From NCBI GenBank assembly GCA_947175645.1, contig CAMWNP010000009.1, positions 36,120 to 100,119 on the forward strand: a stretch of 64,000 bases of DNA. Reading direction: 5' to 3'. This document shows, piece by piece, positions 1 through 64,000 of this stretch (positions are counted from its first letter, which is position 1; each line of letters opens with the position of its first letter). Below the pieces are notes generated by a model. It ran no database searches, was not told where the DNA came from, and saw only the letters and a list, made by a program, of their open reading frames with translations. The translations under genes and the position numbers were made by a program. This stretch comes from an uncultured Porphyromonadaceae bacterium (GTDB lineage Bacteria; Bacteroidota; Bacteroidia; Bacteroidales; Muribaculaceae).

Positions 1-142
1 CAATTCACCCGCAGTGAGAAACTGGGGGGTTCTTGAAAACTGGAAAAGCACCGCTTCCATTTGCTGATCTTAACTTTTAATTGATCAGAGTCATCTTTGA
101 TGACGACTTCTATTTTCACAATTCATTTACAATAATTCCACA

Positions 143-1456
143 ATGAACAATCCACGATTGCTCGCCATGCTGCTCTGTGCCGCATTGGCGGTAAGCGGTG
201 CAACATCTGCGGGTCAGACTGTAATGACTCTTGAAGATATTTTCCTCAGCGCGGAAACAAACAGCAGTTCTCTAAAGATACTTTACACCGGTCAGATTGA
301 GGCGGAAAAAGAAATAAGCATCGCAAAAAACGGACGTCTGCCTGACATCTCCACATCCCTCTCCGTAGGCTACATCGGCGACGGATTCACAACAAAACGT
401 AATTTCTCTGACTATCAGATTGCAGAAATTCCTCATCTGTCAACCGGAGTCTCAATCAACCTGACTCAACCTGTCTATACCGGTGGTGCAGTATCCTCAG
501 CCATTGAGATGGCATCACTAAAGTCAACCGCCGCCAGACTCTCCACAGATCTCAGGCGTAACTCCCTTCGCTTTGAACTTACAGGATATTATCTTGATAT
601 TTTCAAATGCCGGAACCTGCGGAACGTTCTGAACGCAAACATCCAGTCGGCAAAACTTATTCTTGATGAGATGCGTGCGCGTCACCAACAGGGGACTGTG
701 TTACTCAACGACATAACACGATATGAACTGCTTCTGGCAAATCTTGAGTTGCAACTGACCAAACTGAATAACACACTGAAAATACTGAACGACAACCTTG
801 TCACCATAGCAGGATTGCCTGAGCACACCATTGTCATTCCTGACACCATGCTCCTTGAAAAGTCACTTCCCGTTAATGGTGAAGATTGGTGGCAGGCGGA
901 AGCAATGGTTCATTCTCCATCATTACAACTTGCAAGAAACGGTATAGAAATCAGCCGGAAAGCGGAATCGCTCGTACGATCCGAACGCCTTCCGAAAATC
1001 GGTATCCAGGCCGGGTGGACCATGGATGGCCCAATCCTGGTTGAGATACCTCCAATCAACCGAAATCTCAGTTACTGGTGGGTTGGAGTTGGAGTGACAT
1101 ATAATCTGTCATCTCTTTACAAGTCAAACAAATCACTCTCGAAAAGCAGGATAGCCACACTCAAGGCAACTGAGCAGGCAGCGGATATCAGAGAGCATAT
1201 TGAACTTGGAGTGCGTGCTGACCACGTGAAATATCTTGAGGCTTACGAAGAACTTCTGACGCTTGAAAAAAGCGTTGTGTTAGCCGAGCAGAACTATAAT
1301 GTCACTGCAACACGCTATAACGCCGACATGGCCCTGATAACTGACATACTCGATGCCGCAAATGCCCGCCTTGACGCTGAACAGCAACTTGTCAACGCAC
1401 GCATAAACATCATCTATTACTACCATAAACTTCTTTTCACTTCAGGCAAGATTTAA
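143..1456 (+). CDS. TolC-family outer membrane efflux protein
   Basis: A 437-residue outer-membrane factor that would form the exit duct of a tripartite efflux pump. The first ~23 residues are a Sec signal peptide (hydrophobic LLAMLLCAALAV core). The rest has the duplicated outer-membrane-efflux layout: long amphipathic helices (around residues 40-60, 165-215 and 345-420) broken by beta-strand segments such as the one near GVSINLTQPVYTGG. Length is normal for the family. It lies 2 bp before an EmrA-like adaptor and then an EmrB-like transporter, so the three form one rightward operon. No good Shine-Dalgarno is visible. Substrate cannot be read from sequence; drugs, fatty acids or bile compounds are all possible. 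Confidence 0.9.
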   Translation: MNNPRLLAMLLCAALAVSGATSAGQTVMTLEDIFLSAETNSSSLKILYTGQIEAEKEISIAKNGRLPDISTSLSVGYIGDGFTTKRNFSDYQIAEIPHLSTGVSINLTQPVYTGGAVSSAIEMASLKSTAARLSTDLRRNSLRFELTGYYLDIFKCRNLRNVLNANIQSAKLILDEMRARHQQGTVLLNDITRYELLLANLELQLTKLNNTLKILNDNLVTIAGLPEHTIVIPDTMLLEKSLPVNGEDWWQAEAMVHSPSLQLARNGIEISRKAESLVRSERLPKIGIQAGWTMDGPILVEIPPINRNLSYWWVGVGVTYNLSSLYKSNKSLSKSRIATLKATEQAADIREHIELGVRADHVKYLEAYEELLTLEKSVVLAEQNYNVTATRYNADMALITDILDAANARLDAEQQLVNARINIIYYYHKLLFTSGKI

Positions 1457-1458
1457 TC

Positions 1459-2490
1459 ATGAAGCATAATATAAAAATCACTCTCTCCTACATCATAACA
1501 ATAATTGTGGTCATAGTCGCCCTAATATGGATTGTACCCAAGTTTTATCAATTCGGAAACGTTGAATTCACTGACAACGCTCAGGTGAAACAACAGATTG
1601 TTCCCGTAAACAGCCGTGTTCAGGGCTACATAAAGGAGATACGTTTCACTGACTTCCAGCCGGTGAAGAAAGGCGACACACTCGTTATTATTGATGATGC
1701 AGATATGCATCTGAACGTGGCACGCGCACGTGCTGACTACGCCAACGCCTTGGCCGGACGAAGTGTCGCAAACAGTTCCGTGAAGTCTGCCTCAGCAAAT
1801 GTTGCAGTCAGCGAAGCCTCCATAGCAGAGGCCGGAGTCCTTATGAACAATGCTGAAAAAGAACTTGAACGTTATGCTCAACTCCTTGACAAAAACGCTG
1901 TTACTAAACAGCAGTACGACAATATCAAAACTGACTATGAAGCAAAGAAGGCCCGGTATGAAATGCTTGCCCGTCAGCGTAATGCCTCAACATCAGTAGT
2001 AGACGTAAACATGCAGCGCATCAGTCAGTCCGAGGCTGGTATTGAACTTTCAAAGGCTCTGCTTGAAACTGCCGAACTTAATTTAAGTTACACTGTCATC
2101 ACCGCTCCAACTGACGGAGTCACATCTCGCAAGGAAATCCAGTTAGGCCAACTTGTTCAGCCCGGACAGACCCTGCTTGATCTGGTTGACAACACTGATG
2201 TCTGGGTCACTGCAAACTATAAGGAAACCCAACTCAAACATATCAGCCCCGGATCTGAGGTGGAGATAGAAGTGGATGCAATTCCTGACGTTACTTTCAA
2301 GGGTGTGGTGGAATCTATTTCTACCGCTACGGGTGCCGCACTTTCAGTTCTTCCTCAGGACAATTCTGCCGGAAACTTTGTCAAGGTACGTCAGCGTGTA
2401 CCCGTCAGGATCAGATTCACCGATAATTCCGCGGAGAATATGGCTCTTCTTCGTGCCGGCATGAATGTGGAATGTAAAATAAAATACTGA
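1459..2490 (+). CDS. HlyD/EmrA-family membrane fusion protein
   Basis: A 343-residue periplasmic adaptor linking the inner-membrane transporter to the TolC-like channel. It has a single N-terminal membrane anchor (residues ~8-28), a lipoyl-like half (VNSRVQGYIKEI), a long alpha-hairpin (~70-205), the second lipoyl half (TVITAPTDGVTSRKEIQLGQ) and a beta-barrel ending in the EmrA-typical stretch KVRQRVPVRIRF. The start follows the TolC-like stop by 2 bp and the stop is 1 bp before the next start, indicating translational coupling. The pairing with a DHA2 transporter, not an RND or ABC protein, makes it EmrA-like. Confidence 0.92.
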   Translation: MKHNIKITLSYIITIIVVIVALIWIVPKFYQFGNVEFTDNAQVKQQIVPVNSRVQGYIKEIRFTDFQPVKKGDTLVIIDDADMHLNVARARADYANALAGRSVANSSVKSASANVAVSEASIAEAGVLMNNAEKELERYAQLLDKNAVTKQQYDNIKTDYEAKKARYEMLARQRNASTSVVDVNMQRISQSEAGIELSKALLETAELNLSYTVITAPTDGVTSRKEIQLGQLVQPGQTLLDLVDNTDVWVTANYKETQLKHISPGSEVEIEVDAIPDVTFKGVVESISTATGAALSVLPQDNSAGNFVKVRQRVPVRIRFTDNSAENMALLRAGMNVECKIKY

Positions 2491-2491
2491 A

Positions 2492-4096
2492 ATGTCTGAC
2501 TGGAATAAACCACAGGGACCTTTCGACATCCCGGATGTGCCTGACTTCATACCCCGCAGACTGAAGCCGTGGCTGTTCATCTTTTTCGTCCTGGTCATCC
2601 AGTTCAGCGGTGGTCTGTATCTTGCCGCGGTAACGGACATGGTGGGCACCAAGGCTCTGATGCAGGAGGATATACTCATGGCGGGATACGCGTCACTGAT
2701 AGGAATGAGCATCAACTTCGCTGTGATGTTCCGGTTCAAGTTCAGGTTCTCCAACCGTATCCAACTTCTTGCCACCGGACTGGTTCTGCTGACCGCAACA
2801 ATAATCTGCTCATTCACGGAAAGCGTACCCGTACTGGTGGTGACATGCTTCATTGCCGGATGGTTCAGGATGCAGGGGACTCTGGCATGTAATTCCACCA
2901 TTCAGTTATGGCTAACCCCCGTCCGTGACATGGCGGTATTCTTCTGCTACGTCTACCTGTTGGTCGACGGCGTGATCCAGTTATCCGGACTTACATCAAT
3001 TTACATCGCGTTCTATTCCCGGTGGGAGTACATGCACTTACTGATGGGAAGTCTGCTATGCCTTATGATGGTTATGGTTCTTTTTCTGGTCAGACCGGTC
3101 AGAGGGCCAATGTATATTCCACTCAAAGGTATCGACTGGACTGGTGCTTTCCTATGGTCAATATTCTTTATATGCTTCACATTCGTGTGTGTCTACGGAA
3201 ACTTCTATGACTGGTGGGATGCTGTTGAAATCCGTGTGGCAACGGCTATTGGAACGGTCACTCTGCTGATAAACCTGTGGCGGGCATCCTTCCTGGAGAA
3301 TCCTTACATCAGTTTCCAGGCCATGACAAACCGTAATGTGGTGAGGGCAATTATTATATATGTGATATTCTTTACCCTCATGGCAACCGAGCATCTGTTT
3401 GAGCACACCTATGCCGGTACTGTTCTCGGATTTGATGAAACCAACCTGATTGATCTAAACTGGTATGTACTGTGGGGGGTGATTGCAGGAGCAGGATTTA
3501 CCTACGTCACATTCGCCCGGTGCAAGTGGCGCTACAAGACCATGACAGCGATCGGGTTTGCTCTCGCAGTCATCTATCTTGCTTGGTTCTATTTCTTTAT
3601 TGACTATGGAATTGAGAAAGAGCAACTGTTTTTACCGCTTTTCATCCGTGGGGCAGCATCGGTAATCATTTCCATAGTATACCTCACCTCCATAGTTCAA
3701 AGCGGTCTGCACTTCACCGTATTTCCCCAGGCATTGACAATCAACGGTTTTGCAGGGGCTGTTATGGGCGCTGCTTTCTGTCCGGCCCTACTTGGAGAAT
3801 GGTTCAGACACACTGTGGCACGGAATTCAGCATTGCTTGGATCATCAATAACTGACCTTACTCCTGCTGCAGGGAATCTCCACCTGCCACAACTCTACGG
3901 CATGGTTCAGGTGCAGTCACTGATAGTGTCAATGAAAGAAATCTACGGGTGGCTTCTTATTATCGGTATTATTTCATTGACCGTCATTCTGCTTAGTTAC
4001 GGACCGGTAAGACCGGGTGCATTTTTCCCTTCATGGAAAACCATACGCCATCTCATTGCCGCCGGTATACCGCGGCAACTGAAAGTCAGATCTTAG
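2492..4096 (+). CDS. MFS transporter, DHA2 (EmrB-like) family
   Basis: A 534-residue polytopic inner-membrane protein with about 14 hydrophobic segments, the size and topology of EmrB-type drug:proton antiporters. The N-terminus is cytoplasmic and proline-rich (GPFDIPDVPDFIPRR) and the first membrane helix is at residues ~27-47. As the third gene of the operon it is the probable pump engine. The TAG stop (4094-4096) lies inside the left terminal inverted repeat of the 415-bp element that follows, so the last codons may have been altered by that element. The family is clear but the substrate is unknown; a less usual MFS branch is possible because the classical EmrB motifs are weak. Confidence 0.85.
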   Translation: MSDWNKPQGPFDIPDVPDFIPRRLKPWLFIFFVLVIQFSGGLYLAAVTDMVGTKALMQEDILMAGYASLIGMSINFAVMFRFKFRFSNRIQLLATGLVLLTATIICSFTESVPVLVVTCFIAGWFRMQGTLACNSTIQLWLTPVRDMAVFFCYVYLLVDGVIQLSGLTSIYIAFYSRWEYMHLLMGSLLCLMMVMVLFLVRPVRGPMYIPLKGIDWTGAFLWSIFFICFTFVCVYGNFYDWWDAVEIRVATAIGTVTLLINLWRASFLENPYISFQAMTNRNVVRAIIIYVIFFTLMATEHLFEHTYAGTVLGFDETNLIDLNWYVLWGVIAGAGFTYVTFARCKWRYKTMTAIGFALAVIYLAWFYFFIDYGIEKEQLFLPLFIRGAASVIISIVYLTSIVQSGLHFTVFPQALTINGFAGAVMGAAFCPALLGEWFRHTVARNSALLGSSITDLTPAAGNLHLPQLYGMVQVQSLIVSMKEIYGWLLIIGIISLTVILLSYGPVRPGAFFPSWKTIRHLIAAGIPRQLKVRS

Positions 4097-4507
4097 ACCC
4101 GTTTCCCCAATATTTGTAAATACTGAGGCGGTCAAGCGTTATGCAGATGTGTTCGCGCAGTGAGAGAGCAATGCGGTTGTATTGTGACCGAAACAAGCGA
4201 ACGCAGATGCATGACGATTGTCCGTGCCAATGGTAACTCATGCCACGGATAAGTAAGAATAATAATATGTAAGGATTTATATCCCAATTTATCCTGACAT
4301 GTTATAAATGATTAAAATCATATAACCGAATTTTGGCACTTGTAATTGTGTACTGTGGCAAAAAGTTACCTTACCACCGCATCTCACCGGCGCTTTTTGC
4401 CTTGTTCTTCAGTCACGTAACTACGGCTACGCTCCTTCATCACAAACCAAAAATCTCTCGGCGAAATGCGTCCTCAGCATTAACAAATATTGGGGAACCG
4501 GGTCTTA
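4093..4507. repeat. 415-bp non-coding element with 36-bp terminal inverted repeats (MITE-like)
   Basis: Positions 4093-4128 and 4472-4507 are inverted repeats matching at 32 of 36 positions; both contain the core CCCCAATATTTGT. The interior has no convincing gene: short open frames exist but have no family resemblance or start signals. An internal piece near 4411-4440 (GTCACGTAACTACGG, then CTACGCTCC) resembles one at 59045-59069 (GTCACATACTTAGG, then TATGCTCC), which suggests a repeated intergenic family. No obvious target duplication was found. The left repeat overlaps the stop codon of the transporter gene. It could be a non-autonomous transposable element or a large folded intergenic repeat. 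Confidence 0.6.
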
Positions 4508-4547
4508 ATTATAGATTCCTGACTTGCAATTCTTGATTCATATATCG

Positions 4548-4587
4548 AAAAAAAGAGTGCTGTTCACTATGAACGCACTCTTTTTTA
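4548..4587 (-). terminator. Terminator of pnp
   Basis: A perfect 12-bp stem (AAAAAAGAGTGC with GCACTCTTTTTT) enclosing a smaller GTTC/GAAC hairpin, 18 bp beyond the pnp stop codon on the minus strand. A and T runs on both sides would allow termination in either direction, so it may also stop readthrough from the left. Confidence 0.85.
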
Positions 4588-4605
4588 TATTTGTGAGTTT
4601 ACTTA

Positions 4606-6876
4606 TCAGGCCTGTTCACCTTTGTCCTGACGTGGCTGACGGTCACCGCGTGGTTCACGGTTCTCGCGGCTGCCACCCTCACGGCGAGGTCCGCGGTCGT
4701 TACGGCGGGGTCCGCGGTCACCGCGGTTTTCACGTGGCTGACGCTCACGCTCCACATAGCCTTCAGGTTTGGGCTGAAGGGCACGCATTGACAGGCGATA
4801 TTTACCGGTTTTCTTATCAATTTCAATCAGTTTTACCTGCAGGGTGTCACCTTCCTTGATGCCTGATGCCTCCATGTCGGGGATGCGGTCCCAAGAGATT
4901 TCAGAGATGTGGAGCAGCCCGTCACGATGAGGCATGAATTCCACAAATGCACCGAAGTCAAGGATTGAACGTACGGTTCCGGTGTAGGTTTTTCCTTCTT
5001 CCGGAAGTTCAACGATAGCATTGATCATTGCAACAGCCTTGTCCATTGACTCTTTTGATGTTGCGGCTATTTCAATGTAACCACCCTCATCGACTTCATC
5101 AATAGAAACAGTGGCACCGCTCTCTTCCTGAATACCCTGGATGATTTTTCCGCCCGGACCGATTACAGCACCGATCAGATCCTTGGGAATGGTCATGGTG
5201 ACGATACGGGGAACATGGGGCTTGTAGTCTTCACGGGGAGCAGGAATAGTCTGTTCGATGATATCAAGGATGTGCAGACGTCCGTCACGTGCCTGGTTCA
5301 ATGCACGCTCAAGGATTTCGTATGACAGACCGTCACACTTGATATCCATCTGGGTAGCGGTAATACCCTCACGTGTACCGGTCACCTTGAAGTCCATGTC
5401 GCCCAGATGGTCCTCGTCACCGAGGATATCTGAAAGAACTGCATATTTGGGGCTGTCAGTGTCGGTGATCAATCCCATGGCGATACCGCTCACCGGACGC
5501 TTCATTTTCACACCTGCATCCAGAAGTGCGAGAGAACCGGCACATACGGTTGCCATGGAAGATGAACCGTTTGATTCCAGAATGTCGCTGACAACGCGGC
5601 ATACGTATGGGAAGTCATCGGGGAACATACGCTTGAGGGCGCGGTGTGCGAGGTTACCATGACCGATTTCACGACGGCCTACGCCACGAACCGGTTTAGC
5701 CTCACCTGTTGAGAAGGGGGGGAAGTTGTAGTGGAGGAGGAAACGTTCCCTACCCTGATTCAGAACGTCATCGAGAATCTTCTCGTCAAGTTTGGTTCCG
5801 AGGGTAACCGTAGAGAGTGACTGAGTCTCACCACGGGTGAAGATTGATGATCCGTGAGGTCCGGGAAGATAATCCACCTCGCACCAGATGGGACGGATTT
5901 CAGTGGTCTTACGACCGTCCAGACGGATACCTTCATCAAGTATGCAGCGGCGTACAGCCTCTTTCTCAACATCGTGGTAGTAACGTTTCACCAGCGGTGT
6001 TTTTTCATCACGTTCCTCTTCGGGAAGAGATTCAATATATTCCTTGCAGATGGCATCGAATGATTCCTGACGCCAGTGTTTGTCGGCAGAACCTGCTTTG
6101 GCAACTGCATACGCTTTGTCGTAGCACTTGTCATGCACATCTTTACGGAGATCTTCATCGTTGGTCTCGTGGCAGTACTCGCGCTTAACGGTGGCACCTA
6201 CAGCCTCGGCAAGTTCCATCTGAGCCTTGCACTGCTCGCGGATCGCTTCGTGAGCAGCCTTCAGGGCAGCCAGGAGTTCTGCTTCTGAAACTTCGTTCAT
6301 CTCACCTTCCACCATCATGATGTTGTCGTAGGTAGCACCAACCATAAGTTCCATGTCGGCCTTTTCGAGTTGCTCAAATGTGGGATTGATGACGAATTTA
6401 CCATCGACACGTGCCACGCGCACCTCTGAAATAGGACCGTTGAAAGGTATGTCGCTCACCGCGAGAGCCGCTGAGGCAGCAAGTCCGGCAAGAGCATCGG
6501 GCATATCCACGCCGTCGCTTGAGTAAAGAGTGATATTTACAAATGTGTCAGCATGGTAGTTGTCCGGAAACAGAGGACGGAGTACTCGGTCAACGAGACG
6601 TGCTGTAAGGATTTCATAGTCGGAAGCACGTCCTTCACGTTTGAGGAAACCTCCGGGGAAGCGACCTGCTGATGAGAATTTTTCTTTGTATTCCACCTGT
6701 AAAGGCATGAAGTCGACACCTTCGCCGGCTTCTTTGGCGGAAACCACGGTTGCAAGAAGCATTGTTCCACCCATTCTGAGTTCTACTGCTCCATCAGCCT
6801 GCTTGGCCAGTTTGCCGGTTTCCAGGGTGATTTCACGCCCGTCAGCAAGAGTGATGGTTTTCTTAATTGGGTTCAT
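4606..6876 (-). CDS. pnp: Polyribonucleotide nucleotidyltransferase (PNPase)
   Basis: A 756-residue PNPase, the phosphorolytic 3'-5' exoribonuclease that degrades mRNA to nucleoside diphosphates. Domains in order: first RNase PH core (~10-150, including [11 protein letters not shown]), alpha-helical linker (~240-310), second RNase PH core (~315-545, including GRRTTEIR-like and [13 protein letters not shown]), KH domain with the GPGG loop (~565-625) and S1 domain (~635-705, [10 protein letters not shown]). The C-terminal ~45 residues are an Arg/Gly/Asn-rich tail (blocks of [10 protein letters not shown] and [10 protein letters not shown] type) that probably adds RNA binding; this RGG-like tail is longer than in Escherichia coli. 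A TATCTTTG promoter box lies 38 bp upstream. Monocistronic. Confidence 0.97.
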
Positions 6877-6913
6877 AAATATTCTTTATTGTTTATTTCT
6901 TCATAAATTGTGG

Positions 6914-6921
6914 CAAAGATA
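6914..6921 (-). promoter_or_regulatory. -7 box of the pnp promoter (TATCTTTG)
   Basis: Exact match to the Bacteroidetes TAnnTTTG -7 element, oriented to the left, 38 bp before the pnp start codon. No clear TTG was found at the usual 19-21 bp upstream. Confidence 0.6.
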
Positions 6922-7015
6922 AGAAAAAAATATGGATTACACACCACCTGAATTGCTTAAATTAATTAAAAAACTGAGCAATCTACCGCAATTTCCGCAA
7001 TTTCCGTACCTCTGC

Positions 7016-7519
7016 TCAATAATACAAATTGTAGTAGACAGAATCGGAGCCATTGACAAGGAGAATGTCAGTGGAATTTTCGAACTTGCTCACGGTGTAA
7101 CCCTTGTTAATCTTATCCACAAACTCCTTACGGAGGCTCTCATCTTCCAGATCAATCTGATACGTGGTGTAATGACCATCATAAAGTTTCAACATAATCC
7201 CTCCGGGCATCTTATGCTCTATCCGTGCCGCGGCCCTCACCGGGGTAATGTGTTCATTCTTTATCTTAAGGAGAGTCTCCCTCTCCATTTCAATATTACC
7301 CTGAAATGCTACAAAAGCAAGAATTAGGACAAACCAAATTAAGAATCTTTTGGAACGTAAAAACATATCATTCATCTTGGAAAAATCATCTTTTATTTCA
7401 GATAACTTATCCTCATCTTCAAAGAAATCGGTGTATTTGCCAATGACAAATATCAATGTTATTATCGGCACGAATATCACTAAAACGTATGTGAGTATTT
7501 CTATTTCAAATGTCCTCAT
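7016..7519 (-). CDS. Small membrane protein, paralogue of the adjacent upstream gene
   Basis: A 167-residue protein of no recognised family. It has two membrane helices (~9-28 and ~59-75) and a C-terminal soluble domain (~85-165). That domain resembles the matching part of the upstream gene at 7506-7985: both contain a GI-x-KL core, a Tyr, then GY/GAQ-x-SK-x-NS-x-D and a short strand. The two genes overlap by 14 bp and follow the RHS gene on the same strand, so they probably belong to its operon. A role as immunity or accessory proteins for the RHS C-terminus is only inference from position. Confidence 0.7.
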   Translation of the reverse strand: MRTFEIEILTYVLVIFVPIITLIFVIGKYTDFFEDEDKLSEIKDDFSKMNDMFLRSKRFLIWFVLILAFVAFQGNIEMERETLLKIKNEHITPVRAAARIEHKMPGGIMLKLYDGHYTTYQIDLEDESLRKEFVDKINKGYTVSKFENSTDILLVNGSDSVYYNLYY

Positions 7520-7985
7520 AGTTTCTGACTCCTATATGTGATGTTTTGATAGGTATACAAGTGGTATCATTTTCAGTGAATAAGAAGAAGTCGGAAGAAT
7601 TCGCCCGTTTACTTATTTGAGCACCCTCATCAAGTAACTGTGTCATAAGCACTTGGTCTTCAACGCGTGTTTTGTATTTCCGGCCATTTTCAAGTTTAAT
7701 AGTTATCCCCCATGGATAAAATTTATTCACTTCTGCAGTTGCTTTGGTGGGAGGAATATGAACAGGTTTCAGATTGTCAAGAGATTTGGAAGAAATAGAC
7801 ATGACAATGAAAACAACATAAGGGGTAACCATCAACACAGTGATTGCTGATAGCAATAATTCAATGAAACGCTTAGCATTCATTTTCCCTTTTAATAGAG
7901 ACACCCCTATGCCAATAAAAATTATCAAAAAAGGCAAAGCTAAGAAAAGTTCACCTAAAAGACTCAAATGTAATTCAATATGCAT
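7506..7985 (-). CDS. Small membrane protein downstream of the RHS gene
   Basis: A 159-residue protein with two hydrophobic helices (~10-30 and ~40-65) followed by a soluble domain of ~85 residues containing YPWGITIKLENGRKYKT and SKRANSSDFFLF. It is a diverged paralogue of the next gene. It starts 35 bp after the RHS stop codon and overlaps the next gene by 14 bp. The prophage now separates both genes from the promoter of the RHS operon, so their present expression is doubtful. No function is recognised. Confidence 0.7.
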   Translation of the reverse strand: MHIELHLSLLGELFLALPFLIIFIGIGVSLLKGKMNAKRFIELLLSAITVLMVTPYVVFIVMSISSKSLDNLKPVHIPPTKATAEVNKFYPWGITIKLENGRKYKTRVEDQVLMTQLLDEGAQISKRANSSDFFLFTENDTTCIPIKTSHIGVRNYEDI

Positions 7986-8020
7986 ATATCTAATTAAAAA
8001 AAAATAATTTCAAAAAAATA

Positions 8021-11000
8021 TTAAGGAACCCGTTTGGCAGAGATACTGACTGGTATTCCTTTTGCTAAACCTACAGTTTCTGTTTTCATCGTTCCGTTGA
8101 AATCATTACAAATATCAACTCCCATGCTCCCACATCCTAAACCTCCACTATAACCATATTGTGGTAAGGGGTGTTTTCCATATCCTAATTGCTCCCATCT
8201 GATATCCCCTACATCTCCGATAAAATTTGATTCTGATTTAAAAATCTGAGCACCAAATTCTAGACCAATTTTCTGATTTATTTTAGTATAATTCAATTTC
8301 CACTCCGGCGATAAGGATGCGTGCGGACCCCTAAGAATCCATGAAATTTGTACCCCTCCAGATAATCCTAGTCCACTAATATATGCAGATACATCTATTC
8401 CATAAGTAATTGCGTCAGGAATAAACAACCTTGTTAATGGTTGATCAAACATACGTCGCAAATAACTTCGATTATCACGTACACAATATGCGCCTGAGAA
8501 TACTCCACCCGGAGTTTCTGAATCAAAATTTTCATATCTTGCGTAGAATATCTTCTTGGTTCTTTGAATCACGATCCATAATCCCTCCTCAAACCTAATT
8601 GTATAGTCGCCAGCAATATGTTCATCCGCCCATTCCATTGCTTCAAATGGAGAACAGAACAAGCCAAAATGGTCAGTATATCTTATTGGATTCCCAAAGC
8701 AGAAATTATATGGAGAATGCCATGGGATAGATTCACACAACGGGTCTATTTTATCAAATCGCAGGATAGTTGAAATAAGACGACGCGCATGAAAGTCATA
8801 CTGATTCTGACCGTAAGCATGCAGTCGTTCGTTATCTGAATATGTGAAAGGATGAGATGATTCACTCCAAGGCTCACCGTTGGGGTAGTAGTCGATCTGC
8901 TCTATCAATTTTCCATCGTCATCCACTACTGCTATATTGTTCCCCAGATGGTCTGTTATATAATGGTAGAACTTTTTATCTGAGTAATTGAAATAGCCCC
9001 CCGGAACACGCTCTATCTGAAGATAGCCATTGGCATAGATATGTCCGGCACCGGTGTAACATCGCCTGTAAATGGTATCTTCATTGTGGATTGTAGCAAG
9101 AAGATTTCCCATACCATCATATTCATCATTGACTGTATTGCCATCATAGAACTCAGTAGTTATCGGAAATCCATTATTGTCATAATCTATATTACGTATC
9201 CTACGGCTTTGATCCTTAGTCAGACGACCCGCTGAATCGTATTCAAGTTTGAAATTTCCGTTTTGACCCACGCCGGTCTGTCCCTCAAAGTCAAGTGCGT
9301 TTGACCTGGCATAAATAGATGTCATGCGGTTACCGGAGTAACTTAGTGTCAGATCATCAAGGTCTCCACAATACACCTTTCCAGCCGATGGTGGATCAAT
9401 TTGCCCTTGACGAATTATTTTCAGAGGATTGCTTCGCTGGTCATAAGTGTACTTTGTTGAGTAATCTCCGGGATAGGCTGAGGTATTGAACTCTGCATCA
9501 GTTAGACGGTTGGAACTGTCATAACGATAGTCATACCTTCCGTTGTTCCACTCCTTGGCTGAAATATTTCCATTAAAGGAGGGATATTTGCCGGATTCGT
9601 AATGCAGTGTCTCAGAAAGCGTTTTACCGAAAATTTCTGTACTGGTATTTTTCAGCCAACCTTGAGGATTGTAAGTATATGAACGGGAAGCACCACCTCC
9701 ATGGGCGGAGGATTCTAACTGTCCTAAAGAATTGTAAGTGGCGGTAAATGAAGTCGAGTATTCTTTACGGAGAAGTTCCTCCTTCGGTGGTGGAAGAATG
9801 AGACCCTTTTGAAGTAAACCGGGATCAACCACTCGGAGCCTACTAAAACTTTTGGTAATTGCCGTTTTAACAGTGCGACCAAGGTTATCGTAAGTATAAC
9901 GCACTATAGTTACTCCGGCGTCTTCATCCTGCGGCTCATGAATGGATGTCGCCAATAGACCGGAGTAATTATAGGTGTTAGTGGTGCGTCCGCTATTATA
10001 ACCCGTGGCATAACGTTGAATAATTCGCGCATTAGTGTCATAATAGTAAACCTCATAGCCTTTACCTGTAAATACTCCTGAGAGAAGCCCATGCGCACTA
10101 CCATTAATAATCAACGGGGCTGAGATAAAAGAAGGAGGCTGTTTAAGATTAAAGTTTTCAGAGAGCTCACATGAGTTTACAAAATCATAGTTATCATAAT
10201 AAGAAGCATTCACGATCTCCGGATTTTTATCAGGCAGTCCGGACAGAGTATAACCAGCCAACGGTCCACCGTCAAGTGATGCATGATTCATTTGAGATGC
10301 AAACTGCTCTACTTGCTCACGGGTAACGGAGCAGTCAAGGGTCAACACGATACGTCCAAGATGATCATATCCAAAAATACGCCACTGACCCTCAGCAAGG
10401 TCAGCACTCTGGACAGCGACTATACGGTCGGCATCATCATAAATATAATATTCTTCCCTCACTCCTGGAAGTTTCTTTGCTACCATGCGTCCTCGTTTGT
10501 CGTAGTCATACCAATAAGCCAACTGTTGCATTTCTTCATCTCTGCGGTTATGCGTGCCGGAGAGTCCGGGAGGAAGGATGTAAGAAATTTGTCCAAATTC
10601 ATTGTACACATAGTAAGTGGAGGCAGGATTTTGAAAACATAAAGTCAGTCCGCGTAAGTCAGTGTAAGTTACTGCCGAGTGTCCATCTTCATCCGTTTTT
10701 GTCTGAGTGAGTAAAGCACCGGCAGGATAATTGCCGGTTTGTGTTACTCCGTTAGAAGTGGCTACGTAACGTCGGATAGTATTACTTGAAGTATTGATAT
10801 TGGAAGAAAAATCTTGACTATAGGAGTTATCCAATGTAGCGAAACGAAAAATGCTTGCTTTTCCGGTTTGCCATTCCTCACTCGGTCTGATTATTTTTTC
10901 CAGGACATTTCGTTGCGATCCCTCATATAGCAAAGTTTGAAATGGGTATTGATCACCATATTGCTCCAATGCAGCCGAGGGTATATCAAATTTTGTCATA

Positions 11001-12310
11001 CTCTGAGGACCGGAAACTGGCAACCATATTTTCCCGGGACGTCCCATTTGATCGTATTCCGTGTAATAACTAATAAATTTACCATCGGGTTGTTCTAATT
11101 GAGTCAGATAATTCTCTCCTCGTCCGTCATAGTAAGCGTAATTTCTGCTGAACGAATTCCCATTATAGTATCTTTTAGTCAATATGAAATTCCCAGTGTC
11201 TCCCATAGCATATTCATACTGCTCCATAAGTTTTCCGTTGAGAGAAAATGAAGAAAGACGGCTCTTGCTATCGTAGGTAAAACTTTTCTTTGTAAAATTG
11301 GGAGTTGTAACAGATGTCATACCAACTAACGGTTTCCAAGTGACAGTGGAAACGAGAGCATTATCTCCTAAGCATTCACTTACTGGATTACCTACCTCAT
11401 CCCGTTCCCATATTATCTTCAGCCCTGATGGATCTGTCATCTGAGTTATAAAACCCTTATTGTCATATTTGAATTCGCCCTTGTTCCATCTATATCCGTC
11501 ACGTTGTAACCAAACCCTACACGGTCGCACTGATGTGCCATTCCGACTCATCTCCTGAATGTATGACCTTGTTTTGTTTTTATATGTTTCGCTTGCAGAG
11601 ATTACCACACCGGTAATATTGCATCCTTTCATAAATTGTCGTATTGCCTCCGACGATGAGTCTACATAACAATAATCAGTTCGGATGGAATCAATTCCGT
11701 CTGTGAGAATAGCGTACTGTATCAATGATGTTCCGGGAACATACCTACGTCGTTCAGTTATGGTTTTTACACCATCCTTATAATATTGAATTTTGGTAAC
11801 GGATTGCAATTGCTCGGTTTTGAGATGGAGCAAATAATCCTGAGGGTCATAACGGAGTGCGGATTCATATTCATCGCTTGACTTATATGAGCCGGATGAT
11901 TGTACTATGAAGTTTCGGTAAACTTTAAAATATGGTACAACGCTATCGGTTGCAGACTGAATATTCTTGTATTCGTAATTCTCTTCTTCCACTTTTTCAT
12001 AAGTACCCAATTCAGTTGATTTGTAGACAGTTTTAGATGTTAACTGTGGTCCTTTTGAGAATGGAGTATTGAGATGGTAGAGGTTATCAAAAGTGCGTTT
12101 TCCATACTGTTCATATATGATATTGTCCTGAAAATATTTTTTAAATGTATATTCTGTTTTACCTTCATCACATACTTCCTCAACTTTATCATACCATATA
12201 GGCAATAACCCGGGATTTTCATCAAGATTTTTGGAGTGATGATTGACAATCAAATGCTTTGAATATGAAAAATCATATGTTTTATTATTAGAATTCTCAG
12301 AGTTTTTATC
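8021..12310 (-). pseudogene. C-terminal fragment of RHS/YD-repeat protein split by the prophage
   Basis: 1429 codons without an intact start: reading enters in frame from the prophage junction (codons GTT GAT AAA at 12313-12305) and the phage supplies a TAA directly upstream. The earliest usable internal start is a TTG at 12253. The fragment holds many YD-type repeats (short Y-D-x-x-G-R-x-x units at ~370-1200) and the RHS core end FCFGNPIRYTDHFGL near residue 1230. A unique ~180-residue C-terminal region of unknown fold follows. Such proteins form a large secreted shell with a variable C-terminal part, sometimes a toxin. The missing N-terminal part is at 48148-49650. Excision of the prophage would restore a 1930-codon gene. 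Confidence 0.9.
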
Positions 12311-12314
12311 AACT
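12311..12314. repeat. Left copy of the 4-bp target duplication (AACT)
   Basis: AACT directly precedes the left prophage end (TATGGGGCAC) and recurs at 48148-48151 directly after the right end. A 5-bp duplication, as in phage Mu, would need one mismatch (CAACT against AAACT). Keeping one copy joins the RHS halves in frame. Confidence 0.75.
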
Positions 12315-12324
12315 TATGGGGCAC

Positions 12325-12428
12325 AAAACGAAGCGTTCAATGTTGAGGTCGGCGGTTTTTGATGAAAGGCTTTGAAAATGCGCGAGTTAGAGAGTGCTGG
12401 TCAAATTGGGCGAAAAAAACGAAGCGTT
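12325..12428. promoter_or_regulatory. Left-end transposase binding sites (L1, L2)
   Basis: Two identical 13-bp sequences AAAACGAAGCGTT at 12325-12337 and 12416-12428, 91 bp apart in the same orientation. The same motif (AAAACGAARYGTT) occurs inverted at the right end. L1 starts 10 bp inside the phage end. The wide L1-L2 gap is like that of Mu. The stretch 12429-12606 shows no gene; a weak inverted match near 12493 (ACGTTTGG) could be a third site. Confidence 0.75.
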
Positions 12429-12606
12429 TACATTGGTTGAATTTTGGTTTACATTTCCGGGGTCGTAGGTTGACATGAGGTTGACATTGGCCTTACGTTT
12501 GGAGACACCGGCTTTACATCACCGGTTCCAGAGGTGGATTGGTAGATTTCATCGGCTTCACGCCGATTTCTTAATGCCTTCAATCAAAAATATTTTATTC
12601 AAAAGG

Positions 12607-12636
12607 TTGCAAATAGCGGTTATATGTGTATATTTG
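12607..12636 (+). promoter_or_regulatory. Promoter of the left-end gene
   Basis: TTG (12607-12609), 19 bp, then TATATTTG (12629-12636), a full Bacteroidetes-type promoter. The expected transcript begins near 12643, which excludes start codons before 12653. Confidence 0.75.
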
Positions 12637-12652
12637 CGGAAAATTTGAGAAT

Positions 12653-12898
12653 ATGAGGAAGACCAAATGCATTATCGTTCATCTGACCGGGAAGCGTAAA
12701 ACGCTTGCTTTCGGCTCGATTGCGGCCATATTTCATCACCTTACCCCGGAAGATGTGGGTTGTGGGTATGATTATCTACGTCGAGCCGGACTCAGCGGCG
12801 GTGGCACTGTGGTCACTAAACGTGCAATAATACAGCAAACTACGCTACTTACAGCCCCACGTGGCGAAACTGATAAAGAAGATGGTATAATGAGCTAA
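12653..12898 (+). CDS. Small basic protein at the prophage left end, unknown function
   Basis: An 81-residue protein, unrecognised. The N-terminal half is basic and beta-strand-like (MRKTKCIIVHLTGKRKTLAF), followed by a helical stretch with LTPEDVGCGYDYLRRAGL and a polar tail. The ATG at 12653 was chosen because it is the first one after the promoter at 12607-12636, giving a leader of only ~10 nt. It stands alone between its own promoter and its own terminator, outside the early operon and to the left of the repressor. Genes in this position are often expressed in the lysogen, for example for superinfection control or host benefit; that is inference. Confidence 0.6.
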   Translation: MRKTKCIIVHLTGKRKTLAFGSIAAIFHHLTPEDVGCGYDYLRRAGLSGGGTVVTKRAIIQQTTLLTAPRGETDKEDGIMS

Positions 12899-12943
12899 AA
12901 TGGTATTAGAACGGCCACCGAACGGCTTTATAACGATCTGCAT

Positions 12944-12973
12944 AATGGAGAGTCTCACGGCTCTCCATTTTTT
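12944..12973 (+). terminator. Rho-independent terminator after the left-end gene
   Basis: A perfect 9-bp stem AATGGAGAG / CTCTCCATT with an 8-nt loop, ending in a run of six T (12968-12973). Confidence 0.88.
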
Positions 12974-13000
12974 GTGCTCAAATGATACATTTTTGGAAGT

Positions 13001-13080
13001 GGGGTTACACGAGGGGTTACAGTTAGGGGTTACACTTTGCCGGATTAGGGGTTACACATTTAGGGTATTCAAGGGGTACA
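13001..13080. repeat. Direct repeats of GGGGTTACA
   Basis: Copies begin at 13001, 13013, 13026 and 13048 (GGGGTTACA, three followed by C), with shortened copies GGGGTACA at 13073 and near 13254. Spacings of 12, 13 and 22 bp put most copies on one face of the helix. They lie between the left-end gene terminator and the 3' end of the repressor gene. They may bind the transposase (internal enhancer, as in Mu), the repressor or another regulator. Confidence 0.65.
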
Positions 13081-13336
13081 ATAGAGGGGGGCAAAATACC
13101 GATTTTTTGAGATAGACCCCTTATTTTCGCATTTCACTATGAAGCAAAAACCACTACTTTGCAAATTCGCACCTTAATAAATAAGGAAAAATCAGTGGTT
13201 TACCTTATCGTTTATCCTGCTTTGAGGGGGTAACACCCCGAAAAGGGGCGATTCAGGGGTACATTGGGGTATCGGTTCGTGTGCTCTTGATTTCAGTTGG
13301 GACAATAACCGAGAGCCATCCACATTTCCAATAACT
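13081..13336. other. Gene-free stretch downstream of the repressor
   Basis: No credible gene. It contains AACCACT (13149-13155) and AGTGGTT (13194-13200), an inverted pair enclosing the small hairpin CCTTAATAAATAAGG, and G-rich patches that include another GGGGTACA. The inverted pair could end repressor transcription, but no T run supports this strongly. Confidence 0.4.
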
Positions 13337-13741
13337 TTAAAGGGATCCTACTGTCTCTTTCCGGGATACGGACTGATAGGAGCTTCCGGATTCGTTTTTT
13401 TCTCGCTCAAGCTGCGCGATGCGCTCTTTGAGCCTCCCGATTTCCTCAGCTTGTGCCACCATTCGATCTATATAAGGATTCTCTTCATTGACTTCCCTTT
13501 CCTTCGATGAACCAACCAATGGAGTTATTAGACTTGGATTTCCCCTGCCCGTAATCAACCAATCAATATTGACATGTTCACAAAACGAAAACACAAGAGG
13601 AAAGTCAACGGAATTCCGATTTCGCCAATTAGACAACGTGGCCTTCTTTATTCCGAGAAGGTCTGCTAACTCTTTATCAGTCCCTACCGACAAGGCTTCC
13701 TTGAGCCTATTCAGGACCTCACCTGAAGAAAAAGTTTTCAT
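13337..13741 (-). CDS. CI-type phage repressor (helix-turn-helix)
   Basis: A 134-residue DNA-binding protein that probably maintains lysogeny. Residues ~7-70 match the bacteriophage CI repressor N-terminal fold: LKEALSVGTDKELADLLGIKKATLSNWRNRNSV is the helix-turn-helix, followed by FSFCEHVNIDWLITGRGNP, the typical end of this domain. Residues ~90-120 form a coiled coil (EEIGRLKERIAQLEREK) for oligomerisation. There is no S24 peptidase part, so SOS cleavage of this protein is not expected. It is divergent from the early operon, and a palindrome lies over the early promoter between them. Confidence 0.88.
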   Translation of the reverse strand: MKTFSSGEVLNRLKEALSVGTDKELADLLGIKKATLSNWRNRNSVDFPLVFSFCEHVNIDWLITGRGNPSLITPLVGSSKEREVNEENPYIDRMVAQAEEIGRLKERIAQLEREKNESGSSYQSVSRKETVGSL

Positions 13742-13764
13742 TTTGTGAATTATTTCATCGAATT

Positions 13765-13797
13765 ATTTTGTAGTTTACAAAATGTGTACTAAATTTG
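13765..13797 (+). promoter_or_regulatory. Early promoter with overlapping repressor operator
   Basis: TTTG (13767-13770), 19 bp, TAAATTTG (13790-13797): a perfect promoter for the early operon. A 19-bp palindrome with 8-bp arms, ATTTTGTA-gtt-TACAAAAT (13765-13783), covers the -33 box and spacer. A matching half-site ATTTTGTG lies at 13740-13747 over the repressor start codon. Repressor binding would block early transcription and may autoregulate. Confidence 0.75.
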
Positions 13798-13865
13798 CAG
13801 CGTGTTCCAAATGGAACGAGCGGCCAAAGATACGAAAAAGCTGCGATTTTAACAAATTTAAGATT

Positions 13866-14117
13866 ATGACAAATACCGAAAAGAAGGAACAGAAGAAGCG
13901 ACTGATGGCACGGGTCATCTCGATGGCGACAAGTTTACATTTCGCAATCGAGGAACTGATGAGCCTGATGATTGCAGAGGACGATGAGGAGGATTTCTCG
14001 CTGATCGATAAGAATGACGAAGACCTTTATCTCGCCCTTGGATTAAAAGCCGACGAAATAGATGACATGGCTAACATGATTTCATTACGGTATAAAGCAA
14101 TAAAGAACGAAAAATAA
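13866..14117 (+). CDS. Small acidic early protein
   Basis: An 83-residue protein, not recognised. It begins MTNTEKKEQKKRL, then a helix (MARVISMATSLHFAIEELMSLMI), an acidic patch (AEDDEEDFSLIDKNDED) and a second helix. The ATG at 13866 is the first one suited to a transcript starting near 13803. It is the first gene of the early operon, the place where Mu has ner; however, no helix-turn-helix is evident. Confidence 0.65.
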   Translation: MTNTEKKEQKKRLMARVISMATSLHFAIEELMSLMIAEDDEEDFSLIDKNDEDLYLALGLKADEIDDMANMISLRYKAIKNEK

Positions 14118-14124
14118 AGAGAGA

Positions 14125-14220
14125 ATGAGTGAGACAAAGAAAATGACTGAAGAGGAGATTCTTGAAATCTTCAAAGGTGAATACAAAAGCGTCCTCCGGC
14201 AGTATGAACGCAGGGTTTAA
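14125..14220 (+). CDS. Possible 31-residue leader-like small protein
   Basis: ATG at 14125 after a purine-rich AAAGAGAG, 7 bp after the previous stop. The product begins MSETKKMTEEEILEIF and is fully helical in character. It keeps the operon's tight spacing, ending 15 bp before the next gene. Too short to be certain. Confidence 0.4.
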   Translation: MSETKKMTEEEILEIFKGEYKSVLRQYERRV

Positions 14221-14235
14221 AGATATACCCTTAAG

Positions 14236-14535
14236 ATGAATGAAGACTTCGAGTACTTCTTCCGATGGTATGGCCAAGACATGTATATCGCCCAAGTAAA
14301 CCTCAATGCTGTCCGGGAACTTCGCCCCATGACATCTTGGGATGATCTTGAGAAGATTAAAACTTGGCTTGGTAACCATATCGAGAACATTGAGCGGACG
14401 CTTGTAGAAGGAAGTCAATATCCCACAAGTTCAAGCATAATGGCTAACGTAGCGGAGACTCTTAAAAGAGTAGCTCAACAGGAACTTAGGGGCGAATTGC
14501 AAAGGTTATTATGGTCTATAACATGTAATAAATAA
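14236..14535 (+). CDS. Early-region protein of unknown function
   Basis: A 99-residue protein, not recognised. It has an aromatic N-terminal part (MNEDFEYFFRWYGQDMYIAQ) and a long helical C-terminal half. No signal peptide, membrane helix or metal site. Codon use resembles its neighbours and it lies 4 bp before the next gene, supporting expression as part of the early operon. Confidence 0.65.
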   Translation: MNEDFEYFFRWYGQDMYIAQVNLNAVRELRPMTSWDDLEKIKTWLGNHIENIERTLVEGSQYPTSSSIMANVAETLKRVAQQELRGELQRLLWSITCNK

Positions 14536-14539
14536 GACA

Positions 14540-14869
14540 ATGAGAACAATATCAGAAATCGAGGAGGCTATAAGCGTAGCCAAGCGAAAAGTTGACAAGG
14601 CGCACACGTCATCAGAGCTTACAACAGCCATCAACGAACTCAGTCATCTGAATTTCGAGCTTAGTCAAGCCGAGAAGTTCAAGGCAAGCGGCAAGGAGAA
14701 TGCAGAACACTTGGCACTTGAGGAGATCCGCAAATGGGCAAATGGAAGCCACGCCCATCTTTCACAGTCATCCGGCTACGCACGAGGATATAAAGAAGGA
14801 ATCGGACAAGCCAAAGAGATAATTTGCTCCATACTCGCGAGGTATGTAGTAGAGAACGAACAGGGTTAG
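14540..14869 (+). CDS. Helical early-region protein of unknown function
   Basis: A 109-residue protein, mostly helical with a coiled-coil character at residues 3-55 (SEIEEAISVAKRKVDKAHTS, then LSHLNFELSQAEKF) and a C-terminal stretch GSHAHLSQSSGYARGYKEG. It is the last gene before the folded RNA region and tRNA-like element at 14888-15046. Function is unknown; a nucleic-acid-binding accessory role is possible. Confidence 0.65.
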   Translation: MRTISEIEEAISVAKRKVDKAHTSSELTTAINELSHLNFELSQAEKFKASGKENAEHLALEEIRKWANGSHAHLSQSSGYARGYKEGIGQAKEIICSILARYVVENEQG

Positions 14870-14887
14870 ACCCAAGAGAGGGCGATC

Positions 14888-14960
14888 CTCCGGCAAGAGA
14901 GCCGGTTAAAGCCGAAAGGCACAACATTTGAACCGTCGCCGGAATTGCAAGCCCGGCGAC
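14888..14960 (+). other. Cluster of RNA hairpins before the tRNA-like element
   Basis: In 73 nt there are three hairpins: CCGGC/GCCGG (14890-14905), GCC-GAAA-GGC (14911-14920) and an 8-bp GTCGCCGG/CCGGCGAC stem with a 10-nt loop (14935-14960). In addition CCTCC at 14888-14892 can pair with GGAGG at 14967-14971. That pairing would compete with the acceptor stem of the tRNA-like element, allowing two alternative folds. Confidence 0.5.
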
Positions 14961-14965
14961 ATTTC

Positions 14966-15046
14966 GGGAGGGTAGTTCAGTTGGCAGAACACCCGGTGGT
15001 ACCCAATCCCACTGGTTCGACCTCGGTTCGAGTCCGAGTCCTCTCA
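14966..15046 (+). tRNA. tRNA-like element with enlarged anticodon arm
   Basis: 81 nt with correct tRNA geometry at three arms: acceptor GGGAGGG/TCCTCTC (two G-U pairs), discriminator A, D arm GTTC-AGTTGGCA-GAAC, and T arm CTCGG-TTCGAGT-CCGAG. The anticodon arm is not normal: a bulged C, a 7-bp stem CCGGTGG/CCACTGG and a 9-nt loop TACCCAATC, in place of a 5-bp stem and 7-nt loop. The variable region is 6 nt. If decoded, the loop could present CCC, ACC or CCA. It may be a special phage tRNA (for example a frameshifting one), a tRNA mimic or a decayed tRNA. CCA is not encoded. Confidence 0.6.
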
Positions 15047-15061
15047 CTAAATATCAAACAG

Positions 15062-15283
15062 ATGAAGCAACATTCAGAGAAAAGAACGGAGATGGCGGTC
15101 GAGCTACTGCTAAAGAGTTTGACCAGAAATTTCGCAGATACCGGAAGTATCCTCGATGAGTTCGAGGCAACCCACACAGACTACGAGTGCGATCAATCAA
15201 AACAGTATGCCGCACTTGTTGCCGGGCACTTTGCTTTGGAGGAGGCTATCGAAAGAATTAATTATCAACTCAATAAAAAGTGA
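15062..15283 (+). CDS. Small early-region protein of unknown function
   Basis: A 73-residue protein starting at the ATG at 15062; a second ATG at 15092 with GGAG before it is also possible. The in-frame extension to 14945 is excluded because it would translate the tRNA-like element. The product is helical (VELLLKSLTRNFADTGSILDEF) with an acidic centre. Unrecognised; it lies 4 bp before the next gene. Confidence 0.6.
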   Translation: MKQHSEKRTEMAVELLLKSLTRNFADTGSILDEFEATHTDYECDQSKQYAALVAGHFALEEAIERINYQLNKK

Positions 15284-15287
15284 GACT

Positions 15288-15623
15288 ATGGATCGCAGAA
15301 AAATATATGAGCTTCTTTGTGAAGTAATAAAAGAAGCCGAACTTGGAAAAAAAGAATGCCTTCGCGATGATTTCGAAGAGTGGCGTCTATGCAATCACGC
15401 TTGGGAAAATATTGAATCTTTAGTCGATAAAATCAGTGAAACGATCACGAGGGAGCACCGAACAATGGTTGAGCTCCGCAGAGTAAAGTCCCTGTCCAAA
15501 ATTATTAATTCGAAAGATAGTTCTGTCAAGAATCTCTCGGAAAGCAATAATATCGCTTGGATAAGCGGTGAAATTGATAGTGATGTATCTCTGGAGGACA
15601 GGCCCTTTCCTGGCATCCTTTGA
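15288..15623 (+). CDS. Early-region protein, 3' half doubtful
   Basis: A 111-residue frame beginning MDRRKIYELLCEVIKEAELG. The first ~55 residues look like a genuine helical protein (EEWRLCNHAWENIESLVDKI), but from about 15420 it overlaps, tail to tail, a well-supported minus-strand gene and its composition worsens. It may be a shortened remnant whose original end was replaced when the minus-strand gene was inserted. Function unknown. Confidence 0.5.
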   Translation: MDRRKIYELLCEVIKEAELGKKECLRDDFEEWRLCNHAWENIESLVDKISETITREHRTMVELRRVKSLSKIINSKDSSVKNLSESNNIAWISGEIDSDVSLEDRPFPGIL

Positions 15624-15773
15624 CTCTTGAATGTGAATGTCTCCCCAGTCAATCGCCTTAACAAGAAATTTGAAGCGATTATAGGTATTAATACAGGCAT
15701 CATGACTTACACCTGTAACGGATATTGAAAATGAGGCATCATATTCGCGAGCCGCTTTAATCTGCATATTCAT
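15420..15773 (-). CDS. Minus-strand gene embedded in the early operon
   Basis: A 117-residue soluble protein beginning MNMQIKAAREYDASF, with strands and helices alternating and no recognised family. It lies against the direction of all surrounding early genes. A promoter box TATCTTTG sits 17 bp upstream of its start, which fixes the start at 15773; the longer frame would begin upstream of that box. The 3' end overlaps the 15288-15623 frame. Such an opposed unit inside a lytic operon is typical of a moron or lysogeny-expressed accessory gene. Confidence 0.65.
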   Translation of the reverse strand: MNMQIKAAREYDASFSISVTGVSHDACINTYNRFKFLVKAIDWGDIHIQESKDARKGPVLQRYITINFTAYPSDIIAFREILDRTIFRINNFGQGLYSAELNHCSVLPRDRFTDFID

Positions 15774-15789
15774 AACATAAAAAATTTCA

Positions 15790-15797
15790 CAAAGATA
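15790..15797 (-). promoter_or_regulatory. -7 box for the embedded minus-strand gene (TATCTTTG)
   Basis: Exact TAnnTTTG match oriented to the left; the expected transcript start is about 10 nt before the ATG at 15773. A TTG is present further upstream, but its spacing is shorter than usual. Confidence 0.55.
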
Positions 15798-15824
15798 ACA
15801 AATAAACTTCAATAAGTGAGAACG

Positions 15825-16205
15825 ATGAACAAGTACATTTCAGTCAACAAAGAGGGCATCAAGGCTCTGCAGCGTACTTTCAGGGTGAACGGAAAGGCAA
15901 TCTGTGAGCGTTGCGTCAAGAATGCCCTTGCCTTCCGCACCGACAACGAGCTCGCCCGGAAGATACGCTTCGCAGCCATCAAACATCATGACGGGTGCAC
16001 CTATTACGTCTGCAAAGAGGGCGAATTCTTCTTTGACTCAGACAGCTGCTGGCATGGAATATATCCCAACCGGGCCGAAATCTATCTTGACAAGCAGACA
16101 GGTGAAGGCACAGTCTACGGGCCCAAGGGAAATGTGGTGGCAAAATACGCCAACGTCATGCTAAGCCAGATCAATGAAATAAAAAGTATGGCGGCAGCAC
16201 TGTAA
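15825..16205 (+). CDS. Early-region protein of unknown function, upstream of transposase
   Basis: A 126-residue soluble protein beginning MNKYISVNKEGIKALQRTF. It has a possible Cys pair (ICERCVKNALAF) near residue 27 and a beta-rich middle (GCTYYVCKEGEFFFDSDS, then AEIYLDKQTGEGTVYGPKG). It directly precedes transposase A (16-bp gap) and is probably co-transcribed. No family recognised. Confidence 0.65.
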   Translation: MNKYISVNKEGIKALQRTFRVNGKAICERCVKNALAFRTDNELARKIRFAAIKHHDGCTYYVCKEGEFFFDSDSCWHGIYPNRAEIYLDKQTGEGTVYGPKGNVVAKYANVMLSQINEIKSMAAAL

Positions 16206-16220
16206 GGGAAGGGCTAAGAT

Positions 16221-18221
16221 ATGGAATATTACGGTAACAGACTTTGCATCTCAATGCGCGACCTTGTAGATGGCGGGATTATGTCCGAGCCTAACTACAA
16301 GCAGCTTGCCTCACGTGGCCGCTTTGATGTGGTCCGGAAGGGGCGCGGTCAGGGGTGCTATGCCTTGGTTGCTGTTGACAGTCTCCCCGATCGCTACAAA
16401 GAGAAGGTTGAAGAGGTATATCCCGGAGGATCACAGGCACGTCTTGAGGGATGGATTATCAGCAACTACGAGGTTGATCAGAAAGCTACCGCCTTCTTCT
16501 TCTCAAAAGAACAATGTGGTGTTGCACTACCGGCAGATAAAGCCAAAGAGTACATCACAAACGCCTCGGTACTGAACACCTGTATCAAGCTACATGACAG
16601 AGCCGCCACAGCTCAGAAACTCTTCGGAGGTAAATATGACTGGACTATGATGGCCGCTACCATTGAGACGCTCCGCAAGCGGTTCGGCCACACTCTCCCG
16701 GCTTCAACCCTTCGCTTCCGGAAGAAGGTGAATGACTACAAGACCAACGGGTACGCATGTCTGATCAGCGGGAAGTACGGCAATCAGTCGGCACGGAAGG
16801 TGGACTACAAGACCGAGCGACTTATCCTTGGTATCGCAGTACAACCTAACAAGCCTTGGAACACCAACGTCCTCGAATTATATAACTCCTTCGTAACCGG
16901 AGAGTATGATGTATTTGATCCGGATACCGGCGAACTATTCAATCCGGATGACTTCACTGACAAAAACGGAGAACCTATGGTTCTGAGCGAAGCTACTATA
17001 TGCAACTACCTCAACAAGCCTAAAAACAGGGCACTCATTGACCATCGCCTAATGACTCCGACAACCTTTATACACGAGGTAATGCCACACATGCACCGGC
17101 ATCATGGAGAATTCTCCCTCTCGAAGGTGTCGTTTGATGACCGTGACCTTCCGCGCAAACTCAAGGACACAAGAATACGTCCGAAGGCATATTATGCTTA
17201 CGATGTGACGAGCGGATGCTGTATAGGAGCAGCCTACAACCGAGCAAAGAACATCGATCTTGTGGTGGATATGTTCCGGGATATGTTCCGGCTGCTTGAC
17301 AGAAACGGTTGGGGATGCCCTGCCGAGGTCGAGGTTGAAAACCACCTGATGAGTCAATGGAAAGACTCCTTCCTCCGAGCCGGAGTTATGTTCCCCTTCG
17401 TGCGGTTCTGCGCTCCTATGAATTCACAGGAGAAACATGCAGAGCAGTTCAACGGAGCCAAAAAGCGTAGCATCGAACACCGAAACCACGTCGGTATCGG
17501 CAGGTTCTACGCCAAAAGCAGACAATACCGGACGGAAAGCAACAAGGTATTCGATGAGTTCAACAATACCTATGAGGATAAGGAATATTACACATGGGAC
17601 GAACTGATCGCCGACGACCGCCGGGACATCTACGAATACAACCACGCATTGCATCCCAATCAGAAAAAGTATAAGGGTATGACCAGATGGGACGTGCTTG
17701 TAGCCAATATCAACCCGACCCTTCAGCCTCTTGATAAGGCTACCATCGCACGATATGTCGGTGAGAAGGTCAGCACAACCATCCGGCGCAATTCTTACTG
17801 CCGGGTCCTTCACAAGGATTGGTGGCTGAGCAAAACAGAGGTCATCGAGCTTCTCGCACCGAACGACTACAAGGTCGATGCCTACTATCTCACCGATGAA
17901 GAGGGTAACGTGACCGACATGTTCATCTACCAAGGAGATATGTATATCGACCGCCTTGAGGATATAGGAACCTACAACACGGCACGGGCCGAGCAGACAG
18001 AGGAAGATGAAAAGATCTTCGTGGAGCAGCAGAAAAAGATCAGTCATTTCAAAAAATATGTCGAAGACCGTGCAATCGGGCGCGTCGGTGTAATAGAACG
18101 CGACTCACGGCCTTCTGCAGTCGAGGTGGAAGAAGTGGCCGTCCCGGAGCCGGAAACGCGAGAAACGGAAGATTTCAGCTATGGAACCGACTATGCCGCA
18201 CAGGGTCTTGAGGCAGTTTAG
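16221..18221 (+). CDS. Mu-type DDE transposase (A protein)
   Basis: A 666-residue transposase that catalyses phage integration and replicative transposition. The N-terminal ~70 residues (ISMRDLVDGGIMSEPNYKQL) resemble the winged-helix end-binding domain of MuA-type proteins. Residues ~150-230 are a further helical DNA-binding part. The RNase H-like catalytic core spans ~320-430, followed by a beta-barrel-like domain (~510-600). Candidate catalytic acids are D328 (YAYDVTSG), E373 (VEVENHL) and E408 (QEKHAEQFN). The 35-residue step between the last two fits this family, but a Glu at the second position, where Asp is usual, is odd. The C-terminal acidic tail would contact protein B. Next gene: the B ATPase. 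Confidence 0.93.
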   Translation: MEYYGNRLCISMRDLVDGGIMSEPNYKQLASRGRFDVVRKGRGQGCYALVAVDSLPDRYKEKVEEVYPGGSQARLEGWIISNYEVDQKATAFFFSKEQCGVALPADKAKEYITNASVLNTCIKLHDRAATAQKLFGGKYDWTMMAATIETLRKRFGHTLPASTLRFRKKVNDYKTNGYACLISGKYGNQSARKVDYKTERLILGIAVQPNKPWNTNVLELYNSFVTGEYDVFDPDTGELFNPDDFTDKNGEPMVLSEATICNYLNKPKNRALIDHRLMTPTTFIHEVMPHMHRHHGEFSLSKVSFDDRDLPRKLKDTRIRPKAYYAYDVTSGCCIGAAYNRAKNIDLVVDMFRDMFRLLDRNGWGCPAEVEVENHLMSQWKDSFLRAGVMFPFVRFCAPMNSQEKHAEQFNGAKKRSIEHRNHVGIGRFYAKSRQYRTESNKVFDEFNNTYEDKEYYTWDELIADDRRDIYEYNHALHPNQKKYKGMTRWDVLVANINPTLQPLDKATIARYVGEKVSTTIRRNSYCRVLHKDWWLSKTEVIELLAPNDYKVDAYYLTDEEGNVTDMFIYQGDMYIDRLEDIGTYNTARAEQTEEDEKIFVEQQKKISHFKKYVEDRAIGRVGVIERDSRPSAVEVEEVAVPEPETRETEDFSYGTDYAAQGLEAV

Positions 18222-18246
18222 AACGAAATTAAAACACTGTTAGAAT

Positions 18247-19119
18247 ATGATTACAACAGACATCAAAAACAAAATTCTCGCCGCTATAAAGGCGAACCGC
18301 GCCAACTATCCGAGTGACGCGAAGCATGCCGCCTCTCTGGGCATCACGACTTCGGTCTACAGTGCGGTCAAAAACGGTCAGACCGACCGTGTTCTGAGCG
18401 ATGCCAACTGGATAAGCATTGCCCGGAAACTCGGAGTCAGTCTCCGGGGAGAAATTGAATGGAAAGTAGCGAAGACTCCGACCTTCCAGTTTATCACGGC
18501 ACAGTTGGAGGCTTGCCAAGGGAGCGGCATTAGTGCTATCATGTGCGACCTCCCCAATATCGGGAAGACCTTTACAGCCCGGCACTATGTCAAGACCCAT
18601 CCAAACGCCATCTACATCGATTGCTCACAGGTCAAGACAAAACTCAAGCTCGTCCGGAAGATAGCCGGTGAGTTCGGAGTAGACAGTAAGGGCCGCTATG
18701 CAGACGTGTACGAAGATCTCGTCTATTACTTACGCTCCATCGAGAACCCTCTTATCATTCTTGATGAAGCCGGCGACCTCCAATACGAAGCCTTCCTTGA
18801 GCTGAAAGCATTGTGGAACGCCACCGAGAGATGCTGCGCCTGGTATATGATGGGAGCAGACGGTCTCAAGGAGAAAATCAACCGTTCAATCGAGTGCAAG
18901 AAGGTTGGCTACACCGAAATGCTCAGCCGATATGGTGACCGATACAGCAAGGTTACGCCGGACGATGGCAAGGAGCGTCAGAAATTCCTTCTCTCTCAAG
19001 CGCAGATTGTGGCTAAGCTCAATGCTCCGGAGGGAGCAGACCCCGGAGAGATTGCCCGGAAGAGTGGCGGTGGTCTCCGGCGAGTATATACAGAAATCGA
19101 AAAACTGAAAAGACTATGA
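18247..19119 (+). CDS. MuB-like AAA+ ATPase (target-capture protein B)
   Basis: A 290-residue ATPase that would bind target DNA and deliver it to transposase A. Residues ~5-75 form a helix-turn-helix domain (AASLGITTSVYSAVKNGQTD) like the N-terminal domain of MuB. The ATPase follows: Walker A CDLPNIGKTFTA (~101-112; first Gly of the usual GxxxxGKT replaced by Asp), Walker B LIILDEAGDL (~173) and an arginine-containing sensor region. The C-terminal end (ARKSGGGLRRVYTEIEKL) fits the MuB C-terminal helices. It overlaps the next gene by 4 bp. Confidence 0.92.
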   Translation: MITTDIKNKILAAIKANRANYPSDAKHAASLGITTSVYSAVKNGQTDRVLSDANWISIARKLGVSLRGEIEWKVAKTPTFQFITAQLEACQGSGISAIMCDLPNIGKTFTARHYVKTHPNAIYIDCSQVKTKLKLVRKIAGEFGVDSKGRYADVYEDLVYYLRSIENPLIILDEAGDLQYEAFLELKALWNATERCCAWYMMGADGLKEKINRSIECKKVGYTEMLSRYGDRYSKVTPDDGKERQKFLLSQAQIVAKLNAPEGADPGEIARKSGGGLRRVYTEIEKLKRL

Positions 19120-19382
19120 GTGCCTGTAAGATCAAAGCCACTTTTGCCGATGGTAGCCGTAGAGTGCTGAAAGATGTGTCTGAACTGGCAAAAGCCAACA
19201 AGCGACGTGAGATTCGGGTGGTATTTAAGGACGGCAGATACACTGACCTCCATTTAGGTCGAGTATGTCCCAAATTAGGGATAGTAAAGGTCAATAACTT
19301 TGGCCTACTTCCAGTAGGAATTAAGTTAGAAAAAATCATGGGATGGTGCTACAAGTTCCCCCATAAAACATCAAAACGATAA
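19116..19382 (+). CDS. Small basic early protein
   Basis: An 88-residue, Lys/Arg-rich, beta-rich protein of unknown family (ATFADGSRRVLKDVSELA, then REIRVVFKDGRYTDLHLG). ATGA overlap with the B gene indicates translational coupling. The basic charge suggests nucleic-acid binding; nothing more can be said. Confidence 0.65.
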   Translation: MSACKIKATFADGSRRVLKDVSELAKANKRREIRVVFKDGRYTDLHLGRVCPKLGIVKVNNFGLLPVGIKLEKIMGWCYKFPHKTSKR

Positions 19383-19386
19383 AGAT

Positions 19387-19617
19387 ATGACAGTGATTGA
19401 GAAACAATACATGGATTCGGTGATCAACATCAACCGAATGATGCGTAAGGCACAAGATGCCGAACCCGATTGGGAACAGCGTAGATATGAGATAGCTTTG
19501 GCTGTCTATATGGAACGGCGTAGGCTTATTTCATCACGAGAAGATGATGCCAAAGGAGCTGTTGAAGAGGCCGACTTACTTATAGCAGAACTGAAAAAGA
19601 CTCAAGAGAAAAAGTAA
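19387..19617 (+). CDS. Small helical early protein
   Basis: A 76-residue helical protein (MTVIEKQYMDSVININRMMRK at the start, many Arg/Glu heptads after). It lies 4 bp after the previous gene and 2 bp before the next. Unrecognised. Confidence 0.6.
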   Translation: MTVIEKQYMDSVININRMMRKAQDAEPDWEQRRYEIALAVYMERRRLISSREDDAKGAVEEADLLIAELKKTQEKK

Positions 19618-19619
19618 CG

Positions 19620-20246
19620 ATGGCCAAGCGAGCATATAGTCCTAAAGAGGTTCTTGCTAAGACCTACAAAACCTTGCCTTGGAGTGAGAAATGGAGCGGC
19701 CCATTCGGAGAAGTTCCAACTAACGAGACATGGTTTATCAGTGGTATATCAGCACAAGGCAAGAGCAGCTTCGTGATGCAGCTCGCCAAGGAACTTGCAA
19801 ACTACGGTATGGTTCTTTACTGCTCATACGAAGAAGGCATAAGCCAATCATTTAAAAAGCGAATGGAGCTATTTAAGATGAACGAGATACAAGGTCGGTT
19901 CAGAGTAATAACGGATGACTCTTTTGAAGAACTGATGAGCCGCCTTGCCAAACCCAAGAGTCCTCATTTCGTCATTATCGATAGTTTTCAGGAAGCGGAA
20001 ATGTCGTATGAGCAGTTCAAACAGATGAGAGCACGGTTTCCTGCAAAAAGTTTCATCTTTATCTCGCAAGAGCATAAGGGACAGCCAATGGGAAAACCGG
20101 CAGCACGACTTAAGTATAAAGCCGGGATAAAGATAAGAGTTGTTGGATACAAGGCTTTTTGTCAAGGCCGCTTTACCGGAGATCCCGGCAGCTATTATAC
20201 AGTGTGGGAAGAAGGCATTTTAAGAACCTCAAACAACATCGGATAA
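19620..20246 (+). CDS. RecA-fold ATPase (DnaB/RadA-like)
   Basis: A 208-residue single-domain ATPase. Walker A is GISAQGKSSF (~43-52), followed by the helix FVMQLAKELANYGMVLYCSYEE, which ends with the catalytic Glu typical of RecA/DnaB folds. Walker B is HFVIIDSFQE (~118-127), and a sensor motif FIFISQEHKG follows. It resembles the ATPase core of phage Sak4/RadA or DnaB-type proteins, but has no lid or helicase loader part. In an early operon with transposition genes it could help strand exchange or replication restart. Confidence 0.75.
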   Translation: MAKRAYSPKEVLAKTYKTLPWSEKWSGPFGEVPTNETWFISGISAQGKSSFVMQLAKELANYGMVLYCSYEEGISQSFKKRMELFKMNEIQGRFRVITDDSFEELMSRLAKPKSPHFVIIDSFQEAEMSYEQFKQMRARFPAKSFIFISQEHKGQPMGKPAARLKYKAGIKIRVVGYKAFCQGRFTGDPGSYYTVWEEGILRTSNNIG

Positions 20247-20465
20247 ATGAGTACCAAAAAAGAAATGATAATAATTGAGCCGGATGGCCGAATACACAAA
20301 GAAGGCTTCTGTTCCAGACCAATGACCTGTCCATATTGCGGAGGCAAAGGATGGTTCCACAGCGGTCAGCTTGAACCGGAAACAATAACGTGTCCTGATT
20401 GCGAGGGAACCGGCGAGGTCATCGCCTTCGTGACGGTAGATTGGAAACCTAATAATAAAAAGTAA
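20247..20465 (+). CDS. DnaJ-type zinc-finger small protein
   Basis: A 72-residue protein with two CxxCxGxG-type units, CPYCGGKGW (~28) and CPDCEGTGEV (~50), the cysteine-rich zinc repeat of DnaJ. The start codon directly follows the previous stop. A second such protein is encoded at 21701-21895 in the same operon. A zinc-binding adaptor for protein or nucleic acid is likely; the partner is unknown. Confidence 0.75.
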   Translation: MSTKKEMIIIEPDGRIHKEGFCSRPMTCPYCGGKGWFHSGQLEPETITCPDCEGTGEVIAFVTVDWKPNNKK

Positions 20466-20466
20466 T

Positions 20467-20955
20467 ATGAAACAGCAGGTAACAAACTTCGGACGGTTCT
20501 ACTCCGCTTTCCACAAACTCACCATTCACGGAGAGCCGGACGAGGCAAAGAGACAGTTCGTACTTCAGTACACAGCCGGACGCACGGACTCCATCAAGGA
20601 GATGACCAGAAAGGAATACACCGACCTATGTATCGCCATCGAGGGAATGAACGGCACAAGGGATGAACTGAAGCGTCGCCGGAGTATCGCTCTCAAGCTG
20701 ATGCAGGAACTTGAGGTGGATACTACCGATTGGGCCCAGATCAATGATTTCTGCCGACACCCCCGAATCTCCGGCAAAGCCTTCGGACAGCTCTCTATCG
20801 ATGAACTGATGGATCTTGCCACCAAACTCCGCTCCATCAAGCGCAAGGGGTGGCAGAGGAAGAAGGCCATCGGAATCCATAACCCGGAGTCACCCAAGCA
20901 GCACATCACCTACCTAATAAACCTTGCCGGTTATACCGGACCAACAATGAACTAA
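20467..20955 (+). CDS. GemA-like regulatory protein
   Basis: A 162-residue protein that resembles the GemA/gp16 family of Mu-like phages. It has an N-terminal helical part (FGRFYSAFHKLTIHGEPDEAKRQFV), the TGRTDSIKEMT-like patch and a C-terminal part DELMDLATKLRSIKRKGWQRK, where a conserved Lys/Arg-rich end is usual. In Mu, GemA alters host gene expression and DNA supercoiling; the detailed role here is unknown. Its place in the early operon after B is the family's normal position. Confidence 0.75.
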   Translation: MKQQVTNFGRFYSAFHKLTIHGEPDEAKRQFVLQYTAGRTDSIKEMTRKEYTDLCIAIEGMNGTRDELKRRRSIALKLMQELEVDTTDWAQINDFCRHPRISGKAFGQLSIDELMDLATKLRSIKRKGWQRKKAIGIHNPESPKQHITYLINLAGYTGPTMN

Positions 20956-20956
20956 C

Positions 20957-21121
20957 ATGAGTCTTACCGTTACAGTCAAAAATTATCTCACTTCTTATAC
21001 CTCCGACATGGAGAATGATGATTATATCGACTTCATGCGAGAACTTGCAGAGTGGGCAACAAGTCAAGCTGACATCGCCGAATACCGTGCGGAAAACCTC
21101 GATGAATTCAACGAAGAATAA
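20957..21121 (+). CDS. Small acidic protein, 54 residues
   Basis: ATG at 20957, 1 bp after the GemA-like stop, TAA at 21119-21121. The product starts MSLTVTVKNYLTSYTS, continues with an acidic helical stretch (MENDDYIDFMRELAEWATSQ) and ends DEFNEE. The tight operon spacing supports it. Its small size and charge are those of DNA-mimic or anti-host phage proteins, but this is only a possibility. Confidence 0.6.
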   Translation: MSLTVTVKNYLTSYTSDMENDDYIDFMRELAEWATSQADIAEYRAENLDEFNEE

Positions 21122-21146
21122 CAACCCCTATAACAACAATCCAACA

Positions 21147-21704
21147 ATGGCAAAAAGACAGAAAAAGACAGTCATCTCCGGCGTGAGCAAGGAAGCCGCC
21201 GAAGAAGCCTTTGCAACCTACGCCAAGGCAGACGCAGAACGTGCGAAAATCACAGCCGAGATTGAGCTGAAATGTGCACAGATCCGAGAGAAACATCAAG
21301 ACCGCCTGTCGCAACTCCAAGCAACACAGGACGAGGCTTTCGATACCCTTCAGGCATTCGCCACCGAGAATCAGCCGGAGCTCTTCAGTAAAAAGAAGAG
21401 TCTTGAGATGGTTCACGGCACCATCGGTTTCCGCACAGGCACCCCAAAACTCAAAACCCTCAAGGGTTTCACATGGGCCAGTGCACTACAACTTGTGAAA
21501 GAGTTTCTTCCCGGCTTTATCCGCTCCACCGAAGAGATCGCAAAGGACAGGCTCTTGTCGGAGCGAGACACAGAAGTCATCAAGCCCGGCGACCCACTCG
21601 GGCCAGGAGTCCCTCTCCGTGAGGTGATGTTCAAATGTGGCATTTCAGTCGTTCAGGACGAAACCTTCTTTGTTGAACCCAAAAAAGAGGAAGGAGCCGC
21701 ATGA
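21147..21704 (+). CDS. gam: Gam-like host-nuclease inhibitor
   Basis: A 185-residue DNA-end-binding protein of the Mu Gam family, a Ku-like fold that shields phage DNA ends from RecBCD/AddAB. A long antiparallel helical pair (~15-75: EEAFATYAKADAERAKITAE, then CAQIREKHQDRLSQLQ) precedes the conserved core (KSLEMVHGTIGFRTGTPKLK) and the C-terminal DNA-binding part (GISVVQDETFFVEPK). The ATG at 21147 was preferred because the upstream in-frame extension overlaps the 54-residue gene. It overlaps the next gene by 4 bp. Confidence 0.88.
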   Translation: MAKRQKKTVISGVSKEAAEEAFATYAKADAERAKITAEIELKCAQIREKHQDRLSQLQATQDEAFDTLQAFATENQPELFSKKKSLEMVHGTIGFRTGTPKLKTLKGFTWASALQLVKEFLPGFIRSTEEIAKDRLLSERDTEVIKPGDPLGPGVPLREVMFKCGISVVQDETFFVEPKKEEGAA

Positions 21705-21895
21705 AGAGAGAAATAGAACGACCTCCCAAGGTTGCCCTCTGCCGGATCTGCAAAGGAACCGGCAGAGTTTCCGGAGACGAAGACGGCGAGTCTCACACTT
21801 GTCTTCAGTGCGAAGGGAGCGGCAGAGTGACCGTGAGCTGCCAGATGACACTCGATATCAGACCATATAAACCAAAACCTCAAAAACAACGCTGA
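21701..21895 (+). CDS. Second DnaJ-type zinc-finger small protein
   Basis: A 64-residue protein with CRICKGTGRV (~16) and CLQCEGSGRVTV (~36), two CxxCxGxG units that would bind one zinc ion. ATGA overlap with gam. It is a relative of the 20247-20465 product. Confidence 0.75.
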   Translation: MKREIERPPKVALCRICKGTGRVSGDEDGESHTCLQCEGSGRVTVSCQMTLDIRPYKPKPQKQR

Positions 21896-21901
21896 TGAAA
21901 G

Positions 21902-22135
21902 ATGGGTAAGAGACCCGGACAGAGTTATCAGAAGCGAGTCGCAGAGATCAACAGGATATATGACCTGCATGCCAAACAAGGGATTCCCAACAGGGAAATA
22001 TGGCGCAGGTACATATATCCTGCTTATGGTATCTGTGAGCGAACGTTCTATAACTTATTGAAAGCACCGACAAAGCCGGGTTTCACAACACCCAATCAGA
22101 TGCCTAATCTTTTCGAAGACATCGATGGCGAATAA
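21902..22135 (+). CDS. Small helix-turn-helix protein, candidate late activator
   Basis: A 77-residue basic protein. Residues ~15-52 (RIYDLHAKQGIPNREIWRRY, then GICERTFYNLLK) look like a helix-turn-helix with ERTFYNLL as recognition helix. It lies near the end of the early operon, where Mu-like phages encode their middle or late regulators (Mor, C), and overlaps the next gene by 11 bp. It is a candidate to bind the paired palindromes at 30933-30972; this is inference. Confidence 0.6.
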   Translation: MGKRPGQSYQKRVAEINRIYDLHAKQGIPNREIWRRYIYPAYGICERTFYNLLKAPTKPGFTTPNQMPNLFEDIDGE

Positions 22136-22682
22136 TTACGACCAAATAATCAAGAACATTCTCCGGGACATTCAGGTGGAAATGGCTGACGAGTTCGACA
22201 GGAACTTCGAGCGTCAGGCATTCTTCTCGGAGGCTTGGCAGAGACGCAAGAGTCCCACACGGCCCGGCGGTCATATCCTTGTTGACACAGGCGGTCTTCG
22301 CCGGAGCATCACAAGCCGGGCGACTCCGAACAGCATAATCTTCCGTTCAGATCATCCGGCAGCAGCCATTCATAACGAGGGTGGAGAAATCAAGGTAACA
22401 GCCAAAATGAAGAAGTTCTTTTGGTATAAATACTACAGCACCACCGGTTCGTTCGGGAGGCGGAAGGACGGCACAAAGCGAAAGGATAAACGAACCATTC
22501 AGCTATCGACAGAAGCCGAATTCTGGAAGTTTATGGCTCTGATGAAGGTCGGCTCCACGATCAAGATACCGCGCCGTCAGTTCCTTGGAAATGCTCCGGA
22601 GGTAGAAAAGACCGTCAGAGAGATCATCGAAGAGAATATCACAGAATTTTTCAATACAGATTTTGACATAATAGAAAGATGA
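22125..22682 (+). CDS. Phage virion morphogenesis protein (Mu gpG-like)
   Basis: A 185-residue protein of the virion-morphogenesis/tail-completion type. Conserved features include an N-terminal helix with MADEFDRNFERQAFF, the strand-turn HILVDTGGLRRSITSR, AAIHNEGGEIKVTAKMKKFF, and the final IPRRQFLGNAPEVEKTVREII (R-Q-F-L-G near the end is the family hallmark). It would act where head and tail join. A structural gene at the end of the early operon is unusual; the other head genes are on the opposite strand. Confidence 0.82.
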   Translation: MANNYDQIIKNILRDIQVEMADEFDRNFERQAFFSEAWQRRKSPTRPGGHILVDTGGLRRSITSRATPNSIIFRSDHPAAAIHNEGGEIKVTAKMKKFFWYKYYSTTGSFGRRKDGTKRKDKRTIQLSTEAEFWKFMALMKVGSTIKIPRRQFLGNAPEVEKTVREIIEENITEFFNTDFDIIER

Positions 22683-23170
22683 GAAAAGAAGTTTACAACA
22701 AACTGAGAACGAGACTTCACTCCTTATGCGTAAACGCAGCCGGAGAATATGAAATTGCCCCGGCAGAGATGGATGATGACCTGAGTAACCGGGCAATCAA
22801 ACATATCGATCTGTGGAACCAGAACGTTGAATTCATCGAGCAGGAAACTGCTTGGGAGCGTCCTGCAGTATTCATCGAGTTTGAGCCCGTGCGTTGGGAC
22901 TCCTTAGTGCCGGGCGTTGAGTATCGTGCTGAGGTAAGAGTTCGTCTTCATATTGTCACTGACTGGGCAACTACGGTCGGAGATGAAGCCGACGGATCCG
23001 GCAAATTCTTTGAGTTGCCGGATAAGATCCATGATGTGCTTGCAGGTCTGGAAGGTGATAATTTCAAGGATTTTACCCTCGAAGAGTCTCACACCAACCA
23101 CAATCACGAGGAGATAGTTGAGAGCATCGAAGTGTATAGCTTTATTGCATTCAAACACAGAAGCGAATAA
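22679..23170 (+). CDS. Probable tail terminator-like protein
   Basis: A 163-residue soluble protein with alternating strands and helices (RPAVFIEFEPVRWDSL, then AEVRVRLHIVTDW). The size and the position next to a gpG-like gene are those of tail-terminator or neck proteins. No motif is decisive. It overlaps the previous gene by 4 bp and is the last gene before a strong terminator. Confidence 0.6.
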   Translation: MRKEVYNKLRTRLHSLCVNAAGEYEIAPAEMDDDLSNRAIKHIDLWNQNVEFIEQETAWERPAVFIEFEPVRWDSLVPGVEYRAEVRVRLHIVTDWATTVGDEADGSGKFFELPDKIHDVLAGLEGDNFKDFTLEESHTNHNHEEIVESIEVYSFIAFKHRSE

Positions 23171-23192
23171 ACGCGCTGTGTCGCGTTAAAGT

Positions 23193-23229
23193 AAGAGAGC
23201 CGTTACCTTTATTGGGTTACGGCTCTCTT
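23193..23229. terminator. Hairpin between converging operons
   Basis: A 15-bp stem with one mismatch (AAGAGAGCCGTTACC against GGTTACGGCTCTCTT) and a 7-nt loop, 22 bp after the last early gene and 53 bp beyond the end of the leftward methylase gene. It ends on AA/TT without a long T run, so it may work in both directions. Confidence 0.75.
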
Positions 23230-23281
23230 GCGATATATGGGCGAGTAATCGGCTTGCCGCTTGCGCAGCAAGAAAAAGGCA

Positions 23282-24136
23282 TTATGCAGCGTTGTCAGGC
23301 GGTAGTTCCGGCACTGTGAAGAGCATGATGTCCGTGTAACGGGCATTATAGTTCATTGTTGCCTTAAACTCCCTCCTCTGACACCGGGCGAATGGGTCGC
23401 CAAGCGATGGATGGCGTCCCATCCACTCGCACAGTTCAACAATGCATGATTTCTCGGAGGTGAAATATATAAAATTATGACCGGGCAAGACGGAAAGCAC
23501 ATCGAGGTAGTCAGCGAGTCGCCAATACATTTTGTAAGTTCCGACATCTGTGGACAGATATGGAGGATCAACAAGGAAGACAACACCAGGAGTGTCTTTG
23601 AAACGTTCAAACAGCTCCCGGTAATCACAAGACTCTATCTCAAGTCCGGCGAGATAATCCGGGCATAGCTCATAATCAGCTTTACGCACATTGTTGTATA
23701 ATGTCTCAGACCGCATGCCATTGATGGTGAGCTTATATTTCATCGAGAACATGAGAGAAGATGAAAGTGTGATAAAGTCGAGATATCCATTCTCGCGTTC
23801 CTCCGTCTCAAGCAGCTCGAAGATGCGGTCCCTCGCTTTGCCAGTGATAGGCTTATGCCGGGGAACTTGCTCCGAGATTTGCCGGATCTGAGATAGGAGC
23901 CTGTTCGTCCGGGGAATATTGCCGATGCGTTGTCTGTAATTGTCAAAATCATTGTATATGACCCTTGACTCCGGGTGGAAATGCTTTGTGATATGAGAAA
24001 GCAAGCCGGAGCCTCCGAACAGGTCTACGAAGATAGTCCCGGCTGGATACTGCTTTATCACCTCGATAAAATGTTTAGCGAACATGCGCTTTTGTCCTAC
24101 GAAAGGAAGAGGTGCCGAAAGATAAAGTTTGCTCAT
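23282..24136 (-). CDS. DNA adenine-N6 methyltransferase (D12/Dam class)
   Basis: A 284-residue methylase that would transfer methyl from S-adenosylmethionine to adenine N6. The AdoMet motif FVDLFGGSGLL is at ~34-44, after the family start FVGQKRMFAK (~12). The catalytic motif IV DPPYLS is at ~190, and DVLSVLPGHNFIYFTS follows. Motif order is that of alpha-class, Dam-like enzymes. No restriction partner is present, so it probably protects phage DNA or modulates expression, like Mom/Dam functions in Mu-like phages. It overlaps the upstream dCMP-methylase-like gene by 4 bp (ATGA) and is the last gene of the leftward block. Confidence 0.92.
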   Translation of the reverse strand: MSKLYLSAPLPFVGQKRMFAKHFIEVIKQYPAGTIFVDLFGGSGLLSHITKHFHPESRVIYNDFDNYRQRIGNIPRTNRLLSQIRQISEQVPRHKPITGKARDRIFELLETEERENGYLDFITLSSSLMFSMKYKLTINGMRSETLYNNVRKADYELCPDYLAGLEIESCDYRELFERFKDTPGVVFLVDPPYLSTDVGTYKMYWRLADYLDVLSVLPGHNFIYFTSEKSCIVELCEWMGRHPSLGDPFARCQRREFKATMNYNARYTDIMLFTVPELPPDNAA

Positions 24137-24777
24137 ACGTTCAATTCAAATGTTACTGCATCCTCTCCGGCGAGAAGACGGTGGGTATTTTCGATATTAT
24201 TATCATATATATGGACATTGCCCAGGAACAGTGTAATAGACTTGAGAGGGAAGTCAATGTGCCGGGCCATCAGGTAGAGGTGATATATATCTGCCGGCAG
24301 TCCAAGGTTAGCGTCGGAACTTCGCTGATAAGCAGATACAATCAGTTCGCCGTCTTCGATTTGGAACTGTACGAGCGACAGACACGGAGCCTGATTGCTC
24401 TCCGCTTCGGTGGCTCCGAGAAACAGCACATAGTTCTTTGATGGGCGTCGTTCCTCATTGATCCGGGCCAGCAGAGGTGGCAGTTTCTCAAAATATGTTG
24501 GGTAAGAATTGACCAGGATAGAACCGCAATAATCCCACCAATGGATACCGGCTTCCCGGTACTTCTCCACTGACCGTTCACCGCTCATGAAGAGCCGGAG
24601 TTCTGAACGGAGCTTCTTACGGGCCAGTCCGTGCCCCTCGAAAATTTCAAGCAGATCTGCCGGCGAAAGTGAGAGCTGCTCATTGATCAGATATGTTATT
24701 TTGCCTTTCTTGTTGGTCTGCTGTTTTCCTTTTGCGAGAATCCGGGCAAGAATCTGGTGATATTTATTATGAGACAT
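24133..24777 (-). CDS. Thymidylate synthase homologue, predicted dCMP (hydroxy)methylase
   Basis: A 214-residue member of the thymidylate synthase superfamily. From the start at 24777: E59 in SELRLFMSG, W81-D82, catalytic C132 (APCLSLVQF), R152 in YQRSSD, D155, then LGLPADI with D163, and VHIY with H189 and Y191. The spacings C132-R152 (20) and R152-D163 (11) equal those of C146-R166-N177 in E. coli ThyA. The Asn that selects dUMP is therefore Asp, as in T4 dCMP hydroxymethylase. The C-terminus is ~30 residues shorter than ThyA, lacking the closing segment. The promoter box at 24801-24808 excludes the longer start at 24813. Product probably 5-methyl- or 5-hydroxymethyl-dCMP. Confidence 0.8.
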   Translation of the reverse strand: MSHNKYHQILARILAKGKQQTNKKGKITYLINEQLSLSPADLLEIFEGHGLARKKLRSELRLFMSGERSVEKYREAGIHWWDYCGSILVNSYPTYFEKLPPLLARINEERRPSKNYVLFLGATEAESNQAPCLSLVQFQIEDGELIVSAYQRSSDANLGLPADIYHLYLMARHIDFPLKSITLFLGNVHIYDNNIENTHRLLAGEDAVTFELNV

Positions 24778-24800
24778 TTGGGTGAAAGTTGATGATGTCG

Positions 24801-24808
24801 CAAAGGTA
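24801..24808 (-). promoter_or_regulatory. -7 box for the modification genes (TACCTTTG)
   Basis: Exact TAnnTTTG match pointing to the left, 24 bp upstream of the ATG at 24777. It would give the two modification genes their own transcript, besides readthrough from the head operon. No good -33 box was seen. Confidence 0.5.
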
Positions 24809-24846
24809 GACACGTACTGTCAGTGGAGCACTACCGAAACAGGGAA

Positions 24847-25089
24847 TCACACTGCACCGGAATTGCAGTCTCTTTGAAACCGCTTTATAAGCGAATAGAC
24901 CTTGCGCTCAGAGATATGATAATTGGTGGCCAGACATGCCACCGCATACGTAACCTTGTCTCCAGTAGCAACCATTCTGTTGAAGTCAGCGAAAAGGTCG
25001 ATATAGTCAGTATCCTCAAGCCGGATTCCGGACTTTCTTAATCTTTCAAGCAGTTCTCGGTTGAATTGCAGAATTTCAAATATTGTCAT
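24847..25089 (-). CDS. Small protein between MuF and the modification genes
   Basis: An 80-residue protein starting at the ATG at 25089 (MTIFEILQFNRELLERLRKS). The C-terminal half (YAVACLATNYHISERKVYSLIKRFQRD) resembles a helix-turn-helix, with SERKVYSLIKRF as recognition helix. It could be a regulator of the modification genes or the nearby RNAs. A longer in-frame start at 25125 lies within the structured RNA region and is less likely. Confidence 0.6.
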   Translation of the reverse strand: MTIFEILQFNRELLERLRKSGIRLEDTDYIDLFADFNRMVATGDKVTYAVACLATNYHISERKVYSLIKRFQRDCNSGAV

Positions 25090-25241
25090 TTCACGTTTTT
25101 TTTTTGTAATTTTGCATCGTCTCACTTATAAACACAAACACCACTGGGCGAGTAGAGGGCATTATGCCCCCGGCTCGCGCCCAGTGGTGTATCGTGTTAA
25201 AAGTAAGTGAGACGACTATTTAACAGGCCGGGGGCATTTTT
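25083..25241 (+). ncRNA. Candidate structured RNA with promoter and pseudoknot-like pairing
   Basis: Promoter TTG (25083-25085), 21 bp, TAATTTTG (25107-25114), start near 25120. The RNA forms a coaxial rod: 12 bp (25117-25128 with 25204-25215), 5 bp (25131-25135 with 25194-25198) and a perfect 13 bp (25138-25150 with 25178-25190). In the apical loop, ATGCCCCCGGC (25164-25174) is perfectly complementary to GCCGGGGGCAT (25227-25237), which is followed by TTTTT. The loop-tail pairing would be a pseudoknot or an alternative terminator. No open frame is carried. Some of the outermost pairs lie at or just before the expected start, so part of the structure may instead serve at the DNA or opposite-strand RNA level. 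Confidence 0.6.
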
Positions 25242-25369
25242 CACGCCCTCCCCTAATTATCAAGAGGATCTACTTTGGTTATGAAAATATACATAAGTCA
25301 AAATATAATCATCTGCTTTAGCATGAAATGTATAATATAGTTAATTTATATATATTTTTTGCTTAGAAA

Positions 25370-25474
25370 TTGCAATAAACAAAATAAAGCATTATTTTTG
25401 CATTCAAATAATGAGTGGTTGATTCCTAATGGGGGTGACTGAAGCCCCGCTGGACAATCGCTCATTCTTTTTTT
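25370..25474 (+). ncRNA. Candidate small RNA with own promoter and terminator
   Basis: Promoter TTG (25370-25372), 20 bp, TATTTTTG (25393-25400). The predicted ~68-nt RNA starts near 25407 and folds into a 12-bp stem (25410-25421 with 25455-25466, two G-U pairs) holding an inner GGGG/CCCC hairpin (25432-25448). A run of seven T follows at 25468-25474. It overlaps the 3' end of the MuF gene in antisense. The stretch between this and the preceding RNA (25242-25369) is AT-rich and otherwise empty. Confidence 0.62.
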
Positions 25475-26772
25475 AATACATGATAGATAGTCTCACTACG
25501 GTTTTTATATACCTCCATTGTGATTATCCAAGAATCATCACCTTGTATAAGAGAATATTTATTATATCCTGAGACACCACGATGCCGTTTAACATCAACA
25601 TTCTTTCTGTCCTTTGGATTTGATAGGTCTTTCCCTTCTCCAAGGGGACTATGGCGCAAAAACACCATATCGTCGAGATGCATCCTGATTGCTTCATACA
25701 TCTCCGCCTGTTCAAGATCTCGGGCATGCCCTATTGCTCTGCCAAAAGTCTTCTTCGTCTGATAATAAGTGCCGGTCTGAAGCCTGGATGCTGTAACATT
25801 GTTCAGAACAGTTACTTCATTTTTCAGTTCTTTAACGTATTCCCATACTCGTTTTACGGTTTCATAACTCCTGCATGTCCTAAGGAACCTGCAAGCCTCG
25901 CACAGATGATTGTCCGGGATGAACTTGGCGAAGGATATCTTTCCCTTAGCGATATCGCAGTCGCGGCATCGGTGGATGGTATAGGGATTATAGTCAGGCA
26001 CGGTCTTCTGCTCAAGTCCGGGATTGAAACGGAATATACCCTTTGAATCCCTCTGCAGTGCTTCATCACCAAGTCGCATTGCCTCATCATGAGGAGTGAC
26101 CGGATACTTTGACTTGCGTACCTGTACGACAGTACACCTGCAGTTCCACCCATTGGGAGGATAGAACTCTGCCCAAAAAGGATCAGATGGTGATAGTGTT
26201 ACTCCATCGAGAGCAGCATGTTCCGGACGCACTTTATCATCCTTCTGAGTTCTGTATTGAAGATTGTACCTGTCTCCGTCCTGCATGAATCCGTCCCATT
26301 TAGCAGCCATTTCAGCCGATGCAGACACGAAATTATATTCTGCCCGTAGGTAGTTGCTGTTATAGGTTTGATCGATACTTCGAACATCATTCAAAAAGCG
26401 TTCGAACGGTTTTCGTTCGCCATTCTCATCGATGAGTGAAGGGAAAGCCTCGTTAAGTTCATGGAAGGTCTTGATCCCGGAGAATATGAAATCAGAGCGG
26501 TGCAACCTTTTACGCATCGCATCTGACATTTCCACTTTCTCAAAAGAGGAATCAAGGACTGATGAATGACTCTCAATGAATTCCCGGACTTGAGGCGTTG
26601 AGAGGATATCGATAGACAACTGTGCGCCTTCAGTCTTATACACAGCCTTCATCATACTGTCAAAGAGTACGGACAACTGCTTCCGGAGTTCTTCCTCTCG
26701 CTCCTTGCGACCGGCCATGAACACATCGGGTGCGTCCGAAAGCAGCCGGGCATAGCGTTCATGCAGCCCCAC
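25462..26772 (-). CDS. Minor head protein MuF (gp30/F-like) with extra C-terminal domain
   Basis: A 436-residue head morphogenesis protein bound to the portal, probably ejected with DNA. The MuF core is at ~150-235, with RPEHAALDGVTL and PPNGWNCRCTVVQV, the family hallmarks. A cysteine cluster follows (CRDCDIAKG, then CEACRFLRTC; ~265-300), possibly a zinc site. The last ~95 residues (HARDLEQAEMYEAIRMHLDD, then GYNKYSLIQGDDSWIITM and SETIYHVLKKE) are a separate alpha+beta domain that resembles the barnase/EndoU/RelE-like nuclease domains often fused to MuF proteins. The core is certain; a toxin role of the tail domain is inference. Confidence 0.88.
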   Translation of the reverse strand: MGLHERYARLLSDAPDVFMAGRKEREEELRKQLSVLFDSMMKAVYKTEGAQLSIDILSTPQVREFIESHSSVLDSSFEKVEMSDAMRKRLHRSDFIFSGIKTFHELNEAFPSLIDENGERKPFERFLNDVRSIDQTYNSNYLRAEYNFVSASAEMAAKWDGFMQDGDRYNLQYRTQKDDKVRPEHAALDGVTLSPSDPFWAEFYPPNGWNCRCTVVQVRKSKYPVTPHDEAMRLGDEALQRDSKGIFRFNPGLEQKTVPDYNPYTIHRCRDCDIAKGKISFAKFIPDNHLCEACRFLRTCRSYETVKRVWEYVKELKNEVTVLNNVTASRLQTGTYYQTKKTFGRAIGHARDLEQAEMYEAIRMHLDDMVFLRHSPLGEGKDLSNPKDRKNVDVKRHRGVSGYNKYSLIQGDDSWIITMEVYKNRSETIYHVLKKE

Positions 26773-26786
26773 ATAGTCAGTGGGGC

Positions 26787-28130
26787 TTAGTCGAAAAAAG
26801 GTGTGCCGTTCTTTTGCTTCTTGTCAGAGTCAGAATCATCATCTCCGTCCTCGTTACCCGAAAGAGAGGAGAAATCGAGCCTGTTACCGACAGGCATATT
26901 GTATTTGTCAGCGAAATAGGACGGGTCAACATCATAACGGTCTGAGATCATAGTCTCATATTGTATCTGTTGCTCGGGAGTGTAGTCCACAGCGTCATCC
27001 CATTCAAAGCGAAGGCCTTTGAGCGGAAAGCCATGCCTGACCATGCGGGGAATCAGTTGATTGTTAACGATGTCGCGAAGCATGTCCTTATCCGATTCCA
27101 CAAGATTCTCGAATACCTTAAGATGGGTCTGTGACTGAGACAAAGATGAACCGTCCTCGATAGTCATGGTCTGACCGATGATGAGTTTCGACAGTTCCGA
27201 ATTGGCACGGTCGATGCGCTTGTCATAGACATTGAAGGCATCCCCCTTACCCGACTCCACGAACTGTACCTCAGTTTCCATGCCGGTCACCATTCCGAGA
27301 TTGTTCCCGGCTTCTTGGATCATCTGTTCAAGTCGTTTCCATTCCTTCGGGTCGCGAGTGGTTGTCTTGGCTACGCGCATAGGCATGCCGAATATCTCGG
27401 CAAACGCATCCCAAAATGCAAGGGCATTCTTTTTGGGAATGGTCTGCTGCGCTGCTTTCAGATATTTGCCAAGATCATCTGAACGTCCGGCTTCGATAAG
27501 CCAATCGGAGAAAGGTGCCTCATGGTAGTCTATACCGGACTTCCAATCGTCTCCGACATTCTGTACACACCGGTGATATTCCGGAATAACGTGCTTGCGC
27601 GGAATGAGATTTACTCCATCATAGCACAAGCAACCGTCACCATCCTGTGTCAGATCACCGAGTTCCACAAGAGAGTGACCCCACCAACGGGACTCAAGAC
27701 ACAGTTCCATGAGTTGCTTGAACCACGATTGATCGAAATAGTGTCTTGCATCTTCATCTTCATCGCCGGTATTATTAACGAGTTTGAATGAACGGGACAT
27801 CACGAATCCTCTCCGCTGATCAATACAGCCGGTGAGGTGGAGATCAACATCCACATCCCTGTATATGTCATAGAGCCGCTGACGGTTGGGACTATCGACA
27901 TTGAGAGCCATTTGCCAAGCAGCCCTCCAATCCGCGATGTCCTTCCGGGTCAGAGCGTCAGTGGTGCGATGTATCTCCATGACAATACTCTTAAACTTTG
28001 CTCTCCCTTCCGGTTTGGCAAGGTTTACATCTCCGTATGGAGTTTTGAAGACAATGGGAATGCCTTCTTGAGAAGGAGCCACGTTCTTGTTTGAACGGAA
28101 GTTATCAAGGAATTTGTCAAGTAAGCTCAT
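26787..28130 (-). CDS. Portal protein (Mu gp29-like, DUF935)
   Basis: A 447-residue portal, the ring at the head vertex through which DNA passes. It shows the DUF935 features: an N-terminal basic part, RDVDVDLHLTGCIDQRRGFV (~80), PFSDWLIEAG, NALAFWDAFAEIFGMPMRV (~240), a helical crown (VYDKRIDRANSELSKLIIGQ) and an acidic C-terminus. ATG at 28130 chosen; the longer frame overlaps the gp36-like gene. It sits between the gp36-like and MuF genes, the Mu order. Confidence 0.92.
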   Translation of the reverse strand: MSLLDKFLDNFRSNKNVAPSQEGIPIVFKTPYGDVNLAKPEGRAKFKSIVMEIHRTTDALTRKDIADWRAAWQMALNVDSPNRQRLYDIYRDVDVDLHLTGCIDQRRGFVMSRSFKLVNNTGDEDEDARHYFDQSWFKQLMELCLESRWWGHSLVELGDLTQDGDGCLCYDGVNLIPRKHVIPEYHRCVQNVGDDWKSGIDYHEAPFSDWLIEAGRSDDLGKYLKAAQQTIPKKNALAFWDAFAEIFGMPMRVAKTTTRDPKEWKRLEQMIQEAGNNLGMVTGMETEVQFVESGKGDAFNVYDKRIDRANSELSKLIIGQTMTIEDGSSLSQSQTHLKVFENLVESDKDMLRDIVNNQLIPRMVRHGFPLKGLRFEWDDAVDYTPEQQIQYETMISDRYDVDPSYFADKYNMPVGNRLDFSSLSGNEDGDDDSDSDKKQKNGTPFFD

Positions 28131-28134
28131 AGAA

Positions 28135-28551
28135 TTACCAATTATGCCGGAGACGGGGTTCCGAGTGATAGATTGTGCCGAATGAGCCTTTATGATCATC
28201 TTCCTCTACAGTCGGAAGGTCGGGTATGATCTTGCCGGACTGAACGCCTTCGAGCCACTCGATAGCACGTTCATATCGCTCCTTGCGAATCTCTATGCCC
28301 ATCTTCTGAGGTAGCGAGGCCACAAGGTGGTAGAGTGCAATGTCTGCGGTTCGCATTACGATGAGCCGGTTCCGGGCATCCCCTTCGGCTGAAAATATGG
28401 CATTGCAGTCATAGACCGGGCGCAAATATCCGGATATCTCCTCGATAGCCTCAAGTTCCGCATTGGCACGGTTCTCCTCAGAGGCACGTGAGACAACCTT
28501 AAGTGCCTCTTCTCCTATGACCACAGCGTAATCGTTATCTGTCAAAAACAT
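28135..28551 (-). CDS. Mu gp36-like head-tail connector protein (DUF1320)
   Basis: A 138-residue protein beginning MFLTDNDYAVVIGEEALKVV. EAIEEISGYLRPVYD (~40) and a helix DIALYHLVASLPQKMG, followed by ERYERAIEWLEGVQSGKI, are the typical DUF1320 pattern. This family forms a connector or adaptor below the portal. It starts 10 bp after the small basic gene and ends 4 bp before the portal gene. Confidence 0.88.
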   Translation of the reverse strand: MFLTDNDYAVVIGEEALKVVSRASEENRANAELEAIEEISGYLRPVYDCNAIFSAEGDARNRLIVMRTADIALYHLVASLPQKMGIEIRKERYERAIEWLEGVQSGKIIPDLPTVEEDDHKGSFGTIYHSEPRLRHNW

Positions 28552-28561
28552 CGCTCAAGAA

Positions 28562-28792
28562 TTAGGTTGTAACAAATAGAGCGTGTTTCTCGATGTCATC
28601 AACCGTCACACCCTTACGGAACCGCTTGCGCTTGATGAGTTCTTTTATGGCCTGTTTCGGTACAGCCTTGAGGGAGCCATTGAGATTGATGACGTAGTAC
28701 TTCATGCCGAATATTCCGGCAAGTTCCTTGGCCTTTCGCACAGCCCTTTTATATCGCCATGCGAGATAATACTTCTTGATCCTGTTGAACAT
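28562..28792 (-). CDS. Small basic head-region protein
   Basis: A 76-residue, strongly basic protein (MFNRIKKYYLAWRYKRAVRK, then AIKELIKRKRFRKGVT). The ATG at 28792 lies 1 bp after the terminase stop. It may bind DNA or be a packaging accessory. No family recognised. Confidence 0.65.
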   Translation of the reverse strand: MFNRIKKYYLAWRYKRAVRKAKELAGIFGMKYYVINLNGSLKAVPKQAIKELIKRKRFRKGVTVDDIEKHALFVTT

Positions 28793-28793
28793 A

Positions 28794-30362
28794 TCACCAT
28801 GTATTTTTGTGGTGCCGACGTGAAATCGCCACCGGTTTGAATGTTTCCTGTCTTGTATTGCGCTGCAGATACCAAATGGCACCTTCATCAGCATCGGGTG
28901 CGTCATCATGGACGCGAGAGCCTCGTTCAAGGGCAAGTGTCTGTTCGATGCCTACCTCCATGTCCGGAGAATCTTTCATCTCCTCGTTATAGAATACATA
29001 GCCACGTTCCCAAAGAGGGGATACAGCCTCGATGCGTTGTATCTTCTCCGGCTTTTTGCGAGTGTCCGGAATAATGGGCAATTGATATCCTCTGAGATTT
29101 CCTTCGGTGGCGAATTCATCAAGAATGATATCCTGCATGAAGTTGGCCTCCATGTAGAACGTTACAGCGACATTCTCCGGCAATCTCTCGTAGAGATTAT
29201 AGAGCCATCTGACCATTCCGGAAACAGTGTCTTGCCGGACGTATGTATCGATGAGATGCAGTTCCGTTCCGATCTTACCCCACAGGCGACAGGCTTTGTA
29301 GTCGTTGGCAGTGGTTGACTTGAACGAAGGGTCGGTATAGCACACAAGCATATCGTACTTGTCAAGCTTTGGCATGCGCTTGAACCGTATCCACTCGTGC
29401 CGGAATATGGTACCGTCTGTGATGGGATTGTGCATCATCTCCTTCTCCCATGCCCTATAACCGACAAAGTCTTTATACGCCTGTGCCTCTTCCTTAGTCC
29501 ATTTTTCTGACCAAACCGGATTCCCATCTCGATCGACCGCTTTGATCTCCGAGACATGGACACCCTTGGAGGCAGCGATGTTGGCAAGGACAGAATTCTT
29601 GGAGATAAGGTTTCCTACCATGATGAACCTGCCACGTCCTACATCGAGCGCACCGAAAAGAGCCTCCTTGACCCAATCGGTCAAATCCTTCACTCGCTTT
29701 TCATTCCGGCAGAGTTCATCGTCATCCAAGTCATCAATCACGATGTAATCCGGACGAGCCTCACGGTCTCGGAGACCACGAGGGGACTGACCGCGACCTA
29801 CTGCAAGGAACTTCGCGCCTCCCCTTGTCTTAAATTCTCCTTCAAGCCAAGAGCCGAGGTTCTTCTGCTCACCAAAATCGGCAATGAGTTTCTGATTATA
29901 TTCGAGTTCAGCCTGTAAGTCACCGAGCAGACGTGTTGCACTATCCTCTGACTTGCCGACAGTGATCATAAAGTTTATCAGCCTCTTCGGTTGGAATATC
30001 AGCCATAGGGGTGTGAAAACACCAATATGAGTTGATTTGGCATGACCGCGAGGCCACTTGAATACAGCCTTGAGATTAGGCGTGTTCCTTATCTTGAGAG
30101 CAGCCTGCGAATGGAATGGTGCGTTGTGGATTGTCTTTATGACTTCGCCGGTGGTCTTGTCGCGCAAGGTAAGGAAATGGGAGAAATAGTATTCGCAGAA
30201 TTCATCATAGTTAGAGAGCAGCCGCTTGATGCGCCTGTCGCGCTCAACCGGTGTTTCCTTTGCTATGGACATAGATACAGCGGTCAGCGTCTGAACTTCG
30301 CGGCAGTGTTCCTTCCACCGTTCAAACGCCTCCTTCTGCTCCTTAGTCATCTTTGCTCCCAT
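28794..30362 (-). CDS. Terminase large subunit (Mu gp28-like)
   Basis: A 522-residue packaging motor. ATPase domain: Walker A-like WPRGHAKSTH (~104-113), Walker B YIVIDDLDDDE (~205-215) and a coupling motif MVGNLI. RNase H-fold nuclease: first acid in CYTDPSFKST (~330) and the late acid pair in DDAPDADEGAIWYL (~495). It lies 1 bp downstream of the small subunit. Mu-like phages package by headful from the left end into host DNA, as this enzyme would be expected to do. Confidence 0.95.
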   Translation of the reverse strand: MGAKMTKEQKEAFERWKEHCREVQTLTAVSMSIAKETPVERDRRIKRLLSNYDEFCEYYFSHFLTLRDKTTGEVIKTIHNAPFHSQAALKIRNTPNLKAVFKWPRGHAKSTHIGVFTPLWLIFQPKRLINFMITVGKSEDSATRLLGDLQAELEYNQKLIADFGEQKNLGSWLEGEFKTRGGAKFLAVGRGQSPRGLRDREARPDYIVIDDLDDDELCRNEKRVKDLTDWVKEALFGALDVGRGRFIMVGNLISKNSVLANIAASKGVHVSEIKAVDRDGNPVWSEKWTKEEAQAYKDFVGYRAWEKEMMHNPITDGTIFRHEWIRFKRMPKLDKYDMLVCYTDPSFKSTTANDYKACRLWGKIGTELHLIDTYVRQDTVSGMVRWLYNLYERLPENVAVTFYMEANFMQDIILDEFATEGNLRGYQLPIIPDTRKKPEKIQRIEAVSPLWERGYVFYNEEMKDSPDMEVGIEQTLALERGSRVHDDAPDADEGAIWYLQRNTRQETFKPVAISRRHHKNTW

Positions 30363-30363
30363 A

Positions 30364-30834
30364 TCAAGCCAATGCTCCCTTATTGAATGACTCTACAAGA
30401 TACACATCCTGTAATTTATTTATGGTCTTGAGAAGTTCCGGAGTAATCATTGGATCTGACTTCGCACGGAACTCAAGCCATTTGGAGAAAGCCATGAATA
30501 CCTCGATGGCATTAACCACATTTGCCTGTGACTTGTCAAGTTTGTCGATGGCAGCGGTCAGTTTGGAAAGCTGGTCGCCAAGGCTGTCCGCAAGCTTCGG
30601 CTCTGATTCGACCATGTCAAGAAGGTCATTGACTCTGAGAAGCAACTTCCTTATAAGTTCCGGACGCGTGATTGTTTTTGCCGCACGGGTCTCTTTCCAA
30701 CCACCCTCCTTGCACCATTTTGAGAGCGACTGTCTCGTCACACCGACCTTATCGGCAATCTCGATCTGTTCCATCCCGGACATGTAGAGATTCCGGGCGA
30801 TGTCTTTTTTCTTTTCGAGTTCTGCTTTTGTCAT
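30364..30834 (-). CDS. Terminase small subunit (Mu gp27-like)
   Basis: A 156-residue DNA-recognition subunit. The N-terminal helix-turn-helix (ARNLYMSGMEQIEIADKVGV, TRQSLSKWCKEGGW, ~13-47) is followed by a helical oligomerisation part (ELIRKLLLRVNDLLDMVESE). First gene of the leftward late block, starting 64 bp after the promoter box at 30898-30905. Confidence 0.88.
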   Translation of the reverse strand: MTKAELEKKKDIARNLYMSGMEQIEIADKVGVTRQSLSKWCKEGGWKETRAAKTITRPELIRKLLLRVNDLLDMVESEPKLADSLGDQLSKLTAAIDKLDKSQANVVNAIEVFMAFSKWLEFRAKSDPMITPELLKTINKLQDVYLVESFNKGALA

Positions 30835-30897
30835 ATTGAAACTGAATTTGCGCGATTAACCTCCCGGCAATGATTGACCATCCACCGGAAATTGATG

Positions 30898-31007
30898 CAA
30901 AATTCGTATGTTCACGCGTGAGTACAAAAAAAGTGTGCAATGGTTGCATAGAAGTGTGCAACGGTTGCACACTTTTTTGCCGGTCAGGAGATTACCTCGT
31001 AATATTG
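30898..31007. promoter_or_regulatory. Divergent late control region with paired 19-bp palindromes
   Basis: Leftward promoter: TTTG (30928-30925), 19 bp, GAATTTTG (30905-30898), one base off the consensus. Rightward promoter: TTTG (30976-30979), 20 bp, TAATATTG (31000-31007), also one base off. Between the two -33 boxes lie GTGTGCAATGGTTGCATAG (30933-30951, partial palindrome) and GTGTGCAACGGTTGCACAC (30954-30972, perfect 9-bp arms), centres 21 bp apart. Sites directly upstream of weak promoters suggest an activator that turns on both late blocks together. Confidence 0.75.
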
Positions 31008-31034
31008 CAGCAAATTTCAAACACGAAACCGAAA

Positions 31035-31979
31035 ATGGGTAAACGAGTAAGACTAACAGATGACAGTCTCAACAGTCATGGAAGCCGGGTTCTGACCTCC
31101 GGGGTCGATGTCGCGCAATACGAGCGCAATCCCGTGCTTCTCTATATGCATGAGCGTGGCAAAGTCATCGGCTACATGAAGGACATTGAGGTCAAGGATG
31201 GAGAGATTACCGGGGAGCCGGTATTCGACTGCGCCACCGAGCTGTCCAAACAGTGCAAGAAACAATGGGAGGTAGGTTCGCTCCGCATGGTCAGCATCGG
31301 CATAGATGTTCTTGAGCTTAGCGAAAAGCCGGAACATCTCGTGGCCGGGCAGACCGCTCCCACGATAACGAAGAGCAAGATCTTCGAGACTTCGATTGTC
31401 GATATCGGTGCCAATGACAACGCGATAGTCATGCGCCACAACGGAAAGCAGATAACGCTGGGTAGGGACAGCGAGAACCCCCTGCCTATGCTCAGTAATA
31501 AACCTCAAACAACAAAAAAGCAAATGGAACTCAAGACCATCGCCCTCGCATTGGGCTTGCCGGAAACGGCAGACGAGGCTGCAGTACTTAGCAAGATCGG
31601 TGAGCAGAACCGTACAGTCGCAGAAGTGGAGCAGCTCAAAAAAGACAAGGACGCTCTGACACTCGCACAGGTCACTGCAGCGGTTGAGACCGCAATCAAG
31701 GAGAACCGTGTGACCGCCGACAAGAAGGAGCACTTCATCAACCTCGGCAAGACCGTAGGTATCGACACTCTGAAGGCCACCCTCGACGCAATGTCCCCGG
31801 CAGCGAAGCTCAGCCACACAATCAACCCGGCTTCCGGCTCGACACCCTCTGCCGGTCAGAAGACCTACTGTACGCTCAGCGAGGTGCCCGAAGATGAACT
31901 GCGCAAAATGCGTAGCGACAATCCCGACGAGTACCGCCGTCTCTTCAAGGCCGAATATGGCTATTCCTGCAACATCTAA
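31035..31979 (+). CDS. Prohead protease-scaffold fusion (Mu gp32-like)
   Basis: A 314-residue protein beginning MGKRVRLTDDSLNSHG. Residues ~1-150 resemble the phage prohead protease fold (NPVLLYMHERGKVIGYMKDI with the His, then VGSLRMVSIGIDVLELSE and SKIFETSIVDIGANDNAIV with the Ser-containing S-I-V-D-I-G motif). Residues ~160-235 are helical and acidic, as in scaffolds, with an internal Met (MELKTIALALGLPE, genomic ~31524) where a separate scaffold could start, as in Mu I/Z. The ATG at 31035 fits the promoter at 30976-31007. It precedes the capsid gene by 15 bp. Confidence 0.82.
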   Translation: MGKRVRLTDDSLNSHGSRVLTSGVDVAQYERNPVLLYMHERGKVIGYMKDIEVKDGEITGEPVFDCATELSKQCKKQWEVGSLRMVSIGIDVLELSEKPEHLVAGQTAPTITKSKIFETSIVDIGANDNAIVMRHNGKQITLGRDSENPLPMLSNKPQTTKKQMELKTIALALGLPETADEAAVLSKIGEQNRTVAEVEQLKKDKDALTLAQVTAAVETAIKENRVTADKKEHFINLGKTVGIDTLKATLDAMSPAAKLSHTINPASGSTPSAGQKTYCTLSEVPEDELRKMRSDNPDEYRRLFKAEYGYSCNI

Positions 31980-31994
31980 ACCTAAATATCAACA

Positions 31995-33089
31995 ATGATG
32001 AAAACAGCATTCAAAACTATCTCCGCCCTGCTTTTCAATATCATCGTGGGCGTGATCATGGCAACGCTGCTTGGCGTTCCCCCTCTTGCCGGAGCCGTCT
32101 TCATGGTTTGTGTCGGCACTGTCATGAGCTTTACTCCGGCTCCCGTAGGCGCACTCCGTGTCGGTGTATATACCGAAATATGGACAGGCGAACTTGTGAA
32201 AGGACTCCGCGAATTCCTGACCGGCTCTTGGCTTGACGGCATCCCCGATCAGTCATCTATCGTCAACAACGATATCATCCATCTCGTGGAAGTCGGCGTT
32301 GATCCCGATGTCCTTATCAATAACACGACATATCCGATTCCCCTGCAGGCTCTCGATGACAAGGATATCGCCATCTCCCTCGACAAGTTTCAGACCAAAG
32401 TAACTCCCATCACGGACGATGAGCTTTATGCCATCTCATACGACAAGATGGCTCGTGTCAAGGAAAGTCATGCCAACGCCATAAATGACGCGAAATTCGC
32501 CAAGGCTGCTCATGCACTCTGTGCGCAGGAAAATACAGCCAAGACACCGGTGCTTCAGACTACCGGCGAGGTTGATCCTAACACAGGTCGCCGTAGGCTT
32601 ACTGTGAACGACCTTGTCAGCCTCAAGGAGGCTCTTGACAAACTCAAGGTACCGACCTCAAATCGTCGTCTCGTTCTCTGCCCGGATCATGTGAATGACC
32701 TTCTTCGTGCTGAACAGGTGTTCCGCGAACAGTACAACATCGACCGTAATACCGGCAAGGTCGGAAACCTGTATGGATTCGACATCTATACATACGGTGA
32801 CAATCCTGTCTATACCACAGCAGGTAAGAAGAAGGCTGTACATGCGGAACCGTCTTCAGGAGAATTCCAGTGTTCGTTTGCCTTCTATACTCCTCGTGTG
32901 TTCAAGGCGACCGGATCTACCAAGATGTACTACAGCGAAGCGGCCACCGACCCCGAATATCAGCGTAACAAGATCAACTTCCGTCATTACTTCATCGCGA
33001 TGCCTAAAAAGGCTGATGCCGGTGCCGTCATGATGAGCGGTTACGATGCAACGAAAGACGCATCGAAGAATTCTACTACGAACGAATAA
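31995..33089 (+). CDS. Major capsid protein with hydrophobic N-terminus
   Basis: A 364-residue HK97-fold-type capsid protein, identified by position and by features such as DIIHLVEVGVDPDVLINN, the DKFQTKVTPITDDELY belt and the C-terminal FYTPRVFKATGSTKMYYSEA. The first ~48 residues are unusual: two very hydrophobic segments (SALLFNIIVGVIMATLLGV and LAGAVFMVCVGTVMSF) that look like membrane helices. They would be unusual on a mature shell and may be a targeting part removed by the protease. The stop overlaps the amidase start (TAATG). Confidence 0.82.
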   Translation: MMKTAFKTISALLFNIIVGVIMATLLGVPPLAGAVFMVCVGTVMSFTPAPVGALRVGVYTEIWTGELVKGLREFLTGSWLDGIPDQSSIVNNDIIHLVEVGVDPDVLINNTTYPIPLQALDDKDIAISLDKFQTKVTPITDDELYAISYDKMARVKESHANAINDAKFAKAAHALCAQENTAKTPVLQTTGEVDPNTGRRRLTVNDLVSLKEALDKLKVPTSNRRLVLCPDHVNDLLRAEQVFREQYNIDRNTGKVGNLYGFDIYTYGDNPVYTTAGKKKAVHAEPSSGEFQCSFAFYTPRVFKATGSTKMYYSEAATDPEYQRNKINFRHYFIAMPKKADAGAVMMSGYDATKDASKNSTTNE

Positions 33090-33556
33090 TGGCACAGCTC
33101 AAGTATCTCGTAATCCACTGCACGGCCACACCGGAGGGACGTGATGTAACGCCGGATGACATCCGTCGTTGGCACACCTCCCCGGTGAGTGCCGGAGGCA
33201 GAGGGTGGAAACAGGTCGGATACACTGACCTTATCAGACTCGATGGCACAGTTGAACGTCTCGTGAATAACAACGAAGATGCCAATGTCGATCCGTGGGA
33301 GATCACCAATGGAGCCAAGGGCTACAACTACATCAGCCGACACATTGTGTACGCCGGTGGATGTGATAAGTCCAACAAGCCGAAGGATACCCGGACAGCG
33401 GCACAGGAGAAGGCTCTTGTCGCCTACGTCAAGGACTTCCACCGTCGACACCCCTCTGTGCGCATCATCGGTCATAACGAAATCGCTGCGAAGGCATGTC
33501 CGAGCTTCGACGTTCAGAAATGGCTCAAGTCTATCGGCATCAACCAAGCAGCCTAA
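33089..33556 (+). CDS. N-acetylmuramoyl-L-alanine amidase endolysin
   Basis: A 155-residue amidase_2 (T7-lysozyme/PGRP-like) enzyme that cuts the bond between MurNAc and L-Ala. Zinc ligands: H10 in YLVIHCTATP and the H and C in IIGHNEIAAKACPSFD (~130-142); another His is in NYISRHIVYAGG. No signal peptide, so it needs a holin. It is the first lysis gene, followed by the membrane and lipoprotein genes. Confidence 0.92.
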   Translation: MAQLKYLVIHCTATPEGRDVTPDDIRRWHTSPVSAGGRGWKQVGYTDLIRLDGTVERLVNNNEDANVDPWEITNGAKGYNYISRHIVYAGGCDKSNKPKDTRTAAQEKALVAYVKDFHRRHPSVRIIGHNEIAAKACPSFDVQKWLKSIGINQAA

Positions 33557-33582
33557 ACCTCACCAACTAAAACCGAGTGGCG

Positions 33583-34083
33583 ATGACATTCAGTGAAATA
33601 TTAAACATACTTCTTGGCGGTGGCTTGCTTGCCATTGTGGTAGGAGTCATCACACTCAAGGCAACCGTCCGGAAGGCAAATGCCGAAGCCGAGAAAGCCA
33701 AGGCCGATGCCGAAGGTGTGCGTATTACCAACACTGAAAACGCCACCCGGATACTTGTGGAAAATATTGTCAAACCCTTAAAAGAGGAACTCAATGCAAC
33801 CAGAGAAGATCTTCAGGCAACCAAGAGGGAAATGGCCTCTACCAAGAGGGAAATGCAGCGTCTGCGTAAGGCTGTCGAATCTGCTTCCAATTGCCCTCAT
33901 TCTGATGGCTGTCCTGTGTTGCGCAAGCTGCGCGACAACCAAAAAGACTCAGACGGAGCAGACTCAGACGGAGCAGATCAAAGTGACCTCCGACACGGCA
34001 ACGTCCGTAATAAGAACGATCCAAAAGGAAGTGGTGCCGTCGAGCAAGGCGGAGATCGCAATCCCCGTCGACAGCCTCCTTAA
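33583..34083 (+). CDS. Single-TM coiled-coil protein, holin or inner spanin candidate
   Basis: A 166-residue protein starting at the ATG at 33583. It has one membrane helix at ~5-25 (ILNILLGGGLLAIVVGVITL), a long coiled coil (~30-95) and a hydrophilic tail with a Cys pair (CPHSDGC) and many Asp/Gly/Asn. N-in single-helix anchor plus coiled coil fits an Rz-like inner spanin or a small holin. Its last ~290 bp overlap the next gene in another frame, so the polar tail is partly dictated by that gene's sequence. Confidence 0.68.
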   Translation: MTFSEILNILLGGGLLAIVVGVITLKATVRKANAEAEKAKADAEGVRITNTENATRILVENIVKPLKEELNATREDLQATKREMASTKREMQRLRKAVESASNCPHSDGCPVLRKLRDNQKDSDGADSDGADQSDLRHGNVRNKNDPKGSGAVEQGGDRNPRRQPP

Positions 34084-34387
34084 ACTTCCGAGTCAGGCTG
34101 TATATACCCACCACAGCGGCCAAGCGACGGCCACTGTCGCAAAGAAAGGCGAGGTCATATATGTAGCCGCCACCTGCGACAGTCTGCAGCGAGAGGTGGA
34201 ATATTACGAAGAACTGTATTACAAGGCAAGGGATGCGCTGGAGCAGTACAAGGACAGCGTTCAGACTGAAACCAAGCAGCAGTCTTCAAACCTGTTGGTA
34301 AAACTCATAACATCGTTTTTGATGGGTTTTGCCGCAGGAGCACTCATCAAAAACATAATCATTATCTTCAAAAGACATGGCAAATAA
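33794..34387 (+). CDS. Lipoprotein with C-terminal membrane helix, u-spanin-like
   Basis: A 197-residue protein in the +1 frame, nested by ~290 bp in the preceding gene. N-terminal segment LLPIALILMAVLCCASC ends in a lipobox-like CASC (lipid Cys near residue 46), followed by a Thr/Gln/Lys-rich linker, a helical coiled region (LQREVEYYEELYYKARDALE) and a C-terminal membrane helix (LITSFLMGFAAGALIKNIII). A protein anchored by lipid in the outer membrane and by a helix in the inner membrane has the design of a unimolecular spanin. The start at 33794 gives a long basic n-region; a later non-ATG start is possible. It overlaps the next gene by 11 bp. Confidence 0.68.
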   Translation: MQPEKIFRQPRGKWPLPRGKCSVCVRLSNLLPIALILMAVLCCASCATTKKTQTEQTQTEQIKVTSDTATSVIRTIQKEVVPSSKAEIAIPVDSLLKLPSQAVYTHHSGQATATVAKKGEVIYVAATCDSLQREVEYYEELYYKARDALEQYKDSVQTETKQQSSNLLVKLITSFLMGFAAGALIKNIIIIFKRHGK

Positions 34388-34871
34388 AGATTTTGTATAT
34401 GGTATTGCCAAGGTCACCTTCGGGGACTTTGTGATAGGCTATATCGAGAAGGGTTCATGGGATTGGGGTGGTAAGAAACCCGAAGCTGTGGACGTAGAGG
34501 CCGAGCAGGTTCCCGATGCCCCTGTGCTGACCCTCCTTCAGAAGAATGGTCAGATCGAGCCGACCTTCAATATCATTCAGCTCAACTACGAGAATATTCA
34601 GAAGGTTCTCGGAGGCACTTGTGTCGGAACCAAACCCAACTACACAGGTTGGAACGCTCCTTCAGCTCTCGTGGAGAACACCGGCAAGTGCATCATCGAG
34701 TTCGTTTCCGGTCAGACTCTGACCATTCCGGCTGCAACGCTGCTCGGTAATCTCGGTGGCAAGCTCACCCTTACCGAAGTGTCGAAGCTCGAATGTCAGC
34801 TCAAGGTTAACAAACCGGCTGCCGGCGCACCGTACACGATCACCAACACTACGGCCTCTTCCGGCTCTTAA
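34377..34871 (+). CDS. Major tail tube protein
   Basis: A 164-residue beta-rich protein (MANKDFVYGIAKVTFGDFVI, then GYIEKGSWDWGGKKPEAVDV). Its size, its strand-rich composition and its place just before the tail chaperone gene are those of a tail tube (major tail) protein. The first ATG overlaps the end of the spanin-like gene. Confidence 0.78.
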   Translation: MANKDFVYGIAKVTFGDFVIGYIEKGSWDWGGKKPEAVDVEAEQVPDAPVLTLLQKNGQIEPTFNIIQLNYENIQKVLGGTCVGTKPNYTGWNAPSALVENTGKCIIEFVSGQTLTIPAATLLGNLGGKLTLTEVSKLECQLKVNKPAAGAPYTITNTTASSGS

Positions 34872-34876
34872 TTCCT

Positions 34877-35353
34877 ATGGAAGAGAAAACCATCAGACTG
34901 ATCCAACAGGAGGCAGCGGAGGCACTCTTAAATGTGGGTGTCTCCCTCCCCCTAAAGGAATTCCGGCTTCCCTTCCGTAAGAAGCCTGTTGTCTTGAGGG
35001 TGACGATGCGCCGCCCATGTATGTCCGGCCAAATAGAAATTGCCCGGACATATTTGTCTATGGAGGTTTCGAGTGCCGAAATGGAGAAGTTCACCAAGGA
35101 GGAGCAGATGCGGTTCCTCGCGGATCATGGAGATAAGATTTGCCGGATGATTGCCCTTACAATCGGCAGCACATCCCTTGTAAAGCCTCTCACATGGTTC
35201 GTCCGGCATTTCGTCCGCTATGAGTATCAGATGGCCGCAGTGCGAAAATTTGTGAGCCTCATGGGGACAGACCCTTTTATTCCTATTATCAGATCAGCCG
35301 AGAAGACAAATCCGATGAAGCTGAGACTGAGCCAAAAAAAGAAGGGGAGTTAA
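34877..35353 (+). CDS. Tail assembly chaperone, short form (gpG-like)
   Basis: A 158-residue, alpha-helical soluble protein (IRLIQQEAAEALLNVGVSLP, then VTMRRPCMSGQIEIARTYLS) placed between tail tube and tape measure, the classical place of the lambda gpG equivalent. It ends with LSQKKKGS. The slippery site A-AAA-AAG lies at its very end, so part of the ribosomes would continue in the -1 frame to make the longer form. Confidence 0.8.
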   Translation: MEEKTIRLIQQEAAEALLNVGVSLPLKEFRLPFRKKPVVLRVTMRRPCMSGQIEIARTYLSMEVSSAEMEKFTKEEQMRFLADHGDKICRMIALTIGSTSLVKPLTWFVRHFVRYEYQMAAVRKFVSLMGTDPFIPIIRSAEKTNPMKLRLSQKKKGS

Positions 35354-35589
35354 GGACTCGCTACGAGAACTCCCATAGCCCCTTCGGATTCCTGTGGCAG
35401 GTGGCTACCGCGACAGGATGGTCTATTGACTACATTCTGCACAAGGTCAATTACCAAACCCTCATAATGATGTTGAGCGATGCTCCCCGGTATATCGAGG
35501 AACGAGTCCCGAAAAAGGATGACGGTCGCTCTGCTGAAGATGAAGCCAACGAAATTGTAGGATTTTTCAGAAGCAATCTCTCACAATGA
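34877..35589 (+). CDS. Tail assembly chaperone, -1 frameshift fusion (gpGT-like)
   Basis: Product of 237 residues when reading shifts by -1 at 35335-35341. The -1 frame is open through the short-form stop and continues as KKEGELRTRYENSHS, then FLWQVATATGWSIDYILHKV and RYIEERVPKKDDGRSAEDEA to the stop at 35587-35589. The T part (~80 residues) has no own ATG, which supports production only by frameshifting. The stop overlaps the tape measure start (ATGA). Confidence 0.8.
35335..35374 (+). promoter_or_regulatory. Programmed -1 ribosomal frameshift signal
   Basis: Heptamer A-AAA-AAG (35335-35341) in the correct zero frame (CAA AAA AAG), the most efficient bacterial type (as in dnaX). Three nucleotides later a stem GGGAGTT (35345-35351) / AACTCCC (35368-35374) encloses a second hairpin CTCG-CTA-CGAG (35357-35367). 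The zero-frame stop TAA (35351-35353) sits at the edge of the first stem. Confidence 0.85.
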
Positions 35590-38500
35590 AACCGGTCGAA
35601 ATAGAATTCTTGATGAAGGACGGACTTACTCCCGGCTTGAAGAAGGCCGGGAGTATAGTCCGTCAATTCTCCGGAGAGGCATCCGCAGAACTCAAGGAGG
35701 TGTCTGAATCCCTCAAACTACAGAGGGAACATGTTTCGCGTCTTGAAAAGAACCTTAAGGAATTGGAGAAGTCATTCAAGACCGCGACACCGGGAGATGA
35801 ATGGAGCAAAGCCAAGGCTCGTATCGAAGAGGTCAAGAAAGAGCTTGAGGATGAGAAAGCCGGACTTGAGGAACTTGTCGAGATGGAGAAGCAACTGAAG
35901 GAGGCCGCTGAAACCACCGATGTTTCTCTCAAACAGCAACTCCGTAATCTTACTCAAGAGATAGCCTCCCTCATGATCGCTTATGCACAGCTCAGTGATG
36001 AGGAACGTGCCACAGCCGAAGGTAAGGCTTTGCAGCGTCATATAGAAGATCTGACCGAACAGGCCGGTGTTCTGAGGGACGCAATGGGTGATACCGCAGC
36101 AGCCATCAACAATGCCGCATCCGATACAAGAGGGTTCGACCAATTGGCCGGAGCTCTTCAGGTTGCCATCGACGGATTCGGATTGGCAACAGCCGGAGCC
36201 GAGATGTTCGGGATAAGTCAGGAAGATTTAGTAGAGGTACAGACGAAATTGCAAGCTGCACTTGTAGCGAGCAATGCGTTAAGCTCCATGCAGAATAATC
36301 TGCAGAAGCAGTCTGCCCTCATGCAAGGTATCGGCATTATTCAGACCAAGGCTGCTACAGATGCCGAAAATATAAAGACAGCAGCGCAGGGTCGAGGAGT
36401 TATCGTAACAAAGGCCGCTACGGTTGCACAGGCGGCATTTAACGCCGTTGCCAAGGCGAACCCATACGTTTTACTCGCTATGGCCTGTGTGACGGTTGTC
36501 GGAGCCTTATATGCCTTTGCCAAGGGAAGCAAGGAGGCGAAAAAGGCGGAGGAGGAACGGCAGAAGCAGATGGAGAAGGCTCGTGCGGAACAGGAGGAAT
36601 TCGCCAAGGCTGTCGCCACTTCTGCCGGAGAGCAGATTGCCTCATTCCTCAAACTCAAAAAAGCATGGGAGAACCTTGGTGATAGTTTTGACAAAAAGAA
36701 GAAGTTCATCACTGATACCAAGGATGAATGGCAGAAACTCGGTAAAGAGATAAATAACGTCAATGATATGGAGAAGATGTTCCGTGATCATACAAAGGAT
36801 ATGATGACGGCCATTATCCTACGTGCAGAACTCAAAGCATACGAGACCCGGATTCAGAATGCCGCCGACCAGATGGTCGAGGATGTTGAACGAAACGAGA
36901 CTTATAAATATAAACCTGCCACCACTGAGACAAAATTCAATGATCTGACTGAGGAGGAGAAGGCTGCGGTTTCAGAAAGAGACAGTGCCGGAAACTTCGT
37001 GTCCGGAGGAAAGGGAGATAAAAACCTTAGATTGGTAAAAGGTGCTTCTTCGTATTGGGCACTCTCTGAAGAGGGAGCGAGGATTGTAACCAATATGCGC
37101 AAGGCTGCAGGGAATTCAGCAGCATTGGCCGCACAGAACAATGCCCGAACCAATGCCGAGCGTACTATCAGCGGATATGTCGATGAAATGAGTCGTCTTG
37201 CCGGTCAGCTTGAGACCACTATGTCAAATATGCCCGGCAAGGATGTTGATCCGGACGGAAAATCCGGGAAGCCGGACAAACCCAATAAGCCGGATAATAC
37301 CGATACTGATGACCGGGTGGCACAGGAACGTCGCGTGGCAGAGGAACTGCGTAACCTCCGTTGGAAAAACCAACAGGAGGAGATTGATCAACTCGAAGAA
37401 GGTGCTGAGAAACGTCGCCGTCAGATTGCCCTCGACTATGAGAAGCAGAAGGCCGAAATACAGGCTAAAGAGGATAAATGGAGAGAGTTGCAGAATGGCG
37501 CACTCACACCGGATCAGACCGATACTCTTGCAGAATCCCGGCGACTTGCCAACCAAGGTATGCAGAACGCTATCCGGGAAGTCGAGAAGGACGAGGTAGC
37601 AAAGAGTCGGGAAAAACTCAATGAACTACTTGAGCAATACAAGGATTTCGATCAACGCCGCAGGGACATCGAGGCTTCCCACAAGGCAGACACGGAAATC
37701 CTCAATGCAGAACTTGCCCGGCTTGAGGGGGAGGGTCTTGACACTACTGCAGTCAAGTCTGCCATTTCTGCAAGGGAGGAAGCCTACCGATCATCGATTG
37801 CATCCCTTGAGGGAGAGATTCTGCAATCGAGTGATTTCTATGACAAACTATTCGGCACTGTGTCTGATCGAGGCTACAAGGTTCTCAAGGATTTCTACGC
37901 ACAAGCCAAAGAAACTCTTGAGAATGCCAAGATTGACGGTGACGGTGTCGAGATATCCATTCCTGTAAAGGATGAAGACGGAAAGTTTGTAAAAAAGGCT
38001 GTTAAGATCACTGTCGATGAATACCGACGAATGTTGAAGCAAGTACAGGATATCAGGAAGCAATTTGAAAAGGATAATCCCTTTGCTGCTTTCCGAACGT
38101 CATGGTCTGATCTCAATAAGGCGATAAAGGAAGGTGGCGATGTGTCCGGAGCGTTGAAAGACCTTAACTCCAAAGGCAAGGAGGTGACCAATACTATCAG
38201 AGGGTGGGGAGAGTCGCTCGGTCCGGTCTTTGGCGACAACTTCAAGAACTCGATGAACGAGATACTGACATTCTGCGATGGTGCTATGGATATGGGAACC
38301 GGCATCGCTCAGATATGGTCGGGTGACATTGTAGGAGGCATAACGAGTGCCTTGAGCGGTCTTTCATCGATCATCTCGCTCTTCACCTCATGGAAGGAGA
38401 AGATGGAGGAGATGAAGCGCGAATGGTATATTGCCGAGATAGAGACCAACCGCGCACTTCGGGAGCGATCTGCCGAATATGCTGCCAACCGCAGCGAGAT

Positions 38501-39467
38501 TTCCGACATCATAAAGGATGTGGAAATGCTTAATTGGCTTATTGAAAAAGGCTATGCCAAGCCTTCGAGTGTCAGTGTATGGGAAGCGGAATCCTCCGCT
38601 TTGAACGAATATTCCAATAATCTCCGCAAGGAGAGCGCAGTCTATGATGAATTGTGGTCAAAGTTGCAGGGCAGTCAGGGGCACTATGAGTGGGGAAACT
38701 CACTGAATGGCAGTTCTGCCACTTGGAGTCTTAAGGGAGCCAGTGCCGACATGATAGAACTTTGGTACAATCAGAATAAACTCAGTGATGAAGCCAAGGC
38801 ATATTATGAAGCGTGGGTGGATAGCGGAACGTCAATCGAAGATCTTATTGACAAGATCAACGAGTGCAAGTCCTCCATGCGCGAGATGGTGATGGGTGTT
38901 TCATTTGACTCCTTCCTGTCTAATGCAGCCTCCGCTCTGAAAAAAATGCGTGGAGATGTGTCGGAACTTGGAAAGTTTACTGAGGACACCCTTGCGGAAG
39001 CCATCCTCAATGGCTTTATGTACCGCGACCTTGCAAATGTTCTTGAACCGCTCTACAACGAATTGTCAGACGCATTCATTGACGGTACTGCAGACGCTGC
39101 ATATTTGGAGAATTGGAGGCGTAGGTTTGAAGAGATCATGTCCGCTGCAGGTGACAGACTCGATGCCATAGCCGATGCTGCCGGTGTCGATCTTGACAGC
39201 GGTTCCGGAACAAGTCAGTCCGGGAAAACCGGAAGTTTTTCGGCCATGAGTCAAGATCAAGGAACCAAACTTGAGGGACTGTTTACAAGCGTACAGATGC
39301 ATACAGCCTCTATCGATGAGAAGATGGAGGATGTTTCTGAAAAAATGTCACAGGCTGCAGAACGCCTCCGGAAAATTGAGGAGAACACCGGGCGCACTGC
39401 CGACCTTCTCGATGAGGTTAAGGATGACATCAAGATGATAGTTCGTGACGGAATAAAAACCAGATGA
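35586..39467 (+). CDS. Tail tape measure protein
   Basis: A 1293-residue tape measure setting tail length. It starts MKPVEIEFLMKDGLTPGLKK; residues ~15-190 are a long coiled coil. A hydrophobic part (KANPYVLLAMACVTVVGALYA, split by charged ends, ~288-312) is probably the membrane-interacting segment. A second coiled-coil stretch is at ~570-760 and a Gly/Ser-rich helical part at ~860-980 (GIAQIWSGDIVGGITSALSG). The length predicts a tail of roughly 190-200 nm by the usual rule of 0.15 nm per residue. The chaperone stop overlaps the start. Confidence 0.93.
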   Translation: MKPVEIEFLMKDGLTPGLKKAGSIVRQFSGEASAELKEVSESLKLQREHVSRLEKNLKELEKSFKTATPGDEWSKAKARIEEVKKELEDEKAGLEELVEMEKQLKEAAETTDVSLKQQLRNLTQEIASLMIAYAQLSDEERATAEGKALQRHIEDLTEQAGVLRDAMGDTAAAINNAASDTRGFDQLAGALQVAIDGFGLATAGAEMFGISQEDLVEVQTKLQAALVASNALSSMQNNLQKQSALMQGIGIIQTKAATDAENIKTAAQGRGVIVTKAATVAQAAFNAVAKANPYVLLAMACVTVVGALYAFAKGSKEAKKAEEERQKQMEKARAEQEEFAKAVATSAGEQIASFLKLKKAWENLGDSFDKKKKFITDTKDEWQKLGKEINNVNDMEKMFRDHTKDMMTAIILRAELKAYETRIQNAADQMVEDVERNETYKYKPATTETKFNDLTEEEKAAVSERDSAGNFVSGGKGDKNLRLVKGASSYWALSEEGARIVTNMRKAAGNSAALAAQNNARTNAERTISGYVDEMSRLAGQLETTMSNMPGKDVDPDGKSGKPDKPNKPDNTDTDDRVAQERRVAEELRNLRWKNQQEEIDQLEEGAEKRRRQIALDYEKQKAEIQAKEDKWRELQNGALTPDQTDTLAESRRLANQGMQNAIREVEKDEVAKSREKLNELLEQYKDFDQRRRDIEASHKADTEILNAELARLEGEGLDTTAVKSAISAREEAYRSSIASLEGEILQSSDFYDKLFGTVSDRGYKVLKDFYAQAKETLENAKIDGDGVEISIPVKDEDGKFVKKAVKITVDEYRRMLKQVQDIRKQFEKDNPFAAFRTSWSDLNKAIKEGGDVSGALKDLNSKGKEVTNTIRGWGESLGPVFGDNFKNSMNEILTFCDGAMDMGTGIAQIWSGDIVGGITSALSGLSSIISLFTSWKEKMEEMKREWYIAEIETNRALRERSAEYAANRSEISDIIKDVEMLNWLIEKGYAKPSSVSVWEAESSALNEYSNNLRKESAVYDELWSKLQGSQGHYEWGNSLNGSSATWSLKGASADMIELWYNQNKLSDEAKAYYEAWVDSGTSIEDLIDKINECKSSMREMVMGVSFDSFLSNAASALKKMRGDVSELGKFTEDTLAEAILNGFMYRDLANVLEPLYNELSDAFIDGTADAAYLENWRRRFEEIMSAAGDRLDAIADAAGVDLDSGSGTSQSGKTGSFSAMSQDQGTKLEGLFTSVQMHTASIDEKMEDVSEKMSQAAERLRKIEENTGRTADLLDEVKDDIKMIVRDGIKTR

Positions 39468-39468
39468 T

Positions 39469-39936
39469 ATGGATAAAGATGTACTGAAAAACCTCGTCAT
39501 CATAAATGGCGTGGATATTTGGACAGAATTCGGTGCCTTTCTTACTGAAGAGAAAAAGGGTGGCCGGGAAAATGAGATAGCAATTATGACACCGTCTAAA
39601 GTCAAAACTCATGTCGCTGTCAATATCCGGGAACATAACGGGAGCAAGTATTCCTCTGAACTCGAAGTCAAGAATGAAGAGAGGGATGTCACCCTTCATT
39701 TCGCTCTCTTTGCCGAGAGCCGGACCGGATGGCTGATCAAATACCGCGAATTCATTTCTTTTCTCAAGCAGGGGGAGAAAGGGTGGCTCAACATCCGGTT
39801 CCCGGAACTGAGTCTGACAATGCGAGTGTTCTATGTTGAGTGTCCTGGATATAAACCGCTGTCTTATATTTGGCAGGAAGGTGTCCATGCGAGTCGGTTC
39901 AAGGTAAAATTCCGCGAGCCTGACCCCTCGTTTTAA
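39469..39936 (+). CDS. Distal tail-like protein
   Basis: A 155-residue beta-rich protein (LVIINGVDIWTEFGAFLTEE, RDVTLHFALFAESRTGWLIK, RVFYVECPGYKPLSYIWQEG) directly after the tape measure and before the tail tip protein, the position of Dit proteins. The C-terminal strand pattern FKVKFREPDPSF fits the end of the N-terminal Dit barrel. It is shorter than a full Dit, so a minimal hub ring is likely. Confidence 0.68.
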   Translation: MDKDVLKNLVIINGVDIWTEFGAFLTEEKKGGRENEIAIMTPSKVKTHVAVNIREHNGSKYSSELEVKNEERDVTLHFALFAESRTGWLIKYREFISFLKQGEKGWLNIRFPELSLTMRVFYVECPGYKPLSYIWQEGVHASRFKVKFREPDPSF

Positions 39937-39959
39937 TGAAATTCAAACAGCGTTAGAAT

Positions 39960-42900
39960 ATGCTTATAACGATATACGATTCAACCGGGACACATAAAGC
40001 GGATCTGTCGCCTAACGACAGTTCGACACAGGTGAAGGAGATCCAGGGGGACAGTATCCTCACACTCTCCTTCACCCATCATGACCACATATCTTTGGAT
40101 GTAGATGATTACGTCGATTTCGAGGGAGAGCGATTTTGGCTGACAGAAAAATACAGACCGAGACAGAATACCCGGAAAGAGTGGGTCTATGACATCAAAC
40201 TCTATGGAGTGGAAAGTATGCTCAAGCGACTCATCGTGATCAAGACAGTCGATGATGAGGATGACCCGGTGTTCACCCTCACCGCTCCTCCGCATGAGCA
40301 CGTAGCCATGATTGTCAAGTGCATGAACAATGGCTTGGGGAATATTACCGATTGGAAGGTCGGACAGGTGGACGGCACCGAGAATATTGTCATTGATTAT
40401 TTCGGCAAATACTGTGATGAGGCTCTCAAGGAGATTGCCGAGAAGGTCGGAGCCGAAGCATGGGTGGAGGGACAGACCGTAAACATCTGCAAGTGTGAGC
40501 ATGGGGAACCAATTCCGATGGGCTACGATAAAGGACTCCTGTCGATCGATCCCGGTACTGCAGACAATGTCAAGTTCTACACCCGGCTTTATCCTGTCGG
40601 TAGCAGCCGGAACATCGACCGGGAAAAATACGGATACTCCCGGCTGCAGTTACCCGGAGGTCAGAAATATGTCGAGATCAATGCCGACAAATATGGTCGG
40701 GTGGATCATTATGAAGCGGACGCATTCGCAGACATCTATCCCCGGCGCACAGGCATTGTCAGCAATGTACGGAGCGAAGTCAAGACCGGCGAGGACGGAA
40801 ATCCCTTCACGATATTTTACTTTTCTGACAACAGCCTTCCGTTTGACCCTAACGATTATGAGATCAGTGGACTTGTCAAGCGTGTGTCTTTTCAGGAAGG
40901 AAGCGAATTGGCCGGACTGGGAGATGAAGAAAACGGGACATACTATTTTGAGGTCAACTTCAACAGCCGTTCTCAGGAATTCGAGATTATTACGATATGG
41001 CCTTACGGTGACGAGATGCAGTTACCGGGCGATAAACTTATTCCCAAGATTGGCGACAAGTATATCCTGTGGAATCTCCGGATGCCGGACGAGTATTATG
41101 AATTGGCCGAAGCGGAATTCATGTCTGCAGTCGATAAATACAATGCCGACCATAACCTCGATATTTCGGTATATAAGGCTCCCACCGACCATGTGTGGAT
41201 TGAGGATAACGAGGTCGTGCTGACCATCGGCCAACGGATACGTCTTGAGAGCGATGAATACTTCCCGGAAACAGGCTACCGGGACAGTCGCATTACCAAG
41301 ATCACCCGGAAGGTCAATCTTCCTTCCTCGATGGATATTGAGATCAGCGATGCGTTGAGCCGAACTTCTTTGCAGAAAGTGACTGATTCGATTTCGGAAG
41401 TGAAGAGTTACGCTCAGGCAATCGGTGAGTCTATCAGCCTTCCGGATATTATCAAGACTGGCGATCGTACCCGTTGGACTGATAATAATCTTTTATCCGC
41501 ACTACGTATAGCCACTGAGTTTATTTCTAAGTTAAAGGATGATAGGACGAGAGGTTTACTTGCATCTGATAAGGGGTTTGATGTTGGAGAATTCTTATCC
41601 GGAATTTCCGGAGGTAGGTTGGCAAAGGATTCGGAAACCGGCCAGACGTTTCTTGAAGTAGACCGTATATATGCTCGTGTAAGGGCATTTTTTGAAACGC
41701 TAACCATGGTTGAAGCGTCTACCTTGGGGGGTAAGATGTATATCAATCCAGGAGGATCTGTGAAATGTACTTCTGTTGAAGAAACCGAGAATTCATATAA
41801 ATGCTTTTTCCTTACAGAGCAAGATGGTGTACGAAGTGATAGCAAATTTGTTGTAGGTGATCAGGTTATTGCAGAGTCTTTTAATATTGACGGATCTTCT
41901 GATAAAGTAAAGAATCATCGGTTCTGGCGACTTGTTGTCGGTGTGAGTAATGATTCATATTCAGATGAAAATGGTAATCGCTACGGTCATATTGAGTTGT
42001 CTAAATCAGACTGCGAGTCAGATAGCGATGAGCCGCAGGCTGGTGACATTATTAATCAATTTGGGAATCGTAGTCAGAAGTCGCGCCAGAGCGCGATGAT
42101 ATTAAGCACGGTTGATAATGATTCCCCTTGTGTTAAGTTGCTTATTGGTATCGGATCCGGAAGTTCTGAATCAGAATGGTATTCTTTATCCGGAAAAGAT
42201 ATTTTATCATACGGATATGATCCGATTTCCGGAAAACCATATTTTCGTTGTTACGGTGATCATTATATAGGCTCGAAGGATGGCCATGTTTTCGTTCGCT
42301 ATAACGGAGATGAGAATACTTTCGATTTCCAAAATGTTTCACAGATTGTCACATCGATGTCAAATGGTGTAGCAAAGGTTCTCTCAGGCATAAACGGGGT
42401 ATATTCTTTGGAATTGGGTGATAGAACAATCGGAACATGGTGGGGTGGTGATATGATTGACCTGTTTGATAAGCATGGTCAACCTGTGGTTCCAGTTCCG
42501 AAGAATGCAGCCACATCACTTGTTAGACTTGATGGTTCTGTTTATTGGGCCAAAGGTAACTTCGGATTCGAGACGGACGGCAGAGGATGGTTGGGTAATT
42601 ATTTGACAGGATTGAGAGTAGATGCTTCCGGAAAGATTACACTGGGCAGTGGAATAACGGTTGACTTAAACGGTGGTGTTGCCGGGCTGAAAGAGACTCT
42701 TGAAAGTCTGCTGAATTTCAATGCCGGAATCGCACACCTGCTGGAACCTTGCGATGCAAACGGCGAGCCACTTAAGGGCGGCTGGGCGGAAGCCACGCAG
42801 TCAGACGGTGCGGGTGGCATCAGAGCGAAGTCACTTAAAGCAAAAGTTGGGTTCTGGGGCGAGCAGTGGATCTCCACATTGGGAATCAGTCCGGGCAGTG

Positions 42901-45900
42901 GCACAGGTGGCGGAAGCGGCATTTTCGGATTGATGCGTGAATGGCCGACAATAGCCCCCGATAAAACCACGGATGATGCTTTAGGTGCAAACCTCGGTTG
43001 GGAATTGAAGCAGCGAATAGACAACCTGCCTACGACCTCGGTGAATCCTTTTTCTTTGACAATACAGAAGAATGGGGTGACACTCGGCACATACGACGGC
43101 TCTGTGGCTAAGACGATAAACCTGTCAGACGTTGCATCGGCAAACGCTCTGGCGGCACATACATCAGATACTACGGTGCATATCACGGCTGATGAGAGAA
43201 CGAAATGGAATAACACAGCCACAAACCTCTCTGCCATACTTGGAAGCAACACCGATGATATAATCAACAAGTGGGATGAGATTGTGGCGTTCCTTGACAC
43301 TTACACCGAGGCTGATACGCTGGCGAATCTGCTCTCCAACAAGGCGGACAAGGCTACGACCCTCGCGGGGTACGGCATCACGGATGCTTACACCAAGAGT
43401 GCCGCTGACGGACGTTTCCTGAAACTTGCCGGAGGGACAATGGCGAACACCAACGTGGTGACAAACCTCAATGCCGACCTGTTGGATGGGTTGCATAACG
43501 GGGAGTTGACGGCTAAATGGCTTGCTTTACAAGACACAAGAAGCGCAGATACTCTTCCAAACGCATTAGGTAAAAGTGTGTCATACCATTTCAAGTTTAA
43601 TACAACAGATGGATTGGCAAGCGGAGGAACGTATCATTCAGTATTGCACTTCGCACAATGGGCTGCTGGCGATAATAGTGGCGGTTATGCGAAGCAACTT
43701 GCTTTCGGAGATAACGGACGTATGTATCTACGCCATGCCTCTATGAGCGCAACTTCTTGGAACGAATGGCGTACCATCGCCTTCCTCACCGACAACGTGG
43801 CATCGGCATCCCGGTTGCAGACAACAGACACATTCACCGCTTGGGGGCAAACCTACTTTGAGAACGGCGTACCGAAGAATGTAGACGGAGTGTTCCGTGA
43901 ACTTATCGCGGGTTCGCTTAACGGTGGTGTGGCTCACTCCATCCTTAATAACTCTGCTGCTCCTTACGGTCTTGTCACACGTATATATGGCAACGGCTCT
44001 GTTTCCTTACAGGCTCAGAGGGAGACCACAACAAACGAGTGGTTCAGTCTGATACTCAATCCGTCAGGAGGAAATGTGGGTGTGGGTGTCGCTCCGGCGT
44101 ACAAGTTTGACGTGGCGGGAGATGTGCGCTCAACATCTCAGTTCCTCCGCACAGGCATTACGGGTTCGTCATGGAACAACGGTGCGGGAGCGTACAACGT
44201 GGAGATTACTGACAACTCGTCACAGACACCTCTGATGGTAGCCTACCGTGCAGGACAGACTCCTGCCGTGACCGGTGCGGACAGGCTCTTTGCCATGGAG
44301 TTCCTGAACAGTGGGACGTTACTGAGGTTCTGCTTCGGAGGTGCTGAGCAAATGTCGCTGAGTAATACCGGGCTTCTCACTCTCAAGTCACTGAAGATTG
44401 GGGAGTGCATCTTCTCGTACGATGAGACTAATGGAGCGATACACATTTCTTCTCCTCTCTACTCTGACAAGTGGATTACCGCACTTGGCAGCGGAGGTGT
44501 TTCCGGTGGAGGCAGTTCCGGCGGTGGTGTAGATATATTGCAGGAGTGGGGTCAGTATAACTCTGGTACTTCAAAGCAGACCGCGCTCTCGGCTTATCTG
44601 GGTTATGACCTGCTGCAGCGGCAGAGCCAGTTGGTGACACTGACAACTGAGCAGTCCGTCAGCGGAGTAAAGGACTTCACTAACTCTATCAAACTGCGCA
44701 ATGTGTTTGCAGACCCTGATATGGATTATATCCTGGGTTGGGCCGGTAGTGTGTATGGGGATGTCACGTATTTCACTCCGGCGACGCTCCGGGAAAAACT
44801 GGAAGTGCCGTCACTCACTGAGGTTGACGCAAGGCTTGCGGGCTATGTAAGCAAGAGCGGTGCGGAGACCATCAGCGGAATGAAGAATTTTGCGGGTGGG
44901 GCGAAGTTCGTTGGGGGTAACGACGGTCTGGGCTTCAAGGGTGGCGTCGATGGAGAACTTATATTGAACCAACACATCGGCTCTACAGTCAATGAGGTGG
45001 GGCGAGTTGACATAGACGGCTACATGACGATGAAGGCGTTCATCAAGAACGGTGCTTCAGGCACGCAGTTTCTCATGGGTGACGGCTCGGTCAACAGCAG
45101 GGTAGACAAGAACGGTCCGGGTTCGTTAGGATGGGTAAATCTGACAACGAACAGTAAGCAGATTCCGTCAATAGCACTGCTCGCTTACTGGGACGGGGCC
45201 TATGCCGGCACGTCAAGTAACCTCAAATATTGCTGGCGCGGACTGTTTGGGACGATGAGTACCGAGACCGCCACCGACTACCTGAAAAGGAGCGGGGGAT
45301 CGATGACCACGGCGGATGTGGTCACGAGCCTTAACGCCGATATGCTCGACGGGGTGCATCTTGCGGGTAAAGGTGGGGTGGCCGGGGTTATGCGGTCGTG
45401 GAACAGAGGAGGGTTCACCGATTTGGATGACTTCTACGGCAACGGCAATGTGGTTGTGTTTGACCCAAAACCCGTGAGTGCGACAAGTGACGCGCAGGGA
45501 GTGACGCATAGTATGAACACCATCCTGCTGAGCCTGGGAGATATGGCTTCGCGCAACACTCAGATTGTGTTTCCCTACGATAAGGATGAGGTTATGTACA
45601 GAAGGAATTACGGAACTGCATGGAGCAACTGGCGGCAGTTCGCCTTCCTTGACTCCACAGTCGCAAAAGCCAAAAAACTCGCAAATGTCTGCTACCTGTG
45701 GGGGCAGTGGTTTGACGGAAATGGACTGGAAATCAAAGGTGCGTTGCAGAATGTTGGAAACGTCATCCCGGAAGGGCATGGCGAGGCTCACATAGGTGCA
45801 TGGAGCAACCATTTCGCGGATATTGCGGCAGGTGAGCATTACAGCCGTCTGGACTCCCCTCTGATTATTCGCCAGTACAAGGCACAGCCGATAGAGTTTT

Positions 45901-46061
45901 ATACCAATGCCGTCAAACGACTGACCATCACGGAGCATGGTGATATATTGTTCGGAGGCATAACCTTTCGGTGGGATGCGGCGAATCAGTGCCTCAGAGT
46001 GATTGGTGCGGGAGTGGTGGTAGAAGAATGGATGACGACATTGAAAAAGAAAGAAGAATAA
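39960..46061 (+). CDS. Tail tip (Tal-like) and receptor-binding fusion protein
   Basis: A 2033-residue modular protein. The N-terminal ~480 residues are a Tal/gp27-like hub (DISLDVDDYVDFEGERF-like start, then YDIKLYGVESMLKRLIVI and RITKITRKVNLPSSMDIEIS). Residues ~480-900 form a linker and a region that is AT-rich in DNA (41450-42600) unlike the flanks. Residues ~900-2033 are receptor-binding modules: three repeats with a W-x-T-LG end (EQWISTLG, DKWITALG, EEWMTTLK), two LNADLLDG/LNADMLDG units, and two pyocin-knob-like parts ending SATSWNEWRTIAF and GTAWSNWRQFAF. This is the main host-range determinant. Confidence 0.85.
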   Translation: MLITIYDSTGTHKADLSPNDSSTQVKEIQGDSILTLSFTHHDHISLDVDDYVDFEGERFWLTEKYRPRQNTRKEWVYDIKLYGVESMLKRLIVIKTVDDEDDPVFTLTAPPHEHVAMIVKCMNNGLGNITDWKVGQVDGTENIVIDYFGKYCDEALKEIAEKVGAEAWVEGQTVNICKCEHGEPIPMGYDKGLLSIDPGTADNVKFYTRLYPVGSSRNIDREKYGYSRLQLPGGQKYVEINADKYGRVDHYEADAFADIYPRRTGIVSNVRSEVKTGEDGNPFTIFYFSDNSLPFDPNDYEISGLVKRVSFQEGSELAGLGDEENGTYYFEVNFNSRSQEFEIITIWPYGDEMQLPGDKLIPKIGDKYILWNLRMPDEYYELAEAEFMSAVDKYNADHNLDISVYKAPTDHVWIEDNEVVLTIGQRIRLESDEYFPETGYRDSRITKITRKVNLPSSMDIEISDALSRTSLQKVTDSISEVKSYAQAIGESISLPDIIKTGDRTRWTDNNLLSALRIATEFISKLKDDRTRGLLASDKGFDVGEFLSGISGGRLAKDSETGQTFLEVDRIYARVRAFFETLTMVEASTLGGKMYINPGGSVKCTSVEETENSYKCFFLTEQDGVRSDSKFVVGDQVIAESFNIDGSSDKVKNHRFWRLVVGVSNDSYSDENGNRYGHIELSKSDCESDSDEPQAGDIINQFGNRSQKSRQSAMILSTVDNDSPCVKLLIGIGSGSSESEWYSLSGKDILSYGYDPISGKPYFRCYGDHYIGSKDGHVFVRYNGDENTFDFQNVSQIVTSMSNGVAKVLSGINGVYSLELGDRTIGTWWGGDMIDLFDKHGQPVVPVPKNAATSLVRLDGSVYWAKGNFGFETDGRGWLGNYLTGLRVDASGKITLGSGITVDLNGGVAGLKETLESLLNFNAGIAHLLEPCDANGEPLKGGWAEATQSDGAGGIRAKSLKAKVGFWGEQWISTLGISPGSGTGGGSGIFGLMREWPTIAPDKTTDDALGANLGWELKQRIDNLPTTSVNPFSLTIQKNGVTLGTYDGSVAKTINLSDVASANALAAHTSDTTVHITADERTKWNNTATNLSAILGSNTDDIINKWDEIVAFLDTYTEADTLANLLSNKADKATTLAGYGITDAYTKSAADGRFLKLAGGTMANTNVVTNLNADLLDGLHNGELTAKWLALQDTRSADTLPNALGKSVSYHFKFNTTDGLASGGTYHSVLHFAQWAAGDNSGGYAKQLAFGDNGRMYLRHASMSATSWNEWRTIAFLTDNVASASRLQTTDTFTAWGQTYFENGVPKNVDGVFRELIAGSLNGGVAHSILNNSAAPYGLVTRIYGNGSVSLQAQRETTTNEWFSLILNPSGGNVGVGVAPAYKFDVAGDVRSTSQFLRTGITGSSWNNGAGAYNVEITDNSSQTPLMVAYRAGQTPAVTGADRLFAMEFLNSGTLLRFCFGGAEQMSLSNTGLLTLKSLKIGECIFSYDETNGAIHISSPLYSDKWITALGSGGVSGGGSSGGGVDILQEWGQYNSGTSKQTALSAYLGYDLLQRQSQLVTLTTEQSVSGVKDFTNSIKLRNVFADPDMDYILGWAGSVYGDVTYFTPATLREKLEVPSLTEVDARLAGYVSKSGAETISGMKNFAGGAKFVGGNDGLGFKGGVDGELILNQHIGSTVNEVGRVDIDGYMTMKAFIKNGASGTQFLMGDGSVNSRVDKNGPGSLGWVNLTTNSKQIPSIALLAYWDGAYAGTSSNLKYCWRGLFGTMSTETATDYLKRSGGSMTTADVVTSLNADMLDGVHLAGKGGVAGVMRSWNRGGFTDLDDFYGNGNVVVFDPKPVSATSDAQGVTHSMNTILLSLGDMASRNTQIVFPYDKDEVMYRRNYGTAWSNWRQFAFLDSTVAKAKKLANVCYLWGQWFDGNGLEIKGALQNVGNVIPEGHGEAHIGAWSNHFADIAAGEHYSRLDSPLIIRQYKAQPIEFYTNAVKRLTITEHGDILFGGITFRWDAANQCLRVIGAGVVVEEWMTTLKKKEE

Positions 46062-46062
46062 T

Positions 46063-47223
46063 ATGGTAAATTCAGGAAAGATAACCGCGCCGATTAATGC
46101 CGCTGACCCTTATGTGGTGCTTGGCGTGAACCCTGCAAACGGGTATGACATAGGCACGATATGCAGCAACAGTCATGGGAAGATGAACAAGTGGTCTATA
46201 AGGAAGCCTATGCACGTGGCGAATATCCTGCGCCCGCTGACTGACGCAGAAATCAAGGCGGCGAATTGCGGTTTGGGAGTGTTTTACTCAATTTCAGTAG
46301 ATGCTGCCGTGGCTAAGGTCAAGGATGGCTGCGACTGGGAGTATTATCCTCCGCGCGGCGGAATTGCATCCCCGTATCGTCTCACGGACTTCAACGGATA
46401 TGACCACTACACGCCCCGTTGGTGTCAACTGGAAGTGACGCATGACGGAAAAAAGGAGGTAAAACTTGACGGGATGGAGCAAGGGATAGCGACAATCCGT
46501 GAATGGGTGGGGGCATTGAGCGTTCATTTCTCAGGGACAGATGCCTATGCCTGTATGCTGTTGTTCCGCAAAAACAGTACGGGGGGGGTCTCAAGCAGTA
46601 TATTGTACGTGATGGGGCAACTGAATGATTTTGACTGGGAAAAGGAGTGCAACATTTCGCATACGAAGATAAATGACGCGATAGGCAAAGGTGATACGTA
46701 TGTCATCCCTGTGGTTGCCGTGCTGACGTTTCAACCGCTTGACCTTCCGTATATCTTCTATGGCGATTCGGGCGGGACAGCAACCATCTACCCTCTGCCG
46801 AGCGAACTCGTCACCGTGAAAATCAAAGATGCCGATGAGCAGAAAACCTATCCGCATGAGGTGGGTGTGACTGTGGAATATGTGAGCGGCAGTGTTCAGT
46901 GGACCGAATCGGGCGGGACATGGGTAGGCACCGGCAGTATCACACTGAGGGTAAGGAACACCGGCAGTGTGTCACGCAAGGTTTCGTTGCAGTGCTTCTA
47001 CAATCAGAATCTCACGGATGATACCTTGCAGGTGATTACATCTGGTGGAAGCGTTGACAAAAACATCGATGCGGGAGGTTTCCTGGAATTGAAATTTAAA
47101 TTCTCACAGACAAGTCTCACCGAGCCGAAAGAGAGTAATATAGCGAACGTGTTTTACAAACTTGAATCAAGTGGCTGCGACGGTTATGACACGGGGCAGT
47201 TTACAACAGGAGTAGATTATTAA
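46063..47223 (+). CDS. Tail-associated protein of unknown function
   Basis: A 386-residue protein, 1 bp after the tail tip gene. The N-terminal ~100 residues contain NANPANGYDIG-like and SHGKMNKWSIRKPMHVANIL parts; the C-terminal ~130 residues are an Ig-like or jelly-roll beta domain (SITLRVRNTGSVSRKVSLQC). It is probably a fibre-tip or adhesin subunit; no enzyme motif was seen. Confidence 0.7.
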   Translation: MVNSGKITAPINAADPYVVLGVNPANGYDIGTICSNSHGKMNKWSIRKPMHVANILRPLTDAEIKAANCGLGVFYSISVDAAVAKVKDGCDWEYYPPRGGIASPYRLTDFNGYDHYTPRWCQLEVTHDGKKEVKLDGMEQGIATIREWVGALSVHFSGTDAYACMLLFRKNSTGGVSSSILYVMGQLNDFDWEKECNISHTKINDAIGKGDTYVIPVVAVLTFQPLDLPYIFYGDSGGTATIYPLPSELVTVKIKDADEQKTYPHEVGVTVEYVSGSVQWTESGGTWVGTGSITLRVRNTGSVSRKVSLQCFYNQNLTDDTLQVITSGGSVDKNIDAGGFLELKFKFSQTSLTEPKESNIANVFYKLESSGCDGYDTGQFTTGVDY

Positions 47224-47244
47224 CAACTATAAAAACAAACTATT

Positions 47245-47517
47245 ATGGAATTGAAAACTATTTCAACAAGCGTGCGCAAGCGTGCGACAGTGAACGGGAT
47301 GACGATTGAGGCTACCCTTAATCAAAGAGATGGGAAAATCCGCGTGGAATCCGGCAGTATCAACGATGTTCAGACCGAGGCTTATCTTGGAAGTTTCGGT
47401 ATGGACGGCGAAACTGCAAACTACAACCTGAATACCGCAGACCGCGAGAAACGTGCGGCTATGGTAGAACTGATTGAGGATTTTATTTCAGAACTTAAAA
47501 ATGCAGAAAACGTATGA
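47245..47517 (+). CDS. Small late-operon protein
   Basis: A 90-residue soluble protein (MELKTISTSVRKRATVNGMT, then AYLGSFGMDGETANYNLNTA) with a C-terminal helix. Overlap of 4 bp with the next gene. Possibly a tail fibre chaperone or minor fibre protein; unrecognised. Confidence 0.65.
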   Translation: MELKTISTSVRKRATVNGMTIEATLNQRDGKIRVESGSINDVQTEAYLGSFGMDGETANYNLNTADREKRAAMVELIEDFISELKNAENV

Positions 47518-48017
47518 AAAAGTTGACAAGATTTGCTGTGCGTGATGCCGTGGCTGCGGTGTCAGCGATTCCTTTTAAAAACGATAGCGGGAGTCTTTCG
47601 GGCAAGACCGTTGCTGCGATAGCCCTCACAATGGTCGCGCTGAAGGAAGTGGATTCGCGTTTCGGTGAGGCGGTGGCTGCCATTGCCGAGAAGGTGAAAC
47701 CCGAAGGGTATGACAGGAAGTCTGCGGAACGCGAAAAGGCTATAAAGGATATGTTCGGCGATGCTCCTTTTGACCCTGAAAAATGGGAGCGTGAGTGTCT
47801 GGACAAGGAGTTCGAGGAGGTATACCGGAAGTGCAATGAGGAGTTCCATGCTACGGTAGGAGAGGTAGGACGCGAGGAAACGGAGGTGGATATTCGCCTT
47901 ACCGCCGAACATCTGAGCGACATCGCCGGTGTGCTTGTGGCGCAGGATGCAGTGGATGTGGCAGGCTCGCAGGTGCCTGTGCAGGGATTCCTTTATATGC
48001 TTGCATCGCTGATCTGA
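47514..48017 (+). CDS. Last late gene, unknown function
   Basis: A 167-residue, acidic, helical protein (GKTVAAIALTMVALKEVDSR, then RECLDKEFEEVYRKCNEEFH). No membrane part or signal. It ends 130 bp before the right prophage end, next to the transposase sites, where Mu-like phages often keep host-interaction or fibre-assembly genes. Confidence 0.65.
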   Translation: MKKLTRFAVRDAVAAVSAIPFKNDSGSLSGKTVAAIALTMVALKEVDSRFGEAVAAIAEKVKPEGYDRKSAEREKAIKDMFGDAPFDPEKWERECLDKEFEEVYRKCNEEFHATVGEVGREETEVDIRLTAEHLSDIAGVLVAQDAVDVAGSQVPVQGFLYMLASLI

Positions 48018-48072
48018 ATTACAAACCCATTTTAGCACCGTTCGTAGGCTGTTAGATAACACCGAAAAGTAG

Positions 48073-48137
48073 AAAACGAAACGTTTCGTTTTTCAGAACA
48101 GAACGTTTCGTTTTCTTTTTCAGTAACATTTCGTTTT
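48073..48137. promoter_or_regulatory. Right-end transposase binding sites (R1-R4)
   Basis: Inward-pointing copies of the end motif (shown here as AACGTTTCGTTTT on the plus strand) at 48125-48137 (AACATTTCGTTTT, R1), 48102-48114 (R2) and 48080-48092 (R3), spaced 23 and 22 bp, two helical turns, as in Mu R1-R2. A fourth copy, AAAACGAAACGTT at 48073-48085, is inverted and overlaps R3 to make a 20-bp perfect palindrome. R1 ends 10 bp inside the phage end. Confidence 0.78.
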
Positions 48138-48147
48138 GCGGATTATA

Positions 48148-48151
48148 AACT
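48148..48151. repeat. Right copy of the 4-bp target duplication (AACT)
   Basis: Follows the prophage end ...GGATTATA directly and equals 12311-12314. Confidence 0.75.
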
Positions 48152-49650
48152 GCTAATCTTACGAGGTCCACAAACGTCATCAGAAAAGGAGCAGACTCAA
48201 TACGTGCAAGTCCATTTCGCTCATTGCCGTAAAAATACTCTTTTTTGGAATCTCCAAATATTGATCTGTATGTGATGCTTTTAACTCGGACACCTCCTCC
48301 CTGAGTTAGCAAAATCTCGTTATCCAAAGAGATCAGCATGTTTGTGGATGGCTTGGGAGAATTGAACCTATGTGGCTCATATTCCCAAATAGTGGTTCCA
48401 CCTGTAGGGTGTTGTACCTTATGTAAAAGGTAGGACATTGATTCAGTTGCATTCACTGAGCGGTCAACACCAAAACTTGTCACACTTTTTGGGAACTCTC
48501 TAATCCGTATATAAGGTGAGAGCAAATGACTCATGCCTGTTTTATTTAATTTTCCGTTGGGATAACCCCACCAATCACTGGCTGATTCATGTTTGATACT
48601 TGGAGCGGGATTATAAGTGAATGAAAATTTGCCTCTGTCACAACTCTCAACGTATGAAAGTAGTGATCCTTCATGACCTAAGGATGCAGAGTAGACAATG
48701 GATGTACTATTCTTCACCTTAACATTATCCAACATCTCATCAGTGTAATTGCACGTCAACTTTCCACCCGGGAAGACTATGGATAATAAAGAGTTAAGTT
48801 CAGTTACAGTATTTTGTGTTCTTTCAAATAATCCGTAATAATCTTGGTAAGAATCGGATAAATTGTCATTATCATAGGTAATACTACGAGGGGGAGCCAA
48901 CTTATCACGTTGAAATGAATTTAGTTTTTCCCATTCAAACTTAATTTCCGATCCACTCTGGAGTACAATTGAAGATAAAAGCCATTCTATAGGCGATGAG
49001 GACTCTGAATAACATGCTCCTTTAATGGAAAAATCATAGCAGTTGCCCATCGGATCTGTAACTTGAATACTCTTTAGTTTGTCATTGGTCACAATTCGGT
49101 ACTCATCATTATTTACTCCAATGAATTTCCCTTCTTTATAAATAACAGTCAGCGAGTTATCAACCAGGTGGATAGTATAAATGTCATATTCGCTATCGTA
49201 CGCGGGTTTATCCTCCAGTCCCTTAAGTTGATAGGCATTACAACCATATGCATTTTCCACGCTACGTGCAGCAAAATCCTTTCCTTGAGAGGCAACATTT
49301 CGGCAATACTCATCAGGACGCCCCATAATAGTGCGAGTAATGCGCAAATAGGGGCTCAAATTCCAGCCATAACCTATAGGTCGCGGATCATCATAAACTT
49401 TAATACCGTTACTATGATAAATAAGTGTAATGGGAAGTTCAAAATCTTCCACCTTTATTATATACAAAGGGATTGCGAATTGACATGCTCCTGTTAGCAA
49501 TGAGGGAGAAGGCATCATTACTTTACTAATTGCACGTGCCTGAATTGCATCGGGAGACACAACGTCATCCAACGAATCAAAAATATCTGCATTAGCAGCC
49601 GTAATGGCTGATATCAGTAAAAGCAGTGTTAAATAAAAACGGTGAAACAT
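48148..49650 (-). pseudogene. N-terminal fragment of the RHS/YD-repeat protein
   Basis: The first 501 codons of the RHS gene, ending at the prophage. The signal peptide is at residues 1-21 (FYLTLLLLISAITAANA). The N-terminal domain contains features of secreted Bacteroidales RHS proteins (PLYIIKVEDFELPITLIYHS, RPIGYGWNLSPYLRITRTIM), then repeats such as GGTTIWEYEPHRFN. After codon 501 (GTT) the frame runs 31 codons into the prophage right end to a TAA at 48052, so a truncated secreted protein could still be made. It follows the secreted partner gene by 5 bp on the same strand. Confidence 0.9.
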
Positions 49651-49655
49651 AGCAA

Positions 49656-50594
49656 TCAGATATTAAAAAGTATTTTACGACTTACCGGAGTTCTGGTGGA
49701 AATCGTAAGCATGTATTGACCCTGCGATAATGATGGAAGGAGAATTGTGCACTCTCCCGCATCATTGGTTTCCACTTGACGCTGCAGTAATCCATTCCCC
49801 ATAATACCGGCAATACTGATAGTCAGCCCTGTTCCTGCCGGGAATGAACCTTGTACGGTTATCCTGCCGTTTTCAACATTAATCGCCGCGTTGCGCAGTG
49901 CTCTTTCCTCTTTCAGTTTTTCGGGAATAACACTCTCAAGATCATCAGTTTCAACTGTGTACGCCACTGTATACGAATTAATGATTCGTGTGCTGTCACC
50001 CGTTATATCGGTTATCTGGAGTGCAACCGGTAGACGCACACCCTCTATAAACCAGCGTGTGCGAATAACCTCGCGTGACAATCCAGGCAATGAATCTGAA
50101 CCAATCCATTCATTATACTTACGCCGTTCCTGTACTGCTATAGCCGGGAGAGAATCACCTTCGGCTAGAACAATTTTACCATAAACTGGAGGCATGGTTT
50201 TATATTCTCCTGTTGTACCTAAAGCAATGTGCCGACAGAAAGTTCCTCTTCCATGTTCCTCCTTGTTTCCAAATAACGAGTGGTTACCAAAGGCTGCTGT
50301 TAGAATAGTATCCTGTGGTACAACTTTAATCAATCGAGACTCCTCTCCAATATAAAACGCAGAATCTGATTGGAACCTGTACCAGTAACGGTTACCATCG
50401 AAATATTCAGTTAGCAAAGTATCACCATAACTGCGATAAATTGGTCCGTCATCAATCGCCTCCCCTCTACTGAAATCCCAAATATCTGCATCGGGAATAA
50501 CCTGTGATACGCGGATACCCAAACGAGTGTCAGTGAAACCGCTGAGGAGCAAAGAGCACGCAGTAAGCAAGAAAATTGTGGCATATTTTTTCAT
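49656..50594 (-). CDS. Secreted protein encoded before the RHS gene
   Basis: A 312-residue exported protein. The signal peptide is MKKYATIFLLTACSLLLSG. A beta-rich body follows, with DTILTAAFGNHSLFGNKEEH and GSDSLPGLSREVIRTRWFIE. The last ~75 residues have the look of a C-terminal sorting or adhesion domain (GRITVQGSFPAGTGLTISIA, then GQYMLTISTRTPVSRKILFN), like type IX secretion carboxyl domains. The start at 50594 was chosen because the promoter's -7 box ends at 50601; the frame from 50612 begins upstream of the expected transcript. It is probably a partner of the RHS shell protein. Confidence 0.8.
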   Translation of the reverse strand: MKKYATIFLLTACSLLLSGFTDTRLGIRVSQVIPDADIWDFSRGEAIDDGPIYRSYGDTLLTEYFDGNRYWYRFQSDSAFYIGEESRLIKVVPQDTILTAAFGNHSLFGNKEEHGRGTFCRHIALGTTGEYKTMPPVYGKIVLAEGDSLPAIAVQERRKYNEWIGSDSLPGLSREVIRTRWFIEGVRLPVALQITDITGDSTRIINSYTVAYTVETDDLESVIPEKLKEERALRNAAINVENGRITVQGSFPAGTGLTISIAGIMGNGLLQRQVETNDAGECTILLPSLSQGQYMLTISTRTPVSRKILFNI

Positions 50595-50600
50595 AAAGGG

Positions 50601-50631
50601 CAAAGTTAACATATTAATTTTTTATAACAAA
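50601..50631 (-). promoter_or_regulatory. Promoter of the RHS operon
   Basis: TTTG (50631-50628), 19 bp, TAACTTTG (50608-50601), a perfect Bacteroidetes promoter reading left. The start codon at 50594 is only 6 bp beyond the box, so the transcript is leaderless or nearly so. Confidence 0.8.
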
Positions 50632-50672
50632 TCTTTAGGAAGAAATAGAACTCTAATTTAATGGAAAAATCG

Positions 50673-50680
50673 TAAATTTG
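50673..50680 (+). promoter_or_regulatory. -7 box of the recF promoter (TAAATTTG)
   Basis: Exact TAnnTTTG match ending 4 bp before the recF ATG; this predicts a leaderless transcript. No clear -33 TTG was found. Confidence 0.6.
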
Positions 50681-50684
50681 CAGT

Positions 50685-51794
50685 ATGATTCTGGAAAAAC
50701 TGACAGTGACCAATTTCAAGAACATCCGGTTCGCGGAACTGGAGTTCAGCAGCAAGATGAACTGTTTCCTGGGCAACAACGGCATGGGGAAAAGCAATTT
50801 GCTTGATGCCATTCATTATCTGAGTTTCTGCCGTAGTTTCTCAGGTTTGAACGATTCCGGACTGATCACTGACGGCGAGCAGTTCCTTATGCTCAAAGGT
50901 GACTATCTGCGTCATGATATGCCGGAGGATATTCTGGCGTCTTTTGATGCCGGACGAAAAAAGAATTTCAAACGTAAAGGTAAGCCTTACAAACGGTTAA
51001 GCGAACACATCGGCCTTTTCCCCGCTGTTCTGGTGGCTCCCCATGATATTGACCTTATCAATGGTTCATCTGAGGAACGACGCAAATTCATTGACCAGAT
51101 AATATCGCAGGGCGACCCCCGGTATCTTGACTCCCTAATACGCTATGGACACCTGCTGGAACAGCGTAACCGCATGCTGCGTGACAGGATATCTGACCGG
51201 ACCCTCTTTGAAGCCGTCGAGATTCCTATGGCCTCAGCAGCCTCCTATGTATGTGATGCGCGCAGCCGCTGGATCAACAACTTCGTGCCCGTGTTCAACC
51301 GCTATTATGCAGCCATTGCAGGTGACGACCCCGTGGAACACGTAGAAATGGTGTATTCATCACGTCTCACACCGGGAAGACCAATGTCGCTGCTTGATCT
51401 TCTGGAAAACAGCCGCAGCCGTGACGAGGCTGTGGGACACACCACCGTAGGAATACATCGGGATGACATTGAGATGATGCTCAACGGATTGCCGGTCAGG
51501 CGTACCGCCTCGCAAGGTCAATGCAAAACCTACCTCATTGCCATGCGTCTGGCACAGTATGATTTTCTCAACCGTGCAACCGGAGTGCATCCCTTACTGC
51601 TGCTCGATGACATTTTTGACCGTCTGGATGCCGGGCGGGTTGAAAGGATAGTCAAACTGGTGGCAGGTGAAGAGTTCGGACAGACTTTCATCACGGACAC
51701 CAACCTCAGCCATCTTGACTCCATTATAAACCGTGTGAAGGGCGATCACAAGTTATTTACCGTTGACCGTGGATCATTCAGTGTCGTTGAATAA
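50685..51794 (+). CDS. recF: DNA replication and repair protein RecF
   Basis: A 369-residue SMC-like ATPase that loads RecA at gaps with RecO/RecR. MILEKLTVTNFKNI is the normal family start; Walker A GNNGMGKSN (~31-39), signature RRTASQGQCKTYLIAMRLAQ (~273-292) and Walker B PLLLLDDIFDRLD (~303-315) are all intact. Length is normal. It is followed by a DUF721 gene, an arrangement common in Bacteroidetes. The ATG lies 4 bp after the promoter box, so translation from a leaderless mRNA is expected. Confidence 0.97.
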   Translation: MILEKLTVTNFKNIRFAELEFSSKMNCFLGNNGMGKSNLLDAIHYLSFCRSFSGLNDSGLITDGEQFLMLKGDYLRHDMPEDILASFDAGRKKNFKRKGKPYKRLSEHIGLFPAVLVAPHDIDLINGSSEERRKFIDQIISQGDPRYLDSLIRYGHLLEQRNRMLRDRISDRTLFEAVEIPMASAASYVCDARSRWINNFVPVFNRYYAAIAGDDPVEHVEMVYSSRLTPGRPMSLLDLLENSRSRDEAVGHTTVGIHRDDIEMMLNGLPVRRTASQGQCKTYLIAMRLAQYDFLNRATGVHPLLLLDDIFDRLDAGRVERIVKLVAGEEFGQTFITDTNLSHLDSIINRVKGDHKLFTVDRGSFSVVE

Positions 51795-51808
51795 AATATG
51801 AACCGGTA

Positions 51809-52099
51809 ATGAAAAAAATATATCCCCGGCAAATCAAGGAGATTATCGATTCCATCCTCAAGGATAGCAACGACAGTGAGAATTTCCTCCGCCAGCAAGC
51901 ATGCTATATGTGGGTGGAGATTGTAGGACCGGCAGTAAACAGCCATACCACGCGCCGCTACGTCGACGGAACGGTGCTTCATGTCTACATCAACTCCGCA
52001 TCGTTGAAAAACGAACTTTCGTTCCACCGGACATCGATCATTGACAGAATCAACAAATCAATCGGCAAAACCGTTTTAACAGAGTTAGTTATCCATTAA
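51809..52099 (+). CDS. DUF721 (DciA-like) protein
   Basis: A 96-residue protein with the DUF721 core: a helical N-terminus (RQIKEIIDSILKDSNDSENF), the conserved W in MWVEIVGPAVNSHT, and LHVYINSASLKNELSFHRTS. DUF721 includes DciA, which helps load the replicative helicase in bacteria without DnaC; this may be its function here. It lies 14 bp after recF. Confidence 0.88.
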   Translation: MKKIYPRQIKEIIDSILKDSNDSENFLRQQACYMWVEIVGPAVNSHTTRRYVDGTVLHVYINSASLKNELSFHRTSIIDRINKSIGKTVLTELVIH

Positions 52100-52145
52100 A
52101 CTCAAGCCCATTATATTTCCCGGGCAATTCAAGTTTTCAGAGAAT

Positions 52146-52625
52146 ATGAAAGATATTTTGAACCTTCCTCAGTCACCGAATCCCAAGGTACCTCCGGTGG
52201 CTCACCCTTTCAGGATTTGCACTCCGGTGCAGACCCGCTTTAACGACATCGACATACTGGGTCACATCAATAATGCAGTCTATTTCCAGTTTCTCGATCT
52301 CGGAAAAATTGAATATTTCAAGGCAGTACTCCCTGAAAAGTTCACGCTCAACAACATCTGTGTGGTGATAGTGAATGTCAACTGCAACTTCTTCTCTCCG
52401 GGATTCATGGATGAGGACCTTGCCGTCTACACCTGCTGCATACGCATATCACGTCGTAGCCTGACGCTTGAACAGCGCATCGTCAACACCCGCACCGGCG
52501 ATGTCAAATGCATAGCCGAAACCGTCATGGCGGGCTTTGACCCGTCAACCAACAAAGGTCTTGAACTTGACAATGAGTGGGCCGACAGCATGGCGGAATT
52601 TGAAAATCTCGAAAGAATTTTGTAA
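52146..52625 (+). CDS. Acyl-CoA thioesterase, hotdog fold (4HBT)
   Basis: A 159-residue 4-hydroxybenzoyl-CoA-thioesterase-type enzyme. TRFNDIDILGHINNAVYFQF carries the catalytic Asp and HxxN pattern, followed by the long central helix (LDLGKIEYFKAVLP). It would hydrolyse acyl-CoA or acyl-ACP; the natural substrate is unknown. The first ~25 residues are a proline-rich extension. 46 bp after the DUF721 gene. Confidence 0.88.
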   Translation: MKDILNLPQSPNPKVPPVAHPFRICTPVQTRFNDIDILGHINNAVYFQFLDLGKIEYFKAVLPEKFTLNNICVVIVNVNCNFFSPGFMDEDLAVYTCCIRISRRSLTLEQRIVNTRTGDVKCIAETVMAGFDPSTNKGLELDNEWADSMAEFENLERIL

Positions 52626-52737
52626 ATTTGCCAAAAAATAACGAGATGGAAGTTCCCCTGCCGGCATCCGGAAATCTGATCAGGACTGACGGAAGAAGTT
52701 TGAATTCAGGACTTCACAATCTACCAATCAAACTGAA

Positions 52738-53340
52738 ATGAACGTACAAGAATCCATGCGCCTGATACTTCAGGCTGAAAGTGAAGCGATAAAGCAGATT
52801 CCGGTGTCGGACGCATACGACCGTGCGGTTGAAGCGATAATCGAGCATGTACACAAACGCCATGGCAAACTGGTGACATCCGGTATGGGTAAAGCCGGTC
52901 AGATCGCCATGAATATAGCAACCACATTCTGTTCCACAGGAACTCCTGCAGTGAATCTTCACCCCTCGGAAGCCCAGCACGGCGACTTAGGAGTCCTGCA
53001 GCCTGACGATATCCTCCTGCTGATATCAAATTCCGGCAAAACCCGTGAAATCCTTGAATTGGTAACGCTTGCACGCAATCTATATCCTCAGATACCCATC
53101 ATTGTCATCACAGGTAACGGTGAGAGTGTGCTTGCCAACCAGGCCGACATCGCACTTGTGACCGCGCCTGCGCCCGAGGTTTGTCCCTTCGGACTTACTC
53201 CAACAACTTCAACCACCATGATGACTGTTATCGGTGACGTGCTGGTTGTTAACGTGATGAACAACACCGGTTTCACCCGTGCTGACTATGCCAAACGTCA
53301 CCACGGCGGATATTTAGGACAGAAATCAAGAAACGAATAA
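52738..53340 (+). CDS. SIS-domain sugar-phosphate isomerase (KdsD-like, no CBS domains)
   Basis: A 200-residue single SIS domain. KLVTSGMGKAGQIAMNIATT (~42-61), HPSEAQHGDLGVLQPDD and ISNSGKTREILELV (~102-115) match arabinose-5-phosphate isomerases such as KdsD/GutQ; the C-terminal CBS pair of those enzymes is absent. It would make D-arabinose 5-phosphate for Kdo synthesis or isomerise another sugar phosphate. It lies 4 bp before the PfkB-like gene, so the two may act on one substrate. Confidence 0.85.
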   Translation: MNVQESMRLILQAESEAIKQIPVSDAYDRAVEAIIEHVHKRHGKLVTSGMGKAGQIAMNIATTFCSTGTPAVNLHPSEAQHGDLGVLQPDDILLLISNSGKTREILELVTLARNLYPQIPIIVITGNGESVLANQADIALVTAPAPEVCPFGLTPTTSTTMMTVIGDVLVVNVMNNTGFTRADYAKRHHGGYLGQKSRNE

Positions 53341-53344
53341 CGCA

Positions 53345-54133
53345 ATGTCACGAATAATTGCTGTCGGCGAAGCCGATTTCCACATAACGCTTGAGGGAAT
53401 GAAACCGGTGACCGCATTTCCAGGGGGACTGATCCTCAACACGGCCATTGAATTAAGCCGTATGGAACACCAGGTCACCATGGCCTCCGAATTAGGCAGT
53501 GACATTCTGGGGCGGAAAATCATCGACATCCTTAAACATGAAGGTGTGGACACTTACAGTGTTGACCTCAGTCTTGACGGTACCACCCCCACCACCCTTG
53601 AGTTTCTGAATCCCGCAACAGGGGAAGTGACGGAAGAACTCCGCTATGACAACTTCAGCAACAACGAGGACGGATTTGACATTGTATGGCCCACAATAGA
53701 AAAAGAAGATATAGTGGTTTTCGGTGGATTCCTTTCAGTGGACATCAGGGTGCGCCAGCGCCTGTGGCAGTTTCTGGAATTTGCCAAAGAACGGAAAGCC
53801 ACGCTCATCTACCTTCCCGGATATCATCCTTCACGCATGTTAAGGGTAACCAAAGTCATGCCGTTGATATTCGAGAACCTCGAGATTGCAGATGTAGTCA
53901 TAACAACCTCTGAACATCTCAAATTCATCTTTGATAAAACAGACACCCGCAAGGCCTTCAAGGATAATCTGGAATTCTATGTCAACGATTTCTTTAACGT
54001 TGACAGAGATTTTATAGAATATCACGGTCACGGAGATCTCTACGAACGTATTCCCCGAATCACCTCTATGGAACTCCCTGAAACCCTTGCATGGCTTATA
54101 GATACCAAAATCCTTTCTAAATCAGTAGAATAA
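53345..54133 (+). CDS. PfkB-family sugar kinase-like protein, catalytic end missing
   Basis: A 262-residue protein with the PfkB N-terminal half (IIAVGEADFHITLEGMKPVT, FPGGLILNTAIELSRMEHQV, GSDILGRKIIDILKHEGVDT) and the middle Rossmann part. The C-terminal GAGD motif with the catalytic base and anion hole is absent: the protein ends with FIEYHGHGDLYERIPRITSM and a short helix. It is ~40 residues shorter than usual, so it may bind a sugar without phosphorylating it. Close spacing on both sides (4 bp and 2 bp) puts it in one operon with the isomerase and ribH. Confidence 0.8.
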   Translation: MSRIIAVGEADFHITLEGMKPVTAFPGGLILNTAIELSRMEHQVTMASELGSDILGRKIIDILKHEGVDTYSVDLSLDGTTPTTLEFLNPATGEVTEELRYDNFSNNEDGFDIVWPTIEKEDIVVFGGFLSVDIRVRQRLWQFLEFAKERKATLIYLPGYHPSRMLRVTKVMPLIFENLEIADVVITTSEHLKFIFDKTDTRKAFKDNLEFYVNDFFNVDRDFIEYHGHGDLYERIPRITSMELPETLAWLIDTKILSKSVE

Positions 54134-54135
54134 CT

Positions 54136-54627
54136 ATGTCAACAGCAACTCCGGGCGCCGCTCCCCACGGTGCCCTTCCCAAAGTAGAGAATATGCGAGT
54201 GGCGATAATTGCCGCAGAATGGAACGGACACATAACCGGTGCGCTCACTCAGGGTGCGCTCGACCTTTTCAAAGCAGAAGGATTTGATGATGATCAGGTT
54301 GACGTATATCACGTACCCGGTGCCGTAGAACTGACGTTTGGCGCATCCCAGGCAATAGAATCATCTGCCTACGATGCCGTGATTGTGTTCGGATGCGTCA
54401 TCCGTGGTGGCACACCCCATTTTGACTACGTTTGTCAGAGCGTAACCCAAGGGATAACTATGCTGAATTCCGACTGCGACATACCCGTGATATTCGGAGT
54501 GTTAACCGTTGATAATGAGCAGGATGCTCTCGACCGTGCAGGTGGCAAATTAGGCAACAAAGGCACCGAAGCAGCCGAAGCAGCAATAAAAATGCATGAT
54601 TTTGCTTGCAAAATTAAAGAACTTTAA
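54136..54627 (+). CDS. ribH: 6,7-dimethyl-8-ribityllumazine synthase
   Basis: A 163-residue lumazine synthase that joins 5-amino-6-ribitylaminouracil and 3,4-dihydroxy-2-butanone 4-phosphate, the penultimate step of riboflavin synthesis. AEWNGHITGALTQGALDLF (~28-46), YHVPGAVELTFGASQAIES (~62-80), IVFGCVIRGGTPHFDYVCQS (~90-109; His is the catalytic base) and FGVLTVDNEQDALDRAGGK (~125-143) are all family signatures. Normal length with a short N-terminal extension. The tRNA promoter overlaps its stop region. Confidence 0.97.
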   Translation: MSTATPGAAPHGALPKVENMRVAIIAAEWNGHITGALTQGALDLFKAEGFDDDQVDVYHVPGAVELTFGASQAIESSAYDAVIVFGCVIRGGTPHFDYVCQSVTQGITMLNSDCDIPVIFGVLTVDNEQDALDRAGGKLGNKGTEAAEAAIKMHDFACKIKEL

Positions 54628-54636
54628 TTAACTTTG
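54606..54636 (+). promoter_or_regulatory. Promoter of the tRNA pair
   Basis: TTG (54606-54608), 20 bp, TAACTTTG (54629-54636), 11 bp before the tRNA-Tyr 5' end; the -33 box lies in the last codons of ribH. Confidence 0.8.
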
Positions 54637-54647
54637 CAGAGCAAAAA

Positions 54648-54730
54648 GGGCGAATACCAGAGTGGCCAAATGGGGCAGACTGTAAATCTGCTGGCTTATG
54701 CCTTCGGTGGTTCGAATCCATCTTCGCCCA
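54648..54730 (+). tRNA. tRNA-Tyr (anticodon GTA)
   Basis: 83 nt, acceptor GGGCGAA/TTCGCCC, anticodon arm CAGAC-TGTAAAT-CTG type with GTA, long variable arm (class II), T arm with TTCGAAT. CCA not encoded. Confidence 0.95.
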
Positions 54731-54758
54731 CTTCATAACCATTGACATTATCACATTC

Positions 54759-54831
54759 GCGGAAGTAGCTCAGTCGATAGAGCATCAGCCTTCCAAGCTG
54801 AGGGTCGCGGGTTTGAGCCCCGTCTTCCGCT
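54759..54831 (+). tRNA. tRNA-Gly (anticodon TCC)
   Basis: 73 nt, acceptor GCGGAAG/CTTCCGC, D arm GCTC/GAGC, anticodon arm CAGCC-TTCCAAG-CTG type with TCC, T loop TTTGAGC. CCA not encoded. Same transcript as tRNA-Tyr. Confidence 0.95.
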
Positions 54832-54840
54832 CTAAATCAT

Positions 54841-54883
54841 TCAGCAGGGAGCATCAAAATTCCATTTTGATGCTCCCTGCTGA
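54841..54883. terminator. Strong terminator after the tRNA genes
   Basis: About 20 bp of perfect stem (TCAGCAGGGAGCATCAAAAT paired with its complement) and a 3-nt loop; on the plus strand it is followed by GTTTTA. The stretch 54884-54977 shows nothing else. Confidence 0.85.
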
Positions 54884-54977
54884 GTTTTACGGTGCCCAGG
54901 TTGGGCACGTAGAAAATCCGGGTCTGCAGTTCATGACAAGTCACAACCTTGATATAGGGATGTGAAATATATATCCG

Positions 54978-55487
54978 CTATGGATTCAGCCTGCGTAGAA
55001 CCAGATATCCTCCGAGCAACTGAACCAGCAGACCGGGAACGGAAGTGAGAATACTTGTCAATGCTACTGAGAATTCACCACTCAGAATCCATTCCGCAAT
55101 CAGACCTATTCCCTGATATACTACAATTACTAAGAGGATGAGCACCAATGACACGCGCTTGAAATGGGCGGAAACCAAGCCTGCCGTCACTGCCAGAGCA
55201 ACAGATTTAATAATGATCAAAGGAAGTGCGGAAGAAGCCGGCATGCCAAACAGTATGGAGTTGAGCACAGGAGAAGCCACGGCTGTCAACACTCCCACTT
55301 TCCATCCATAGCGATATGCTCCGACGAGAGTGAAGAAATAAATCGGAAGCCATACCCTTCCACCCTGAGGAAGCAGGTGGAGCATCTGAGGCAGAAGAAG
55401 GTTGCCGATAATGAACAGTGTCGCTAAAAGATATGTGCGGACGCTCTTGAATGAATATGAACTGAGTTGTAATTCTGTGGAGTTCAT
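54978..55487 (-). CDS. ECF-transporter S-component-like membrane protein
   Basis: A 169-residue integral membrane protein with about five or six hydrophobic helices (YLLATLFIIGNLLLPQMLHL, WLPIYFFTLVGAYRYGWKVG, LIIIKSVALAVTAGLVSA). Its size, its Pro/Gly-rich strand-loop VLTAVASPVLNSILFGMPAS and its general pattern are those of substrate-capture subunits of energy-coupling-factor vitamin/metal transporters. No energising module is near. Substrate unknown. Last gene of the leftward redox operon, 8 bp after DUF1893. Confidence 0.7.
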   Translation of the reverse strand: MNSTELQLSSYSFKSVRTYLLATLFIIGNLLLPQMLHLLPQGGRVWLPIYFFTLVGAYRYGWKVGVLTAVASPVLNSILFGMPASSALPLIIIKSVALAVTAGLVSAHFKRVSLVLILLVIVVYQGIGLIAEWILSGEFSVALTSILTSVPGLLVQLLGGYLVLRRLNP

Positions 55488-55495
55488 GATTATGA

Positions 55496-55912
55496 TTATT
55501 TATGATTCATTGATTTTATGAAGTTTTCGATAAGAGGCAGTGCTTCTGAAGGCACATCGCAACCTGAACAGATTTTTTCCACCGGGCAGATGTCGGTGCC
55601 ATCACGGTTTATGATATTGTCGACCAGAAGTTCGTAAATAACCTTAACAGAGTATTTATGAAATATGTCAAGTGCAGGCCTGCTGATTGTCAGTGCATAA
55701 ACCTCACTTACACCTCCGAGCACCATGAGCAAGGCAGCCCCCTTGCCCACAACCTTGTCAGCCACCCGGGCACCGCGCAGCAGATCGGGATCCGTGGTGA
55801 TCAGATTAAACAGATCCTTCACCCCGCGTGAATCAAATGTAAGAAACCTCCGGTGGTTGGCCACCACAAGCGAATGTTTTCCCTCCTTAAGTCGTTCAAC
55901 CAGCAGGTTCAT
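55496..55912 (-). CDS. DUF1893-family protein
   Basis: A 138-residue protein with the DUF1893 pattern: N-terminal SLVVANHRRFLTFDSRGVKD, GARVADKVVGKGAALLMVLG (~55-74) and a C-terminal Cys cluster (CPVEKICSGCDVP). The cysteines may bind metal or a Fe-S cluster. Found in anaerobes beside redox genes, as here; the start overlaps the stop of the reductase gene. Function not established. Confidence 0.85.
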   Translation of the reverse strand: MNLLVERLKEGKHSLVVANHRRFLTFDSRGVKDLFNLITTDPDLLRGARVADKVVGKGAALLMVLGGVSEVYALTISRPALDIFHKYSVKVIYELLVDNIINRDGTDICPVEKICSGCDVPSEALPLIENFIKSMNHK

Positions 55913-57321
55913 CAGATGGTGTTCTGTTTGAGTTGTTCAACATAACGGTCGATGCGATGAAGTTCCTCAGGAATACGGATTTTCTGCGGACAGTGAGGGG
56001 CACACTGGTTGCATCCTATACAATGACTTGCCTGGCGGAGTTTGGGCACACTACGGTCATAGCCCACAAGGAAAGCCTGACGGGCCTGACGGTAGTTCTC
56101 CTGCTGGCTGCTTTCCGGAATATTTCCCTGATTGACACATTTATTGTAATGCAGCAGAATGGCCGGTATATCTATTCCGTAAGGACATGGCATGCAATAT
56201 TTGCAGTCGTTACACGGCACCGTCGGATATTGAACTATAAGTGACGATGTGTCAAAGAGGAACTGCTTCTCATCCTCGGATAGAGGTTTCAACGGAGAAT
56301 AAGAAAGGAGATTGTCCTGCAGATGTTCCATATATGTCATTCCGCTGAGGACTGTCAGAACCCGTGGATACGTTCCGGCAAAACGGAATGCCCATGAAGC
56401 CACGCTTCTCTCCGGTTCCTGCTGTTTCAATCTGGCAACTATGTGATCAGGCAAATTGGACAGGCGGCCACCCAGGAGCGGCTCCATTATCACCACCGGT
56501 ATCTCTCTCTTATCCAGTTCATCATAAAGATACTCGGCATTTGTGTTGGCCTCGTTGATTTCCTTCGCATGATTCCAGTCGAGATAGTTCATCTGAATCT
56601 GCACGAAATCCCATTTGTATTTGTCATGATTGGCAAGCAGATAGTCGAATATCGCTATGTCGCCGTGATATGAGAAACCGAGATTACGGATTTTCCCTTT
56701 TTCACGCTCCTCCATCAGAAAGTCAAGCATTCCGTTATCAATGTAGCGCTTACGGAATGTGTCCATGGCATCCTCTCCCCCACCCACGGCATGCAGAAGC
56801 ATGTAGTCAATGTAGGGAGTCTGCAGTTCCTTGAAGGAGTTGTTATACATGGCCATCGATGCCTCACGGCTCCAGGTCTGAGGAGCGAAATTTGACAGTT
56901 TGGTCGCTATGAAATAACTTTCACGCGGGTGGCGACTCAGAGCGATACCTGTGGCACGCTCCGAACGTCCCCGGCAGTAAGCGGGGGATGTGTCGAAGTA
57001 GTTCACGCCATGTGCGATAGCATAGTCCACGAGTTCATTGATTGTTTCCTGGTCAAGGTCGGCATCAGAACGCCCCACGCCGCCTGAAAGGTCAGGCCAA
57101 CGCATACATCCGTAACCGAGAATCGAAACCTGTTCGCCTGTCTTTGGATTGGTGCGGTAGGTCATCTTGCCGGCGGGTATCTCACCGGAGGTGGTATTAT
57201 CACCGGTAACCGGATTTTTCTTGGAATCGCATCCGGCGACAACCGCTGCTGAAACTGCGGCTGCTCCAACACCTAAACGGGTGAGAAACGAACGACGTGA
57301 TATAGTGTTTTTATCTTTCAT
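55912..57321 (-). CDS. Aldo/keto reductase with C-terminal ferredoxin domain, Tat-exported
   Basis: A 469-residue oxidoreductase. The N-terminus has a twin-arginine signal (ISRRSFLTRLGVGAAAVSAA). The AKR barrel (~45-370) shows the tetrad D (YFDTSPAY), Y, K (IATKLS) and H (YMLLHAVGG). Two 4Fe-4S cluster motifs follow: CNDCKYCMPCPYGID (~388) and CIGCNQCAPHCPQKI (~440). Unlike typical AKRs it may pass electrons to or from Fe-S proteins. The neighbouring NapH/NapG-like gene (5 bp upstream) is the likely electron partner. Confidence 0.92.
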   Translation of the reverse strand: MKDKNTISRRSFLTRLGVGAAAVSAAVVAGCDSKKNPVTGDNTTSGEIPAGKMTYRTNPKTGEQVSILGYGCMRWPDLSGGVGRSDADLDQETINELVDYAIAHGVNYFDTSPAYCRGRSERATGIALSRHPRESYFIATKLSNFAPQTWSREASMAMYNNSFKELQTPYIDYMLLHAVGGGEDAMDTFRKRYIDNGMLDFLMEEREKGKIRNLGFSYHGDIAIFDYLLANHDKYKWDFVQIQMNYLDWNHAKEINEANTNAEYLYDELDKREIPVVIMEPLLGGRLSNLPDHIVARLKQQEPERSVASWAFRFAGTYPRVLTVLSGMTYMEHLQDNLLSYSPLKPLSEDEKQFLFDTSSLIVQYPTVPCNDCKYCMPCPYGIDIPAILLHYNKCVNQGNIPESSQQENYRQARQAFLVGYDRSVPKLRQASHCIGCNQCAPHCPQKIRIPEELHRIDRYVEQLKQNTI

Positions 57322-57326
57322 AACTA

Positions 57327-58817
57327 TCAGATTATTCTATGGTTAACATGACCTTCAACATAAATGGCGCTGAACGGACGGGCGGGACACAGGTTTTCAC
57401 ATGCACCGCAACCTATACATTTTTCAGTGTTCACAACGGGAATTTTCACAGAATCGGGGTCTGAAGCATCGGACGGTACCATCTGGATGGCTCCTGTGGG
57501 GCAGTGTCTTGCACAGTTGCCACACTCAACTCCGTCAGTCAGCGGTATGCAATTTTCTTTCACCCAACAAGCGTGGCCTATCTGGATCGATGATTTTTCC
57601 TCAACACTGACCGGCTTGATGGCGCCGGCAGGGCAAACATCAGAACAGCGGGTACACTCCGGACGGCAGTAGCCGCGTTCATAAGATGAGTATGGTTGCA
57701 TGAACGAGTCTATTGCGGTGGATGGCCTGAGCACTCCGTTAGGGCATGCCGCCACACAGAGTTGACACGCGGTGCAATGATTTGAGAGATGCTTTATCCC
57801 TTTTGCACCCGGGGGCACTATACGGTTGGAGCGTTCAGGAATTTTCTTATCCTCGATCACAGCCAGACCTCCGTCAACAGTTTTGTCAGCCGCTTTTACC
57901 ATGGCGGCTGCGGTCACCATACCTGTCACGGTAAGGAAACTCCGGCGTGATTTGTCAACCGATGCGCCATCGGTGACCGGAACAACTGCAACCTCTTTCT
58001 TGCGACGCCCGTAACTGATGGCTCCCTTATGACAAGAATCAAGGCAGTCAAAGCATGTCACGCAGCGGGAGTAATCTATCTGATGGACCTTGCTGTTTAT
58101 GCAAGCAGCCTTGCAGTTGCGCGCACATAGTCCGCAACTGTTGCACTTTGATGTATCGATTACCGGAGCAAGGAAGGAGAAGCGTGAGAAGAAACCGAGC
58201 ACCGTGCCTACCGGACAGATGGTGTTACAGTATGTGCGACCGTTGCGCCATGCAAGTACGGCAAGAATGACTACTGTGGCCACTGCAACACCGAACACAC
58301 TCCAGTTGCGTATCCAGATTTCGGTGTCATAGAACATATAACTGTCATGTTCGGCGGCCCATCCGGCAAGCAGGTTGTTGCACCAGGCCCAAACCGGACT
58401 GAGCAAATTCTGCACGATTCTTCCGAAGGAACTATACGGAGCGATCAGCGCTGCTACACCGCCGAAACCTGCCACCATCAGAATCACCATTATTACAAGC
58501 ATGGAATATCTTAGCCACCTGACAGCGGGCGAGTAGCCGTAGCGATAACGTTTTTGCTTCTTGCCGAGCCATCCGAAAATATCCTGCATTATTCCCAGGG
58601 GACATATAACCGAACAATACAGACGTCCGAAAAGGAGCGTGAGGATAATGAGTCCTGCAACAACTCCTATATGCATGGCAAGCAGTGCCGGAAGAAACTG
58701 AACTTTCGCCAGCCATCCGAACCATTCCTGTGCCATTCCGGTAAAGTCAAGAAACAACAGGGTTATCAAGGTGATCACAACCACGGCAACCGTTATCCTT
58801 AGTTTTTTTAACGACAT
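57327..58817 (-). CDS. NapH/NapG-like membrane ferredoxin fusion
   Basis: A 496-residue protein with two parts. Residues ~1-225 have about four membrane helices and two CxxxCP motifs (YCSVICPLG, YCNTICPVG), followed by ferredoxin motifs CNSCGLCARNCKAAC and CVTCFDCLDSCHKG, as in NapH. After the last helix comes a twin-arginine-like stretch SRRSFLTVTGMVTAAAMV (~292-310), then four more 4Fe-4S motifs (CTACQLCVAACPNG, CTRCSDVCPAG, CGNCARHCPTG, CIGCGACENLCPA), as in NapG. It seems to be a fused quinol-oxidising electron conduit. First gene of the operon; promoter box at 58857-58864. Confidence 0.9.
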   Translation of the reverse strand: MSLKKLRITVAVVVITLITLLFLDFTGMAQEWFGWLAKVQFLPALLAMHIGVVAGLIILTLLFGRLYCSVICPLGIMQDIFGWLGKKQKRYRYGYSPAVRWLRYSMLVIMVILMVAGFGGVAALIAPYSSFGRIVQNLLSPVWAWCNNLLAGWAAEHDSYMFYDTEIWIRNWSVFGVAVATVVILAVLAWRNGRTYCNTICPVGTVLGFFSRFSFLAPVIDTSKCNSCGLCARNCKAACINSKVHQIDYSRCVTCFDCLDSCHKGAISYGRRKKEVAVVPVTDGASVDKSRRSFLTVTGMVTAAAMVKAADKTVDGGLAVIEDKKIPERSNRIVPPGAKGIKHLSNHCTACQLCVAACPNGVLRPSTAIDSFMQPYSSYERGYCRPECTRCSDVCPAGAIKPVSVEEKSSIQIGHACWVKENCIPLTDGVECGNCARHCPTGAIQMVPSDASDPDSVKIPVVNTEKCIGCGACENLCPARPFSAIYVEGHVNHRII

Positions 58818-58856
58818 AATTAGTCAGAAATTAATGTTTGAAATGATTGGTAATCA

Positions 58857-58864
58857 CAAAGATA
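58857..58864 (-). promoter_or_regulatory. -7 box of the redox operon promoter (TATCTTTG)
   Basis: Exact TAnnTTTG match reading left, 39 bp before the NapH/NapG-like start codon. No good -33 box. Confidence 0.6.
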
Positions 58865-58984
58865 ATAATAAAAAATGTGAAAGTTACGCAGCAACACGTT
58901 TTTAACATATCATAATCGGAGATTGTTGCCGTGGCCTCAACCACGGGTGCAGTCAAAGCCCGATGTTCACGCAGTAATGGAAAC

Positions 58985-59111
58985 AAAATAAGGGCGGTGT
59001 GTCATAATAAGCCATCTGCGTCGTTGCTTTCGGAAGCGGCTTCGGTCACATACTTAGGTATGCTCCCATCAGCCTCATCCTCAGCGTCTTGCATCCGGCA
59101 TATTCTGACAA
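58985..59111. repeat. Intergenic repeat-like segment related to the 4093-4507 element
   Basis: A non-coding stretch with GTCACATACTTAGG (59045) and the palindrome CATACTTAGGTATG, similar to the interior of the element at 4093-4507. GGTGTGTCA near 58997 and TGACACACC near 59144 form an inverted pair around it. It sits between two operon ends. Confidence 0.5.
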
Positions 59112-59112
59112 A

Positions 59113-59157
59113 CCTTAAGAGGGTGTGCCAAAATTTTTGTTTTGACACACCCTCTTA
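59113..59157. terminator. Terminator of the etf/acyl-CoA dehydrogenase operon
   Basis: A 12-bp stem TAAGAGGGTGTG/CACACCCTCTTA extended, after one mismatch, by CAAAA/TTTTG, 21 bp after the dehydrogenase stop on the minus strand. Confidence 0.8.
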
Positions 59158-59178
59158 GCGATATCGAGTAAGAGGTTC

Positions 59179-60885
59179 TTACTTCTTGTAGTATTCTACC
59201 TGGGCGGGAGTGAATGATTCAATGAATTCACTGTGTTTTGCAACTTCTGCCTTAGCCATGTTGACATAGACATGTGCGCTCTTCGCCATTGATTCTGACT
59301 CGTAGCGTGAAGCATCAGTAATCAGGAGGTAACTCATGATAATGTCACCGGCCATTTCAACGAGACGGCGGGCCTGGAATGAGGTGTATTCAGGATCGTT
59401 GATTTCATTAATGAGGGCTACAGCCTTATTATAAACTTCGATCATTTTTTCAACCTCATCCTTGAGGGGCTTCAGATCTTCGCTCACAGGCATATCCTGA
59501 TATGTTGCTATGATGCTGTTATACATTCCCGTGGTAACGTTACCTATTGCAGCCACAACCTGCAACTGTGTGGTTCCTTCATAGATTGAAGTGATACGTG
59601 CGTCACGATAAACACGTTCGCAAGCATAATCCTTCATGAAGCCTGAACCACCGTGGATCTGGATGCAGTCGTATGCATTCTGATTGCAATATTCACTGCC
59701 GAGACCTTTTGCCAGGGGAGTCAGTGCGTTTGCGAATTTGTTGTAGAGTTTCATTTCGGCACGTTCCTCAGGTTCGAGTTTGCGTTCTTTGGCAATATCC
59801 TCGTAAGCCTTGTAAAGGTCAACGTAGCGGGCGGTTTCGTAAAGCAGACAGCGTGAAGCGTCGAGTTTAGCCTTCATAACTGAGAGCATTTCGTAAACTG
59901 CAGGGAACTCAATGATGGGTTTACCGAACTGCTGGCGTTCCTTTGCATATTGGAGAGCCTCGCGGTAAGCGATTTCACTTACGCCTACGCTCTGTGCGGC
60001 TATACCCAGACGAGCACCGTTCATCAGCGCCATCACATATTTGATAAGACCCATTTTGCGTGAACCGCAGAGTTCAGCCTTAGCGTTCTTGTAGACAAGT
60101 TCGCATGTGGGTGAGCCCTTGATACCCATTTTGTTCTCAATACGGCGAACGTCAACGCCACCATTGCGTTTGTCATAGATGAACATTGACAAACCGCGGG
60201 CATCTTTCGAACCCTCTTCTGAACGTGCGAGAACGAGGTGAATGTCGCTGTCACCGTTTGTGATGAAGCGTTTCACACCGTTAAGGCGCCATGTGCCGTC
60301 GGCATCCTGGGTTGCCTTGAGCATAACGCTCTGAAGGTCAGAACCGGCATCGGGTTCAGTGAGGTCCATTGACATTGTCTCACCTTCGCATACACGGGGA
60401 ATGAAACGTGCTTTCTGGTCCTCGTCACCGAACTCGTAAAGAGTTTCCGCACAGTCCTGCAAACCCCAGAGGTTTTCAAAACCGGTGTCGGCGCGGCTGA
60501 CGATGTCGGCAGCCATGATATAAGGAGTAATGGGGAAATTGAGGCCACCGAACCTGCGGGGCATAGCCATACCCATCAATCCGGCCTTGCGGCATACGTC
60601 AAGGTTCTTCTGGGTGCCGTCAGCATAGATAACACGGCTGTTTTCCACGCGGGGACCCTGGTGATCGACATCCTCGGCATTTCCGGCGATCACGTCACCG
60701 CAAATCTCGCCTACAATGTCAAGGACCTTGTCATAATTGTCCATAGCGTCAGCGAAGTCGGCGGGTGCGTAGTCAAATTTGTCGGCATCAGCAAAGTTAC
60801 GTTCCTTCAGCGCTACGATTTTCTCCATCAGGGGGTGTTTGAGATGGAGTTTCAGGTCGGGATTATCTGTATAAAAATTTGCCAT
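59179..60885 (-). CDS. Acyl-CoA dehydrogenase
   Basis: A 568-residue flavoenzyme oxidising acyl-CoA to enoyl-CoA (or reducing enoyl-CoA in reverse). FAD/substrate motifs: MSMDLTEPDAGSDLQSVM (~147-164), WRLNGVKRFITNGDSD, YAKERQQFGKPIIEFPAVYE (~312-331), and near the C-terminus IHGGSGFMKDYACERVYRDARI (split here as IHGGSGFMKDYA and RVYRDARITSIYEGTTQLQ). The ~100-residue extra C-terminal domain marks the long DUF-type ACAD class. It is the last gene after etfB and etfA, so it uses EtfAB as electron partner, possibly in a bifurcating complex. Confidence 0.95.
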   Translation of the reverse strand: MANFYTDNPDLKLHLKHPLMEKIVALKERNFADADKFDYAPADFADAMDNYDKVLDIVGEICGDVIAGNAEDVDHQGPRVENSRVIYADGTQKNLDVCRKAGLMGMAMPRRFGGLNFPITPYIMAADIVSRADTGFENLWGLQDCAETLYEFGDEDQKARFIPRVCEGETMSMDLTEPDAGSDLQSVMLKATQDADGTWRLNGVKRFITNGDSDIHLVLARSEEGSKDARGLSMFIYDKRNGGVDVRRIENKMGIKGSPTCELVYKNAKAELCGSRKMGLIKYVMALMNGARLGIAAQSVGVSEIAYREALQYAKERQQFGKPIIEFPAVYEMLSVMKAKLDASRCLLYETARYVDLYKAYEDIAKERKLEPEERAEMKLYNKFANALTPLAKGLGSEYCNQNAYDCIQIHGGSGFMKDYACERVYRDARITSIYEGTTQLQVVAAIGNVTTGMYNSIIATYQDMPVSEDLKPLKDEVEKMIEVYNKAVALINEINDPEYTSFQARRLVEMAGDIIMSYLLITDASRYESESMAKSAHVYVNMAKAEVAKHSEFIESFTPAQVEYYKK

Positions 60886-60894
60886 GATTATCTT

Positions 60895-61923
60895 TTACTT
60901 GGAGTTTTTCTTATAATATTTGATTAATTTGGGCAGCACGTCAACCAGATCTCCTGTGATTACATAGTCAGCGATTGTGTTGATGGGAGCATTGGGATCA
61001 TTATTAACCGAAATAATGATAGAACTGTCCTGCATACCGGCAATGTGCTGAATCTGTCCGGAAACACCGCACGCGATGTAGAGTTTGGGACGGACTGTAA
61101 CACCTGTCTGACCAATCTGACGGTCATGGTCGGCCCAGCCTGCATCAACGGCAGCACGTGTGGCGCCCACTTCACCTCCCAGAGTGTCGGCAAGTTCCTG
61201 AAGAAGCGCGAAGTTTTCCTTGCTACCTACGCCGTAACCGCCGCAAACAATGATGGGTGAATTTTTGATGTTTACTTTTGATTTTTCAATGTGGCGGTCG
61301 ATGATTTCAACAACAAAATCAGCATCGCTCACATATTTCTTCGGGTCAAGGTTGATGACCTCACCTTTATGGTTCGGATCGAACACCTCTTTCTTCATGA
61401 CACCTTCGCGCACGGTAGCCATCTGAGGACGGCAGTCAGGATTGACGATGGTTGCCACGATGTTACCACCGAATGCCGGACGGATCTGATAAAGAAGGTT
61501 CTGATATTCCTTGCCTGTCTTGGGGTCTTTGTGATCACCGATCTCAAGAGAGGTGCAGTCAGCAGTCAGACCGCTGTGGAGGCATGAAGACACACGGGGA
61601 CCGAGGTCACGGCCTATGCAGGTAGCGCCCATAAGGCAAATCTGGGGTTTGATTTCCTTGAAGAGGTTGATCAGAACCGCAGCGTGAGGATTGGATGTAT
61701 AGGGGAAGAGACGCTTGTCCTCAACTTTGTAGACAGTGTCCACACCGTAAGGGAAGAGTTGCTGTTCCACACCTTCAAGTTTGTCACCGATAACAACGGC
61801 TTCCAGTTTCACACCAAGTTCAGTAGCCAACTGGCGGCCTTTGGTGAGGAGTTCAAGGCTCACATCAGCGATTTTGCCTTCATCGAACTCGCAATATACA
61901 ATTAAGTTATTATTGTCTGCCAT
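60895..61923 (-). CDS. etfA: Electron transfer flavoprotein alpha subunit
   Basis: A 342-residue EtfA. The C-terminal FAD domain carries IIVCGGYGVGSKENFALLQE (~225-244), GATRAAVDAGWADHDRQIGQTG (~256; split by family logic as GATRAAVDAGW and QIGQTGVTVRPKLYIACG) and SGQIQHIAGMQDSSIIISVN. Full length. It starts 29 bp after etfB and ends 9 bp before the dehydrogenase gene. Confidence 0.96.
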   Translation of the reverse strand: MADNNNLIVYCEFDEGKIADVSLELLTKGRQLATELGVKLEAVVIGDKLEGVEQQLFPYGVDTVYKVEDKRLFPYTSNPHAAVLINLFKEIKPQICLMGATCIGRDLGPRVSSCLHSGLTADCTSLEIGDHKDPKTGKEYQNLLYQIRPAFGGNIVATIVNPDCRPQMATVREGVMKKEVFDPNHKGEVINLDPKKYVSDADFVVEIIDRHIEKSKVNIKNSPIIVCGGYGVGSKENFALLQELADTLGGEVGATRAAVDAGWADHDRQIGQTGVTVRPKLYIACGVSGQIQHIAGMQDSSIIISVNNDPNAPINTIADYVITGDLVDVLPKLIKYYKKNSK

Positions 61924-61952
61924 AAGACTTTATATTTTGATTCACCCGCTTG

Positions 61953-62825
61953 TCAGCCGATGGTGTGGTTAGCAATCAGTTCTTTAACCAGATCTTCGAT
62001 CTGCTCGTCATTGTTGTCCATCCGGCGGCTTTCCTTGGCGGTGAAAACAACATTTTCAATAGCCTTCACTTTTGTGGGTGAGCCGGCCAGACCAATCTGT
62101 TCGGGATCGGCATCGACGTATGCGGCGCCCCATTCCTGAAGTTGAAGATAAGGATGAGCATCAACATAAGCCTGCTGTTCCTCTGAAAGTTTTGCTTTTT
62201 CTGAAGGAGAAACCGCACGTTTATAGCGCATGAGACGTTTTGCGTTGCGGGGGCGACATTCAGCGGCGGAACCGTTAACGGTTACAACGCAGGGGAGCGG
62301 AGCCTTTACAGTTTCCACACCTGATTCCAGACGGCGTTTCACTGTGACAGTGCCGTTGCTCAGATCAAGAATCTCCTCAGCGTAAGTAACCTGGGGAATA
62401 CCTAATTTTTCAGCAATCTGGGGACCCACCTGGGCAGTATCGCCGTCAATAGCCTGACGACCACCGAGAATGATGTCATAGTTTCCGAACTTCTTGACAG
62501 CCTGTGCCAGAGAATAGGAAGTGGCAAGGGTGTCAGCACCACCTAACGCACGGTCAGTCAACACAATACCGGCGTCGGCACCACGGAAGATCGCTTCACG
62601 GATAATCTCAGCGGCACGTGGCAGACCCATTGTCAAAAGAGTAACAGTAGAACCGGGATTAGCATCCTTCAGACGCAGAGCCTGTTCCAGGGCATTGAGG
62701 TCTTCAGGGTTGAAGATGGCGGGCAGAGCCGCACGGTTGATTGTACCATCTTCTTTCATTGCATCTTTTCCCACATTACGGGTGTCGGGCACCTGTTTTG
62801 CAAGAACAATGATGTTTAGACTCAT
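61953..62825 (-). CDS. etfB: Electron transfer flavoprotein beta subunit
   Basis: A 290-residue EtfB. NIIVLAKQVPDTRNV at the start, NPEDLNALEQALRLKDANPG (~37-56), VTLLTMGLPRAAEIIREAIF, DIILGGRQAIDGDTAQVGPQ (~115-134) and the C-terminal recognition-loop region are typical. It pairs with EtfA to hold FAD/AMP or two FADs. First gene of the operon with a full promoter upstream. Confidence 0.96.
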   Translation of the reverse strand: MSLNIIVLAKQVPDTRNVGKDAMKEDGTINRAALPAIFNPEDLNALEQALRLKDANPGSTVTLLTMGLPRAAEIIREAIFRGADAGIVLTDRALGGADTLATSYSLAQAVKKFGNYDIILGGRQAIDGDTAQVGPQIAEKLGIPQVTYAEEILDLSNGTVTVKRRLESGVETVKAPLPCVVTVNGSAAECRPRNAKRLMRYKRAVSPSEKAKLSEEQQAYVDAHPYLQLQEWGAAYVDADPEQIGLAGSPTKVKAIENVVFTAKESRRMDNNDEQIEDLVKELIANHTIG

Positions 62826-62867
62826 ATTATTAAAATTTAATGTGATATAATAATCGTTTTAAGACCA

Positions 62868-62899
62868 CAAAGTTAATGCAATTTTTGCGCAATATCAAA
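62868..62899 (-). promoter_or_regulatory. Promoter of the etf operon
   Basis: TTTG (62899-62896), 20 bp, TAACTTTG (62875-62868), a perfect Bacteroidetes promoter reading left; leader of about 35 nt. The remaining interval to 63018 is AT-rich and shows no other feature. Confidence 0.8.
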
Positions 62900-63018
62900 C
62901 CTTTTGCCCAAAATGTTTCATTTACGGAACAATTTGTCCCACTTTTTGACCTACTTTTTGTTGGACACTCTTATCATAATTCGTATTTTTACAAAAAATT
63001 ACACTTAAATATTTACCT

Positions 63019-63909
63019 ATGAAAAATTACTATAAATACCGTAAGAAAATCCTTGAACTCTTATCAAATAAAGTTCGAACAGATAAAAGTATCAATCCTG
63101 GTGAATGGCAAGGCGTTATTAAGAATACATATACCCACATATTACCATTAGACGGAAAGAATTGCAGAAAAAGTCGTGAAGATGCAATTCGTGAGTATTT
63201 GGAAATTGAGATAAAAGAAGACTTTTTACCCCGAGGGAAAAAGGGTTGTAAAGAAACTCTTCATCCTTATGCACACCATCTAAATTCATCACAACTACTC
63301 TGTTATGCCACTTTTCAACCACTTTTGGAAGAAGAAAATATTGGAGATGCAACCCATCATCCAAAGGAAGAACTGATTAAACTTATAAAAGACTTGTTAT
63401 GTATAGATATATCCAAAGATGCTAAATGTAAGTTTGAGTATATTGATGACTTAAAATGGGAAAAGAGGGATGGTTCCATACAACCGGAAGGTACTTCATT
63501 TGATTTCCATATTGCAGATAAAAATATTGAAGTTTTCTTTGAAATTAAATTTACAGAATTTGGCTTCGGGAAAGCCAAGAATGATGAAAACCACAAGGAA
63601 AAGATTGAGGACACTTATCTGTTCAGAGTCAAAGATATTGTGGGTAAAAAGGTTTCTAAAAAATATATAATACAAAACTATCAATTGTTCAGGAATATTA
63701 TACGAAGCAATTCTGAAAAAAAACTTGTGGTATTTATTACAGATAATAGCAATCCCAAGACTTCAGATGATATATGTAAATTTGATAAGGATTTTTTAAC
63801 TTCAAGTCATGCAAATGTAAAGTTTGTCACATGGCAAGATATCTGCAATAACTGGCCAAAAGACATTGCTATGCCATTTCAATTTACATGCTTTGAAACG
63901 CCTAAATAA
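63019..63909 (+). CDS. Orphan PD-(D/E)xK nuclease-like protein
   Basis: A 296-residue, Lys-rich protein. D162 in GTSFDFHI and E175-x-K177 in VFFEIKFTEFGFG form a PD-(D/E)xK nuclease core; the rest (NYQLFRNIIRSNSEKKLVVF with a strand, then KFVTWQDICNNW) fits the remaining fold. The DNA is far more AT-rich than the neighbours, indicating recent gain. No methylase is beside it in the window, so it may be a solitary defence nuclease or belong to a system beyond 64000. Upstream box TATTTTTA is one base off a -7 element. Confidence 0.75.
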   Translation: MKNYYKYRKKILELLSNKVRTDKSINPGEWQGVIKNTYTHILPLDGKNCRKSREDAIREYLEIEIKEDFLPRGKKGCKETLHPYAHHLNSSQLLCYATFQPLLEEENIGDATHHPKEELIKLIKDLLCIDISKDAKCKFEYIDDLKWEKRDGSIQPEGTSFDFHIADKNIEVFFEIKFTEFGFGKAKNDENHKEKIEDTYLFRVKDIVGKKVSKKYIIQNYQLFRNIIRSNSEKKLVVFITDNSNPKTSDDICKFDKDFLTSSHANVKFVTWQDICNNWPKDIAMPFQFTCFETPK

Positions 63910-64000
63910 AGTGAATCTAAATATCTATCAACAATTATAAATTACTATTACTGTCCGCTAAACCATAATTAGTTGAGTCCAACTTCTTGAAAGATAGGAG

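Follow-up and report, generated by a model that had tools for sequence, protein, structure and literature searches.

Hankyphage-type transposable phages carry a cassette in which a structured RNA leader and a small HTH gene precede a gene for a protein of the thymidylate synthase (TS) superfamily, with or without a DNA methyltransferase (MTase) gene. Judging from the residues and gene associations described below, this cassette may be a cytosine-modification operon, a reading that we hold tentatively, with a little less than even confidence; that cytosine in the phage DNA is modified is plausible. We found the cassette in a Mu-like, hankyphage-related prophage (13337..48017, ends approximate) within the 64,000-nucleotide stretch of DNA analysed here (hereafter the window). 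The prophage also encodes a CI-like repressor, MuA/MuB-like proteins, Gam, tail proteins, MuF, a portal protein and a terminase.

A short thymidylate synthase relative in a Mu-like prophage

The TS gene lies on the minus strand (24133..24777), starts with ATG at 24777 and encodes 214 amino acids. Its product belongs to the TS superfamily by its match to PF00303 (E = 1.6e-20; 73.9 bits against a gathering cut-off of 24.3) and also matches phrog_160 (E = 1.2e-27); its matches in the PDB are thymidylate synthases, the best at E = 1.9e-11. It does not have the marks of a thymidylate synthase proper, scoring 53 bits against a cut-off of 108.35 for the NCBIfam equivalog TIGR03284 and having neither Asn177 nor the C-terminal tail. 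Two more specific assignments were tried and rejected. The methanogen-type TS (TIGR03283) is also short, but its cut-off is 174.55 bits and the protein scores 37. The phage family with the second-best score, phrog_5682, was considered as a special short family; it matched 169 of 296 genomes, and the listed places were ORFs of at least 264 aa corresponding to canonical ThyA.

The gene is the 'thymidylate synthase' gene of hankyphage-type Mu-like phages. In hankyphage p00 (BK010646.1) it and its neighbor are annotated as thymidylate synthase and DNA methyltransferase N6. A separate full-length ThyA is encoded in the host genome (E = 2.9e-129), so thymidylate supply by the phage is not needed. 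Our literature search, judged by titles and the starts of abstracts, returned no paper on the enzyme, and it returned none on hankyphage and DNA modification; neither PMC12135933 nor PMC6199706 uses the word 'thymidylate' in its main text. PADLOC has no family for the TS or the HTH protein of the cassette.

Relatives of the gene are common, and the phages that carry it are a widespread group in gut bacteria. In IMG/VR, single-sequence patterns recovered 132 stretches encoding them and profile patterns 277, and a further 141 stretches were found in GTDB contigs, mostly of Bacteroidales by the titles shown. We fetched the best 80 of the 277 and the best 80 of the 141, and took 161 loci in all (L001-L080, L163 and L182-L261), some of which represent the same strain in two collections. 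All but one (160/161) gave a TS protein aligned over >190 residues; 130 loci were distinct by DNA, and together with the window they provided 125 distinct proteins. Annotated phage records yielded 23 matches at 60-80% identity. Among the matches listed, 21 phage records fell at 75.8-79.4% (19 Bacteroides phages and two 'Bacteriophage sp.'), and the next row stood at 26.5%. Within the phylum, 26 of 296 genomes matched the TS profile A1 at E 1e-10, only the window's own genome and one other (G206) closely; the remaining 24, at E 2e-14 to 1e-10, were considered as intermediate relatives and rejected, their ORFs being of 264-317 aa like ThyA. Asp-bearing enzymes of the Triscuit gp66 type had two relatives in IMG/VR.

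Active-site residues point to a probable cytosine-nucleotide specificity

The earlier note had set C132, R152 and D163 of the protein against C146, R166 and N177 of E. coli ThyA. All three residues are in place, and their spacings of 20 and 11 equal those of ThyA. The note had also proposed that the uracil-recognizing Asn is replaced by Asp, as in T4 dCMP hydroxymethylase (dCH, gp42), and D163 indeed falls on N177 in all alignments and on D179 of T4 gp42 by hhalign; no alignment placed an Asn at this selector position, which is Asp in 125/125 distinct proteins. Since D163, C132 and R152 are invariant across these proteins, the match is not a chance one. Other positions unchanged in all 125 include E59, W80, W81, D82, L88, N90-Y95, S113, K114, N115, Q129, P131, L133, Q151-D155 (with S153 and D155), H189 and Y191. 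The folate-activating Glu58 is thus kept as E59, the W80 equivalent is also kept, and so are the equivalents of Cys146, Asp169, His207 and Tyr209. Purifying selection on the gene is strong (median dN/dS 0.075 in 125 usable pairs of 400 sampled), and none of 131 reading frames (the 130 distinct loci and the window) is cut short.

Replacing Asn177 of TS by Asp changes its substrate from dUMP to dCMP, according to works cited in PMC8670742. Positions 177 and 147 are reported to separate best the TS homologs of contigs with modified cytosine from the rest, Asp177 standing mostly on the modified contigs and Asn on others (PMC8670742); section 11 of that paper names no residue at 147 for the modified contigs. 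Here the pair is Asp163 and Leu133, the latter occupying the position-147 equivalent in place of His. With these residues, a dCMP-type specificity for cytosine nucleotides is likely.

The C-terminal closing segment is missing, as the earlier note had observed, and the protein stops shortly past the H207/Y209 block. The note's further suggestion, that this loss might signal a new mode of action, did not stand: T4 dCH is also without the TS tail and binds folate nonetheless (PMC6400193), so the missing tail speaks for a resemblance to T4 dCH and, on its own, not for a new mechanism.

Elsewhere the active site has changed. The residue three before the catalytic Cys is Gln129 in 125/125 proteins; in T4 dCH an acid at this place is needed for hydroxylation, and D145N is inactive (PMC6400193). 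The phosphate-clamp pair R126/R127 aligns to S113/K114 in three alignments, hhalign among them, or, by our own reading, to K114/N115 if one extra gap is allowed. The Tyr94 site aligns to Leu88 by MAFFT, phmmer and hmmsearch and to Tyr95 by hhalign, the alignment being uncertain in this region. It is possible, though on the unlikely side, that the nucleotide site has been kept and the full TS cycle has not: the protein, without the Arg-Arg clamp, the tail, the T4 acid and perhaps the Tyr94 base, would bind a cytosine nucleotide and carry out an incomplete reaction or another one, such as depleting or sensing dCMP/dCTP or countering a nucleotide-based host defence. The invariance of Gln129, Ser113-Lys114-Asn115 and Leu88 in all 125 proteins, unlike the aligned TS and T4 dCH rows, fits such a reaction, whereas the retention of every one of the Glu58, Cys146, Asp169, His207 and Tyr209 equivalents speaks against it, and Tyr92 or Tyr95 may supply Tyr94 where the alignment is uncertain.

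A methyltransferase and an HTH protein accompany the enzyme

Downstream of the TS gene, with a 4-bp overlap, the earlier note had placed a DNA adenine methylase-type gene. We confirmed a D12-class MTase there (23282..24136, minus strand, 284 aa), which matches PF02086 (E = 2.5e-10; 41 bits against a cut-off of 22) and the PADLOC Type II MTase family (E = 4.1e-49) and has no PDB relative at E 0.01; from its family it would be predicted to methylate adenine. A D12 MTase adjoins TS in 112 of the 130 distinct loci, in the order TS-MTase in 64 and MTase-TS in 48. It is absent with room to see it in nine loci, and the contigs of another nine are too short. Upstream of TS, a small HTH protein of 80 aa (24847..25089, minus strand) matches phrog_17790 (E = 7e-29) and shows a Mor-family likeness that is below cut-off (E = 0.003); it is probably the regulator of the cassette. 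The HTH gene was found upstream of TS in 110/130 loci; of the 20 loci where it was not found, 15 offer >1500 nt of upstream sequence and five offer less.

The MTase slot can hold other genes. In two of the nine loci without an MTase, L036 and L259 (B. gallinarum), it is occupied by an ABC-ATPase/GNAT protein, whose gene overlaps a formyltransferase gene in L259 (pair at 3335-4904) and in L199 (B. clarus; 8932-10501); L036, whose ORFs agree with those of L199 up to the point where its sequence stops, contains just the first of the two genes (8932-10035). The ABC-GNAT domain matches are weak (PF00005, 2.5e-5; PF13508, 1.4e-4), and the formyltransferase is over its cut-off (PF00551, E = 2.6e-9; 37.5 versus 26.1 bits). 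By these domains, the two genes look like another base-modification pair.

The other seven of the nine (L038, L047, L073, L078, L230, L233 and L244) have TS with no partner recognizable by eye. In L073 and L078, where TS lies at 8001-8633, neither an HTH nor an MTase relative was found, nor a cassette-strand match to the leader described below at E 0.01; a reverse-transcriptase-like ORF, identified by eye, lies upstream of TS in both.

A covarying RNA leader precedes the HTH gene

The HTH gene is immediately preceded by a structured RNA leader (25118..25216, minus strand). Its base stem is conserved, its arms are hypervariable but compensated, and its apex, CCGGGGGC...CCCTC, is conserved too. 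A 180-nt fold has an energy of -80.1 kcal/mol (z -9.3). Most of the relatives searched carry such an element ahead of the HTH gene; across them the sequences of the base (GTCTCACTTA / TAAGTGAGAC) and of the apex are preserved, and the arms vary yet stay complementary. We counted covariation over 25 pairs in 38 aligned elements (alignment A2), the structure being derived from the same alignment. Pairing was kept in 88.7% of cells versus 71.5% in shuffles, 186 cells had changed on both sides versus 71, and the covariation score was 0.445 versus 0.152, a value that none of 500 shuffles reached and of which slid versions attained at most 0.189. Coarser measures discriminated less: 15 both-side-changed pairs, reached by 57/500 shuffles, and 52 further pair types, reached by 21/500. 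Six of the seven base-stem pairs are invariant, and one apical pair is G-U in 34/38 elements, consistent with an RNA that is read solely in the direction of the cassette.

Of the 154 loci that have the HTH gene, 67 contain both strict base motifs; among the 87 that do not, some offer little upstream sequence. A leader model, R1, was run against 76 chosen sources; with E at most 0.01, and counting the cassette strand alone, it hit 66 of them, among which the window itself and close duplicates of a few of the other rows in the model figure by construction. At that threshold and on that strand it matched none of L020, L030, L033, L047, L049, L073, L078, L196, L242 and L243. In the window's own genome, searched on both strands at E 0.1, it matched one place only. 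When viral contigs were collected with nothing but one form of the apex pattern, the stored stretch contained the HTH gene in 13/13 cases, TS in 10/13 and the MTase in 11/13. No Rfam family matched the leader at its gathering cut-off, and elsewhere in the window Rfam matched only three tRNAs; two miRNA matches, which at E = 0.034 and 0.043 fell far short of their cut-offs, were taken as chance. The covarying leader, with no Rfam family at cut-off, is a new element of the cassette.

On the opposite strand, a second hairpin followed by a T-run (25410-25474, plus strand, z -3.7) may be a terminator or a small RNA. The TA..TTTG ahead of it resembles a Bacteroidetes promoter.

The cassette differs in place between the window and hankyphage p00

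Hankyphage p00 has an orthologous cassette (TS 79%, MTase 63% and HTH 61% identical) with the same RNA leader, in another position and orientation: in the window it sits inside the prophage, flanked by the tail-completion and phrog_6911 genes on one side and by MuF on the other, and in p00 at the right end of the phage. The p00 proteins matching the window range from 26% to 79% identity, those outside the cassette from 26% to 77%. The cassette stands toward the top of this range, yet its degree of conservation is matched by the lysin (77%) and, at 61% each, by the hub protein and a neighboring protein. It is mainly the difference in place and orientation that suggests that the cassette moved as a unit.

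The earlier note had seen no dCTPase, kinase or glycosyltransferase in the prophage, and our scan agrees: none gave a Pfam match in the 29 window ORFs scanned (the TS, MTase and HTH ORFs among them), a set in which many ORFs have no match at all and which leaves the long tail proteins and several short prophage ORFs outside. Among 10 unannotated p00 proteins, likewise, there was no Pfam match to a dCTPase, nucleotide kinase or glycosyltransferase.

Discussion

If the cassette modifies cytosine, C132 of the TS-fold protein would attack C6 of the cytosine-nucleotide ring and form the usual covalent adduct. The substrate would most likely be dCMP, D163 serving for cytosine and S153 being kept, and the one-carbon unit would come from methylene-tetrahydrofolate, for which E59 is kept. 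C5-substituted dCMP, carrying hydroxymethyl or methyl, would be released, raised to the triphosphate by host kinases and inserted by the polymerase. In phage DNA fresh from transposition, a fraction of the cytosine would then be modified and escape restriction, the adjacent methyltransferase would add a second mark, and the HTH protein and the RNA leader would limit expression of the cassette. What the data show directly is the anatomy, from the protein family, its residues and their conservation under purifying selection to the associated genes and the RNA leader; the substrate, the product, its entry into DNA and its purpose are inferred. The chief weakness of the reading concerns the nucleotide pool: since no dCTPase, nucleotide kinase or glycosyltransferase was found in the scanned ORFs, native dCTP would compete, and a nucleotide-pool route could give only partial substitution and would also mark host DNA.

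For this reading we counted the invariant residues, the low dN/dS, the host ThyA, MTase adjacency in 112/130 loci, Asp177 on modified contigs, the absence of the tail in T4 dCH, the ABC-GNAT/formyltransferase pair in the MTase slot and the right-end position in p00. Against it we counted Gln129, the changed clamp, the placement of Tyr94 on Leu88 or Tyr95, the nine loci of 130 with TS and no MTase, and the location of the window cassette away from the phage end.

Two variants of the chemistry have to be weighed. In one, which we think unlikely, the leader-controlled cassette would make C5-modified cytosine without the T4 support genes. Its enzyme would be one from which the tail, the acid that activates water in T4 dCH, the Arg-Arg clamp and perhaps the Tyr94 base are gone, and which therefore acts on another substrate form or yields another C5 product, one that swappable partners (the D12 methyltransferase, or ABC-GNAT with formyltransferase) would complement or build on. 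In the other, which seems to us quite improbable, the same C5 chemistry would be applied to another cytosine substrate: CMP, as in MilA, or dCTP, or cytosine in DNA or RNA. The phosphate clamp is unlike those of both TS and T4 dCH, and in MilA, too, Lys replaces the clamp Arg and aids ribose binding (PMC5175136). The main switch of MilA, however, is Ala for Ser167, loss of a serine that disfavours ribose letting it take CMP (PMC5175136), and here that serine is Ser153 in 125/125 proteins. The family of the MTase partner acts on DNA. Against this variant, the protein retains equivalents of His207 and Tyr209, the two residues with which TS and T4 dCH bind the 3'-OH, and no TS-fold enzyme is known to act on polymers. 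That the protein is an ordinary phage thymidylate synthase, as annotated in p00 and others and as the retained W80 equivalent might suggest, is very improbable given Asp for Asn177 in all proteins compared, the missing tail, the score below the NCBIfam equivalog cut-off and the host ThyA.

If these phages carry modified cytosine, as the cytosine-modification reading proposes, this would bear on their passage through host restriction barriers, on their sequencing and engineering, and on how a temperate phage can use nucleotide modification without harming its host. Upon hankyphage induction all genes are reported to be expressed and most proteins detected, and a CRISPRi-inducible laboratory strain carrying a hankyphage exists (PMC12135933), so the question of modification is directly testable. 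That strain is B. thetaiotaomicron jmh43, and the TS of its hankyphage is 78.5% identical to the one in the window. The covarying RNA leader provides a second testable object beside the enzyme.

Comparison with known systems

T4 gp42 and the phage protein share the TS superfamily, the Asp at the 177 equivalent, the absence of a C-terminal tail, and equivalents of Glu58, the catalytic Cys, Arg166, Ser167, Asp169, His207 and Tyr209. They differ at the third residue before the Cys (Asp in T4, with Asp or Glu expected of the gp42 type; Gln129 here) and in the clamp, T4 Arg123/Arg124 not being kept; for T4 Ser94-x-Tyr96, the Tyr94 site falls by alignment on Leu88 or Tyr95. The phage protein is also 32 aa shorter, is borne by a temperate transposable phage, and has no dCTPase, kinase or glucosyltransferase beside it among the scanned ORFs. 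In profile comparison it matched ordinary TS over 200 columns (E = 9.7e-19) and T4 gp42 over 75 (E = 1.2e-6), and in a tree of 42 proteins the phage clade stands apart from T4 dCH, with a deep split that is weak (77/28 support). The likeness to T4 gp42 is limited.

The CMP hydroxymethylase MilA acts on a cytosine nucleotide, as the phage protein probably does, and also has a Lys in the phosphate-clamp region, but its Ser167 position is occupied by Ala and it carries a large helical region at the C-terminus (PMC5175136). ThyA, with which the protein shares the superfamily and the catalytic Cys, is nearer than T4 gp42 in the profile comparison; the phage protein departs from it in having Asp where ThyA has Asn177 and Leu where ThyA has His147, in a Gln at or beside Leu143, and in the absent tail, the altered clamp and a Tyr94 that is not placeable by alignment. 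As a whole, the cassette recalls com-mom of phage Mu, a modification operon at the right end in which a small regulator gene is joined to a DNA-modification gene, with RNA structure in the leader, and whose mom product acts on adenine. The cassette, too, combines a small probable regulator, a putative modification gene and a structured leader RNA, interior in the window and at the right end in p00; the likeness is one of arrangement, and no relation in sequence is claimed.
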